A stretch of DNA of 64,000 bases from Isoetes taiwanensis (taxonomy: Eukaryota; Streptophyta; Lycopodiopsida; Isoetales; Isoetaceae). The translations under genes were made by a program, and so were the position numbers. The DNA lies in NCBI GenBank assembly GCA_021234155.1, contig JAJEKV010000296.1:310001-374000 (forward strand), given 5' to 3'. Under the pieces are notes generated by a model. It saw only the letters and a list, made by a program, of their open reading frames with translations. It was not told the DNA's origin and made no database searches. Numbering within the stretch: the stretch's first letter is position 1; every line of letters starts with the position of its first letter. Shown piece by piece: positions 1 through 64,000 of the stretch.

Positions 1-243
1 ACCACAAATTCATATCTGGTAATTATCAGTTGAAAGTACCCAAGACAAAACCTGATTTATGTGCACTTCTAGCATGATAATTTGGTCCTTGATCTATTGA
101 ACGTACCATAGATGCACCATCCTTATTTCGGCATGCTACACAGGTGCCCAAGAATCAGTCAGGAACATACGCACAAAGGCATAAATCATATCAATATTTT
201 TGAATTTTTACCAGAGCAATATTTTAGCTGAATCTGGAGTCTG

Positions 244-1251
244 CTAAAGTGTTTTGAGGCCACAAACACTGACCGCAAGAGCCTGTACAGTAGATGCATC
301 CCCATGTACGGTAACTTCTGGACCAATCTTTGCAGCTATCTATAAGAGCAAACATATTCGTAAAAACCAAGGAAGGAACATGCAGCAGATTCAAGCTACT
401 ATATCGAAAGCAGGCCCAACATGCGGAAGACTGCTCAAAGATCAAATCATTATTTGCAAAAGATATTTTATCAGCCAATAAAAGCTAGAAATGACAAAAG
501 GTCACTTTGGACTATGCCCATATAACCTGTAAAAGTGGATGCATTCATAACAATCGATTCTAAGGGCATCTCAGTTAGCAATTTCAAGGTATATATATCT
601 CTTTTCTGAAGATATAACAAATTTCATGGCAGATTCACAATAAAAAAATCACTTTCAAACCTTAATCATGTTGCTTCAAATCTGTGTATTTCTTTTGTTG
701 GGTCACTTATAAATCCATTTCGACTACAGCCATATCTGCCTTGCTTGAGACACTGAGGGTATAATGAGAAAGGACCACACTGTCAGCACAGAGCCAAACA
801 ACAGATCTTGTATCTATCTGCTTCCATTTTACTAAGCCAAAAGCGGCCTACCTAGCATAATTGCTCTGCTACCTTCATAATCAGACAGAGCATTGGAGCA
901 TCTATTTGCGTCTGGACATCAATTCTACAAATGCCATAGATGCACGAAGCATTAACCGCTATCTTCGTGCAAGGGTTGCATGCCCAAGAAAACCTTGTGG
1001 CCAAAAATACCTTTAGAATGGTATCTAACTTTCCGGCAGAGATTTAAGCAAAAGGAGCAGTACAAAAGCAACATACCTTTTTGCATGCATGTCCAGCTAA
1101 TCCGTTAGAGATATTTCTGGCAAATAGACAGCAGGATCATCTGTGTCACAGCATAAACATCCTGAGAAAGCGGGATCACGGCGTTAAGATCTGGATCTGT
1201 GCTATCCGATAGAGCTATGAGCATCAAACATTCTCTTGCAAAAGCGGAACC
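244..1251 (-). other. possible 3' exons of an unidentified minus-strand gene
   Basis: Two minus-strand stretches look exon-like. One (339 down to 244) follows a TTATAG acceptor and reads 31 residues, including KIGPEVTVHGDASTVQALAV, before a stop. The other (1251 down to 1105) follows a CTGTTTTAG acceptor and reads SAFARECLMLIALSDSTDPD and onward to a stop. No good donor joins them and I do not recognise the family. They could be chance open stretches. The rest of 1-1380 shows no other gene. Confidence 0.22.
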
Positions 1252-1380
1252 CTAAAACAGTTGTAAATTTTTTGCTCAAAAGACACGACAAGGTAATATT
1301 GCCATGTTAATTTCCAATTGCCCATTTTTGCGATACCAAGCAAAGATATTATAGTCCACCATTAAAATCCAAATGAAAAA

Positions 1381-1594
1381 CCAAGTCCCAAACGTGAGTC
1401 AAGTAAGTCATCGAATTATTTTTCAAAATGCATGAGAAAAAACCACCGAAGGATGGATACTAGAAGCAAATGCAATTAATTGTGTAGGATGATACCAAGT
1501 CCCGAAAGTGAGTTAAGTAAGCCATCGAATTATTTTTCAAAAGTGCATGAGAAAAAACCACCAAGGATAGATACTAGAAGCAAATGCAATTATT
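1381..1594. repeat. tandem duplication of about 100 bp
   Basis: Two diverged copies of about 100 bp (1381-1480 and 1495-1594) both run from CCAAGTCCC to AAGCAAATGCAATTA. The second copy ends exactly where the SINE-like tail at 1599 begins. Confidence 0.8.
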
Positions 1595-1598
1595 GTGC

Positions 1599-1678
1599 CT
1601 AGGCCAAGTAGGATGCCTTCCCATAGACCGATTGGTCTCCGTGGACGATAAAAGTACCTTCCTTCCTTCCTTCCTTAC
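1599..1678 (+). mobile_element. SINE-like 3' end with (TTCC)n tail
   Basis: The sequence ends CTCCGTGGACGATAAAAG followed by TTCC repeats. The same CGTGGACGWTAAAA end followed by a different short repeat occurs four more times in the window, which is the structure expected of SINE 3' ends made by a LINE machinery that adds simple-repeat tails. The body and a 5' end with pol III boxes are not evident. Confidence 0.45.
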
Positions 1679-1754
1679 ATCTTGGCAGACACGTTCAAGG
1701 GTCAAAACTTATGCAATGATTTTTGCTTGGTTTGTGTTTTGTGTGTTGATTTTA

Positions 1755-1912
1755 TATTTTATTGTTTGTCTTGTGATGGGGCTTCGACCCCAGGTTTTTG
1801 TTTGGGCCTTGGCCCCTTGTTTAGTTTGAGCTTCTGCCCTTTTGTATTGTTCCGTCCCATAAGCCTCTGAGCTTCTCGTGGACGTTATAATTCTATCTTA
1901 ACTTATCTTATC
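1755..1912 (+). mobile_element. second SINE-like unit ending CGTGGACGTTATAA
   Basis: Small GC hairpins (GGGGCTTCGACCCC and GGGCCTTGGCCCC) precede a CGTGGACGTT end at 1877-1886 and a loose TTCTATC/TTATCTTA tail. The end matches the other SINE-like ends here. The left boundary is not visible. Spacer from about 1913 to 2321 shows no gene. Confidence 0.4.
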
Positions 1913-2321
1913 CAGGTTTCATCAACACGTCTTGGTCTTTCACAAGTTAAAACCATAACGCCATGCTTGGTTCAATGCTGCTAGGTTTTTACACCCTAGA
2001 ATTAACATATGACATACGTGGCATTACATACAAGGATTTCGAATGATATGGTCAAATGGTTAAAAGTCCCATCCATCCATGGTATTCACCACTAAGAAAT
2101 CTAACTTCACATTAACCTTTACCCATTATACAATTTCACATCCATTACTAATGTTCACACTTAGAATCTTTCAAACACATTACAGTATTGGCTTAAATCC
2201 ATAAGTATTAATTGGATTTATTTGCACCATTATTGCTTTTCAATTATTTGCACAATTATTCCTTGTATTATTATTATTATCAAATTTATAATAATTATTG
2301 ATATTAAGAGTGAGGTGAGTC

Positions 2322-2425
2322 GTGATATTGTCCATGATGCTATTAGCAACACACATAACGTCATTTGTTAGCAGTGATATTATCCACGATGCTATTAGCA
2401 ACACATACAACGTCATTTGTTAGCA
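2322..2425. repeat. 52-bp tandem duplication in a GAT-rich tract
   Basis: Two copies of a 52-bp unit containing GATGCTATTAGCAACACA and AACGTCATTTGTTAGCA. The surrounding 2300-2780 is AT-rich with many GAT/ATT triplets and holds no recognisable gene. Confidence 0.8.
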
Positions 2426-2785
2426 CTGATATAATATTGTCAATATGTGATACTACAGATGAAGCTATGTATGATACTATAACTGGCATAAGCTATAACA
2501 CTTGTATTGTCATTAGCACCATTGGAATAATTAATGATGGTAAAGTTGATGCAATAGGTGATATTATTCATGATGGTAGTAGTAACACATATATTCTCAT
2601 TAATTAGTACTGATAGAATTGTTGACCATATTTATGATGATGTTGATGATGCTATAGATGATATACTTTGTATCATATGTTGCATCACTAGACCTTGAAT
2701 ATCATTATTTATATCACTTAGTGCTTTTTGAGATTTTAAGTCATATTAAAGTGATGATAAAGGGCTATCCTCTTGTAGTGTAAGG

Positions 2786-4941
2786 GATTGGCCTATTCCA
2801 GGTAATGTTTCAGAAGTTCGAAGTTTCTTGGGACTCGCAGGATATTATCGGAAATTTGTTAAGGATTTTGCAACAATTGCCGCACCTCTTACTGATCTTA
2901 CAAAGCATGAGAAGGTGAAGGATTGGATGGAACATTGGAAAGCGAAAGTCCAGGTAGGTTTTCAGAAGCTTAAGGATGCTTTAACGTCTGCACCAGTCCT
3001 CACGTTGCCCGATCCTGAAAAGGATAAGCTAGTAGCAACGGATGCTAGTAAGATTGCTACCGGTGGAGTCCTAATGCAGGAGGGGAGAGTTATTGCCTAT
3101 GATTCAAAGAAGATGAACGACACGGAACAGCGATACCCTACCCATGATCAGGAATTGTTAGCAGTTGTCCGCGCTCTGCGTATTTGGAGACACTACCTTC
3201 TTGGTAGAAGATTTCAGCTGGATACGGATCATCAGAGTCTCCGCTATCTATCCACCCAGCCAAATCTCAACCTCCGTCAGAGAAGATGGATGGAATTTTT
3301 GCAAGAGTATGATTTCGAGATTATGTATAAGCCTGGGAAGCACAATGTGGTTGGGGATGCGTTGTCACGCCATCCTTTGACAATCCGAACCCATTGTAAC
3401 GCAATTTCCACACTCACCAGTGAGTTTGGGAAACAAATAGAGCAGACCTTGGCCACAGATCCTGAGTTCTGTGATATTTGGGTTAGCTTGAATAAGGAAG
3501 CACGCACAGATAAAGAACGCGATGATTTCCGTTCCTATAAGAAAGAGGGCAACTTACTATATTACAAGGATAAGTTGTGTGTACCTGAGACTTCAGGAGT
3601 ACGTAAGTTGATTCTTCATGACACACACAACAGCCCTATAGCTGGACATACAGGTTTTATGAAGACCTACTTTAAGATCCGCTCCAGTTATTTTTGGCCT
3701 TCGATGAAGAAGGACATTGCTAGATACATTAAGCAGTGTCAGGTGTGTCAACAAACCAAGGCGGAGCAATTAAGAGTTCCAGGAGAGTTGCAACCTTTGG
3801 ATGTACCCAACGCGAAGTGGGAAGTGATAACCATGGACTTCATTGTGGGCCTTCCACGTACTCTCCGTGGATATGATGCATTGATGGTGGTGGTCGACAA
3901 ATTGTCGAAAATGGCTCATTTCTTGCCATGTCGCACCATCGACATCGCCTTCGACAACATACCGCTATTTGCAAAGGAGATTTTTCGGGTTGCACGCGGA
4001 ATGCCAAGAGTTATTGTATCCGGCAAAGGATCCCAAATTTGTAAGTGCATTCGGAAGGATTTCTTCGCCACCATCCGGACCAAGCTTGCTATGAGTATGA
4101 GATATCATCCTCGGACGGATGGTCGATAGAGCCGCGTATCAATCGTATTATAGAGGATATGCTCTGACGGGTTATGTGTGGAGTAAGCAATCACAATAGG
4201 TCGAATTATATTTATCCGGTAGAGTTTGCCTACAACAAAGATGAAACAGGAATCTTCGAATGTCTCCCTTTATGATAAATTATGGGTATCAATGTCTTAC
4301 TCGGACACATGGCATAACCCGTTTTCTAAAGTGGAGGTTTCTCAACAACTCTTCCGGAAATGCAAGCTTTGGTCGAAGAAGTTCGTGGTTACTTATTAGG
4401 CACGCCTTGATCGTCAAAAAGAGTGTGGTATGGATAAACACGTAACCCCACGAGTCTTCGGTGGGCTTAATCAGTTTGGCTTAAGATCAAAGTAAAACAA
4501 GCCAAGCTTAAGATTGGTAACTGCAAGAAGTTGGCACCCAGATGGGCTGGGCCGTTCAAGATTACTGAATGTGTTGGAGAACAGGCATATCGCTTGGATT
4601 TGCCACCCCGCTTGAAGATCCACAAGGTCTTTCACGTGAGTCTTCTGAAATAACACACCCCTGATCCAGAGGAGGTTTTGGATACCCCAACCCTCCTAGA
4701 AATGACAGAGGAGCAGCTGGAGATAGTGCATGAAGCTCTTCTTGATCGAGCTTACAAACAGACCAGAAGGACTCAAATGTTGCAATACTTGGTTAAGTGG
4801 AAGCACTTACCAGTTGAGGATGCTACCTGGGTGATGAAGATAGACCTTGACAAGCACTATCCGGACTTCATGCGGGAATCTCAGGGCCGCACCATCAACG
4901 ATGCTATCAACCCGCTCTCGGTAAGCAGCTTGAAGGCTTGA
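2786..4941 (+). pseudogene. Ty3/gypsy pol remnant (RT end, RNase H, integrase, chromodomain)
   Basis: RNase H is marked by [14 protein letters not shown] and the DHQSLRY region, and the integrase zinc finger by [14 protein letters not shown] with CQVCQQTK. The integrase core follows (ITMDFIVGLP, then IVSGKGSQIC where the intact relative has ISDRDPKF, so the second catalytic Asp is gone). The frame closes at a TAG at 4127-4129, where the relative reads [10 protein letters not shown]. Downstream pieces are scattered over frames with further stops (near 4166 and 4649), ending in a chromodomain-like QYLVKWKHLPVEDATWV at about 4780-4850. Clearly non-functional. Confidence 0.95.
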
Positions 4942-5562
4942 TTCGGCCGCGAATCATGCAAAGAGAGGGTAGATGCATCATTATTTAATAATAGTTACCG
5001 ATGATGAGATCACCTTGTGTTTGCTAGGACGTGGTGTATTGTTGATGTTGACATGACCACGAATTGCTGCGAAGGCATGTAGTTGATAGACTGCGTTCAT
5101 CTCGGCTATAATGAGAACTTGACCATCCTTATGCCGCAATGAATACCAAACTATAGACATGATAGGTTCCCTTGTAGCTAGGATTTTCTTTTATTTATAG
5201 GGGGTGGTCCCTTCAACCACAATCTAATTATATTATTGATATATACCGATATGTTCACATGTGCGGGCGGTGGAGCGATTCACACCGCCCATGTATAGAG
5301 GGTTGTCGATGACCACTTCTTCGATTCCGTTTGTTTACATCGGTTACTTTCGTCATCTGTGAAGTTTTAAACTCGGACTTCGGTCCCCGAACTTTCTTTG
5401 TGATCATAAGTTTGTAAAATGCACCTTCGTGCTTACACTATGTTATATTTTCAACTTCAATGTAATTCTTAGAGTTATTTTCTATTTCAGTTTCTTCAAG
5501 TAACTGTCTTTGATTAACTAACCCCAATGCTGAGGACAGCATTGTTTTTAAGGAGGGGAGAA
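4942..5562 (+). other. pol-to-LTR spacer with polypurine tract
   Basis: Non-coding tail of the element. It ends in AAGGAGGGGAGAA immediately before the LTR's TGTGACGTTCC, in the position of the plus-strand primer polypurine tract. No gene is seen. Confidence 0.75.
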
Positions 5563-7208
5563 TGTGACGTTCCACGTATTTATACGGTATACGTAACGTA
5601 TTTATATGGTATACGTATAAATATACCGACACGTCACCCATTAAAGGTACGCCACCATGGGGTATTGTAACCTAGGGGGTTGACCTAAAAGGGATTAAAT
5701 TAGCTATGCTAATTTAATCATTAAGGATAATAACCTATAATTTAGGGAATTAATATTAAATGGGTTAATTTGATTAACTAATGCTTTGGGAAGGCGCCAC
5801 CTGGCCTAAAACGATTGGCCAGCATGGGGACTTCCAAATTGGGCCGCCAACCCTGATCCCTATCCCTAATTGACTCCCAAAATTCGTCCAAAGGAGCAGG
5901 AGCCTTAACCCCTCGCCAAGCCGAAGCCACCATACCAAGCACTTTTACCTGTGTAGCTGAAGCTGAGCACCAAGAACCAGGAAGATGGATGCACCAAACG
6001 ATAACGGGTCCAGCCGAAACTCAGGTGGGTGGCTAGGATAGCCTGAGAATTCTAGAATAACGCCCCTGTTGGGCACTGGTTGTGTTTGCTTCTCTGTTCT
6101 CTCTATGTTTTACTTGTAGGAACTAACCCTTGATTGTAAAGGTGAGTTCTCTTTATTTCTGATTCTGGTCTTGCTCGAAAGGATGGATTGATAATTCTTT
6201 GCATAGTATTACTCGGAAATGGGGAATTACGGGGGTAGAGACCTCTGAGCTCATGTAGGGTAGTATGCTCCTAGATAGAGCCCTGTATTATCCCATTAGT
6301 TGCGGCCTGTGTACAAGAGACCACCGGGTCATAGATGCTATGGATTGGCTTAGCACCAAAGAAGGGACGTAGTGATGAAGTGGGGGTGGGGTCTTGCACA
6401 CGAACATAAAAGGCTCGAGACTCCCTGATGGGCCCACGATAGCCCGGCCACGTAGGGGGCGGGTATGGGTCGACACTCCACGGGTGTAGAGGTGTGATAC
6501 GTGATGGAGCACCTTGCACTTTGAGTAGATTTAGGGTGAGTAAGCCCGCAATGAATGGGGGTCGCTGATGCGCACGTATTCTCTAGCTCACCCATGGAAC
6601 CACCGGTGATCCGGAAAGGGACACTTCCCCGACCTGCCTCATCGGACCGGGCGTCATGAACCCTGGAGTAGGCTCAGCAGGGTGATACCTCGAGCATGCG
6701 TCTCCGGAAGGCTATAGCGAAGCCATAGCGTGAATCGACTCATCCGCAAAGTGTGCATGGGAGGGGGCGGATGGAGTGGACAACCCTAGCCGATGTTCTA
6801 TGCCACCAACGCCAAAGTTATACCTCGTCGCTGATCTCTTGAGGCCGAGCCGTCAGTCTATCCTCACAGGAGTCTGAACCGGGATAGAACCTGGGGTTTG
6901 GGGTGTTTTCATTAGGGTTAGATGCATATTCTTTGCCGTTGGTATTTGGATGGATGATCCACCCTTCGTGGTGGATATTTATATATATATTTGTGCTGTG
7001 TGCTAACATTGTATTCACGCTTCCGCGACTTAGGAGTCCCACTGAAGGCGTGGGCCGAATGACACCTCCGTGTCCTTCACTCGGGCATCTCTCTATAGAT
7101 GGCCCGGGATAGACGGAGGGCCCTGCTCATGGCGAGAGAGTCGCCAAGGGAGGGGAAAGTCCCCGTATGTATACGGCCGGGGGTCGTATATATTCAGGGA
7201 GCGTCACA
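5563..7208 (+). repeat. 3' LTR of the truncated chromovirus
   Basis: It starts TGTGACGTTCC and ends GAGCGTCACA, an imperfect version of the terminal inverted TGTGACGT of the complete element. Internal blocks such as GGGGGTAGAGACCTC and AGTTGCGGCCTGTG are shared with the LTRs at 45929 and 61993. Length is about 1.65 kb. Confidence 0.88.
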
Positions 7209-7548
7209 AAGGTTGTCAAACCAGTCCTACCTTGGGCATTATTTCAGACTCTGCAGCCTTTTCCTAGTGCTTGTTCATTTTTCGTGGCTTGTTGACAGCA
7301 TGGGAGGTAGTCAAACATCTTTTCTGGCCACGCCCCTCCATCCATACCCTATTGGAGACTCTATGGTGGTGGGCACCACTGCCTCCAGGCTCTGCAGCAC
7401 CTCCACTGGCAACATTAGTTCATCCCCTTACACAGAGACGATGGGTTCTTGCAGGTGTTATCTCTATTCAAGCATGGAATGAGTTATTGAGTTTCAAGTC
7501 GCTAGACACCTACATGGAGCCCACCTTTGCTTTAATGGTTTGTTGTAT
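7209..7548 (+). other. gene-like fragment of unknown origin
   Basis: An open frame at 7271-7618 reads GGLLT-type residues and a stretch RRWVLAGVISIQAWNELLSF. I do not recognise it. The frame runs into the inverted-repeat element that begins at 7549, so it may be a host-gene fragment interrupted by that insertion, or a chance ORF. Confidence 0.2.
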
Positions 7549-8961
7549 GGGGGAACGTCACTTGGGATCCCTTTTTGGTGTGGACGGCGGCGGTGCTTCG
7601 ATCGGCTCCCGAAATTGACTCGAGCCGCCAGTTGGGTTCGGGCCTAAGCGAGCCTTTAAACTCGCCCGGCGAACCCCATGCCGCCCAGGCGAACACAAAA
7701 ATGACGTATGGATTGGGGGGGCCGCTAAGCTCAAGTGGCGCCTCCACGGCTCGCCCAGCTAACCCCGAACCCTGGCCAAGATACAGCCCCGCCGTAATGG
7801 CGGCGCGTGCAAGGAAAGGCGTGCATTTATTGCTCTTTGCGGGTTCGCCAGCGTAACCCTCTCACAGATTGACAGAGAAGGCAAGAAGAGAAGGCAGAGC
7901 TAAAGGTGCGCCGAGGCTTAATCCCCAAACGTAATGCATCGTCACTATACCCGAAGCATATATGTGCATTGAAATCCTTTGCATGATCTATAATTCAAAG
8001 ATAGAACGAGAGGGGATCCGCGTGAGACTGGATGGTAACCGGAAGACCCTCTCGGATCGTAAATTGGATCGATCTGTCTGTAACAATTCGGCATGGCGCG
8101 ACACTGTACCCATGATACATCAGCTGCTGTATCAACCTCTAGATAGTATTCTTTCGGATTTCCTATCCCCAATCTTACAAGATATTCCCCAATTCCTAGC
8201 CCCAATCCGGTTATTCTTGGTGCGTAAATCAGGGCTCCTATTGGGCTTTTTGTGCACAAAACCAAGGTTTTGAGACATGGTTTTGATCCTCTATTCATCC
8301 CCTTTTAGCAGATGTAGCAAATTCAGTTTGTGGGTCATTTTTTCTTCTTTGAATCTTGTTTCCCTGTGCATAATTTGGGCTTGAAGGATCCCTTTCGGCA
8401 ACCCATTTGGATTCTCAGGACCCCTTTCAACATTTTTGGGAGCTTTATCAAGATGAAGATCCACGTTTGTAAAACTGAGATGGCCACATTGTGCCTGATA
8501 CAGCGACAGGCATAGCAGAAGCAAGGAAAAAACAGGGGTTTTCATCTCTAAATTGGGCCGAAATGTTGTGCAGAGGAACGGATTGATATGGATTTTATGC
8601 AAAAGAGGGTATGTGTGTAAGCTCTGACGTGCCAGAGGGTTCGCCCAGGCGAACCGGTAAGAAGAACAAATAAATGCACTTCCTTACACGGGTTTGCCTC
8701 GGCGAACCCGGGAGGGAGGCGCCGCCGCTGTGCTTGACGGCCCCGCCAAGTTCCGCCACGCCATTTTTGTGTTTGCCCTGGCAAATGCATGGGGTTCGGC
8801 CCGCTTAATTTGGGTTCGCTTTGGGAGAACTTCGGTTGCCCCTCGACGAGTCAATTTAGGGGAGCCAATAAAGTGGGGGGCTCGCTAGTGGTCCCGCTGA
8901 CCGATGGTAGCCGAAACCGTGTGTTAATACACACCTAAAAGGAGACCAAGTGACATTCCCC
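7549..8961. mobile_element. long-TIR (Mutator-like) element carrying a captured gene fragment
   Basis: The left arm (7549 to about 7865) and right arm (about 8630 to 8961) are inverted copies of each other. Outer ends read GGGGGAACGTCACTTGG and, on the complement, AGGGGAATGTCACTTGG, and homology continues for about 300 bp (for example AAATTGACTCG and GAACCCCATG blocks). Between the arms lies part of an aspartyl protease gene. Long inverted arms around captured host sequence are typical of Pack-MULE or foldback elements. No transposase is present, and I could not define a 9-bp target duplication. Confidence 0.75.
7945..8602 (-). pseudogene. captured A1-family aspartyl protease, N-terminal part
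   Basis: The probable start is the Met at 8545, opening a signal peptide (MKTPVFSLLLLCLSLYQAQC). A propeptide-like region follows, then a shift of frame at about 8291-8298. The start of the mature protease comes next: GEYLVRLGIGNPKEYYLEVD, TAADVSWVQC and DPIYDPRGSSGYHPVSRGSP. Plant pepsin-like proteases have DTGS at the first active site. Here it reads DTAA, so the site is degraded. The reading ends after about 110 residues of the catalytic domain and the second active-site half is absent. Frameshift, active-site change and truncation all indicate a non-functional captured fragment. Confidence 0.85.
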
Positions 8962-8975
8962 TACAATATAGAAAT

Positions 8976-9463
8976 ATGGGAGATTTTTTTTCTTCCCTTT
9001 CTTCTTTGGCTTCATCGAGGCCCCAAGGGCGGCAGAGCTCGTCCTCCGACGAACTTATCTTCTCAAATGAAATTGCTCCATGATTCTTTTAGCAGTACTA
9101 TGTCGTTTCTTGATTTTTCTTGTTTAACTTTGTCGCCGTAGAATTAAAGCAGGAAGATCAGGTTTTGCTGATTTTCGTGCTTATTTAGTAAGGTTTTTAT
9201 TTTACAGCTTTAGAACAAGAGCTACTCTGACGATGTTTTCACTTCGGGTTCATATTCGAATGGTATTTTTTAAGCTGTATGTGAGTTTCTTGCATGCAAG
9301 CATTTTTATATCATGACCTTATTTTTTCTTGTTGCAGGCGATTCTGGTGGCCCGAGCCCTGTATCAAATGATTTTTTAACTGCATCATTGATCCTATCAT
9401 TTTTAGAACGGAACTATGGCAAGGCACTTACAGGCTCTTATGTGGGTGAGATCTTCAGCATGG
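8976..9463 (+). pseudogene. 5' part of an unidentified host gene (exon-like pieces)
   Basis: An ATG at 8976 opens MGDFFSSLSSLASSRPQGRQ and a serine-rich continuation. Two well-bounded exon-like pieces follow: 9214-9262 (CTTTAG acceptor, G|GTATTT donor; NKSYSDDVFTSGSYSN) and 9338-9463 (TTGTTGCAG acceptor, ATGG|GTAGGT donor; includes VSNDFLTASLILSFLERNYG). The phases of the last two join correctly (49 nt plus 126 nt). The donor of the first exon is not evident, and nothing clearly continues the gene after 9470. I do not recognise the family. It could be a fragment or the start of a gene whose later exons I missed. Confidence 0.35.
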
Positions 9464-9759
9464 GTAGGTTCTTCTAAGCTAACTGCTCTGTTCTACGTGA
9501 AATGCTCTTTCCTCCATTCTAAGTTAAAGGGAAAGAAAATGCTCTGGTTTGTTGTTTTTGGTAGTGCCGGATTTGGCCAAGTGCTCATTTTGAGGTCAGA
9601 AGTGTCAGCAGAAAATTGGTGGCCAAAGTTATTGTGGAAAATAGTCAAAGATTTGAGAAGTTGAAGAGTTTCAAGATGTGGGGGCAAGATTCTTGTTAGA
9701 TTGTTGAGGCCTAAAAAGAGATTCATCAGGTCGGCAAGAAACCCAATAACTGAAGATAG

Positions 9760-11009
9760 ATAGTTGTAGATAATAAGGAAATAGGAAGTCTATGAATGTA
9801 AAACATTGGCTTTTGAGCTTTGAATGTAGAACAAGTTGGCTTTTGTGCTTTTGAGATTCAAATCTAACAGATGTATATAATGAAACCTGTTAAAAAAATG
9901 AACGTGACTAGCTGAAGCTGTCACCCGAAATCAAGGTATCCAACTTCCATAGACAAATACACCATAGTCAACACGCAAATACACCATAGACAAAAAAATC
10001 AATCCTGTTTCTGTATTGTAGAAGGAACAACCCTTTTGGTTATAATGAATGTAACACTATGCAACAACGCAGATGCATTTTAGGGGAAGGTGAAATAAAA
10101 AAAAGCAACATCGATATTGGATTACTAGGTCGTATACGGACGCCATTGGTTTGAGTTCATATTGAACCGCTTAAAGAAAGTTAACATAGAGGGAATATTT
10201 TCACTATGTCGAACGCCATTGGTTTGAGTTCATATTGAATCGCTTAAAGAAAGTTAACATAGAGGGAATATTTTCACTATGCCGAATGCCTGAATCAAAT
10301 GCATTTTCTTGGTTTGTGTGCTTTCACTTTTATGTAATTAGTGGAGCGTCATCAATAAGGACCATGGGCTAATTGTGGACCATATCAAAATGGGATCACA
10401 TTTACTAAAAATGGATCAACTCTTAAATTATTGTCTCAATCTTAACCATTGGATGAAATGGATGAAAAAATGGCTGCAATCATTAGAATCCAGGTGTAAG
10501 ATTTAAATGAGTTTGTAAGAACTCCAGCTATAGTGTAATTCGTAATTCTTCTAAGATCAAGTATCACCAGCATTCCTCTCGTATATAGGCACAAAAGCAT
10601 TACTAATGTACTAGATTGATGATTTACCTATGGAAGAAATATATGGCCAATGAAATCATCCATGTGCTACATATATACACATGCAGGACATGTAAAAGTT
10701 GGGCGAATGAATCCTTGATGTTACAACCCTACATCTTCATTATACACCTTTTTCTTATGTCGAGAGCAAAAAATGTTGAACATGCAGGGCGTATCAACCT
10801 TTCATTTTCTTCTTGGCCAGTGGTTCGATGCCATTTTGCAATGATAATCACAACAATGTCATGTTTTCACCATTCTTCTAATGTAAATCGAAGTTCCTAA
10901 ACTAGTTCAATTAATTGCATTAAATAACATATTTAGTCATAATAAATTATCCATGGTTAAAGCAAGGGTATTTTGAAATATTTTTCAAACTACTAGACAA
11001 GGGCAAAAT
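9760..11009. other. spacer with a 73-bp tandem duplication
   Basis: No gene is seen. At 10141-10213 and 10214-10286 a 73-bp unit beginning CGCCATTGGTTTGAGTTCA is repeated with four or five differences. Confidence 0.7.
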
Positions 11010-13160
11010 GGTATTTTTCGTGGGGAGGGGCTTTAAGCCCCGTAAAAAGAGTTAGACATCACGAGTGGCGGGGTCACAAGGGTGAAAATATCCTTACCCT
11101 GGTTTTGGTGATTCCATCGCGGTGAATACTCTCCGCTGGAATCACGGACCGATCCGTTCGGAGGGGGCCGTTTTTCCGTGCACGACAATGCGACAATAAA
11201 TTCAATACCATCAGCGGAATCACAGCGGTAGAATCTTTGGGGACGGAATCCAGCTCTGTTATTCCATGCCACGGAATCACCATTTGAAATATAAAACTAA
11301 AAAATTCAAAATTTTTACGTCCTTTTCTTCTTGGAGGTTTTTTCAGCCTATCGCGGATTTGGTATATGGCGGCTTGCTTTAAAGCGATCCGGGTAAGGGA
11401 TCGGGGTCGCTTCACCTTATATTCTTCCTTCTTTTCTTACTAATCTTTTATTTTCTTTTTCTGGATCCGCAGACTTGGCTAGGCTATGGAAAGAAAATTA
11501 GGGGTCGCTATTTTGTGGGCAGTCTGTGCTTTGGAATTCCATTGCCAAATACCTTCACTATCGCCATCAATCCGAGACCCAATTCACGTAGAAGCCTCAA
11601 GATCATTCGCGCACAATCATGGCCCAAGCTCTTCTACCATTAAAGGGCGAGGATCGTTTTCTTTGGACCCTAATCTAAGGGTCGTCATGGAAAGCCCTAA
11701 ATGCCGTGAAGAAAAGCGGGTTTTGGAGGAGATTCTTAGGGCGGCGCGAAAGCACTTGACCCAGATCGGTGAAGGAAACCCCCCGCAAGAAGCACGTTTC
11801 GGAAAAGGAGAGCAAGCGGTGGATTTGGAAGAACGGATTTGGAGGGAGAATTGAATCAGGAGTTCGTGATTGGGGGCGTCGGAGCAGTTGTTCTGGATCG
11901 GAGCATGTTAAGTAAGCTTTTGTTGCCTTCTATTCATTCAATGTTTCAGATTTAGTCATAAAGAAACTCATACTAGTCTATTAAAAACGTTAAGCTTGTT
12001 ATAACCCAAGCTCTTTCGCCATCGCCCAAGCTCTTCTACCACGAGGATGTGCCTCTGCAACTTCCAGCATCAGTTCTTAAGGACACTTTTCTATCAGGTA
12101 AGAGTTTCGTTTTGTGAAACTAGGGCCTTGTAGCTCAAAACAGGGGCGAAAACCGGGGCATTCTTCCTTCTCTGTGTTTTTGGGCCTCGTAGCTCAAAAC
12201 AGGGGCAAAATAAGGTATCGCCTTTGGGTGAGAAGCAAGCTTGGAAGCCTCATTTGGAAGCCATTAACGAGGCGAAGAGGGTCTTGAGCGAAGGTTTGGA
12301 AAATTTGGGAAAAGGAATGAATAACTTATCCCGATTACATTTCTTCTCAAAGGGCGGGCCATGCATGAAAAGGGCATTGCCGATGTTGGCAAGGGTTCAA
12401 ATCCCCAACGAGAAAAATTATGGGCGATTCGAGCATAACAATGGACATGCTCGGACAAAATGGAGTAAGCCCAACTTGTTTTTCCATCATTGGTTTATCA
12501 TTCATGATCTTCAAGTAATATAGGCCTCGCTTAAACCATCCTCAACCATTTTTATGGAATCCGGCATAAACTTAAATGCGAATTTGAATCATCCGCCAAT
12601 TTTTCCTCCTCATTCTGATTCAAAGGTCTCCGGTGATTCCTTTAGAAGAAGAATAGACGCGGTGATTCTACGAGGGGGAGAATATTATCGCGGTGATTCC
12701 ACGGGGAGAATATTTACGCCGGTGATTCTCTGGGGAGAATATTATCGCTGGCGGTGATTCCACGGGGAGAATATTTCTGCGGTGATTCTAACGGGGAGAA
12801 TATTATCGCACGCGGTGGATTTCACGAGGGAGAATATTACGGTATCGTTGATTCCACCCCGGGATCAATTCCTTGTGATTCCGTCGCGTAGAATAAAAGG
12901 TTGGTGATTCCATCCTGCCCATATTTACATGACGTGATTCAGGGAAGGTATAAAATGGAACTGTCAGTACGGATAACAGGCGGAATGCGGATAGCAGGCG
13001 GGAGGGTACGGATAGCAGGCGGGAGGGTTAGTGATTCCGCGGAGAGTTTCAAAACGGAATCAACCAAAAACCGGTAAGGATATTTTCACGGGTCACAAGT
13101 GATGCCAAGTTTGGCGGTGCAAACTTTCTACGGGTAAAGCCCTTCCCCATGAAAATTACC
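11010..13160. mobile_element. 2.15-kb element with long terminal inverted repeats
   Basis: The left end (GGTATTTTTCGTGGGGAGGG, then GGGGTCACAAGGGTGAAAAT and ATCCTTACC) is repeated in inverted order at the right end (TAAGGATATTTTCACGGGTC, then CTTCCCCATGAAAATTACC). The arms are at least 130 bp. The flanking 9-mers GGGCAAAAT (left) and AGATAAAAT (right) are similar but not identical, so a decayed 9-bp target duplication is possible (Mutator-like). Inside are two modest ORFs (11486-11854 and 12224-12523) that I cannot identify. The segments CCAAGCTCTTCTACCA and GTAGCTCAAAACAGGGGC each occur twice. Confidence 0.65.
12655..12870. repeat. GGTGATTC / GGGGAGAATATT tandem repeat
   Basis: Six to seven degenerate units of about 30 bp alternate GGTGATTCYACG with GGGGAGAATATTATCGC. 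The same motif recurs singly in both arms of the host element (for example 11108 and 12905), so the array is probably an expansion of arm sequence. Confidence 0.8.
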
Positions 13161-13239
13161 AAGATAAAATTTGGACTCAAGGACATTGTCGTTTAGCCGA
13201 AAACTCACTTTCTCTTTGCGATATGGCAATTCGATGTCC

Positions 13240-13616
13240 TTAACCGGCAGGCTTTTGGATCAAAGCAATCTTGAATGTCCGATTTGTAGACGTGATATCG
13301 GGAACCGGTGGTTGTAGCCGGATTGAGGTTTGGATCGATATCTTGGTGGGATGTCGATAATCTTGCCTTGGGTCCGATAATCGTATATGGTGGCGATACC
13401 GATTCTTTGTGGGTCCGAAACGGGTCTTCAATAATCTAGGCTTGGTGTTCAGCTTCGGTAGCCTGCCGGTTAAAGGGCTTCACCTCCCCTGCTCTCCCAT
13501 TACGCCACGTAATGGGCTCGCAGGGGAGGTGAACCCCTTCATAGGCCAGTTGGCCACAGTGGACGTTAAAATATACTTCCTTCCTTCCCTTCTTCCTTCC
13601 TTCCGTAAAGGACGGT
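13240..13616 (+). mobile_element. short structured element (TTAACCGGCAGGC ends, hairpin, (TTCC)n tail)
   Basis: A 13-bp motif TTAACCGGCAGGC at 13240 is inverted at 13461-13473. It is followed by a strong hairpin (arms TTCACCTCCCCTGC and GCAGGGGAGGTGAA), then AACCCCTTCATA, then AGTGGACGTTAAAA and a TTCC-rich tail. A second copy with the same layout lies at 25807. It may be a SINE-like family or a small TIR element. Confidence 0.55.
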
Positions 13617-13838
13617 TAAGCGGCATTTAGCCGTATCAGCCAATGCGGTTGCAACACGTGGCAAAGATGATTTTTGCGGAAGTCGCCTGTCGCGTTTGTT
13701 AGTCTACATTCTGAAATCGTGGTCTACATTCTGATTTTTCGTTAAAAGCGCTCGCTCAGATTACGCATTGGCCCGATCGGCCACCGTCCCACGTAGCGCG
13801 ATCGACGGCTGAATGCCGCCTAACCGACCACGTTATGA

Positions 13839-13938
13839 GAATGGCCCGGAGGGCCATCTTCTGGCCCTGCCAAAGCGCCCTCCGCCTAACGCCGTCGGGC
13901 TCTTTTCCAGGCCTGGAAGATGGCCCTCCGGGCCATTC
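13839..13938. repeat. perfect-arm hairpin, about 100 bp
   Basis: GAATGGCCCGGAGGGCCATC at the left is exactly inverted at the right end, with the arm continuing into TTC/GAA. The loop contains CTCCGCCTAACGCCGTCGG. A near-identical core, inverted, occurs at about 24918-24938 beside GGCCCTCCG, so this is probably a copy of a dispersed hairpin family. Confidence 0.7.
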
Positions 13939-13972
13939 CCTTATACATAAACCGCGTTCCAATGAGAACCAA

Positions 13973-14054
13973 AAACCTATGGTGAGGCCTGCCTCATTTT
14001 CTTTGGAAGGGACAAACCTATGGTGAGGCCTGCCTCATTTTCTTTGGAAGGGAC
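13973..14054. repeat. 41-bp tandem duplication
   Basis: Two essentially identical units start AACCTATGGTGAGGCC and end GGAAGGGAC. Confidence 0.9.
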
Positions 14055-14458
14055 GAAGAACTTTCAAATATGTAGCTGGTGGGACTTTGTCTTGTAGCTT
14101 GGTGCATTTTGTCTTGTCGTGAGGGATTTCAAACAGTTTATCTCCTAATGTGACGTTTAGAGGGTTTTCAATGGGAATAGTTGCCGAATTTCAATCTGAT
14201 TTGGACGATACAAAGATAGTAAAAGGAGGCACCTCAAATTAGTCACCTATCTATTTCATCAATTTCACCTGATAATACTAATGGTAGGTAACCGTAAATT
14301 GAAAGCATACGGATAATAAGGGTCGAAATTAGGGGTTCCGTCCTGGAATGTCTGATTAAAGATGTTAATCCGATACGATAAAGGAGATGCCTGATATAAT
14401 TTTTTTGAGTTATAAAGCATAACAGAATCAAGAAGTCAAAAATGTCGGGCTATGCCCT

Positions 14459-14468
14459 CTTTATATAC
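14459..14468 (+). promoter_or_regulatory. TATA box of the 14498 gene
   Basis: CTTTATATACTT lies 30-40 bp before the ATG at 14498, implying a very short 5' leader or a start codon slightly further downstream. Confidence 0.6.
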
Positions 14469-14497
14469 TTACCCAAAAACAGAGCAGACGGACAGAG

Positions 14498-15682
14498 ATG
14501 GAAGAACTCGATCAGTTCTGCGAGCTGGGTGCTCCAGTTGTGGCAATAGATAACAATTGGGAATGCAAGGATGAAGCAATCGGGAAGCTTTTAAAATGCG
14601 GCTATGTTCAGATCTGCCAAGAAGACGAAGACGAGCAGCTGCTCTTTGTGTACGTAATCAGGCCTCCAGATCTGAAATCCCTGCGGGAAGCATGCGCCAC
14701 AGGGAAGGATTTGATCATCAGATCTGCATTATGGGAGGACCCAGAAGCCCAAATCGCATTAAAATCGCACCATTATGTGGAATCCCAATTGATTATACAA
14801 GAAGAAACGGCCGGGCTGCTGCATTTCACTTTAGGATCCGTCGAATCTGAGATAATATCCTCCGATTTAGTGCCTTATCAGGCTTCAGGATCAAGGCAAG
14901 GTTCGGATTTGGAAGAATGGAAAGCCTGTCAGAGCTACCATCTTGACAGCACCATGCTGGAATTAAATGATCAAGAAAAATACGCGATCAAAGCCTGTTC
15001 TGATCAATCTGTCTGTGTCAAATTGATGATAGAGCCGTATGCGAAATTAGACGAATTCCATCTGCATTTAAAGCTCCATGTGAGCAATCTGCAGGTTGGG
15101 GTTTTGAGATCCAAATTCGTCGCTGAGAAGAACAGATTTGGGGCTTTTCCGGATTGGATCAAGCTTTCATTCAAGCCGACTTGGGCGGATATGTGCGTGC
15201 CCAAATTTCTGTCTTCTGCCGGAGATGGGAACTATGGATTGGGATTACAGAGGGAAACAGAGTACCAGGTTGGGGCTGGCGTATCACGGGGCCCTGTATC
15301 AGTCAACGTGACCAGGACTTGCAGGACCACGTCAACGGAATATTGTGAGTCCTTGGATGAGCTACAAGAAGAAAAGGGTGGTGCTGCATTTGAGTGGAAT
15401 CTGCAAAGATGGAAGAATGGAAAGAAATACAGGAAATCTTTCTGGTTTTCTCCCCAACTGCCTTTCCGCGGCACCGGTCCCGCACTGCGGAATCTAGCTG
15501 ACATTGCCTGGATTCTTCCTCTTCATCGACGATTGGATCATCTGCAAATTGAAGTCCATCTTGAGTTTCAAATGCAATATCTGGAGCTCTTTGGGCAGTT
15601 TGTCAAAACTCCAAGGTGGAATGGCCAAATTTTCCACTTTGTCTATATTCTTCCCATCGCCTTACCTACTCTTACGTCTTGA
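14498..15682 (+). CDS. unrecognised single-exon protein, 394 aa
   Basis: This is an uninterrupted frame from ATG (14498) to TGA (15682) with a TATA box just upstream and an AATATAAT-like polyadenylation context near 15820. I do not recognise the family. The N-terminal third is acidic and leucine-rich (MEELDQFCELGAPVVAIDNN at the start). The middle (about residues 175-250) has alternating hydrophobic residues suggesting beta strands (HLHLKLHVSNLQVGVL). Residues 255-300 contain a glycine/serine/threonine stretch (GAGVSRGPVSVNVTRT). The C-terminus is hydrophobic and aromatic. There is no signal peptide, no convincing membrane helix and no catalytic motif I can name. A long intact frame amid decayed repeats argues for selection or recent origin. 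It could be a lineage-specific gene or a retrocopy. Confidence 0.7.
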   Translation: MEELDQFCELGAPVVAIDNNWECKDEAIGKLLKCGYVQICQEDEDEQLLFVYVIRPPDLKSLREACATGKDLIIRSALWEDPEAQIALKSHHYVESQLIIQEETAGLLHFTLGSVESEIISSDLVPYQASGSRQGSDLEEWKACQSYHLDSTMLELNDQEKYAIKACSDQSVCVKLMIEPYAKLDEFHLHLKLHVSNLQVGVLRSKFVAEKNRFGAFPDWIKLSFKPTWADMCVPKFLSSAGDGNYGLGLQRETEYQVGAGVSRGPVSVNVTRTCRTTSTEYCESLDELQEEKGGAAFEWNLQRWKNGKKYRKSFWFSPQLPFRGTGPALRNLADIAWILPLHRRLDHLQIEVHLEFQMQYLELFGQFVKTPRWNGQIFHFVYILPIALPTLTS

Positions 15683-15689
15683 AATAGAC

Positions 15690-17060
15690 ATAAGAACTTG
15701 ACCTTTGGGTCATTGCAACCATCTAAGAACTTGAGCTTTGGGTCTAGAATGGGGGCAACCATTTAGAGTTATGAAAGTACTTGTAACTTGGTTATCTTGT
15801 AATTCAAAGCTTTGCAATATAATCTTGCCATCTGAACTTATTTGGAAAGGAGGAAGCAGCTTCAATTAGATTGGATAATTTACCATCCTTAACGTTTATG
15901 ACCTTGAAATTTCAAGGGCTTTTGTTTTTTAGGTAACTTTGTAGCTCAAAAGTTTTTGATGGCAATTTAGAAGCGCCACCAAATTACAATATAATTTTTG
16001 TTAACCATTTGTTTCAAGAACCATACATATTTCAAGAACATGCAAAATCATGTTTCAATACATGTTTCAGCCTTTTGCAAAACATCCACGTTGCGGTTCT
16101 TCATCATTGATATTGAAAAACAACCCTCTCCTTGTTAAAATATGTATGTCAAATTAAACAAACTGGATTCTAAAAAGAATGCATGCAAACATGCATTTTT
16201 AAACATTAAAATGCCCAACAACACAAGAAAAAAAAAAAAATAACTCACTGGGGTATACGAGAATCACATAGTTATGTGCTTTGATTTATGGGCGACTTCA
16301 ATGAAATGCTGGAAAATCATAGAGTATTGAATAGAGTATATGAAAAGATGAGTGCAAGGTTATGTAAAACATTATACTTAAAACCATAAATGAAGAATGT
16401 AAACAAAGCAAACATCTCACCGAAATATTTTCAAGACATGTTTTGACTGCAAAAAAATATTTCTTGAAAAAACTTCATCATGACTAAATACAAATTTTTT
16501 CAACAAGCAAGCAAACTCCCTAAAATAGCCAAAAACACAAACATTAAAATCAAACACAAGAAAAAACTCAAGAATAGCATAATCACAAATAAATGCCACG
16601 GATCTGTAATCAAGATTCACATATTCTTCTAAAAATGAGAATGTAAACAAAGCAAATACCTCGAAATATTTCTTCTTTGCCAAATATTTCTTGAAAAAAC
16701 CTTGACTGATAGATTTTTTCAACAAAGACCACTCAAAGATAGCCAAAAATCGACGCTAGAACACGAGCGCCAACGCCAAGAACAACCTAATCACAAATAA
16801 ATGCCCACGTAATCCTTCACGCTTCTTCGGAATCCTTCACAAATCTTCTAAAAAAATTCTTCCTTATAACAAAATGAAGCCTAAAATAATAGCTTTTATG
16901 AGCCGCTATAACAAAATGAAGCTTAAAATCTGTCTATTAAGCAGCAGCTAAAAATTTCATGCAGGACCGTGGCGCCACAGTTCCGTCGACAAAGCTTAGA
17001 GAAAATGGAAGAGAGCAAAATGGGTACGTGGCATCCAAATGGAAAATTTCAAGGTCAATT
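15690..17060. other. AT-rich spacer
   Basis: No gene is seen. Segments around 16390-16520 and 16630-16740 are imperfect direct repeats sharing AATATTTCTTGAAAAAAC and ATTTTTTCAAC. Confidence 0.6.
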
Positions 17061-17069
17061 AAAGGTTAC

Positions 17070-17206
17070 GGAGGGAAACATCGCTTGCAGGAGGTTTCCT
17101 GGAAGAAACTTTTGGCGGCACCGCCGCTCGCAGCTACATCAGCTCTTGGCGGCGGTGCCAGAGGTTTCTTCTAGGAACCTCCTGCTCGTGGAAGTTTCCC
17201 CTTCCA
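17070..17206. repeat. long imperfect foldback
   Basis: GGGAAACATCGCTTGCAGGA... pairs with ...CCTCCTGCTCGTGGAAGTTTCCC. Inner arms carry AGGAGGTTTCCTGGAAGAAAC and its inverted counterpart, and GGCACCGCC/GGCGGTGCC. The loop is about 25 nt. It could be a small foldback transposon remnant or an inverted-repeat small-RNA precursor. Confidence 0.65.
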
Positions 17207-17209
17207 AGA

Positions 17210-18500
17210 TGATGCCATTCTTCAAGCGGGCTCACAATTAGTATAGTGACATCATGGAAAGAACTAGGTAAACCATCAATGGTAAATAAGATCCAAGAAG
17301 ATGTGCTAACCAAAATAATGATCAAATTATGAGAAAAAACATACTTGCACACGAGCAAATGACAACCACAATTGTCATAATAATATATACTAAATAATAT
17401 CTCAAAACTTGTTATCAAGATAATGTTAAGACACAGTCTATGCTTTAAACACAATCGTGCAGCTCATATATATGTTCCCCAAGGTACTAAATACCATAGG
17501 CAAGGCATTCCCAACCCAAATGACAGTGACAATTAGTTGATCTATCACAAGTCCCTGTATATAGCACATTGTTGCCTATCGGAGCTAGCTTCATGTTTGC
17601 AAGCACACTAAGCCATGGTCTCCGACGTCGCTCATTCTTGTGCTTTTTGTTGCATCTAGTGATTACAGGGAATAAATAGATATCCTCTTTTGTGCATAAT
17701 AGTTTGACTCCTTTGACTCAAGAGTCCTTGGATAATACAAATGATAGATTACATGTGAAATTCCACACTAGAGTTGACAGGCATACTACCATCTAGCATT
17801 ACAACATTGCATAGTATCCATATCTCAAAACATGATTGAAAAGTCACTGGCTAAAATATGCTTTTGAGTTGTATCTATACTTGTTGAGGACATTTGATTT
17901 CTTCTCACCGACTAGAAAGGACTAAACCATATAATCGCTAAATCCACGTAATAAGGACTAAACCATATAATCGCTAAATCCACGTAGTAGCTAAATCTCG
18001 ATCATCGATCGAGAATAAATACTAGAATATATTAAAAAACACATCTTGGACCACCTTAGAAAACTGATTTTCAAATTACCAAGCGAATAAAAATATGGAA
18101 ACCCTAAGCTAAATGGTCAAATACAACATGGTGCTCCCTAGATTAATGCACAAATGAAATATGAATATGGTATTATCTAAACCATTGTCAACAAATTTAT
18201 ATATCAATACATTTGAAACCCAAAAAACTTAATATATAAATAAATTCATTTAAAAATTACCATTGGCACCATTGGAAATGACTGTGGCACATTTGAAAAT
18301 ACCATTGGAAATGATCATTCACTATAAAGGAAGCTAAATAACTTAGTAGATTTCAAATCCATCATATAATACAATGGATAAAAAGCAGAGGACAAACAAA
18401 TCACCCTCCAGATATTGAAACCCTATCTATTTAAGCAAACTATAGTCAACATTTGGCTTACAGTTGCCCTAGATCATCCTCTTCTCCAAACCCCAAAAAA
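17210..18500. other. spacer with a 35-bp tandem duplication
   Basis: No gene is seen. A unit AAGGACTAAACCATATAATC plus CGCTAAATCCACGTA is repeated at about 17917-17988. Confidence 0.6.
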
Positions 18501-18559
18501 AAGTGATTTCCCAAGCTATTTCTTCTTCTCAGCACCACTTTGTACCCCAGTCCCTAGCT

Positions 18560-19867
18560 ATGGCTCCTCCAGACTTCATTAGATGGTACAATGGGTCGGA
18601 CCACATGATAGTAGCATCCATCGAGTGAGTCTTCCAAGTGTTTAACCACACCTTTGACCTCCATGCTACCTTGTCTAGAACAACCTACTATGACAACATC
18701 CTAGCTAAATACCATGGTCGAGTGCAAGGTCATGAGATGAGACTATCGGAGAATACTGGTAGGTGGGTCTCTCTTAGTGTCTTACAAGCAAGTCTTACTG
18801 ATAGCAAGCTCTCTAAGTATACCTTATGGACTAAGATCAGTAGGAGCCAGATTACATGATTTGTAGGTGCCGGGTCATAGATATGTTTCAGCAACAGCTG
18901 CCTTAGCAATCTTCATGCAATACAAGTCTGTCAATCAACCAGGTCAGCCATCCCTAGACATCCCAGGAGGATCAAGCCTGCATCCAAGAGCACGACACAA
19001 ACAAGTACTTAAGGGGAGGCACATCAAAAGGTCACATCCACCTAGAGGAGGACTTTGAACCGGAGATTCAGGAGGATGAGGATGAAATACCTTTGGCGCA
19101 GTGCCTGATCTGGTATGTCTCAAGAAGGGAAGACGCTCCTCTAGTGGCAACACAACCCTCTAGGGGCATTAAAGTCTAACTCCTATTATCATTAGATGAG
19201 AAGTATCTTCTTGCAACTGGTATTTTGCAGCTCTCATACTGCATTGAAGAAGACTCTGCATGGACGAACTTCTCTCGCTGCTTTCTGAAAACCAACAAGA
19301 GGACTTCATCGACTACTCTTACCCAAGAGTTTCAAGGCAAGCGGCTGATATGCCAGAAACTTAGGCGAGCCTGTATTTTATGTTTCAAAATCATAGGTGT
19401 CCCCAATCATAAATGATCGTAATTTACATATTCTAACCGAGGTCAGCCTGGCTATCCTATGGCCTAGATTGTATGCTGGGGCCTCTGAGAGCCTCTTATT
19501 TCGATTATATTCTTTTATGACTGGGGACATCTATGATTTTGAAAATGTGGAATGCAGTTATTATTTCATGAACCATATATAGATTATCAAACATGCACTA
19601 TTTAGGGTATCGAGCATTGTAAGGAGAACAACTCGCAAACAGAGCAGCCCTGCTGGTTCCAGCAGTGCTAATCCGAGAATGACCTTTGTGGTCCGATTTG
19701 CTTGCAGTGAGGTGGCTCAAATCATAGAAAATGGAGCTTTTCTTAATTGTGAGAATATTCGTGATTGGGTAGAAGCTGCAGGTAGCATTGATGAAATTCT
19801 ACTGGAGATGAGCATTTTAGCTATTGGCATTGAGCTGCATGTGGAGTTGGATTGGCTTCCTGCTTAA
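18560..19867 (+). pseudogene. decayed relative of the retrotransposon-borne histone-fold gene
   Basis: The start MAPPDFIRWYNGSDH matches MATADFRRWYNASAH of the gene at 54347, and the next segments also correspond (FDLHATLSRTTYYDNILAKY with IDVQATLNATPAYRHVLAEF; MDELLSLLSENQQEDFIDY with IDELLHQLRQSDLDDFIV). Stops and shifts break it repeatedly (first TGA at 18626). Its C-terminal part can be laid on histone H2B without large gaps: GASESLLFRLYSFMTGDIYD against the alpha-2 region (GxSSKAMxIMNSFVNDIF in H2B), and NPRMTFVVRFACSEVAQII against the L2/alpha-3 region (NKRSTITSREIQTAVRLLL). The H2B assignment is my hand alignment and is tentative. The relationship to the 54347 gene is much firmer. A TATCTATTTAAG box lies about 135 bp upstream, next to an AAACCCTA telo-box. 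Confidence 0.6.
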
Positions 19868-20259
19868 GTTTCCTGTATTTAAAGGTTTTCTCGGCTATAT
19901 ATCTTAAGTGATAGTATCTTAAGTGATGGTTCACAATCTAATATAACCTTTACGTAATTTCCATAATATTTTGTGTAACTTCTGATGTAACTTCTGATGT
20001 AACTTTTGTTTGAATGATGATCAATACTTGAGTCCTATTACATATAACCTTTGTTATGCCTCTTATTGAATCTAAACTGTGTCCATAATATATATTTGAT
20101 TATAGACACATTCGGATACATTTATCTATGAACTTGCACTGCACAACAATAAAACACATGACACTGATGTCCTATGAATGTAAACCTGATGTAATGTAAA
20201 TGTAAACCTGATGTACTGTAAATGTACTGATGTAACCTGTACAAGAACAGAGATTCACA

Positions 20260-21940
20260 TAACATCCACAATCTCTGGCAGATTTTCTAATAGCAACTCA
20301 TGCCAATATTGAGATAGTTCATATGCATAAGCAACACCTTTTATCTTGTGTTTGACTGGCTCCAATGCAAATCTCACCCCTATTACGGACTCGGGAGAGA
20401 CAAAAACTTTCTTGTCTTTTACTAGCGAGGTATCAGTTCAAAGTAGTTACCTGTAATAATCTTATCATCACTATAAAATAACTTTCCATCATCCATGGTG
20501 TCAGCTTCAAGTGCATGTGTTCACTTCGATGCATTGGCGGATATAATAAGGGACACCGTCGTGATTGTCTGGAGCCGCGAATGATTCAAAATAGTCACCA
20601 ACCTCTAGTGTCTCGTCAATATTGTCGATGTCATTTGCCCATAAATCCTCTACCTCATGGTCACCATCTCCAAGATCAATCTTACTAGTAGGCTCTAGTT
20701 TACTCCTACCACATAATGGTTAGCATTCTCACAAGCAGGCCAATTGAAATTTATGCATGCTTTACAAAAACATGAAAGAGGCCTGCACAATAACTTTATT
20801 GGGTCATTCGGGTCTATTAAAGACACACAATAAGTGATTGCACCCCTTTTACTGGAAGCACATCAAATGCTTGAGATCGATCAATGTCAATCACCTCCCA
20901 GAATACCCTCTTCACATCTGATTTTTTCTCCCTCAACACCTCACATGTAGTTGCTGCATTTTTTACTACCTTCCCATCCTTTTTCCTTTGTTCTGCTTCA
21001 AGTCACAATTTATCAATTGCCCCTTCCCCATTGTGTGTACCCTTCCCATATCTTGAACTAAAGAAATTCCACTGCATTCTTATCCCATGTTGTTGATGAT
21101 ATCTTGTTACATGATAGAATGCTCGTCTTGACTTAAATTGGGCTGCACACCCATCAGACCAAACCAATTGATGTTTCATATAGCCAACACCATTCTCTTG
21201 CAACCATTTGAGGTGCATCTTGAATGCATCTTGTACGAAGTGTTTATCATGAGTCTTGTCACCTGAAATAAATGAGTGCACACATTTTCTCAACTTGCCT
21301 TCCACCTTGAATATGATATGAACCAAGTTACTAATTTGTTCATTGTACCAATGTTGTGCTTTTAAAACCATAACTATCCATAAGACTTACAAATTATTTC
21401 TTTATGTTTATTTTAGACTACACTTGCCTAAATTGTTCCAATTCTTATATGGCATCATATTTGCAAGTCTTTGATGAAAATATGGCGCAATTGATGGATA
21501 CTTTTTAAAAACACTTCATGCCAAAACCATTATTTTGATTTATGCTCGTTAGGCTTAAATTTAAGCATACCATCATGACATATATTACATTATGGAATTT
21601 TATAAATGATTATTGTTAAAATCAGATTGAACAAAAGCAAAACATTTCCAATAAGTACCTCACAAAAACTAATAACATCATGCCATTTGTTTAACATATG
21701 GTAATTCAATTTATTTAGATTGTTAAACCATATATTATCCTCTCTTTTGATTTTTGTAATGAACAACTCATTATACTGATGATACTACCATCCAGGAGAC
21801 TACAACTTACACCTAGGGTATCCATATGCATTTCAGAGGCCAAATTTGTAGCTGAATCATCCTGCAACTGGAACTTCATTCCAATTGGGCACTGCACTAT
21901 TTGCCAACCCCTTCTATGTTCCAAGAGTACCTTAACCATA
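20260..21940 (-). pseudogene. protein of an uncharacterised transposon family
   Basis: The best-preserved part (21371 down to 21003) reads HQLVWSDGCAAQFKSRRAFY and WNFFSSRYGKGTHNGEGAID, a signature I associate with a widespread plant/animal/fungal mobile-element protein of unknown biochemistry. After one TGA the frame continues (EAEQRKKDGKVVKNAATTC, then RVFWEVIDIDRSQAFDVLPV). Further down come EVGDYFESFAAPDNHDGVPY and KKVFVSPESVIGVRFALEPV to about 20262, with several stops and frame changes. The segment at 21939-21715 may be its upstream part, but this is uncertain. The conserved Asp in the SDGCAAQ motif could be catalytic (inference). No terminal repeats were identified. Confidence 0.65.
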
Positions 21941-22219
21941 AAAAATAAACAATAAGCACTTTCATTTGTATGTGCATCATCTTATGCACATCATTTTATC
22001 TACTGCAATTCATTGATTACTCTTTTGGCGTTCACAGTACCATTTGTATTTGCATCAATTTGCATCATCTCATGTGCATCATTTTTATCTACTTCCCATT
22101 CAGGATTAATTATATCCTAAAATTCTTCCATGCTTCTGACATTGTCTCTCTTTTTACCAAACATCATAAAGATCAACTGCAAATATTTTCAATAAGAACT
22201 TGCCCTACTGTTCCGTAAA

Positions 22220-22690
22220 ATTTTCCCACAACAAAGCCTTCGTCATAATGCTCTTAGCAGCGTTCTAATGCAAGCTGCAGTCCCTCATGACAGTATCTGC
22301 TATACGCTAACAATCTATATCCCCAAATCATGCTTCGAGTTTAATAGTTGAAACATCTGGAGATTCTAGAGCTACTCTCTCCAGCAACGGAACAAACCAA
22401 CTTAGAGCTAGCGCTGTGAAGATAGCACCAATAAGTCCAACTTATTCTTGAACCATGTAATATCTATGAGGATGGAGCTGAATCACAAGCGAAATTGGAT
22501 TAAAATAACACTGAAGCTTATACTAGTGCCGTCAAACTTCTTTAGCAAACTAATCTTAGGTCCTCATGGCCTAAATCTAGAGCTAGAATCTAACTCATGG
22601 GAAGCTACCTATTCCTTGAGCTCCTTATCGTCCAACTGCAACTGTGTTGACGTACTTGAACAAGTTAACAAGGCTGATACCCTCTTCTAG
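22220..22690 (-). pseudogene. Ty3/gypsy gag remnant (different family)
   Basis: Reading the minus strand, pieces in two frames match the Retrotrans_gag core: KISLLKKFDGTSISFS, then VIQLHPHRYYMVQE, VGLIGAIFTALALSWFVPLL and FGDIDCxRIADTVMRD. Stops and one shift break it. It is upstream (in transcription order) of the transposon pseudogene at 21.94-20.26 kb, which probably inserted into or next to it. Confidence 0.6.
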
Positions 22691-22940
22691 AGACAAAATA
22701 TTGGCAAAAATGTTTAGGCTCAGAATGTACTAGAACCGATAAAGGGATTTTGGTTCAAACTATCATGATCATAGGCAAAAATAAGAGAAAGTACTAGAAA
22801 ATGTATGAGGAGTATACGAAATATATGCTGGAATACGAGATATACTTGATATAATAGAGCAGAATACAAGGGCTTGAACTAGAAGGCTTGAACAAAGAGT
22901 GTTATTGAACCAGAATGGGTTCGACAAGAATAAGACGCCA

Positions 22941-23051
22941 CTCTATATATATCTAAACCAACAGTAAGGACCGACGCCACACCAGCGGTGAGATCGCATC
23001 AAATGTCACACATCCTTGTAGGTTCTGGAATGTTCTGGAACCTTCTGGAAA
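22941..23051 (-). promoter_or_regulatory. six-unit heat-shock element plus TATA (minus-strand promoter, probable LTR U3)
   Basis: At 23023-23050 TTC and GAA alternate with exact two-base spacers six times, a perfect heat-shock-factor site. About 70 bp further in the minus-strand direction is TATATATAGAG (22941-22952). The gypsy gag remnant on the same strand begins about 250 bp beyond. The order HSE-TATA-gag suggests the U3 of a heat-inducible LTR, as in the heat-activated plant element ONSEN. LTR ends are not visible. Confidence 0.6.
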
Positions 23052-23157
23052 CAATTGCTCATATGAGAAATTTAAATGTAAAAAAATAAAGTTAGATTTT
23101 CTCAAAGTAGTAGGGTATTTTTTTTGCTCGACGTTCTATTCTCATAATAATTTTGTG

Positions 23158-23247
23158 CATTAGTGAGCCCATTACTATTAAGATTTTTCCCTGAAAACCC
23201 TTCGGGGCGGGGTTTTTTAATCCTGATAGTAATCGGCGTCACTAATG
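23158..23247. repeat. 90-bp MITE-like hairpin
   Basis: CATTAGTGAGCCCATTACTA at the left is inverted at the right (TAGTAATCGGCGTCACTAATG), with an inner AAAACCC/GGGTTTT pair. No target duplication is clear. Confidence 0.65.
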
Positions 23248-25800
23248 TAGTCCAGTGCGACTCTGTTGCCGCTGGACACCACTATTGGGCACCAAGACTA
23301 TGCATAATTGTAAAAAAGGAAAGGAACTAAGTGTCGGGACAGTGAGGGGCCTCCGACCGACCACCAGGATAGAGTGGGTTCAACCTGCCGGCTGGTGTTC
23401 TATTTCCACATTCGAGTTCTGGTGCGCCAGAAACTTAGGGTTCACAATCTGACCCACTATTAAAGGTGGGACAGTGGAATCCACAATGTGTACAGCTCAA
23501 AATTGTTGATAGCGAAGCATTCTCGCATAGCCACGAAGCCAAATATAAGCGGGATGCTGGTACTAATAGAAACCAAGAAAAGCCTTCAGAAAAGGCTACA
23601 ATATACCAGCGTGATGTGCTAGTAGCGCTCTTTTGGGAGCTCGCCCATGCTACATAAGTCCAGGGGCCTCAGGGCACAAGGGACAATAATTTTATTCTAT
23701 TCTATTCTTGACTTCTTATCTCGATTTTTCATTTTTTACTCTATCAACACAAAAGTGCTATCACCCGATTTTTCTGTTTTTCTGAAGGAAATTACAAATT
23801 GTGCAATCGGCATTGCTTCTAGTTCCCATTGAAGTAATCTAATAGAAATCTTCTGTCCAGAATATGCTTTTCATATGGTGATTGAAGTTTGAGCATACTA
23901 GAAATTGCAATATCTCAACTTCTCATACAATTGGATGGAGTCTGCCAGGCACCCCATTTGCTCTCTACTAGCAATGTCTTGCAATCTGCACTTGTTTTTA
24001 CCTTACTACACAAATGTCCTATCTAGTGGTATACTTTGATGTGTATTATGATATGTTGTAGCCATCAAGCCCCTAACTACTTGCTAAGACATGGGACCGT
24101 GCTAAAATCAACATGATATTGATTGGCATATCTCTCTAAGTGACATTGTGTTGTGCTTCATATATTTTAGCATTCTTCATTCCTTTATTTTGGTGAAGAG
24201 TAATGCGTCTAGGTACCACATTTTTCTTTTGCCTACATGTCAATGAAATGATAAAAAGGACACATGACAAAGTTCTCCTTATCACTATCCTTCCATGAAT
24301 TTTTTCCAATGACCATCTCTAAAGACTACTGTGATGAATAAAATGTGTATCAGCCATTTATGAATGTATGGCATCACAATAATTTAAACTTTGGTATCTG
24401 CTGAATACTAGCAAATTCAGGCTAGAAAATTGCAAAATTACGCATCAAATGGTGAATATGTAATCAATTGGAGTCTCCGTGGACGTTAAAAAAACTATTC
24501 TATTCTATTCTATTCTAGGAAAGATGTTCTTAATGCTTATAATTTTAAGAAGAGTTATGAAATAAACTTCACCAAAGTTTGCCTCCATTTATGGATTATA
24601 GAGTAGCATAAGTTCAGGATAATAAGTAAAAGTCTGGTGTCAAGGAAAAAAAGAAACCAATGAAAACAAACAATAGTAGTAGTCCTTCATAATACAATGC
24701 AAAGGTATAAACTGCCATAAAAATACAACAAAAGTAATGTAACAATCTTTTATTGGGACACGCTTTTCATGTGGTTGTCAATATTAAAAAGTGCTTCACA
24801 TGCAATTGGCTAGATGTTCCCTTTGCACCACATTGGATACCGTGATGGCCCTCCGCTAGCCATGGATGGTATGGCATTGTCGTATACAGGAATTGCATCT
24901 TTGGACGCATTTGGGGCCGACACCGTTAGGCGGAGGCAGGGACAACTCCCCAAAATGCATCGTAAAATGCAATTTTTTGAAACATGAATATAGCTAGAAT
25001 CAATTCTGTGAGGTAAAAGTTGGCAGAATTTGGGTAAAATGGCCAGAACTTGAGGTAAAGTTGTAGACGGCGAGGTGAAATTAAGACCTTGCCAAAAATT
25101 CAAGAACAGTGACACAACTTTGGCCAACATTGCTTAAAAGAAAGCCTACCACATGTCTTGCCACTATTGGCTCCATGAACAGAATTGATCCTAGCCTACA
25201 TTCACGTCAATATATATATATATAGACTCATCATGACATCATCATTCATTGCTTACATTCGAGATGTAATACGTTTTGTCCATGCCACCAAGCTCCTAAT
25301 TACTTATTAAGGCATGGACCTAACTAATTAACAATAGTTTATATTGCCTGATATTAGCATTCTTTTATTCAATTTAAACACGTGGACGATAAAAATAAAT
25401 TCAATTCAATTCAATTTATTTTTATAGAATTTTATTTAAAAAAGAAGAAGAGGAAGAAAAGTTTACACATGGCAAAATACCTTACGGTTCAAAAAAAGGG
25501 GTCATTATTATTGGGCTCATACAGTAGACAAGAAACTAAGAAGTTGTCTCTTATCTACCATAGTCTGCTCCCACCCGTCTCTTTGGACACTGCACCCTAC
25601 CTAAATACTTGGAGAGCATGTCCATATCCATTCTATCCAACTAGATAGAATATTAAACGCAAACATTTGACACATATGATATACAAAAACTCAAACCATG
25701 AAAAACAATGCTTAGAGCACAAACTTCAATGTGCTACTCCACCAATAGATAAAATATTATGTAGAGTATACTTGGCACATGTTGGCTAGTATAATATTAC
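23248..25800. other. spacer with three SINE-like tails and a diverged duplication
   Basis: No gene is seen. (TTCTA)n-type tails occur at about 23676-23706 and 24497-24520, the latter following CTCCGTGGACGTTAAAA. An (AATTC)n tail follows CGTGGACGATAAAAATAA at 25381-25422. Segments near 24060-24180 and 25270-25370 are diverged copies (CCAAGCTCCTAATTACTTAT-like). Confidence 0.5.
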
Positions 25801-25806
25801 ACATCT

Positions 25807-26253
25807 TTAACCGGCAGGCTTTCGGATCCAATCGTTGCCCACCGTTGATTGCAGCCCTGTGATAGGGCATAACAGGCACTTCGAATAGGGCATAACAGCG
25901 GAGGAACAGTTAGCCTTGCCTTTGAATTCTGCCGAACCTCTGATAAACAGGCTGAATTCAGCCTCGGATGCCGAACCTGTGATAAACCGATTGAATTCAG
26001 ATGGCAAACTCGTCCTTCTGTGCTTTGGAGAATGCCAAACCTGTGATAAACCTAGCCGTGGGCGTGATAAACCTAGCTGTGGAATTGATAATCAGAGCTG
26101 TGGTTGCAGGTTGGGGTGAGGCAGCTTGCCTGCCGGTTAAGGGGGTCAATCCCCCTTGCTCGCCTGTTATGGCTGAGATAAACAGGCTCGCCCTCCCGGG
26201 CTCGCCTGTTTATCAGCCATAACAGGCTCTCAAGGGGGATTAACCCCCTCATA
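25807..26253 (+). mobile_element. second copy of the TTAACCGGCAGGC element
   Basis: TTAACCGGCAGGCTTTCGGA at 25807 and the inverted GCCTGCCGGTTAA at 26128-26140 match the copy at 13240. After it comes a large hairpin whose stem (CAATCCCCCTTG, then CTGTTATGGCTGA) differs in sequence from the first copy's stem but has the same placement and the same AACCCCYTCATA end. The interior has repeated CCTGTGATAAAC motifs. Confidence 0.6.
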
Positions 26254-28010
26254 TTGTCTTTACATAACTGCATGCCTTGAAATTTGATAAGTGAGGGCAT
26301 TATGTAGGTTATGCTTGTAGTGGGAGACTGTTTCACCACCACACAAAAACATGACGTTTATATATGCTAGCGTACAATTGACAGATTGTCCGCTAGTATA
26401 AAATGACTTTATTTTTAATTTACGCGGTCGCGGTTGCTTTTACGCCAATCAAAAATTCAGATTGGTAAAAATAAAGACAAGATTAGTGGCAACAATTCGT
26501 CCCTATAAGGTCTACAAAATATGTGTGTGAGGAGAGGAGTTGCATGTGATGTAGTTAATGTAGGTCATAAATGGTAACTCAAATGTCAAGGTCAGAGGGC
26601 AATACCCTATCATTGTATTCCAAGAAATTTCATAACCACATGCACCTTATTATGTTCACATTCTTTTCAACACGTTTTTTTAAAACCATATGGCGTCTCA
26701 AAATCAAGACTTTCTCAGTTCTCATGGGTGATTGTAAATGGTTCCAACAACGTTTGAAATTCAAGACTTTGTCAACCAACCATGTTGCTTTGTTGTAAGC
26801 ATTGCTAATGTACACCGTAGTCGTGTATGATACTACAAAAGAAATTTGAATTTGATGTAAAATGCTCGAATGAACGTGGAACGTTACTTGCTCAACTTGA
26901 CCATGACGAGAGATGCTATGTGGAATCTCAATGCCAGATGGGGAGGAGAGAGACAAACACATATCTATGTTTGTAGAGAAACGACGCAACCGCTGGGTCC
27001 AGGAACTATCGAATTGGCAAAGGATATATTCGATTCGACGCAAGATGGAAGTTACCGGGATGCGCTTTACACTTTTCGTGTCGGAGGGGAATGGACGAAG
27101 GAGAACATGAGTCCGAGTCAGCAAGATCAGTGGAGGCAAGGAAGGGAGGAGGAGGAGGGGCAAGAGATGATGGGATGAGCTGGGGGATACATGCAGTAGA
27201 AGTGAAAGAAGAAGGAGTGATGGAGAAGATGGGGAGAGCATTTTTAACGTCCATTGGAGGGCAAGGGATCACATGATCAGGGCAGGGCTTCTAGAGCGCT
27301 GGGCTTGTAGAGATGGATATGTAGATAGACTTTGAATAAAAGATGGTGGTTTGAATATAAGATGGAGGGCAGGTATTAGTGGTTTGTATCTGGGACACTT
27401 GTAACTGTGCCAAACGACACCCATGCCACGTAAGCCCATCAACTCCTCAAGGTTTAGTTTAGTTCATAAATGAAGCACCATGAGAATTCTGCCAGCCATA
27501 CACGTGTCAACTTTCCTATTGGTTCAATCTTTAACGTGTCGCCAACTTGCATCCCTGTGAGGATAAGCTATTGCCTAAGTTTAACCAAATACGTAAATTA
27601 AAATAATCACTTTATTTATTAATAAAGAAATCGTGGAAATAATCTGGCTTTCACATGCTAAAAATTATAAAACGTAATATACAAATATATACAAAACATT
27701 TTATTAAATTAAATAAAAGCTAGTCTGATTGGCCTGCCACTCCCAGAGTACAGCACATGCGGGATGAGATGGCACCGCCGCCGGTCGCTTTACACGAGTC
27801 CGTAAAGCTAAGTTGATCAGAACCGTCGGATTTGCACCTGTCACGTAACGGAGTAGATACGTGGTGAAATGGACGGAGGAGATAACGCGACAGGAGAGGT
27901 TAATAAGCAGTCAAAGACCCGGCGTAACCGGAAGTTAAACCCTCACTAATCACGCTTAATTAACGGAAGAGGGTAGTTAGCATTTAATTAATCATGCTCG
28001 CTTTTTTGTC
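26254..28010. other. spacer and probable TRP promoter region
   Basis: No recognisable gene. Short overlapping ORFs at 26630-27280 on both strands have no family resemblance. An AAACCCTC (one mismatch from a telo-box) lies at about 27938. Confidence 0.4.
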
Positions 28011-29445
28011 CGCCTTATTGCTTCTCTGTGTGTGGTTCCGTTCTCCCCTATTCTTCGTCCCTCTTCTTCCAAGTTTCCTTTCTTCTTCTTATCTTCTTCA
28101 ATGGCAAATCCGGCACCTTGCCTTCCATATCCACACCCCATCTCCGTCCATTCCACCCATCTGATCCTTGCTTCAATTCCTTCCCCTGTTTCTTGCCACT
28201 TCTAAACACAAATCCCGTCAAATTTGCACCTGTTTTTAGTTTTTCTTGATCCCGATTGCTTCTCGCACTTATTTTTAACCAGATCTAACGGATCGGACCC
28301 CTGGGGTTTGCCCAATTGGGCGTTTCTGGTGGTCGGGGTTTTGGGTTTTTGGCCGAGTTCGGGTTTTTGGTGGAAAGATTTGGGCAGTTTCTTGGCGTTT
28401 GGTAGCGTCAGGCGAATTGGGTCATGTTTTGTTCTTGAATTGGGATCTGTAACTTGTGGATCATGGCATGTTGATGGTCCAATTGGACGGAGTAGACTTG
28501 AAAATTGTGCCTTCTGGAAGAATTCTGTGTTTTTGTGTTTTTATCCAAAAGGTCCGCGCGCGCTGAAGGTTTTAGGCCCTTCAATTCGCCGTAACTTGTG
28601 GATCCGGTGATCAGGGCACTTTCCCTTTCGGTGTCGATTAGCAAGTTGCGGGTTTTAAGCAGATTCCACCACCGGAGTGACTATTTTGACGATCGCAAGG
28701 TTGGTCCTTTTACAATTATTTTCAAGAAAAACATGTTTTCTATTTTCTCGTTGCAGGAGGATCTCGGATTTCCTCATTTAAAACCCCCTTTAGTTGAATC
28801 AGAAACTATAAACAAGAAATGGGTCTTGTACCTCAAGGATCAAGTGCCGAGAAAACACACTGATCATACAGCAGGATCTTCATGGTCTGCCTTTAAGATC
28901 CTTTCAATGAATAATGTTTAAAGATAATTTGCAATCCTCTGTTGAAAGCTGATCTCAGGATTCTTGATCGGCATATGCTACGGCAGATCCAGCAGAATAA
29001 TACAGTTGTTTGGACGGGGAAGGCGGAGCTTGAGATCCTATAATATTTAGCGATAACTGAGTCGTCGTTTATCCCTGTTTGTTTCATCAACCTGTAGCAT
29101 GTAGAAAGGGCAGAATTTCTACGTGGGTTTGGGGTTTTTCATTTACCGGTTTTGCTTATTTTGTCTTGAATAGTTAAGCTATATCTAGAGTAAATTGGTT
29201 ATTCGTGCATAATGTTAAAACTGGAAACCTGCTTCGATTGACAAATTAACTAATTTCTGCATTCCACGTTAATGGGAACAGATGTCTGTCTAGTTTTAGA
29301 AGCTTACGTTGTTTTCTTCAAAAATAAATAACTAACATTTGAACTTTATTGCAGAATTTGATGTTTCAGGGCATACAGTTCTTTTGGGTTTAAGCAACTG
29401 GTATGCGAGTAAACTGAGGAGCCTTTGCTGCTAACAAACAGGCGA
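28011..29445 (+). other. 5' leader region of the TRP-like gene
   Basis: A CT-rich stretch (28020-28160) typical of plant leaders is followed by probable 5'-UTR introns. Good acceptors are TTCTCGTTGCAG near 28757 and TTATTGCAG near 29354. ORFs at 28224 and 28598 are probably incidental. Confidence 0.4.
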
Positions 29446-32400
29446 ATGGGGGCTAATCAATGGCATTTAGGTGTTGGATTCCCAGGTTATAAAGGCCCTA
29501 AATTACCTCGAGCATTACGTTCTTCTCGGGTAAGTAGCATAATAGATAGACACTACGATTACCAATCCTTCTCTGCATTTTTTTTGTAATTATATACTGC
29601 TTTAACTGCAGGGCCGTCGATCAACCAATGGTGCAAAAACATCCAATGCAGATGTTTTTGAGCTGTTGGCAGCAGTTGCTGGGGAAATGCTCCAAGATTC
29701 TAGTGCAGAAAAAGTTGGAAACATGCAAGCTGTTAAAGATGCAGTTCCTGAAGTAATTGCTTCACCAAAGACCATAACCAAGGATACAGCACCTGCAGGT
29801 TCCCAAGTTCTTAATTCTGGAAATAGACAATGCAGCTCTGTGCCACTTAATAATGCTGTCACCAAACCTTTGGCAGCACGTTTGGCTCAAAATGACGCAC
29901 TTGCAGCTTTGCTAGGAATTCATAACATTATGGAATGCAAAGAAGGGCAAGGACAGACGCAACCTTTGAATTCTGATGATGAGTGGCTCAATCCAAAGTC
30001 TGACAATGAGTCTGGAACATCCTCTGTAGAGTCTGAAGCCAAGTCCGACATCGCATACCAAACTGAGAGATTTGACAGTTCTCAACAAGAACCTTGTCTA
30101 ATAAATCAAGCACCCCATGAAGACTCATTAAAAGAGGGAACTGAAAATGTCGTGGCAGAACATCAGGAGCCTTGTGTTGAAATGCAAGATGCCGAATGCA
30201 TCTATGCTATGGGCCTATTGACAGAAGTTGCACCATGTCTGGAAATGGAAATGGTGGCAACATCAAAAGATGAAAATGCTCCCTCAAGCCAAGAATGTCC
30301 CGTGGAGACCCAAGATTTAGGAGATGGACTTTCTGACATGAAGGTAGCCAAACAAATGGCAGGAGAACCGAAGACTACTGAAGTCACCATGACGAACCCC
30401 TCTAGTGGTTTTATGGAAAGAATGACAGAGTGTGTGAAATCAGAAGATGCATCCTATTATGAGACAGACCAAAAGCCTAGGCTTTTTCATGGCGATTATT
30501 CCTCTGACTATTTTCTTGAACACATGAAAGATCCTGCAATCAGAAGGATGAAGGCAAGAAAAGTGCAAAGAGGTGCAAATTGGTTACGAGCATTTGGAAG
30601 GCAACACAGGCGGAAACAAGCAGATGCGGAATCTATTGTACTGCAAGGTACGCTTGAGATAGATGACATTTGATAACCTAACTGCAATTCCACTAAATTG
30701 CTGTTTACTGATTGTATTTGTCCTGAATGTAGGAGATGCATTTGGCAAGGATTATTACAATGAACCTGTATTTGGGTGGTAAAAATGTGGCAAAGGGTCA
30801 AAATCAAAGAGAAAACGGGGTTCTTCTGAAATCAAGGATGGAATGATATCTTTTGAGAGCATTCAGAGTGAAGGTGAGCCACCTGCTGCAGCTGCCAAGC
30901 TTCGTAGAGGTAATGCATGACAAGTCCTTTTTCCATTCATTTGAAACCCAGAATGAGGAAGTATTAAATTCTTTTGCCACTAATATCTGAACAGCAAAAG
31001 CAGCAAGCGTACCCTCTCCAACATCTGTCCATACAGCGCCAGTGCATGGATCATGCTCAAAAACTAATATCAAGAAGGGAAATGAAGGACAAGGTATTCT
31101 ATTACCTACTGCTTGTGATAGATAAGGCTTATATTTTTATTCGGCATGAAAAAGATTGCATCTAAACTGTTTGTTTTCTCCACAGTTAAAGTGCGCATTA
31201 AATCTTTCACTGTACTAGAACTTTATGTTGATATACCAGAATCGGCAACAGTTTCAACCCTTAAGGCAAGCTTCTCTTTTGAAATAGATGTTCACAGTTT
31301 GATAAATAAATGACTGACCTGTCTTGACTCCGGAATTAGAGAGCTGTCATGGATGCTGCGATGAACCTTCTTGGTGGAGGAATTAGAGTTTGTGTGCTTA
31401 TGCAAGGACAGAAGGTCCCTGATGAGTGCGCAACTTTATCAGAGATTGGTATATCTTCTGGTGGAGAATCAGAATCACTTGGTTTTATGCTCAAATCATG
31501 TACTAAAGTTACTGGTGTTGAAGATCCTCTGCTAGTTCTCCTCAATGCTGCCACTCAGCCTTCTCGGTAAGCATTTGCTGAAGATATTATAGCATTTTCC
31601 ATTTGGAACATAGCATGATTCAAAATATGTTTGGCAGGCGCTCTACATCTAAAACTCCTGAAGTCCCATCAAATGTTCAGGCATCTGCTGATGGGGAAGT
31701 TGATGGTGTAGTGTCCCAAGCTAAGGTCGAAGTGGACACGGAAAGATTGTCCATTTGTGTTGCATCTAATGATGTGAAAGTACTAGATGGTAAATCACCA
31801 CAAAGAAATTATGCTCTTTCTCCCCGCTCAACAAGGGTTGCTGCTGCTGGTGCATTGGCAGCAATAAGAGCACAAGCAGATTCCGATGATCAAATAAAAA
31901 ATGATTCTGATTCTACTTCTACTCTATCTCAAACAACAGCAGAACTCCCAGATCAAGATTCAAAGGCTATAATAGTACGGCCTGGAATTGACGAAGAAAA
32001 ATTTGCTCTAGTTCCCATGAGACAGAAAGGTCGCCAAGTTGAAGTGCATAAACGCAGGGTCCGTCGGCCATTCACAGTTCTCGAAGTTGAAGCCCTTGTA
32101 TTAGCTGTGGAACAACTGGGAACTGGCAGGTAGGTTTATATCTAGAATTCAAAACCGACTGCAAGTTGCCATATATTTCCATGGTTTATAGCTACAATTC
32201 TAATGTGCTAGATGAATCTATCTTTGCAGATGGCGAGATGTGAAGCTGCAGGCATTTGAGCAAGCCAAGCACAGGACATATGTGGATTTGAAGGTAAAGA
32301 AAGTAACATAAAAGCCAGATATGCTAAACCCTTATTCTATCCGTAGTTTATATTAAACCCTTGATTCTATCTGTAGTATAGGACAAAATGAAGAAAAGCT

Positions 32401-32612
32401 TAAAATCTTAATCTTGATGCTGTACTGAGTTCTAACCTGGACTTCTTGCATCTTTACAGGATAAGTGGAAGACCTTGGTCCACACCGCTCAGATTGCACC
32501 CCATCAAAGGAGGGGAGATCCCGTGCCAGAAGAATTGTTAGAGCGAGTGATCAAAGCCAATAACTATTGGGCAGCTCATCAAGCCAAGCAGCAGGCAGAG
32601 CTGGATTTCTAG
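29446..32612 (+). CDS. TRP1-like: telomere-repeat-binding protein, TRP/TBP family (one in-frame stop)
   Basis: Nine coding exons with matching phases: 29446-29529, 29612-30647, 30733-30909, 30995-31093, 31186-31265 (GC donor), 31340-31566, 31638-32129, 32230-32293, 32460-32612. The family binds double-stranded plant telomere repeats (TTTAGGG) through a C-terminal Myb domain. The family N-terminus is present (LGVGFPGYKGPKLPRALRSS, then DVFELLAAVAGEML), as is the ubiquitin-like domain (VKVRIKSFTVLELYVDIPES, then GGGIRVCVLMQGQKVPD). The Myb domain has the extended telobox helix (RRPFTVLEVEALVLAVEQLG, TGRWRDVKLQAFEQAKHRTY, VDLKDKWKTLVHTAQ). Translation of exon 3 meets a TAA at 30780-30782 in an otherwise conserved frame (EPVFGW, stop, KCGKGSKSK). 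This could be a real null allele, a sequencing error, or a mis-set exon boundary. Confidence 0.9.
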
Positions 32613-33288
32613 CCTCGTTCTCCCTCCAACTGTGTACAGCAATGGTGGGCCTCTGTAAAGTGTACCCTAATATTCCCAATAACACCTTGTAACATTCATT
32701 TATCATGTACATCATAAGCGATAGCCGATTTCTTTCGACAATCCGTCGAACAGGCAGCCTAGCTTTTTTTTTTCGAAGGTCTGCTGCAGCAATTCTAACA
32801 GTGGAAGAAATGCCTCTGGAAAGATGGGGCGCAGGGGATCAAGATTCCTTCATTCTAATCAAATTTGTAAATTTATTCAGATCAGTTGTATATGCTGGTA
32901 AGCAGGAAAATTCGTCGACGTCTTGCCCTCTGGGCCATTGTAGGGTTTCGAGATCCGCCATAGCCAGATGAAGTTGTTTGGCAGCGGACTCTCCATTCAT
33001 TGATTGCTAGGTTGCTTCTTTCTCTCAAAGAGTGTCGTACATTTGTAAACTTTTGTGTATTTATTCATTGTACCTTTCTGTAAAACCCACAATGCAGAAA
33101 CATTCTTTCGTTGCCATTTGTACTCTGTCCATGTAGCATATGCTAAGTAAATTTGTTACTTGTCTGGTCTTGACAAGTTTGTGGATTCGCATGTTATTTT
33201 AGCTTTGACACTCATGAAAGACATAGTGTCCTACCACGTGGTAACTCTAAGGAGATGGTATTTGTTAGTTTGAACAGGAAAATGTTAT
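32613..33288 (+). other. 3' UTR and downstream spacer of the TRP-like gene
   Basis: No further coding. T-rich sequence and repeated TTGTAA/TGTAA contexts near 32690 and 33060 suit polyadenylation, but no single site can be chosen. Confidence 0.4.
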
Positions 33289-33291
33289 TTA

Positions 33292-33897
33292 GGGTGAAAT
33301 CACATTCGTGCCCGCCCAAGATTAAAAAAACGCATGGACCAATAGCCTTTTCGAATTTTGAATTCCTGGGCACCTCCCCTATCAGACTGGGATGCCCAAA
33401 AACCTGTTATTTCCTGGGCACTACCAAAATTCCTGGTCGGGGGCTACTCCCTGGCCAAGATCCTGGCCACCGCCAGCTCAGCTGCGATTAGGGTTCTAAG
33501 ACGATTAGGGTTGCAGCCGAATATGATTTTCAAGCTCTTGGGAACGATTTCGGACTTTTTCTATTCCAAATTTTAGACGATTCCAGGTGAATCGGGGTGA
33601 CTTAGAGAAGCAACAAGCGATTTATGGCATTTTGTGAACCAATTTAGAGCGGTTTGTCAAGAAATCATCTTCAAAATCTGAATATGAAGTGAGTGAACAT
33701 GATTTAGAGCAATAGCCGTTCATGAAGCGATTGGGAGCAATTCGTTAAGAAATCGGCTCGATGAAGTGGCAAAATTGTTCTTTTTTAGTCTGATATGGCA
33801 AACTGAATGTGGCCACAAGGAAATTCCTGGGTGTCCACACCCCCTGCCCAGGAAGGAAAAAAACACATCGTGGTCGGCCACAAGTGTGATTTCACCC
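33292..33897. mobile_element. PIF/Harbinger-type MITE, 606 bp
   Basis: Terminal inverted repeats GGGTGAAATCACA and its complement are bounded on both sides by TTA (33289-33291 and 33898-33900), the target duplication of the PIF/Harbinger superfamily. No transposase is present. TTCCTGGGCA occurs several times inside. Confidence 0.8.
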
Positions 33898-33944
33898 TTA
33901 GGTAGAAGTTTGGCACGTGAACTTCACAGATTTGCCTTGTACTG

Positions 33945-34245
33945 ACATGGCTTGTGGTCCTTGCTTGACATCATCAAACTTGACATGGCTTGTGGTCCTT
34001 GCTTGATTGCTTGACATCATCAGACTTATCTTGTGTCTGACATTGCTTGTGATCCTTGTATGACATCATCAAACCTGGGAATGGTACTTGCCACTTGAGA
34101 ATGGTTTGTGTTAGTTGGCACATTATTGTTCAAAGTAATTCAGCAACAAAATGAGTAAGGGGTAACAAAAAATTTACCTTCAAGGCATATGCCATTGCTT
34201 GGGGTCCTTGTATGACATCATCAAACCCGAGGCCGATATTTGCCA
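33945..34245. repeat. imperfect tandem repeat of about 45 bp
   Basis: Repeated GACATGGCTTGTGGTCCTTG and TGACATCATCAAAC with variable spacers. A TGCCACTTGAGAATGGTTTG motif also recurs at about 34092 and 34242. Confidence 0.8.
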
Positions 34246-34299
34246 CTTGAGAATGGTTTGTGTCACTTGGCACCTACATAAAAGAGCAACAAAATATGT

Positions 34300-36770
34300 T
34301 CCATCGAGTAACAAAAAATTAACCTTCATGGGATTAAGTACAAAGTACATGCTAGAAAAATAGAAAGAAAAATATGGCAGCCGATGGAATGTAGCATATG
34401 CACATCCGAAAGGCTAGTGTGATTGAGCTTTATGCTAGATTACATGATGTGGTCCAATGCACAACACAATGTAACAGGGCACAAAGGTTGTATGAGTTTA
34501 AACTATAATATGTAAAATGTTGGCCTTGAGTTGTTTTTTTTTCCCTTACTTGTGGGGAACTGTTATCCAACAATGGTTGGAAAGGGTTCGTTCACTTCTT
34601 GCCCTAAAATCCAAAACAAAGAAGAAAACAAGGTGTGCCAAGGCACTATGATGCCATGCATTGGAATTTTGGTTGTGATGACTAATGTGTTTGATCCCAC
34701 AAGTAAACATAAATGTAGCATCTTCGAATCAAAGCACTATATGAGTACTAGTAATGGTGCCCAGCGTTGTTTGGCGTAAGTTGAGATCCTATAAATGTTT
34801 TGGGCCGCAATGAAAAAGCGTGGCCAAAATATGCTCGCTCTATAATTCTTATTTTTGTAATTTTCCTAATAGGAAATTGCCCACCTTCGAACAAAAAACC
34901 ACAGCTAGAGGTTTTAGATTCCTTGTGAAAGTATCTTGATCTATTCCGAAAGAGGCCACATTTTCTTCTGTGGCAATGTCAATTGCAATCAAGGTTCCAA
35001 CGATGCTTTCTGCAGCCCGATTCTTCCTATCCCTGCCTTTTCCATCTCCTGCCAAATTCGACTCTTGGTTATCTCAATTCGACGTTCGCCAGATTCGTCC
35101 GCCAAATCAATCATTGTTTCTTGCACATGTTCGTTCCTTTCTGCTCATTTTATAACTCCTTTTTGCGTTGACCTCACCGCCACGCCATTCCCCTTCTCCC
35201 CCTCCCCCATTTTTTAAGTAACACACATTTTAAATTAACAACGGACACTTCATTCTGCAACCAACAAATGCTAGATGACCATTTCTAACACTTCCCGTTT
35301 AGCCACCATTTGTCCTCCAGATGATGCCAATGACATTTCTAAATTCGACATGCTTCTTTTCATTCAATGCTTTTGTCAAAATGTCTGCTTCTTATAGATA
35401 TATACTGCAAATCAATTAAATCAATTTCTCTTTTAGCTACTATTGTAGATAGTTTGGCTAGTATTGTAGAAATTTGCCCACCTTCGGTGGGCAGTCCATG
35501 TGGTTGTATATGAGAATGTGTGCCAGTCATCCAATTTCATCTATTATCGATTAAGTCATACTAAAATTCCATTGTTGTGCCATCCATCCATTTATTCCAT
35601 TGTTGTGCCAACCATCTATTTATTTGTTGATCTTTGGGAACAGCTTTGATGTATTTCTGAGTTGTTTTAGTGTTGCTTCAGTGTTGTATTTAAGTGAAGG
35701 AAGTACAATATGCACATTTCGTTAGGAGATTACAATAATATTTTCTATGTCTTATAGAGGCTAGAGTTTAATTGTTTAGATTTAAATATCATTGTAATGT
35801 TGTTTCTAGCTACATATAGGACCATCTCATTGCTGTTTTTGTAGCACTTCTCCTTTGAGAATATTAATGAGCTCACAAAGGAGGCTCACTTATAACTTCA
35901 TGTACACCTACACCTATATATGTAATATATATATCTACTATATATATGTCCTTATGTAGCCATCTGGGCCGTAGAATACGTCCCAAAGCCACGTGAGCCA
36001 TAGGATCTCGAACAGACGGGCGGATTCAGTGGGACAAACATAAGACATATATAATAGATAAGGTGAACCAAGTGATATCATTCACCTACTATTTAAAATA
36101 TCAATCATCAATTGAAATTACAGCCTTACACTGAATTAGTTAATGCAGCAAGATTTAATATTTCTTCTGATGATGATGCTCCAAGGAAGTTGTCACATAG
36201 GTAGTCCTCATACTATAAAATGCGTCATTGTGATTTCCTGAAGGCAAGGACATGAGCTTTAAGTATAAAGACATCAGTCGATTGACAGAAGCCTTTGGAG
36301 CTATCTAGATGCTCAAATTACCTTGATAACAATATCTCTGGCAGAGGCAAATATCTTCATGCATCATCATGGAGATGGAAAAGCTCTGCCTCAACTCATT
36401 AGTGTAGAACAGATGCAACATTCTAGCACTCAAAAATGTACCGCATTCTCTGTTTGGAAATTGAAAAGAACATTTAGCATAATGTATGTGCCCTTCTTTG
36501 CATTACCATCGAAACATATCTGCAGGAATGTCAGCACTTGCATTATTAGTGTACACTTGCAACAATGCACACAATGGTAGCTTGGCACAAGAAAGGTCAG
36601 AAATAGAGAGAGGAATGGCGCCCGAATTGCATTATAACATGTAAAGAACGTCACTGAAATATTTACAAAAAACATCGTAAAGAGTTGAAGCTACTTACGC
36701 TGTTCTTGTTGCTTTTCTGCTTCATGACGGTCTAGATCCTTTTGGCCATTTTGAGGCTCATAATTCCTGT
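34300..36770. other. spacer, no gene recognised
   Basis: AT-rich sequence with scattered short ORFs on both strands (for example 34849-35055 minus and 34531-34779 plus) lacking any family signature. A TA-rich run lies at 35915-35950. Confidence 0.5.
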
Positions 36771-36776
36771 GAATTC

Positions 36777-37560
36777 CTCTTCAGGTTTTCTGGAACTTCG
36801 CTCCCTGCCTTCGCAAATTCCAACATCCTCCTACCTTCAAGATAGAAAGTGCCTGGCATAAATTTCACTTCAGGTTTTCTGGAACTTCCGGGGATAGGTT
36901 CAATACTCCGTACGTTTTATACGCAATATGTATTATTCGTATGATATGGCACAAATTTACCGTATAATACATAAAAAATATGGCAAAAAATAATTCCGAC
37001 ATCAGAAGATTTTTGCGTACGCGAAAAGAACTAAAGCGCGTACGTGAAAGTTTTTTCGCGTATGCGAAATAGTGAAAACAGTACGCAAAAAAAAAAAAGA
37101 AAAATCCACGTACGCACTTTATACTACTTCGCGTACAAAAAAGTTTTTTCGCATACGTGAAACTGTATAAAGCGTATACGCGAAAAAAAAAATTTGCGTA
37201 CAAATTTGAAATTTGAATTTTGCGTACGCAAAACCTTTTAAACCGCGTACGCGAAACAGTATAAAGCACGTACGCGAAAGCGATTTTTTTTTTCGCGTAT
37301 GTGGTTTTCACTGTTTCGTGTACGCGAAAAAACTTTCGCATACGCGGTTTAGAAAGTTTTCCGTACGCGAATTTCTTTTTTTCCAGCCGGCGACTAAAAA
37401 ATATGTTAAATACATTTTTTTCAAAAATATACGTATTTTTTTAACTTTATACGTCAAGAATTTAGATTTCGTACGTACAGAACCTACCCCTGGGAACACT
37501 CCCTGCCTTTGGAAATCCCAACATCCTCCTACCAGCAAGGTAGAAAGTGCCTGGCATAAT
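36777..37560. repeat. 92-bp tandem duplication whose second copy is split by an insertion
   Basis: The unit CTTCAGGTTTTCTGGAACTT ... CTCCCTGCCTT ... GAAAGTGCCTGGCATAA is complete at 36777-36868. It begins again at about 36869 and resumes at 37499-37560, after the element at 36896-37489. Confidence 0.75.
36896..37489. mobile_element. hAT-like MITE made of inverted GTACGCGAAA motifs
   Basis: The ends read CGGGGATAGGTTC and, on the complement, CAGGGGTAGGTTC. The flanks GGAACTTC and GGAACACT could be a decayed 8-bp target duplication (hAT-like). The interior carries more than a dozen copies, in both orientations, of CGCGTACGCGAAA variants with T/A runs. Confidence 0.6.
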
Positions 37561-38990
37561 CAAAGTACATTTGAAGATAAAAAAAGGACTAATTAGAAAT
37601 ATCATAAGCTTCATTCTATTGAATCTCTTTCTAATAATAGTCATCTCTAGAAGTCAATATGATCAAATGCACTCCTATATACATGCGGGCAAGTTAGAGC
37701 TCCAAAGCTTAGACTGCTTCATTCTTATATCCAACTGATTTGTGTAAGCTTGCCCATAAAAATACATGGCCAAACCTATCCGGAGCATGCTATATGCTAA
37801 AGGTTTAACAAATGCCAGAGTTTCTTGATGATAAAGAGCTATAACGTGCAGATAACAAACCAAAAGATTATCACAAACAGCGTGAAGAAAGCAATATAAA
37901 AAATGACCTCACATAATAATCCTCTACGGTAAGCAGCCAACATAAACACTTATCCTGTGGCTTAAGAAGATTGAAAAACCGAGAATCGATAATAAGCACT
38001 TGCATTCTTTTCAACTATACTTGCAAACACTTGCTATTCTGTAAGCACCCAACTTGCTGTTCTGTAAGCATCTTTAGTCATTCTGTAAGACCATTAGGGT
38101 AAGACGTGTTTGAGAATGTTTGCTTGTTGAAATAATTGACCAGAACATGGCGAAACATTATTGCCCAAAGGAGAAGAGTGAAACAATAGAAAGCCAAGAC
38201 TACTTTATATATGGAATGGAATCGGAAGGACGTGACATTCTTGACTCTGAGCTACAAATAAAAACCAATGTTCAAGAATAGAACCCATTATTTTGGAATG
38301 GAGCATCACAGAATAAATTCAAATAAAACCTTCAGTTTGAGCTCCCACATACCTTTCGCATCCCGGAAAGCAGAGCCACGGCCAAGCCCCTTATCAACAA
38401 TTCTTTCATGGCACATTGGTAGCATTTTAGAATCAAATATAAATCCTGGAAAGACAGACGTGCTCTTAAGAATCAAGCTGCCAATTTAAGTCCTATAAAG
38501 ACAGACGCGCTCTTAAGAATCAAGCTGCCAATTGGTGAAGCTGTAAAAAAAAGTTCCCTTATGTCCAAAACAGTGCATGATATCTCAGGTCGAAAGGTCC
38601 GGAGAGAGGGGTCCGCTGAGCTAAAAAAAAAAAGCTATGATGGCATCACCATTGCGCTGGGGTGATCTTAGTCATCTACCTTTTAGATTAAATCTCAACC
38701 GCCCAATTTAGGGCACAATGCATTACAGACTTATAGTAAAACCTTAATATTATAAGAAGATATCACCTATATGATCAAATAATAATCTCTTCCATCACAG
38801 AAGATATCATTGAGTATTCTTCGTCGTTGCAAACATTTGAAGTGGGAAGAGGAATTAGCATTTATATTTTGACAATGCTTTATATGAAGAACACCCGTTT
38901 AAGAGAAGGCAAAAAATGGATTTATTGCATCTAGCACACTTCCAACTAATGCTTAATTGACACTTCAATTAGAAATTGTGAATTGATCAT
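37561..38990. other. spacer, no gene recognised
   Basis: A near-exact duplication of about 40 bp (AAAGACAGACGTGCTCTTAA and AATCAAGCTGCCAATT) lies at about 38449-38533. Nothing else is identifiable. Confidence 0.5.
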
Positions 38991-39049
38991 TTTAAAATGA
39001 ATTGAATTGAATGGGTTTTTATTGTTTATGAAAACAAATAGGCACATGG

Positions 39050-39725
39050 GACTCAACATAGTTCCAGAGTGGGAGAGTTGCCCGTCCATAACCAGGAGCC
39101 TTCGGGAGAGGACCTTTGGGGCGAACTTCTTCCGAAAGGTTTTAAAGGTCCATCTTCTGGTGTCGACACCCTCCCTCTACCTGATGACATTATACAAGAT
39201 CCTGGTCGAATCTGACTAGGATATGGCCTCCAAAACGTAAACCATGTGTGTTGCTAGGTTATTGAAAGGTTTACATTATGGAGGTTGAGTTTTAGTCGGT
39301 TGGATCTATTGGCCATACCGAATGATCCCAAACAATTTTGTTACTGCAAAAGGTGCTCTTGACTTCTAATTGCCACACTGGGAGGAGGATAAATCCAAAC
39401 CCCATTCCGTCAGTTCCTATTGCTTCGTATTTTCAACTGCAACTTCTCGACCATGTCCCAAGTGCAACCGAAAAAAACTCGACCTCCATAACGTAAACCC
39501 TTCAATAACCTAGCAACACACAGGGTTTACGTTTTGGAAGCCATAACCTAGTCAAATTCGATCAGGATCTTGCACAATGTCATCACGTAGAGGGAGGGTG
39601 TTGATGCCAGAAGACGGACCCTTAAAACCTTTCGGAAGCAGTTCGTCCCTAAAGGTCCTCTCCCGAAGGCCCGTGGCCAAGGACGGGCAACTCTCCCACT
39701 CCGGAACTGTGAACTGACTCTGTCA
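39050..39725. mobile_element. foldback element with arms of about 250 bp
   Basis: The left arm (from TTCCAGAGTGGGAGAGTTGC to GGTTTACATTATGGAGGTTG, about 39060-39297) is inverted at about 39483-39706 (CCTCCATAACGTAAACC to GCAACTCTCCCACTCCGGAA). The loop is about 190 bp. A partial third copy of the arm is at 45390-45530. Confidence 0.8.
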
Positions 39726-39729
39726 ATGG

Positions 39730-41340
39730 CCTCAAAGCACCGACATTACCATGGGGACCAAGTTTCGTGTGCAGAAGACTGCCCCTTCTCCAAGAATCGC
39801 CTCATGTACAATAGTTCGTAGTCAATTGGACTAAGAGATGGCTGCGGAATACTGCCATGTAGAGGGTTCGTGTTTCTTTCGTTGCCAAAAATGACCCCGT
39901 AACTTGGTCTCTAGGGTAATTTTGCCATTCCGGACGACTTGTTGAAATCGAATCTTCATTCCGGGGCCTTTATACTGCCCGAACGACAAAACACTTGGGT
40001 TTTTACATGGTCGACCGCAGGACGCTTTGTGGTTTGATCTCCAAGACCGATCTTTAATTTTTTTGAACCTCTCGAAGCATATTACTTGCACAGCAGATTC
40101 AACGGTCGGATAGGGAAACCGAGCTCCGAGAGGGGGGGCATTGGCATTTGCCCGCTGAAGGAGCGATGGCAGGAAAGGCTGCCTCATCAACCTTTATGAG
40201 GTCCGTCTCCTGGGTTCTGGCCTCTCCCCTCTTGTGAGGAAGCCGCGCAAAGTCCTGGCCTAGTTCGATATTGGGGAAGGGCGTCAGCGCTTTAAGTTCT
40301 TCAAGATCCCTCTATTCTATCCCTTGCCAAACTCCTCTACCAAAAATTCCAAAGGTTATCATATTTCTTGCATAAAGACCTAGTCATCATGTCCACGTCA
40401 CCACCATCTAGCCATGTCACCCAAAATTTGCCAATGTCACCCAATGAAAAGACCAAAGATGGACATCTTTTCATTTTTGGACTAGTCAAAACTTAGCCTT
40501 GCTTACTTGACATGCCATGTCACCACTTGGAGTGCCTAGAAGTCGTATTTAATTAAAGTGGGACTCATTCCATTCCCACTTTTTTGCGGAACTCTGTTAA
40601 TTTACACAAAAAGAAGCACCTCGACCCGAAAATTGGCCATAATTGCAATTTCTGTCTATTAGTGTGCATCCAAGATTTTCTTCCAGTTTTCCTAGATAGC
40701 ATGGCGAGATGAAGACAATGCAACGTAAACATAAGAATTTCATTACCAAAGGTTCTAATGGAAAATTAATTTTTATTAATAAATTGAGTCGAGAACAAGA
40801 ACAATGCAACTCAAACATAGGAATTTCATTATAGATTGAAACCAAAGTTCTAGTTGGAAAAGATTCTTAGTTGAACATTTTGGCTCTATTTTCTTAGGTG
40901 GGTAGACAAGAGATCACAAATTCCAACGAAAATTAAACAAATTGTTTACTTAATCACCAAAAAATACTAGTTTTGAGATACCTTATATTTATAAATGGGC
41001 TCATTACAATATATATTACAGTGGGTGAAGAGACCATAGTGGTCGTATGGGCACAATGATTACACCCTCTTCACACATGAACCTCCTAGTGCAAAGGGCG
41101 CGTGGAGCTCTCTCCAAGTCATAGAGCAACTTACAGACGATAGAAATTTGTATGAGAAGTTCCTTCATGGGTCACGTGCTTGTATGTCCAACTGATGTCA
41201 CCACCCTCTTCTCGGCATCTTTCTTCAATGAATTGGTCTTTTCATTGCTCCCAAGCATGTACTATCCGGGTCGAGATAAGGGACGCAAAGACAAAATCAA
41301 GTTAGTCAAGTGATGCTACAGGCAAAAAAAATAAAATAAA
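39730..41340. other. spacer, no gene recognised
   Basis: A minus ORF at 40190-39831 (119 aa) has no recognisable family. A diverged direct repeat (ATAGGAATTTCATTA-like) lies at about 40695-40760 and 40800-40860. Confidence 0.4.
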
Positions 41341-41384
41341 ACACAGTTCTTAGGGCCATTTTTGGAAAATGCAGGCCTGAGAGC

Positions 41385-41790
41385 CTTTCTCGACTCGCGA
41401 GTCGAGAAAGGCAGCTCAGAGGGAAAAACACAGGTCAGAAGGACTTTCTCGACTCGCGAGTCGAGAAAGGCAGCTCAAGGCAAAAAACGCAGGTTTTAGG
41501 GGTCAGAAGGCCTTTCTCGACTCGCGAGTCGAGAAAAAAACTCAAGCTTAAAAACGAGGTTTTAGGGGTCAGAAGGTCTTTCTCGACTCGCGAGTCGAGA
41601 AAGGCAGCTCAAGGCTAAAAGCCAGGTTTTAGGGGTGAAGGCCTTTTCGACCATGAGTCGAGAAAGGCGTACTCAAAATGAAAACGCAGTTTTAGGGGTG
41701 AAGGCCTTTTCGACTCGCGAAGTCGAGAAAGGCGACTTTAAAGTTTAAAACGCAGGTTTGCCGGTCGAGGAAAGGCAGCTCAGAGTGAAA
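41385..41790. repeat. palindromic satellite, about 62-bp period
   Basis: Six to seven units each contain a palindrome centred on CGACTCGCGAGTCG. In the first four, 24 or more bases are perfectly self-complementary. The spacer reads GCAGCTCAAGGC and ACGCAGGTTTTAGGGGT. Palindromes decay toward the right end. Confidence 0.92.
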
Positions 41791-42199
41791 AATGCAGTTC
41801 TAGGGCCCTCCAAAATAAAAAACGCAGATCTAAAGCTCTCAAGATGAAAAACACAAGTCTAAGGCCATTTAGAGTGAAAACACAACAGGTCGAGGAGGTA
41901 AAAAATGAATAACTTTCAAACATCATATCATAATACTATACCTTTGTTCAAATGTAATCAAATATACAACAAATGTGGCGAACCTACTTGCCTACAAACA
42001 TAGTTTTCTACCTCCAATATCATAGAGTGCAAATCATTATTAGTTGCACCATATCCTATGTATTTTCTAAGTCGCACCATACCTATGCATTTTCTATGTA
42101 TACATAGACCAAAAAATAGAACCCCCTCCCCCTCCTCCCCTTCCCTTTTTAGTATGTCAATGTTTTCTAATAAATACAATATCCTATGCTATATATTTT

Positions 42200-42325
42200 C
42201 TAATAGACCATCCCCTATGGCAACATAATAGACCATCCCCTACGAAAAAATAGACCATCCCCTATGGCAACATAATAGACCATCCCCTCTGAAAAAATAG
42301 ACCATCCCCTATGGCAACATAATGT
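42200..42325. repeat. tandem repeat ATAGACCATCCCCTA
   Basis: Five copies of ATAGACCATCCCCT alternate with GGCAACATA and GAAAAA spacers. Confidence 0.9.
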
Positions 42326-42449
42326 TTAACAATGTTTAACGTGTGAATACTTTTTTTTAAGCGTATTTTTTTACCCCACTTTATTCTAATACCCCACCCT
42401 TTTTACGCCCATCTTTGGAAATTCAAAAAAAAATTTCAAACGTATTTTT

Positions 42450-43300
42450 TTACCCCTTTTTTCTAATAGCCCCTTTTTTCCCGCCCATGGTTGAAATTCA
42501 AAATTTGGTACACACCTTTGAGGCGAAAATCCTTTGTACCGGTTGGACTCTTTCTTTCGGAAGAAGCTCCCATAGCCATAGCTCCCACCGGAATTGACCC
42601 CCAACGAGAAAAGCTTCACAGCTATGGAGAGCAAGAATGTGCTTGCTGCGGGCTCATTGCAATGCTCCAATTTACGCGACCGGACCGGTCGGACCCTTGC
42701 CTCTTTTTCAAACTCCCAGAAGAACACGCGCATAGTCTCGACTCGGCCGATCGTCCCATTGGATCCAACCAAAGGTGTCCACTCTGAGAGCTCAATTCAC
42801 TCTGCATAAACACGGTTCTCGAGTAATCCTTCCACGGCCGCCCTAGAAAGGTTGGGGTCGTGGGTATGGAGCTTTTTAGGTCGGGAGTTCCGTCCACAAG
42901 ACAACCACGAAAGGAAAACCACGTGTTTTGATGCGGATCTGTCCGGCCTTGCGCAGTGTAAGTATTATTACGCCCCATTAGTGGAACCCTAGCTACGATA
43001 TTGCATGCACGGAAAGCTGCTGCGGCATTTAGAATATGAAATCTATCGTTCCTCCTATTTCACACTCTCAGTAAAATTGTCTCGGCTATGTGCAAATAAT
43101 GTATCCCGATATCCCCATATCCCGCATTTGTAAAACACGCTTTGATCGCACTAACCCGGGGCCGCGCTTGATTCTTTCGGGCCCCGCGATTGTTACGTAT
43201 GCTTAAATTTCGGCTATGAATCCCCGATCCATTTATGGTTTGCATGAATAAACGATACTCATTAAGTAGGCTCCTTGTTGGAAAAACATGCAAAGGATTT
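42450..43300 (-). pseudogene. pectin methylesterase remnant
   Basis: Carbohydrate-esterase family 8 motifs appear in order on the minus strand but in different frames: INGSGIHSRNLSIRNNRGAR and KNQARPRVSAIKACF (43.3-43.1 kb; compare [25 protein letters not shown]), NNTYTAQGRTDPHQNTWFSF, TFLGRPWKDYSRTVFMQSEL (42.9-42.8 kb; the family's LGRPWKEYSRTV), and DRSGRVNWS. The catalytic QD motif block is degraded. ORFs at 43513-43328 and 43876-43532 may be its N-terminal part. Pectin methylesterases de-esterify cell-wall pectin. This copy cannot. Confidence 0.85.
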
Positions 43301-43960
43301 TAGTTAGGGTTTGAGAGGCATTTAATCTTACCAACGATTCTGCGAGATCAAAAGTGGTAGTCCTGTGCTCAAGCACATTCCATCTTTCTTGGGAAGACGA
43401 GGAGGCTGGGACTTAATATTGACGATTCTAGTATACAGAGGTAGGACTGCCTTGCTTAGATTTGAAATACATCTTGGAAGAGCCCTCTTTTTGAGCTCTA
43501 GAAGCCAAGCCACGAGCTTCCATAGCCATGGCTAGGCCGGAATGGCTATGGTGATAGAGGAGACAAAGATCCGTGAGGGGCGTGGCCTAGATGACGGGGC
43601 ATGGTTAATGGTAAAGATGATGAGATGAAGGCAAGGCGGGGAGGGAAAAAAGAGGCGGGGGCTGCAGGCATTGCTGTGGCGAGGCCAAAAAGGCGATTTG
43701 TAAGCTAATGTTTGACGAAAAACAAATGTGCGATCGGCAAGACAAAAGAATATAAGGGTGTTCTTGGATTCCTGAGAATGTGACACGAAACTCAAATTTT
43801 GGAGCGGTTTAGACGCGGCGGACTCGGGACGCACATGGTGGCATGCCTCCTGCTCCTCTTCTTCCGCCACTAACATTCCACATGCGTTCTTGAATGAGTG
43901 CGTTAGGGGGTTTTATTAGTGGAGCCTTCCGACCCATCGATCAATCACTAGTCCATTTCT

Positions 43961-43993
43961 CCTCTTCTCGACTCACTAGTCGAGAAGAGAGGA
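43961..43993. repeat. isolated palindrome related to the 41.4-kb satellite
   Basis: CTCTTCTCGACTCACTAG and its near-perfect inverse share the TTCTCGACTC core with the palindromic satellite 2.2 kb upstream. Confidence 0.7.
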
Positions 43994-44092
43994 GAATGAT
44001 TTATATTTTTTTTATTAGTTATTTATTTAATTAAATTAATTAAATTATTTATTTTTTTTTATTAGTTATTTATTTAATTAATTAATTAAATT

Positions 44093-44430
44093 ATGCCCCC
44101 CTTCCCCTTGCCCCTTGCCCCCTCTTCTCCCTTGCCCTTGCCACCTTCCCCTTGCCCCTTGCCCCTTCTCCCTTGCCCCTTCTCCCCTTGCCCCTTGCCC
44201 CTTGCCCCTTCTCCCTTGCCCTTGCCCCCTTCTCCTTCTTCTCCTTCCCCTTCCCGGGTTCCCTTGCCCCTTGCCTCTTTGCCCCTTCTTCTCCCTTGCC
44301 CCTTCTCCTTCCCCTTCCCTTCCCCCTTGCCCCTCCCCTTTCGTTCCCCTTGCCCCTTGCCTCTTTGCCCCTTCTTCTCCCTTGCCCCTTCTTCTCCTTC
44401 CCCTTCCCTTCCCCTTGCCCCTCCCCTTCG
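44093..44430. repeat. CCCCTTGCC low-complexity tract
   Basis: Pyrimidine-rich tandem repeats of CCCCTTGCC and CCTTCTCC, flanked on the left by A/T runs. The long ORFs on both strands are translation of the repeat and not genes. Confidence 0.95.
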
Positions 44431-44519
44431 ATCTCACCTCGCTCAACTTTCTGAAATTTCTGAGTCCCATTTTCAGGCCGAGTCCCAAAATTCAAGATTT
44501 GTCCCACTTTAATTAAATA

Positions 44520-45345
44520 CGACTTCTAGGTGGTATGCTTGAACCTAGGTGGCATGCCTGAGCCACCTTTGCATGTTGGAACCTAGGTGGCATGTTGGAG
44601 CCTGCGTGGCATATTGGAGTCACCTTGACATGTTTGAGCCTAAGTGGCATGTTAGAGCTTAGGTGACATGTTTGAGCCACCTTGGCATATTGGAGCCCAC
44701 GGGGCATGTTGGAGTCCACGTGGCATGTTTGAGCCACCTTGGCATGTTGGAGCCTAGGTGGCATGTTAGAGCCTAGGTGGCATGTTGAAGCCCACGAGGC
44801 ATGTTTGAGCCACCTTGGCATGTTGGAGCCCACGTGACATGTTTGAGCCACATTGGCATGTTAGAGCCTAGGTGGCACGTTAGACCCCACTTGGCATGTT
44901 AGAGCCTAGGTGGCTTGTTGGAGCCCACGTGGCATGTTTGAGCCACCTTTGGCATGTCAAAACCTAGGTGGCATGTTGGAGCCACCTTGGCATGTTAGAG
45001 CCTAGGTGGCATGTTGGAGCCACCTTGGCATGTTAGAGCCTAGGTGGCATGTTGGAGCCCACGTGAGCCACCTTGGCATGTTGGAGCGACCTTGGCATGT
45101 TAGAGCCTAGGTTGCACATTAGAGCACACGTGGCATGTTTGAGCCACCTTGGCATGTTTGAGCCTAACAACATGCCACCTAAGATGCCAAGGTGCCTCAA
45201 ACATGCCACGCGGGCTCCAACATGCCACCTAGGCTCAAGCATGCCACCTAGGCTCCAACATGCCACCTAGGCTCCAACATACCACCAAGGCTCCAACATG
45301 CCAAGGTGGCTCAAACATGCCACCTAGGCTCCAACATGCCACCTA
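44520..45345. repeat. 21-bp satellite that reverses orientation
   Basis: About 30 units of GAGCCTAGGTGGCATGTTG type (variants GCCCACGTGGCATGTTT and GCCACCTTGGCATGTTA) run in one orientation to about 45165. They then run inverted (CAACATGCCACCTAGGCTC) to 45345. Every unit keeps GGCATGTT. Confidence 0.93.
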
Positions 45346-45389
45346 AGTCGATGTTCCGAGTCTATTAGAAGAGCCAATTTATGGATTGT

Positions 45390-45530
45390 GGGAGATGCCC
45401 GTTCACTGCCAGGACCATATGGAGAGGACATTTGAGACAAACTACTTTTCAAAAGGTGTTAAGGGTCCGTGTTCTGGCGTCAACACCGTCTAAGTAATGA
45501 TACTATGCAAGATCCTGTTCAAAACGACTA
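45390..45530 (+). repeat. partial copy of the 39-kb foldback arm
   Basis: GTGGGAGATGCCCGTTCACT through GTCAACACCGTCTAAGTAAT follows the order of the left arm at 39072-39200 at moderate identity. Confidence 0.7.
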
Positions 45531-45928
45531 ATGATTGTCTACTTCCACACCAGGTCAAATTTGCATTTTATGCCTTCAGGAAATAAATGTGCACGAGCTT
45601 CATTTGTTATTATTCGACTTCCATATTAATTCGTATGATTCAGATCCAAAGTGAAGTTTGTCATGTGGAATAGGCCTGACCTGCACCAATTTCTACAAAA
45701 TATGATAAACATTTACGAAATTATCTTGTTCACCATTGCAGAGCGGTTAAACACAGATGCTGCAATATACGTAATTGATCCTTGTGAATTTATTTCCTGT
45801 AGATTGTTCAAGAACACTTTTTCAGAGGGCGGCATCAAGGATTTTATCGAAACATAATGGAAATTTGAAGAGGATTATCATTGTAGATGATAATTCTTGA
45901 TCTTAGAAATTGGTCCGTTGTCCGTTTC

Positions 45929-47499
45929 TGTGACGTTCCAGCACAGTATACGGTCCTAGGACGTATACTGTACTGCCTCGTCACGCGTACACGCCACTCC
46001 GACTGACGTGTAGCCAGGTGGGTAGCCCCTAGGGGGCAACTTGCAAGGTATGTGCATTTATTATTAATGTGCACATTTACCAATGTGCACATTTATTAAG
46101 GTGCACACATTTCCATGTAGATACATTTATGCCACCTAGCCATTAAAGGCAAGTGGGCCATACCCAATTATCCCACATGCCTAAAGGGATAATTGGGAAC
46201 CCTAGCCCTAACCCCTTGTCTATTTAGGTAGGAGAAACCCTAACTTGCCCATTTTTCATTCTTAGGGTTTTAGAGCTCTGTTTTGGCTGCTCCAAGAGCC
46301 AAAACTGCCTCCCAGACTCTGTCTGAGCGAATTGCACCATTAGTTTTCCTTGATTCGAGCAGTTCAGCAGGATGGTCGAGTTCAGGGCAGGAGGACCGAG
46401 TCAAGGATCGGGTATTTGGTCAATTTAATAGCTTAAACCGTCTTCTAGTCATTGAATCAGTAGGTTTAGCCTATTAAATTGCCCATAGCAGCCCTCTAGA
46501 TCTCTAGATACCAGACTCTAACTAAAGAACCTAACTCTATGATATAGATTAGATCTAGTTCTTTAGTTCTTCTGTGATGTATATGGATGATGTATCTCTG
46601 TGAACTCCTTGTATTGGGAAGGGGGGTAGAGACCTCAAGCTTGGTAGTAGATGCTCCTAGATTAGCCTCTCTAGCACATTGTAGTTGCGGCCTGTGCACA
46701 AGAGCCTGGTTGTGGGTGAAGGGGCCAGACTGGCTTAGAAAGAGGTTCGTGTTCTGACTCCTGAACGATCCCTCTAGTGTATAACGTCTGCCGGGGATCA
46801 TTGTGGACTAGGTCTAATGGCTTGCCACTGCGTGTGGGCAAGGCATGGGCTCGACACCCGTGGAGTGATGCGTCACTCTCCAGTGGGTTTAAGTCGAATA
46901 AGGGCAGTGGCCCTCTAGTCGCCTTGAGTCAGCACGTAGATCTCTGGAGGGAGAGATCCCTTCCTGCCCCATCGGAACTGGGGAGATGCAACCCAGGAAT
47001 AGCCCCTTTGGCTATGCATCCGGCGGGCTCTGATCGAGGTCCCAACACTTTTCAGCCTACTCTGCAAAGTGTGCACAGGAGGGGCGGATGGAGTGGACAA
47101 CCCTAAGCCATGTTCTTATGCCAGCCAAATCCATTGCCATGAATTCTGTCTGCAATGAACTCTGGAGACCCAATTCGTCAGTCATTCCTTCGAGTATGAG
47201 CCTTGGGTAGGATTTCCCATGTGTATTGTGCTGATCTTTGTCTATGCAGATGTTGATGGACCACCCTTCGAGGTGGATAGGTGATGCTATTATATACTGA
47301 CATGTATGTTTACGCTTCCTTTGACTAGGTAGGCCACGAGGGAGGCGGGGTAAATGACCCCTTCACTCTTCCCCTTCGGAACCATTCTACGGTTGCGGTG
47401 TTATGTGTGGAGGGCCACATGCCATCGGCATGGGTGGTATGGGGATGAACTCCTGTTTGTATACGGTGGGTGCACCGTATACGAGTAGGGGACGTCACA
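45929..47499 (+). repeat. 5' LTR
   Basis: It is 1571 bp with ends TGTGACGTTCC and GGACGTCACA, and matches the 3' LTR along its length apart from the first 100 bp and small indels. The ORFs inside it (for example 46777-47106) are recapitulated in the 3' LTR and are not genes. Confidence 0.95.
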
Positions 47500-47500
47500 G

Positions 47501-47513
47501 TGGTATCAGAGCC
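47501..47513 (+). other. primer-binding site for initiator tRNA-Met
   Basis: TGGTATCAGAGCC lies one base after the LTR and is complementary to the 3' end of plant initiator tRNA-Met, the usual minus-strand primer in plant Ty3/gypsy elements. Confidence 0.93.
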
Positions 47514-47707
47514 AAGTTCTTGGCGACCAAGAGCAAAGCACTGACCATGCTCCCAGTAGTACTAACTTGATAGGATCCTCAAACCTCGAAAAATGGGAAA
47601 TTTTTTTTCTCTCATTTTTGTAGTATATGCTAAGCTAGTAACAGTTAAAATGAATGAAAACATAAAAAGACAAAAATTAGTGAGCCAAACCTTCAAAAAG
47701 TAGGATG

Positions 47708-47774
47708 GTCTCACACGTCGCGCCAGGACAGATAATGAGAATCTCATTTTCGGGCTGGGCGCAACGTGTGAGAC
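47708..47774. repeat. 67-bp palindrome, copy 1
   Basis: GTCTCACACGTCGCGCCAG at the left pairs with CTGGGCGCAACGTGTGAGAC at the right, with an inner AATGAGA/TCTCATT stem. Confidence 0.93.
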
Positions 47775-47922
47775 ATTCAGCCTGAAACACCCTAAAAAGT
47801 CATGTATTTCAGAAAAATAACTTGATAATTCTAATTTTAAGCTAGGAATTAGTTAGAATTGGTACGTTACATTTCTAAAAACATGCTTAGAAAGTATAAA
47901 ATTTAGCATCAGAATCTACCAT

Positions 47923-47987
47923 GTCTCGCACGTCGCGCCAGGACAGAAAATGAACTTTTCATTATCGATCTGGGAGCAACGTGAGAC
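47923..47987. repeat. 65-bp palindrome, copy 2
   Basis: Same family as copy 1 with three changes in the outer stem (GTCTCGCACG ... GAGCAACGTGAGAC). It lies 70 bp before the TATA box of the H3-like gene. Confidence 0.9.
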
Positions 47988-48056
47988 CATGCTTAAATTT
48001 AGGTGTTTTAGGTGACCCAAAAAGGTTGTTTGAAATTTGACCTAAAATCGCCCGCC

Positions 48057-48065
48057 TATAAATAG
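48057..48065 (+). promoter_or_regulatory. TATA box of the H3-like gene
   Basis: TATAAATAG, 60 bp before the ATG at 48125. The gene therefore appears to have had its own promoter inside the retrotransposon. Confidence 0.7.
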
Positions 48066-48124
48066 ACCTAGGCCCCGCTAAGGCAATTTTTCGGCGCCGA
48101 CATCGGATTGACGAGCCGTCGAAC

Positions 48125-49408
48125 ATGGCGAGAACCAAACAATTTGCCAGAAGCCCCCCGCCCAGCGAATCTTTTCGGCGCCCATGATCCCCCTCGACTG
48201 CAGAATAGCCTTCTCGAAGCGCCTCGTGCATGGCCAGTCTTCATCGAGTGAGGGGGCAGATTCGGACGAACACCAAAGCGAAGGATCCCAGCAGCGAGAG
48301 GAGGACACACACTCCGATGCGGGAACAGAGGTCCTAGGCGAAGGGCAGCCGGACATCATGCAAAAGATCCTCGAAGAAGTCGACGAGGAGATGAGGAAGA
48401 AGAAAGAGGAACAAGATCGGGTGGCCGAGGGTCGTGAAGAGCAGAGGCAGCCAACCATTGAGGAGCAACTTGAAGCTTGGGCTCGTTTGAAGGAGGCTGA
48501 GGAGCGAGAGGAACAGAGGGAGCCGAGGCTCGAGCCAGCCGAGGAAGAGGAGCTCGCGGCATGGATCAAAAAGCACGAAGCCAAAGAGCACCGCCGCCAA
48601 AGAGGAGGAGCCGAGCACAGCCAGCGAGCCGAACAAGAGGAAGGCGAAGGGCATAAAGGCGGGCAAAAGAACAGTCGTGAGGGTTGAGCGGGTAAGGGGT
48701 TTAGTCATCAACGAGCCATCAGGCGACCAGACCCCGCCCTCCACCGACGACTCCGACGAAGATTACGTCCCCAACACTGAGGGGGCAAGCTATTCAAAAC
48801 CCCCGGTTGTGGAGCAGGTAATACCTGAGCAGGTAGTACCCGAGCAGGAGCAGCCCGGGCAGGCGCCGAAGCCCCCACCTTACCCGACGTGGGATAGGGT
48901 CAAAGCACCGCGGTATGTGATAGACCCCGTCAAGGTCTATCAAAAGAAGCTGAGGGAACACAATGCCTTCATGGCGAAGTGGGAGGCATATAACACATAG
49001 TATCAGGAGAACAGGGTGAGAACCATCGAAGGCGGACACCCGACAAAGAGCCAGACTCTAAAGCCGCCACCACCAAAGCCCAAGCCTCCTTGAGCACCAG
49101 GGAAGAAGCGGACCGGCAGGAAGGAGACGGAGAGGAGAGCTCTCAAGGAGATCCGGCACTTCCAGCGAAGTTACGGATTCTTGATCCCCCGAGCATCGTT
49201 CGCCCGCCTGGTCCGAGAGGTCATCCAGGAGTATAACACAGACATGAAGGTGACCGACGAGACGTTGTTGGCCCTGCAAAGGGCAGCAAAACAGAAACTG
49301 CTGCAGCACTTCGAAGATTCGACGGCCTGCACAGTTCACGCGAAGAGGGTCACACTTATGAGGCAAGACATGCATCTTGCTAGTCATATCAAGGGAGAGC
49401 GCCCTTAA
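48125..49408 (+). pseudogene. histone H3-like protein with long internal linker
   Basis: The first codons read MARTKQFARSPPPSES. Canonical H3 begins ARTKQTARKS, so residues 1-5, 7 and 8 match and Lys4 is kept, while Lys9 is missing. The C-terminal 90 residues (49137-49405) are a complete H3 fold: ALKEIRHFQRSYGFLIPRAS, then FARLVREVIQEYNTDMKV, LLALQRAAKQKLLQHFED and VHAKRVTLMRQDMHLA, ending IKGERP. The H3-H3 interface residues (Cys110, His113, Arg116, Asp123 positions) are retained. Loop 1 has canonical H3 length, not the CENH3 insertion, although LIP and VTLMR recall CENH3. Between lie about 330 residues of acidic, Glu/Lys/Arg-rich probable coiled coil (48184-48687) and a Pro-rich segment, against 136 residues for normal H3. 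Tail and fold share one frame. Two frameshifts bracket the acidic part, and stops at 48998 (TAG) and 49091 (TGA) break the rest. Confidence 0.92.
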
Positions 49409-49553
49409 ACATTTTGTAAATAATAGAAAATTTTTGTTAATATAAAGAATTTTTGGTTAAATAATATGTTTAATCCTGCTTAATTAGGTTAAGATATTGA
49501 ATTCTGGCTTTTGTTTTGGTTAAAATGGACTTTTTGAGCAAAATTGAGACGAT

Positions 49554-49620
49554 GTCTCACACGTCGCGCCAGAACAGAAAATGAACTTTTCATTTTTGGG
49601 CTGGGCACAACGTGTGAGAC
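49554..49620. repeat. 67-bp palindrome, copy 3
   Basis: GTCTCACACGTCGCGCCAGA to GGGCACAACGTGTGAGAC, about 145 bp after the H3-like stop codon. Confidence 0.93.
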
Positions 49621-49753
49621 CATGCCCCAAAAATGCCCAAAACTGCTCCAAATTGACCAAATAAGGGGTCAATTTTGCCTAACTCGACGAGTCCAGTAGA
49701 ATTAGACCCTTAGATCACCCAAATTGGTCGAGTTTAGCCCATTTAGAGCCAAT

Positions 49754-49820
49754 GTCTCACACGTCGCGCCAGGGCAGAAAATGAACTTTTCATTATCGGT
49801 CTGGGCGCAACGTGTGAGAC
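49754..49820. repeat. 67-bp palindrome, copy 4
   Basis: GTCTCACACGTCGCGCCAGG to CTGGGCGCAACGTGTGAGAC. The spacing to copy 3 (200 bp) mirrors that of copies 1 and 2 (215 bp) on the other side of the gene. Confidence 0.93.
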
Positions 49821-50120
49821 CTCTCAGCATTTTCTTCACCATGTCATATCCAAATGATCTCCAGTTTGTTGCAATAGGTTCATTAGTTGATCTTAGCAAG
49901 CTCAAACCCTAAAAGTAGTCTTCAAATTCTCATTTGACCTCTTAATAGGTCAGAATCGCCCAATCCCAGTAAAATTCTAGGTCATCCAAAAATTAGGGTT
50001 TTTCCCTTTTACTTTACTTTACTTTATTTATTTATCACGCCATTTTTGAGACCCAACAAGGTCTATATGGCAAAACAGATACAATGTTTTTAGCGTAGAC
50101 GCTTGTCTGTATTCACAGCT

Positions 50121-53100
50121 TCAAAAGTCATCAACGTTAAAAACACCCTGGTTTTGCAGATTTACCATGTGTTCATAAAGCTTGATAACATCTGATCTTT
50201 CCTTGTATATATTCTTTATGTAAGCACTGAGTACTAGTGGATCAATGCGTAGCAACTCTTGCAAACCAATACAAGAAATACCAAATTTCAGCCTAATGTG
50301 ATCATAAGATGGGCATTCTATAAAAGCATGAAACTCACTTTCAACCTTTGGAGATGCCAAACAGCAAGGGCATAACCGATCCGATTGGGGAATATTTTTC
50401 CATCTACCAACCTCAATAGCAAGATGATGTGAAGACAGTCTTAGCTGCGAGAGCAAATGCCTTGACTTCCTATCCAAACCGGATTCCAAGTAAGGTTGAG
50501 CACAATATTCACCCAAGAAGTTTACCTCGTTTACATAGAATTGTGCTTTTACTTCATTCTTGATATCGTCTGTCCGCCAAAGTCTATGCACCATTTTCAG
50601 TTTGACGAATGCCTGGATGTCTTCTAGTTTCTCTGGCCAGGTAAATGCCTCAATATCCCATTGCTTTGCCCATTTCAAGATCTGAGAGTACCAGCCATTC
50701 CCTCTTATTTGTGACAATTTGTAGCATGGTGCGGCAAGCGGTATGGTTCTAGAGCGACTACCTTGGTAAGATAGTGCAAGGTATAACTGAGTGCTTCCAA
50801 CTCCAAAGGAACAAAACCCGTTTCAGCCAAAAGCATTTGTAAGGGGTCTGAGCTTTCACACCTAGTTCTGTAATAAGAAATTGTTTTTGTACCTTTTCAA
50901 TACTTGCCCAATCCGCTCTCGATAGTCCAGGTGCCCATGCGGGACATCCATATAGCATGACAGGTTTGACCAAGACTCCGAAGAGCAACTGCCGCAAGCT
51001 CCAATTTTCAAAATTATTCTCTTTACATATTTTGATCATTCCATAAAAGGCTCGAAGCCCGCCTGTAGCCCGTCTTCTTGCAGCTACTGACCACTTATAG
51101 TTGCTACTGACGTCGATTCCAAGGTATTTGTAGGCTGGAATAATCTCCAAACTCTCCCCTCCAATTGAGAAATTCGGCTTGTCTGTGGTTCCAAACACCA
51201 TGATCTTGGATTTGCCCCTGTTTACTGACATGTCATGCGTTTCACAAAACTTATGAAGAACATCTAAGTGTATTTGGAGACCATTTATAGTTCTGGAAAT
51301 TAGCACAATGTCATCAGCGAAAAGCAACAACTGTACCACGTATCCACAAATGTCTACTCCTGTGCCTCCATTTTCGTGAATCCATTTCTCTAACTCATCA
51401 ATGAACAATCCAAATAGTAGCGGTGAACAAGGACATCCTTGTTTAACGCCAACTGTATTTTGGATCTTATGGCTCTGGTCAAAAGGGAATGAAAGCTCAA
51501 CAAGAACACGCTGATAGAGACATGCCACAGCTTCCCGCAGCTCCGTTGGTACAGATATAGCCTCCAATCTAGCTTGCAATTTGTCCCTGTGCACTCTGTC
51601 AAATGCCTTTGACAGATCCATAAAAGCGCAGTAAACTTTATTTCCTCACCCGTTAGCACTTTCTAGAATCACGCGCAGTGTAACAAGATGGTCTACAATC
51701 GAGTGCCCTGACCGAAAACCAGCCTGACATACGGCCCTGACATTTGCATGATCTGCCCAGTGTGAGAGTTTATCTTCAATCATGGTTGCAAACAGTTTAG
51801 ACAATATATTTCCCACCAAAACAGTACGGTAATTAGCAACCTGATTTCGATCTCCACTCTTATAAATGGGTACAACGCGGTTGACACACCAATCATCCGG
51901 AAAAGATCCACGTTTCAATACAAGATTGCATATCTCAACCAGCTTTACGTGTAACTTGTCATTTCCCCATTTGCATAACTCCGCTACAACCCCTAGGTTG
52001 TCAGGTGCCTTCCCGTTTTTTTTGCCACTGAGAGCATTTTGAACGTCATCTATAGTGAAAAAATCACAGTCAATTTTGCCTGGTGTTTTCATGGGCATAC
52101 ATCCATCAATATTGTATAGGCTGTTCACTAGATCTATGAGGTCTTTTTCTGAAAAACCGCCATTTGTAGCTGAGCTTTTGGTGAGTCTCCAGAACTTTTT
52201 TGGTTCATCTGACACATATTCTTCCATTTGCTTATGATGCAACTTTAGCCACACCGATTTCTTTTTCCTCAACAATCTCCAATATGATTTGCGAGCTGCC
52301 ACCTTATCCTCTGCTTGTCTAAATGCTGCCCTAGCTTGAATGCACTCGTTGTCAAACCACTTCTTTGATGTATATCTACTTGTTTTCGTGTAGCCAAAAG
52401 TTTCAGAGGCTGCTGTAATCATAGTAGTGACCAAAAGCATATTAAATTTATCAAGATCTGCTGGCCACTGTTGCTGCTCCAACAATTTGTCTAATTTGCT
52501 TGCATAGTCATGCGCTAGATTATACCGCAATTTCAGCCGCGGCACATGAATCTTTCTTTTTTGTATGCTTCCCAAAGTTGCTTCCAAGTGTAATTCCAAC
52601 GGAGCATGATCCGACTCTGGTAATCGGTCTAAGATCTTAAATTCTTTAAGCTGCTCACTTTCTGGGCTGCCCACAACTAAGTCAACCGTAGAGTTACCAT
52701 TGGGTTGAAAACAGGTATATTTACATGTCTGTGGGAATTTTTTTAGTCCATTCATAACAATCATGTACAAAGCCCCACAAGTTTGCAGCAAATACTTACC
52801 CATTTGATTTTGATTTGTATCTGGAGAATCTCTATCAAGCCCATAATCTATTGCATTCGCTTCCCTTAGCAAGAGATCCGCACAATCCTCAGTAAAAATA
52901 GATGCTTGCTGAATTCCTACCCTGGCATTAAAATCGCCCACCACGTAAACTTCTCCACTCGTTTGATATTCTAAAATATCTCGGGCTAGATGCAGGAAAG
53001 GGTCATGAGCATCCAGATCTCCTAGCGCGTATACCGGCGATGGTACTGGATCAAGTGGAGCAAAGTAGACTCCCGCAATGTACAAAGGTTTGCTACCTTT

Positions 53101-53388
53101 CACTTGGATCCATAAATACTGTTTGTATGGACATGTCTTTAAGATTTCAATATGGTCTTCTATCCCTGTTTTCGCAAAGCAAGCTATTCCTCCCCATCCT
53201 CTTTGACAACTTCCCTTCTCATTCCAAATAGAGTGTACCTTGGTGAAGCCTGTTATACTCTTTAATGGAGACGTATCATATTCCCAAGTTTCCGTGAACA
53301 ATATACCAAAGAACATGTTACAGGCAATGAATTTGCTCTCGTCTGCACCGTGTAGATTCCAAACTAGAACCTTGAGGGTCGCTGCTTC
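50121..53388 (-). pseudogene. LINE ORF2 protein (APE endonuclease, reverse transcriptase, CCHC)
   Basis: An apurinic-endonuclease-like domain opens right after the ORF1 stop (LKVLVWNLHGADESKF, TETW, VYVVGDFNARVG, SDHAPLELH). The reverse transcriptase has CQAGFRSGHSIVDHLVTLRV, MDLSKAFDRVHRDK, GVKQGCPCSPLLFGLFIDEL and the catalytic QLLLFADDIVL. The C-terminus has a zinc-knuckle-like CPCCLAS...HAFIEC. One TGA (51648-51646) separates the palm from upstream RT, and a frame change near 50740 precedes the C-terminal segment, so this copy is inactive. APE plus CCHC places it in the L1/Tx1-related range. The exact clade cannot be set by eye. Confidence 0.9.
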
Positions 53389-54136
53389 CTATTTGCTTGC
53401 TTGCTTAACTACAACCTTACCATTTCTGATGAAAGCCTGCTGGCCTTCTGCCTTCAATCTCCTAACCTCTTCAAGCAATTTTTTCCTCTCTTGTTGCTGA
53501 TGCAATGTGAGATCATCATCCAGCCATATTTGATGGCCTTTGAGACTGGCCCTGTTATGCATCACCCTTTCTCTAGCGTCAACCGAATAAAATCTTATGA
53601 TAATTGGCCGATGACGTCCCTCTACTGTTCTTCCAACTCTGGAACATGAACGAACCCCTGGATCATTCAAGAACATTTTATTCTTGAATAAATCATCTAC
53701 CACTTCAGTTACCTTCTCCCCATCTGATTCTGGAAGTCCAGATACTTTTATGTTAAGCCGCTTCGGTTTTATGCGTTCTTCTAATTCCAATGCTCTATCC
53801 GCCCTGTTTGAATAGATCGGTTACCCCGTTCTCAATATTTGTAGAAAATTTTGCTACCACGTCTTCTGCAGATTGGATATTAGGTGAGCTGGTAAGCCCT
53901 TCATTCTCTTTTTGCAATTGCTTAATGAGTTCCTTGTCAGCTACCTGTTGAGCTTCCAATTCGCATACCCTAACCTGCAGTTGCTGTGTTTTTTCTGCTG
54001 CCTCTCGTGTTTCCTTAAGAGTCTCCTTGAGGATTGATTTCAAGCCTGCAATTTCATCTTTTAATTCCCTCAGATGCTCCAAAACCTCTCCCTCTCCATC
54101 CCCAGAACATCCGCTGGCCTTCCGCCCCCTTGCCAT
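53389..54136 (-). pseudogene. LINE ORF1 protein (coiled coil plus L1-ORF1-type RNA-binding domain)
   Basis: The frame from the ATG at 54136 gives a basic start and a long coiled coil (LRELKDEIAGLKSILKETLK and the ETREAAEKTQQLQVRVCELE stretch). A one-base shift near 53800 leads into KRLNIKVSGLPES, RPIIIRFYSVDARERVMHNR and ERKKLLEEVRRLKAEGQQAF, the order seen in the RRM and C-terminal domains of animal L1 ORF1p. Plant L1 elements more often carry an RRM with zinc knuckle instead. It ends at a TAG (53391-53389), with ORF2 following in the same frame. The product would be a trimeric RNA chaperone (family knowledge). Confidence 0.8.
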
Positions 54137-54225
54137 GTCCGCCCCCTTACCGAACCCGCTGAACTCCGCTTAGCGCCTCATACGCTAATCATGCCTTGCT
54201 GATCAATCGGTGTGTTTACGATTTC

Positions 54226-54235
54226 TATAAATAGG
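54226..54235 (+). promoter_or_regulatory. TATA box of the second histone-fold-like gene
   Basis: TATAAATAGG, 112 bp before the ATG at 54347. It is the same TATAAATAG sequence as the H3-like gene's box. Confidence 0.6.
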
Positions 54236-54346
54236 TCCCCCATTTCTCACTTAGCACCCTACAAGTTTGCTCTTTTTTGTTTAGGGCGATCTTCCGGCTC
54301 CCCGAGGCTTACGCATCTGTTTGCTAGTCTCTTCTTCGCTAAATCA

Positions 54347-56199
54347 ATGGCCACTGCTGACTTCAGGCGATGGTACAACGCCAGTGCCCATGCTGCCGAG
54401 GCTGATGTCAATGACATCTTCCGAGTCTTTAGGAAAGAAATAGATGTCCAAGCCACTCTGAATGCAACCCCAGCATATAGACACGTTTTAGCAGAGTTCC
54501 AAGCTAGGGTAGGACCCTCCCTAGTGCAGCCCCCCTTGCCTGAGGACTATTTTGTTCCCCGCCCATCCCTTCAAGCAACCTTGGGTGATGTCCCGAACAT
54601 CGCCAAGTACTTGACCAACAAGGCACAGAGGCTGCCAGATTACATGGTCCCGGCAGGTTGGCGGGACCAAGTATTTCTCCTACACGGCTGCCTTAGCCAT
54701 TTTCCTCTCCGCGTGCGAGAAAACCCAATCGGGGAACCTCTATCCCTCCCATGGAGGTGGACCCCATAGCGACCTCGCGAAAGCTAGAAAGCAGCATGCT
54801 TTTGCAACATGAGCAAGAGCGGGGAAGAAAGGTCGAAGAAGAAGAATCGGACGAGGAAGAGTACACCTGAGCTCGACCCGGAGGAAGAAGACGGCGGCAA
54901 AGCGTAAGAGGAGCTATCCAACCCGGCCGGAGCGGCAGACCCTCAGAGTCCCTCCCCCACTTGGGCTAGGCATCACAAGCCTAGCCCCCATCATCATCGA
55001 CGGAGAGGAGTATCTATTCCTCAGCGACATCCAGAACCTTCCCGAATGCAGGGAGAACGAGTTCCGGATTGACGAGTTGCTGCACCAACTACGGCAGTCC
55101 GACTTGGATGACTTCATCGTCCGGGAAGTCTCAGACTTTCCGCTTCAAGTCAGGGAAGCCGACACCTACACAGGGGAGTCGACTTCCGACATCCAGGCCT
55201 ACAGCAACATCAGGCAAATGATGGAAGCGCGAGAGCTGCCAACGGAGGAAAAGTTCCTCGCCCTCCAGGAACAGATGGGGATCCGTGGCAAGACCACGAG
55301 CATCTTAATGCCGAGCTCCTCGACACCACCTCCAGCAAGAGGAGCAGGGATCGACATCGGGCGGGTCGACTCCACAATCAGGGATTACCAGGAAATCACT
55401 GAGGTGGAGGTCGACGAATATGCCGGAAGGCATAGACCAGGAGGCCAAGCGGTGAGGAGAGGAATCGTCGCAAACACACAACGAGGGTCGCCGAGGTACT
55501 ACCTTCCCCCCTTTCTTTGGATGGGAGAATAGCGGTGATACACCGCAAATTCAGCCCCCGGGGTGAGGAAGGAGTGTTCATGCTTATTGCACTCTCAGGC
55601 TTCGGCAGGCATGCTCGAATAGCGGCAAATGTCGACTATGTTGTCCTAGTCAAGAGAGCAATGGCACTTGACTTCGTCGTGCCCTACCGATGACAGGGGG
55701 GTGAAAGCATGTTAGGGTGTCCCTTAAAAAGTATTATTTAGTGACTAAAAAAGTACCTAAAAGGTACCCGGACTGGTAGTACGGGTACACCAATGTAATA
55801 TGTCAATAAAAGGTACATTTTAGAACTTTTATATATATTTTGGGCTTAGATAGCATTATATTTATCTTACCTTTAAATATTAACACGTCCTTGACTTTTA
55901 TTTTGGACTTTTGTACTAGTTTTAATGAAAAGAAAAATGAGAAAGTACCCAGTTCTGAAGTACCTAGTGTATGTACTTTTGCAGGTTCCAAAAGTGGTAC
56001 ACCCTAACATGCTTTTACCCAGGGAAGATTGGCGGTAACTGCAGCCTACAATACGACCATGAGTAGAAGAGTTGGTGTCGACCTTGCGGTGGTGGGGACG
56101 TCAACCAATGTCTTCAGGAACTTGGGACGCTCGGTAGGAACGGCCCAAGTTAAGAAGTTCCTCGAGGACAACCCATCTTACCGGCGATTTCAAGATTAG
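54347..56199 (+). pseudogene. second element-borne gene, probable H2B-like histone fold
   Basis: It starts MATADFRRWYNASAHAAEAD. The N-terminal 400 or so residues (including RIDELLHQLRQSDLDDFIV and PTEEKFLALQEQMGIRG) match nothing I know except the pseudogene at 18560. The C-terminus, after a shift near 55520, aligns by hand with H2B: SGFGRHARIAANVDYVVLVK against [20 protein letters not shown], then after the inserted MITE GRLAVTAAYNTTMSRR against SRLAHYNKRSTITSRE, and RSVGTAQVKKF against VSEGTKAVTKY. The last keeps S-x-G-T-x-x-V-x-K-[YF] at exact spacing. The identity is low and a profile search is needed. H2A and H4 fit less well. Frameshifts, stops (54767, 54869) and the MITE make this copy non-functional. 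Confidence 0.5.
55704..56015. mobile_element. 312-bp MITE inside the histone-fold-like gene
   Basis: Ends AAAGCATGTTAGGGTGT and ACACCCTAACATGCTTTT are inverted copies. Inside, GTACC/GGTAC motifs recur. It lies between the second and third helices of the presumed fold. The target duplication is not resolved because the inverted repeat extends to the edge. Confidence 0.8.
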
Positions 56200-56367
56200 T
56201 TAGACTCTTGATCCCGGAGATTTTGTACTAAAATATTATATAATATAAATATAATTTCTTTTGTACTTTAAAAGTTTTGTTGATGTATTTTGTTCCACAA
56301 CTATGCCAACAAACCATATATAATGCAAGAGAACAAGTAAAACTAACCATGTAGCCATGAACTACTT
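56200..56367 (+). other. short leader before gag
   Basis: AT-rich spacer. The six-base ACTAAC occurs here (56342) and at 47557, just after the primer site, so it could be the scar of a nested insertion comprising all the extra DNA. Six bases are too few to be sure. Confidence 0.3.
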
Positions 56368-57813
56368 GTGTATGCAGCTAGAGGCCCAGGTTCAGGGGAA
56401 CAACAATGGCGGAACCATAGGGAAGAACAGACTCCGCCCAGACCACCCCCGGCAAGGAGCCTATATGAAGCATTTGGGGACATGACTCCAGAGGAAGAAA
56501 TTTCACAGATGAGAACGGACCTCGAGCAGATAAAGGCTCTCTTAGCGGCACAAGGAGGAGTTGGCCCAGATGGCAGTGTCCAGTTACCCCAAGCATCACC
56601 TCGGAAAGCAGGAAGGGACAAGAAGAGGAGCAAGAGAAGGAGGTCCCCCAGCACGGTATCCTCCGACTCAAGCTCGAACTCAGATTCTGGTTCCGAGGAG
56701 GAGGCTGAACAAGTGCAGAACCGAAGAGACGACAGACACAAGGAGACGAAAACCTCGGACTACCAGAAGAAGGTAGACTCTGCATTGGGAAACGTATGGA
56801 AGGCCAGGAAGCTTGAGCAATTCTCAGGTGAGAACAGATCAGGCATGGAAGCAGAGGCTTGGCTCGATGAAATGAGTGAATATGGCAACGCCTATGGTAT
56901 GAAGGATAAGGATAAAGGCAGGGTGGCAACAGCCAACCTGAAGGGAGCAGCACGCATTTGGTGGAAGGGTTATGCCAAGGCCCATGGCTTAAGCAGGGAT
57001 GCTTGCAGGTTCAGAAAGTTTGCCAAAGCTTTCAAGCGCCATTACGTCCCAAGAGAGCACAAGTCCAACATGATGCAGCAGTTTTATAGGTTGCAGCAAG
57101 GCAACAAATCAGTCCAGAAATATACAGAGGAATTCATGAGACTAAGGCTGTATGTGCCCAAGTTGAGTGAAAAGCATGCAGTGGAGAGTTATATTGAAGG
57201 GCTGAATGATGAGATCCGCAAGCTTGTAAGGGCAATAAACCCTAAGACAGTATCAGAAGTAAGCTTGCAAGGGACGGGACCTCAGAATAGCGGGCAGAGG
57301 CAGCAGTATTACCAGGACAAAGGCAAGGCAGTAGGGAGTTATAGCCCTAGAGCGGCGAGCCCAGGTCCAGCTAGAGCCCCATATGGTGGCAACCAGGGGA
57401 AGCAGCAGGAGAAGAAGCAGGTGTCCTTCAAAGACAAGCAGGAGGGGTCAAACTACTCCAAAGCAGTGCGGTCCTTTTTGCAGGCAATGCCCAAGGAAAA
57501 GAGGCAGGAGTGCATAGAAAAGCAGCTTTGCTTCAGGTGTTTCCAGCCGGGCTACAGGACAGCGAACTGCCCCTACATCATGAGTGCAGCGCTAGCAGAG
57601 TTGGGAGACTGGGACACTCCGTCTGACGACGACGGCGAGGCAGCCCGCGACTATATTCAGGGTGAGTGTCATATCTTTGCCGCAATAGACACAGAGCAAG
57701 CAGAGAATCAATTTCAGGTAATATCCACAATAGCGAAGGCCAAAGCCAAGTCATTCACAGTCCTGATAGATTCGGGAAGTAGTCACAACTTTGCATCCCC
57801 AAGAATGGTATAG
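56368..57813 (+). CDS. gag: Ty3/gypsy gag with start of protease
   Basis: The polyprotein frame is open from at least 56368; the true start may lie slightly upstream. An acidic and Arg/Ser-rich N-terminus is followed by the Retrotrans_gag domain (AWLDEMSEYGNAYGMKDKDK, GAARIWWKGYAKAHG, FAKAFKRHYVPREH, ESYIEGLNDEIRKLV; about residues 155-290). The zinc knuckle near residue 390 reads CFRCFQPGYRTANC. The canonical His is Tyr, which would weaken zinc and RNA binding. The frame ends in the protease active site VLIDSGSSHNF, closed by a TAG at 57811 where a one-base shift separates it from pol. Confidence 0.92.
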   Translation: MYAARGPGSGEQQWRNHREEQTPPRPPPARSLYEAFGDMTPEEEISQMRTDLEQIKALLAAQGGVGPDGSVQLPQASPRKAGRDKKRSKRRRSPSTVSSDSSSNSDSGSEEEAEQVQNRRDDRHKETKTSDYQKKVDSALGNVWKARKLEQFSGENRSGMEAEAWLDEMSEYGNAYGMKDKDKGRVATANLKGAARIWWKGYAKAHGLSRDACRFRKFAKAFKRHYVPREHKSNMMQQFYRLQQGNKSVQKYTEEFMRLRLYVPKLSEKHAVESYIEGLNDEIRKLVRAINPKTVSEVSLQGTGPQNSGQRQQYYQDKGKAVGSYSPRAASPGPARAPYGGNQGKQQEKKQVSFKDKQEGSNYSKAVRSFLQAMPKEKRQECIEKQLCFRCFQPGYRTANCPYIMSAALAELGDWDTPSDDDGEAARDYIQGECHIFAAIDTEQAENQFQVISTIAKAKAKSFTVLIDSGSSHNFASPRMV

Positions 57814-60800
57814 AAATGTTGAAGCTCAAGCCATTGAAGTCCAAGCCAAGACCCGTGGTGTTAGCAAACGGGGGAGTAAGGCATACAGCAGGCAAAAGGA
57901 TAAACTTCGACATTGATTTGCCGGGAATCAACATTCAGATGGGGGCAGAGGTAATGAATATTGGAAGTATGACTTAATCATTGGAATGGAGTACCTTGGT
58001 CCAGCAGGAGCCCTCATTGATTGTGGAAAGCGGAAGGTGACCCTCACAGCACCCAATGGCAAAATCATAGAGATCACAGGTAAAGAAGTTGCTCCCATTA
58101 TGCAGTGCATGTCTAGTAAGCAGTTGTTCAGGTGCATAAAGAGTGAGCAGGTAGCATATATCTTCAAGCTTGAGATTCAAGAGCCCGAATCAGAAGAAGG
58201 TCAGGAAGATAAGGGGCTCGGCAAGTTGCCCAAGCAAGTAGCGCAGTTGATCACGGAGTTCCACGATCTCTTTCTAGATGAGATCAAGCAGCTTCCTCCT
58301 TATAGGGGAGTCGAGTGTGAGATAGCACTCGAACCAGAGACAAAGCCGACAAGCAAAGCCCCATACAGAATGACAACGCAGGAGCTGACGGAGCTAAAGA
58401 AGCAATTGCAGGAGTTGCTCGACCTAGGCTTCATTAGACCTAGCGTCTCGCCGTTTGGAGCACCCATTCTTTTTGTAAAGAAAAAGGATGGTAGCTTGAG
58501 GATGTGCATAGACTACAGACAGTTGAACAAGCACACCATCAAGAACAAGTATGCGCTCCCTAGATCAGACGACTTGATGGATCAGCTCCAAGGGGCAAAA
58601 GTCTTCTCCAAAATCGACCTAAGGTCAGGCTATCACCAGATCAGGATAAAGGAAGAAGACGTCCATAAAATGGCTTTCAGGACCAGGTATGGGCACTATG
58701 AATTCACGGTAATGCCTTTCGGCTTATCGAACGCCCCAGCAACATTCATGAGGCTCATGAATGACATCTTCAGGGAGTTCTTGGACACCTTTGTGATAGT
58801 ATTCTTTGATGACATTTTGGTGTATAGCAGATCCCTGGAAGAACACGTGCAACATCTAAGGAGAGTGCTTGAGAAATTAAGGAGGCACCAGTTGTACGCC
58901 AAGTTGTCGAAGTGCCACTTCGCAACGGAGAGGGTGGAATACCTGGGTCATGTGATATCAGCGGAAGGAATCTCAACGGATCCCGCCAAGATTGAAGCCG
59001 TCATTCAGTGGCCGGCACCGAAGAATGTGCATGAGGTCAGAAGTTTCCTTGGCCTAGCAGGGTACTACAGGAAGTTCGTGAAGAACTTTGCTAACATAGC
59101 GGCGCCGCTAACAGACTTGACGAGGGCGGAAAAGGTGAAAGATTGGGCAGACCATTGGCACAAGAAAGCCCAAGCAGGGTTTGAATTGCTGAAGGAAGCT
59201 TTGACAACCGCCCCCGTCTTAACCCTGCCAGATCCAGAGAAAGATAAGCTTGTGGCGACAGATGCGAGTAAGATAGCCACAGGTGCAGTGCTCATGCAGG
59301 AAGAGCGTGTAGTAGCGTATGATTCCAGGAAGATGAACGACGCCGAAACGCGCTACCCGACCCATGATCAGGAATTGCTTGCAGTTGTCAGGGCATTAAG
59401 AATTTGGAGGCACTACCTCTTGGGAAGGAAGTTCCAATTGGATACAGATCATCAGAGCCTCCAGTATGTATTCACGCAACCACACCTTAACCTGAGACAG
59501 AGAAGGTGGATGGAGTTCCTCGAAGAGTATGACTTTGATATAGTCTACAAGCCGGGGAAGCTCAATGTGGTAGCGGATGCGCTTTCAAGGCACCCCCTGA
59601 CAACTAGAGTGCATTGCAATGCAATTTCGACGCTTTCCAGCGACTTCGGAAAGAAGATTGAAGAATCCTTGCCAACGGATGTGGACTTCAAGGAAGTATG
59701 GGCAAGCTTATGCAGGGAAGCAAGAACGGACAAAGAGAGAGAAACCTTCAAAAATTTTAAGAAGGAAGGTAATCTCTTATACCACAAGAACAAGTTGTGC
59801 GTGCCAGAATCATTGGGTGTAAGGAAGTTGATTCTCCATGACACACACAACAGTCCAATAGCTGGCCATGCAGGATTCATGAAGACATATTTCAAAGTGC
59901 GCAGCAGCTATTATTGGCCAGGAATGAAGAAGCAGGTAGCTCGCTACATCAAGGAATGTCAGCTATGCCAGCAGACGAAGGCAGAGCAGCTTCGAATTCC
60001 AAGGGCATTGGAGCCATTAGCGGTGCCAAACGCTAAGTGGGAGGTCATCAGCATGGACTTCATAACAGGGCTCCCAAGGACAGTAAGAGGGAAGGATGCC
60101 TTGATGGTAGTGGTCGACAAGTTGTCGAAGATGGCACATTTTGTGCCTTGCAGGACCACAGACACGGCTATGGATGCAGCGAAGCTCTTCACCAAAGAAA
60201 TCTTCAGGCTCCATGGCATGCCAAGGGAGATCATTTCCGATAGAGATCCGAAGTTCATGAGCGCCTTTTGGCAAGATCTCTTTGCGACGATTCAGACGAA
60301 GCTATCCATGAGCACGACCTATCATCCTCAGACGGATGGCCAAACGGAGCGGACCAACAGAATTTTGGAGGACATGCTACGAAACTGTGTCTGGAATAAG
60401 CAAGGTATGTGGGAAGAATTTATTCACTTGGTGGAGTTTGCGTATAATAGCACCAAGCAGGAATCATCCTAAATGTCGCCGTTTATGATCAATTACGGCT
60501 ATCAATGCCTAACTCCAGACACTTGGCACAATCCCGTGTCAAAAGTAGAAGTTTCGCAGCAGATGTTGGCCGATATGCAGCAGCTGGTGGAAGAAGTTCG
60601 GGGATATCTTCTAGCAGCAAGGAGTCGACAGAAGAGCATCGCCGACAAGCATCGAACAGTCAGAGAGTTCCAAGTTGGAGACAATGTTTGGCTGAAGATC
60701 AAGGTGAAGCAGGCGAAGCTCAGGATCGGCAATTGCAAGAAGCTTGCTCCAAGGTGGGCTGGACCTTTCAGAATAGTCCAGAGAGTAGGTAATCAATCCT

Positions 60801-61150
60801 ACAAGTTAGATTTGCCAGCACACCTAAAGATTCATAAAGTCTTCCACGTGAGTTTATTGAAGAAGCATACTCCAAATCCAGACGAAGTCTTGGACACTCC
60901 AACGTTGTTGGAAATGACGGAGGAGCAGCTGGAAATAGTTCCAGAATTGATTCTTGATAAAGCTTTCAAGAAAACAAGGAGATCAGAGTTTCTCCAATAT
61001 TTGGTTAAGTGGAAACACTTGCCGGTGGAAGACGCGACGTGGGTACTCAAGAAGGATCTATTAAAGCAGTACCTACAGTTTATGGAGCAATGGGACGGCA
61101 AGGTCATCTCCGAAGAAATCGGCTCAGGCATGTCGATTTGTGTAGATTAA
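57814..61150 (+). pseudogene. pol: Ty3/gypsy pol (protease, RT, RNase H, integrase, chromodomain)
   Basis: After two small shifts the protease end ([11 protein letters not shown]) runs into an 828-residue frame from 57986. RT motifs are [34 protein letters not shown] and [10 protein letters not shown] (near residue 270). RNase H has [12 protein letters not shown] and [20 protein letters not shown]. Integrase has the HHCC finger ([22 protein letters not shown]) and the DDE core ([38 protein letters not shown]). A TAA at 60470-60472 interrupts the frame. The remainder gives a GPY/F-type module (APRWAGPFRIVQRVGNQSYK) and a C-terminal chromodomain (QYLVKWKHLPVEDATWVLKK), which in chromoviruses can target insertion to marked chromatin. 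Confidence 0.95.
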
Positions 61151-61992
61151 TTCTATGTGTAGTTAAGATTAATTCCACGATGCAACCTATGCTAGGTATG
61201 GGTTGCATGCGTTTGTTCCACCACGGTGATCTCTAGGGCGGTGTAATGTCAATGTAGGCATGACCGCGTTTCCGCTTTGGATGAGTGGAAGGAAAGTCTA
61301 CTGGTCCCACGGAAGTAGACCTCGAGAGAAAGGAGGTCATTGAGGAATGCATTGATAGGAAAAGCACCTCTAGTCAATGCCCTGGGGAGGACCCTATCCT
61401 TCACGCCCCATATACGGGAAGGACCTTATCCTCCACGCTGGGCAACTAAAAGTGTAGGCATGAGCGACATCTAGGCATGATAGGGCGCTGTCTCCACGGC
61501 CACGATGGAAGAAGCATCCTCTTCCTATGCCGGGAGATTAGCCATGCATTCATGTAGATAGGTGGGGTGGTCACCATATAACCAAAATTTTATTAATAAT
61601 TAAAATGGTACTAACGTAGTATCGACCTGCAGGCCAATAGAGCTCCGGAGGGCAAGGAGGTCGAGCTACGAAGACTTGCAACACAAATTTTGTTGGAATG
61701 TGTTGCAAGGAATGAAGAGTACCTCGAACGTTAATTTAAAATTTTGATAAACTAAATTGTCGTGATAAGTGAATTATCGAGTAACTTGTTTTAATGATGT
61801 TACAAATTGATAAGTTAATTCATAAGATAATGCCATAATAATGTTATAAAAATATTACCTTAAGGTAATCTTAATAAATCTGTAAGTATTATAATAGTAT
61901 ATTGTATGCATCAGGTTGATTGCAGGTTAGGAAGATCCCAAGGTGGGGAGACCCACGATGCTGCGAACAACATCATTTCAAGGTGGGGAGAA
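61151..61992 (+). other. pol-to-LTR spacer with polypurine tract
   Basis: Non-coding. It ends AAGGTGGGGAGAA directly before the 3' LTR. The shorter AAGGTGGGGAG also occurs at 61938, a possible second tract. Confidence 0.8.
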
Positions 61993-63599
61993 TGTGACGT
62001 TCCAAAGACAAATTATAACGGTCCCGTGATCGATAATATCATGTCTTTTGCCACGCCGCATTACCGCCACTCCGACTGACGTGTACGCCGATGTGTAGCC
62101 AGGTGGGTAGCCCCTAGGGGGCAACTTGCAAGGTATGTGCATTTATTATTAATGTGCACATTTACCAATGTGCACATTTATTAAGGTGCACACATTTCCA
62201 TGTAGATACATTTATGCCACCTAGCCATTAAAGGCAAGTGGGCCATACCCAATTATCCCACATGCCTAAAGGGATAATTGGGAACCCTAGCCCTAACCCC
62301 TTGTCTATTTAGGTAGGAGAAACTCTAACTTGCCCATTTTTCGTTCTTAGGGTTTTAGAGCTCTGTTTTGGCTGCTCCACGAGCCAAAACCGCCTCCCCG
62401 CACTGCCTGCGTTTAATTGCACCATTAGTTTTCCTTGATTCGAAAGCAGATTCAGCCGGGATGGTCGAAGTTCGAGGTATGTGAGGACCGAGCCAAGGAT
62501 CAGAGGTATTTGGTCAATTTAATAGCTTAAACCGTCTTCTAGTCATTGAATCAGTAGGTTTAGCCTATTAAATTGCCCATAGCAGCCCTCTAGATCTCTA
62601 GATACCAGACTCTAACTAAAGAACCTAACTCTATGATATAGATTAGATCTAGTTCTTTAGTTCTTCTGTGATGTATATGGATGATGTATCTCTGTGGAAC
62701 TCCTTGCATTGGGAAGGGGGTAGAGACCTCAAGCTTGGTAGTAGATGCTCCTAGATTAGCCTCTCTAGCACAACCAGAAGTTGCGGCCCGCGGCACAAGA
62801 GCCACACCTGGTTGTGGGTGAAGGGGCCAGACTGGCTTAGAAGGAGGTTCGTGTTTTGACTCTTGAACGATCCCTCTGGTGTGTAACGTCTGCCGGGGAT
62901 CATTGTGGACTAGGTCTAATGGCTTGCCACTGCGTGTGGGCAAGGCATGGGCTCAACACCCGGGAGTGATGCGTCACTCTCCGTTGGGTTTAAGTCGAAT
63001 AAGGGCAAAGGGCCCTCTAGTCGCCTTTGAGTCAAGACGAGATCTCTCGGAGGGAGAGATCCCTTCCCGCCCCCATCAAACCGGGGAGATGCAACCCGTG
63101 AATAGCCCCTTTGGCTATGCATCCCTGCTGGCAGCCATCAGTCCCAACACTTTTCCTACTACGCGCAGTGTGCAATGGGAGGGGCGGATGGAGTGGACAA
63201 CCCTAAGCCATGTTCTTATGCCAGCCAAATCCATTGCCATGAATTCTGTCTGCAATGAACTCTGGAGACCCAAGCCGTCAGTCATCCCTTCGAGTCTGAG
63301 CCTTGGGTAGGATTTCCCATGTGTATTGTGCTGATCTTTGTCTATGCAGATGTTGATGGACCACCCTTCGAGGTGGATAGGTGATGCTCTTATATACTGA
63401 CATGTATGTTTACGCATCCGCAGCTAGGTAGGCCCTGAGGGAGACGGGGTAAATGACCCCTTCACTCTTCCCGGAATCGAACCCGTTACGATTTTGTGGT
63501 GTTATGTGGAGGGCCCCAGACGGGCAAGGCGCCGGGTATGGGGATGAACTCCTGTTTTTGATACCACGGGTGCACCGTATACGAGTAGGGGACGTCACA
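61993..63599 (+). repeat. 3' LTR
   Basis: It is 1607 bp with the same ends and internal blocks as the 5' LTR, followed by the GTTTC target duplication. Substitutions and small indels between the two LTRs indicate an old insertion, and the first 100 bp differ most. Confidence 0.95.
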
Positions 63600-63604
63600 G
63601 TTTC

Positions 63605-64000
63605 AATTGAAAAAAGATGCCAACACATAGAGGTTTCCGACGATCTCTAGAAGTTAAATGAACGAGTGGTGCCGCTTCTCAGCTATAAATTTTTAATAAT
63701 GTCAATTCATTGGAGGAGTATGGAGTAATCCCTTCGTTTTTTGTTGCAACAAGGTCGTTCGGACATACTCTAGAACTCGTCCGTCTCCATCGCTTTTGCT
63801 CTTCATCCAGTTTGATGTTCCCCAAATGAGGGGCAATTTGGCAATTTCTTATAATATAGGAGCATTTTCATATAATATAGGGGCATTTTCATAAGTACCA
63901 TGAAATATGGGACATTTTAAAACAATTTCCCTAGTATTTTTTGAGTTTAAATATGCATCCAAGCAATAGTTTAACCAATGGCTTAGATGGACGGCTTAGA
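63605..64000. other. spacer, no gene recognised
   Basis: Contains a short duplication around ATATAGGGGCATTTTCATA (63857-63893). Nothing else is seen. Confidence 0.6.

Follow-up and report, generated by a model that had tools for sequence, protein, structure and literature searches.

A Ty3/gypsy chromovirus of Isoetes taiwanensis carries a real H3-like histone gene, beyond anything expected by chance, and this gene recurs widely in the genome. In its unbroken copies it encodes a long protein in which an H3 tail and an H3 fold are separated by a large insert, and both tail and fold of this element-borne H3 are kept by purifying selection. We consider it probable, from the features of the gene and its copies, that the product is a functional, selectively maintained H3 variant encoded by the element and predicted to act in host chromatin. 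Marks on histone H3 are the main means by which hosts keep transposons silent. If the prediction is true, an element family having its own H3, with tail and fold selected near synonymous saturation, would be a direct counterpart in the conflict between host and transposon.

The host element and its H3-like gene

The element spans 45929-63599 (17,671 bp) of the window, i.e., of the whole stretch of 64,000 nucleotides that was analysed, and is flanked by the target site duplication (TSD) GTTTC. Its parts follow each other in the order 5' LTR, primer binding site (PBS), H3-like gene, LINE-like insert, ORF2, gag, pol, chromodomain and 3' LTR (Table 1). An earlier note, made from the sequence alone, had placed the gene inside a Ty3/gypsy chromovirus, between LTRs and with a target duplication, and the LTRs, the PBS, the TSD and the Chromo domain all bear this placement out.

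Table 1. Features of the element and of its H3-like gene, with positions in the window.
Feature	Position	Strand	Evidence or remark
TSD GTTTC, left	45924-45928	.	read from sequence
5' LTR TGTGACGTTCC...GGACGTCACA, 1571 bp	45929-47499	+	91.6% over 1,530 aligned bp to 3' LTR
PBS TGGTATCAGAGCC	47501-47513	+	read from sequence
Two hairpins 5' of H3-like gene	47707-47994	+	MFE -39.8 and -24.9 kcal/mol
TATA box TATAAATAG, 68 bp 5' of H3-like ATG	48057-48065	+	motif match
H3-like gene, tail piece MARTKQFARSPPPSESFRRP	48125-48184	+	frame opens with MARTKQFAR
H3-like gene, acidic insert, different frame in window copy	48184-48684	+	continuous with tail and fold in 17 unbroken copies
H3-like gene, remaining insert with conserved middle stretch	48677-49093	+	stops at 48998 and 49091
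H3-like gene, histone fold and stop codon	49094-49408	+	Pfam Histone 9.6e-22; PDB H3
Two hairpins 3' of H3-like gene	49549-49824	+	MFE -35.0 and -41.7 kcal/mol
ORF2, second accessory gene, broken here, MITE-like insert within	54348-56199	+	TATA box at 54226
gag	56368-57813	+	Pfam Retrotrans_gag 3e-18
pol (RT, RNase H, integrase)	57986-60472	+	RVT_1 2.7e-40, rve 1.4e-9
Integrase C-terminus with chromodomain, past in-frame stop	60473-61150	+	Chromo 2.7e-9
3' LTR, 1607 bp	61993-63599	+	LTR-LTR alignment
TSD GTTTC, right	63600-63604	.	read from sequence

Pfam orders the domains of the pol frame (57986-60469) as RVT_1 (residues 164-324), RNase H (391-515) and integrase (612-781), and the Chromo domain at the integrase C-terminus, the mark of a Ty3/gypsy chromovirus, scores 37.2 bits against a cut-off of 25.1. 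By eye, two of the three methyl-lysine cage aromatics are absent from this chromodomain, a pattern that the available part of one source describes for group II chromodomains (PMC3350952). The two missing aromatics make a simple H3K9me partnership between the H3 variant and the integrase chromodomain unlikely, and the earlier idea that the histone complements the chromodomain is, in its simple form, doubtful. ORF2, compared in four pieces with Pfam, hit no family above cut-off, and an Rfam scan gave no match at the gathering threshold. The two LTRs are separated by a K2P distance of 0.113 (5' LTR taken as 45929-47501), hence the window copy is old.

Several other repeats lie in or near the element. 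A LINE-like insertion with endonuclease-like and RT-like frames (by eye) occupies 50040-54136 on the minus strand, and the MITE-like insert within ORF2, at about 55709-56013, has the inverted ends GCATGTTAGGGTGT/ACACCCTAACATGC (by eye). A partly inverted minisatellite with a 19-base spacing (44474-45350) is found just 5' of the element. A second, related Ty3/gypsy element is present in part only, at 2820-4832, where it is about 70% identical in pol over 2 kb; an LTR-like piece lies at 6743-6809, and the 5' part of this second element extends beyond the window.

The last 104 codons of the H3-like gene are open and form the H3 fold, for which the suggested histone HMM search (49094-49405) returned the Pfam match of Table 1 and the best solved-structure match was H3.3 (3.4e-22). 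The gene had been called complete, which holds for the fold and fails for the reading frame: the frame opened at 48125 stops at 48185, and the coding text passes at about 48184 into a second frame (open to 48684) and near 48590 back into the first, only to meet the two stops listed in the table. With two frame changes and two stops, the window copy cannot make the full-length protein. Its tail, MARTKQFARS, departs from that of the family in having F instead of T as residue 7 and S instead of K as residue 10 (counted from Met as 1). Loop 1 was correctly described as having the canonical H3 length (alignment). Retained H3-H3 interface residues had also been noted, and C110, H113, R116 and D123, which in a numbering that we assume we take to form this interface, are indeed present (by eye). 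At the positions of R63 and K64, presumably DNA contacts of H3, the window type carries P and R, respectively (by eye, in the same assumed numbering). An AlphaFold2 model of the fold was weak (pLDDT 64.8, pTM 0.36) and gave the helices in aN-a1-a2-a3 order at low confidence.

Copies of the window type across the genome

The assembly (1.66 Gb, 1,110 contigs) was searched with 99 residues of the fold, and the best 150 of 8,862 first-look candidates were scored; these 150 show 81-100% fold identity, with E below 1e-46. From 20 of the 150 loci, chosen for long open frames, 10 kb each were fetched, and 17 contain an unbroken protein of 398-467 aa that starts with MARTK and ends with the H3 fold; with the insert, the canonical plan of about 136 residues with the tail directly on the fold is absent. 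The start reads MARTKQTAR in 15 of the 20 fetched copies, MARTK being absent from L016, L018 and L028, and K9 is found in 13 of the 17 unbroken copies and V in its place in four. The suggested search for other copies thus recovered the same gene at the same place: the 20 loci have an LTR upstream (18), the PBS motif TGGTATCAGAGC (16), ORF2 downstream (18), gag (16) and pol (12). Eight more copies, 4 kb each, were taken regardless of frame length; all eight have ORF2 downstream, five an LTR upstream and four the PBS motif, and within these 4 kb no open frame extends back to MARTK in any of them. The H3-like gene is part of the plan of the family, and many of its copies are decayed.

A degenerate DNA pattern for MA[R/S]TKQTA[R/S] gave 904 + 984 = 1,888 exact matches, as compared to 0 for the reversed control, a count that admits R or S at residues 3 and 9 and includes host H3 genes inseparably. 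Among the first 40 of the 100 matches listed, 28 spellings differ, so the peptide is kept while the codons change. Four loci drawn from this list with the fold ignored (L052-L055) all encode MARTKQTARK and all have an H3-related fold about 1 kb downstream, in interrupted frames. Identity to host H3 in the best piece is 54% for L052, 63% for L053, 55% for L054 and 34% for L055. The fold piece of L053 has 43 of 57 residues as in host H3 and is closer to it than the window type, which suggests a series leading from H3 to the window type.

A near-canonical subfamily

With canonical plant H3 as a query, the best 150 of 9,039 first-look candidates fell into 15 rows at 97-99% identity, three of which were read fully and are ordinary host H3, and 135 rows at 85-89%, in many of which open frames reach 400-567 aa. 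Since only about every second residue of the window-type fold is the same as in host H3, this list and that of the window type should not overlap. Six of the 135 near-canonical loci were fetched and read: each has a long N-terminal extension followed by a fold 87-89% identical to host H3, and none starts with ARTKQTAR. Their extensions are of two types, related to each other (hhalign 99.9), and profile comparison of the N-terminal parts detected no common origin of the window type and the near-canonical type. The PBS motif is present upstream in three of the six and a short LTR similarity in five. About 4.3 kb downstream, L037 has an integrase (81%) and a chromodomain region (43%) of the same pol family; the 1.5 kb read at the corresponding distance from L040 holds no pol similarity. 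ORF2 of the window type and that of the near-canonical type are weakly similar (best E 0.011). A gene starting with MA..DLL.WY is seen at the ORF2 position of near-canonical copies, the ORF2 of the window starting with MATADFRRWY.

Promoter motifs and hairpins

The motif TATAWAWR lies near -109 of the H3-like ATG in 16 of 17 copies of the window type (-68 in the window copy), as compared to 5.2% of random windows. It is also found upstream of ORF2 in 16/16 copies, mostly near -122, and in one of the six near-canonical copies, at -245. The H3-like gene of the window type is thus located behind its own putative TATA promoter. Four strong hairpins of about 65 bases, TCTCACACGT...ACGTGTGAGA, surround the H3-like gene, two on each side, and occur at like places in many of the copies L009-L028. 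Across 67 hairpin sequences, pairing is kept in 1,168 of 1,200 cells, and both partners vary in 4 of the 18 pairs, these counts being uncontrolled.

Selection on tail and fold

In the 17 unbroken copies, the fold has a median dN/dS of 0.06 and the tail (residues 1-12) one of 0.08, with a pooled pS of about 0.53 in both; the values are higher for the middle stretch (0.13), the linker (0.23) and the acidic insert (0.24). Because the copies had been ranked by the similarity of their folds and chosen for long frames, the figure for the fold is biased downwards; the tail played no part in the ranking. RT yields 0.24 in nine copies, a value that is not like for like with that of the fold because broken copies are included. 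Pairwise pN/pS in the near-canonical fold is 0.00-0.10 at pS up to 0.99, and 0.15-0.58 in the extension. When neutral decay was simulated down to 50% identity (2,000 runs), 6% of the runs remained free of stops and none free of both stops and indels; given these 6%, the outcome leans on the indel rate, which was taken from the LTRs.

The constraint on residues 1-12, together with K9 in 13 of 17 copies and in all four loci picked by the tail alone, could be explained by a soluble sponge, whose ARTKQTARK would occupy the writers and readers of H3K4 and H3K9 and weaken silencing, the fold serving to keep the protein in the histone-chaperone pool. However, constraint on the fold equals or exceeds that on the tail, V replaces K9 in four of the 17 copies and the six near-canonical copies read have no ARTKQTAR start, so that such a decoy is possible but on the whole unlikely.

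Relationship to H3 and CENH3

In phylogenies, the window-type folds, which share 49-58% identity with host H3, group in a single clade (100/100) at the end of a long branch, and the near-canonical folds form a single clade (97/86) beside host H3. The phylogeny that the earlier note had called for therefore does not group the window-type fold tightly with any host H3. A single chance retrocopy of H3, which the note had named as what would refute its reading, is ruled out by the 150 scored loci, by the same placement of the gene in other copies and by this level of identity.

Exons of host CENH3, located by a loop pattern, are found at two places, L051 (G000:C1067:23806501-23810500) and L050 (G000:C1049:8517351-8517850); read from these exons, the protein starts with MPRKKSTPK and has RWTAEAL in the stretch from loop 1 to a2. 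The available part of PMC13317346 cites centromere targeting through CENH3 chromatin in Arabidopsis. A CENH3-like window type might lead the element to centromeric chromatin or interfere with it. HFQ[KR]SYGF and T.E.L, common to the window type and host CENH3, are in line with such a role. So is a tree in which the two are held together, which gains 2.14 log units over the free tree and is not rejected (p-AU 0.60), the free tree including host CENH3 being weakly resolved; holding all element folds with host H3 gave a p-AU of 0.14, and all element folds together 0.07. Host H3 and CENH3 differ at 29 sites, and among these the majority residue of the window type is that of CENH3 at 9, but that of H3 at 10 and neither at 10. 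Furthermore, loop 1 is as in H3, one residue shorter than in host CENH3, the tail is that of H3 rather than MPRKKS, and in a tree without host CENH3 the window type falls outside the group of CENH3-like rows. Centromere steering is, on this balance, very unlikely. As for its origin, the window-type fold may derive from H3 or, as HFQ.SYGF in the host gene suggested, from CENH3, and the element H3s may go back to one capture or to two.

A proposed role in host chromatin

The functional H3 variant that we favour would join the H3 tail ARTKQTAR, with K9 in most copies, to the H3 fold through an insert of some 260-330 residues, in which an acidic part is followed by the conserved middle stretch, and would be expressed from a gene sitting between PBS and gag with a putative TATA promoter of its own. 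Its fold is expected to pair with host H4 and a second H3, and the protein would then become part of (H3-H4)2 tetramers or of nucleosomes, either on the element or on target DNA, where its tail could be written or read by host H3 enzymes. Located where the H3 tail leaves the nucleosome, the insert need not block assembly and may form an extra domain that lies clear of the nucleosome core. The element would probably benefit through altered chromatin on its own copies or at its targets, which could counter silencing or favour integration. Selection on both the tail and a dimerising fold fits a chromatin protein partnered with H4 better than a decoy alone or packaging. The broken window copy, P and R at the presumed DNA contacts, the weak model of the fold and a TATA motif in just one of six near-canonical copies weigh against this role.

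A packaging protein, which like a core histone would condense the element's cDNA or RNA inside the particle, would suit an element-borne gene adjoining gag, and such a role has been proposed for DNA-virus histones in the accessible text of PMC9145170; yet Pfam scans found no H4, H2A or H2B partner in the element, and the modification tail that is kept would be superfluous, which leaves this role highly improbable. That a captured gene is copied along without function, as the broken window copy and the gene capture by plant LTR elements described in part of PMC13317346 might suggest, is disfavoured by low dN/dS at high synonymous divergence in two subfamilies, by the conserved TATA box and by 0 of 2,000 neutral runs left intact, and deserves almost no credence.

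The favoured chromatin variant also allows a broader, distinctly doubtful extension, in which this retrotransposon lineage would have its own nucleosome component: several subfamilies with long H3s, at least one with its own promoter, would form variant (H3-H4)2 with host H4, the extra domains setting the chromatin of the lineage's own copies, and one branch with a CENH3-like surface under an H3 tail could also reach or rewrite centromeric chromatin. An abundant chromovirus-type family with its own long H3 suggests that these elements use their own histone to act on host chromatin, and a natural H3 whose tail and fold are set apart by a large insert offers a system for testing tail function far from the nucleosome core.

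Known systems and related proteins

Among open-licence papers, we found no LTR retrotransposon with a histone gene, and one may have been described elsewhere. The nearest precedent, from the part of the source available, is H3L, which a hAT DNA transposon carries in Pyrenophora tritici-repentis (Manning et al., 2013, PMC3538342). There too, an H3-like gene that is neither H3 nor CenH3 and has insertions in its N-terminal tail was multiplied by a mobile element, but the carrier is a fungal DNA transposon and its 26 nearly identical copies have, according to the authors, perhaps drifted. On the contrary, the present gene belongs to an LTR retrotransposon with several diverged subfamilies, is under selection, has an insert of 260-330 residues and still begins with ARTKQTAR unaltered. 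Single H3 histones of DNA viruses (PMC9145170, in part) resemble it as H3s without the other core histones, which implies host partners in both cases; the review deals with DNA viruses, and a count of "retrotranspos" and "retrovir" in its text gives 0.

Plant chromoviruses with a group II chromodomain share gag, pol and a C-terminal chromodomain minus two cage aromatics by eye, the likeness being drawn by chromodomain and gag/pol only, and the accessible part of PMC3350952 makes no mention of a histone gene. Additional ORFs of plant LTR retrotransposons are likewise extra genes kept by a family, but in the text available of PMC7264820 they lie mostly between pol and the 3' LTR, as opposed to between PBS and gag here, and "histone" occurs 0 times. 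Plant CENH3, represented by the host copy L051, has a divergent H3 fold with the HFQ.SYGF residues, whereas the window type has a loop 1 of canonical length, an H3 tail and a long insert and is borne by an element.

A search of IMG/VR gave no match. Protein database searches, one scoring the 7,992 candidates with the most shared words and another listing 120 of 172 matches, brought up no close relative, the best identity among the matches listed being 54%, in the fold. Two database proteins, P0002 (328 aa) and P0005 (376 aa), the latter starting with MARTKN, have a long N-terminal part before an H3 fold. Profile comparison of these N-terminal parts detected no kinship with those of the element H3s, and both proteins may be similar long H3s of other organisms.
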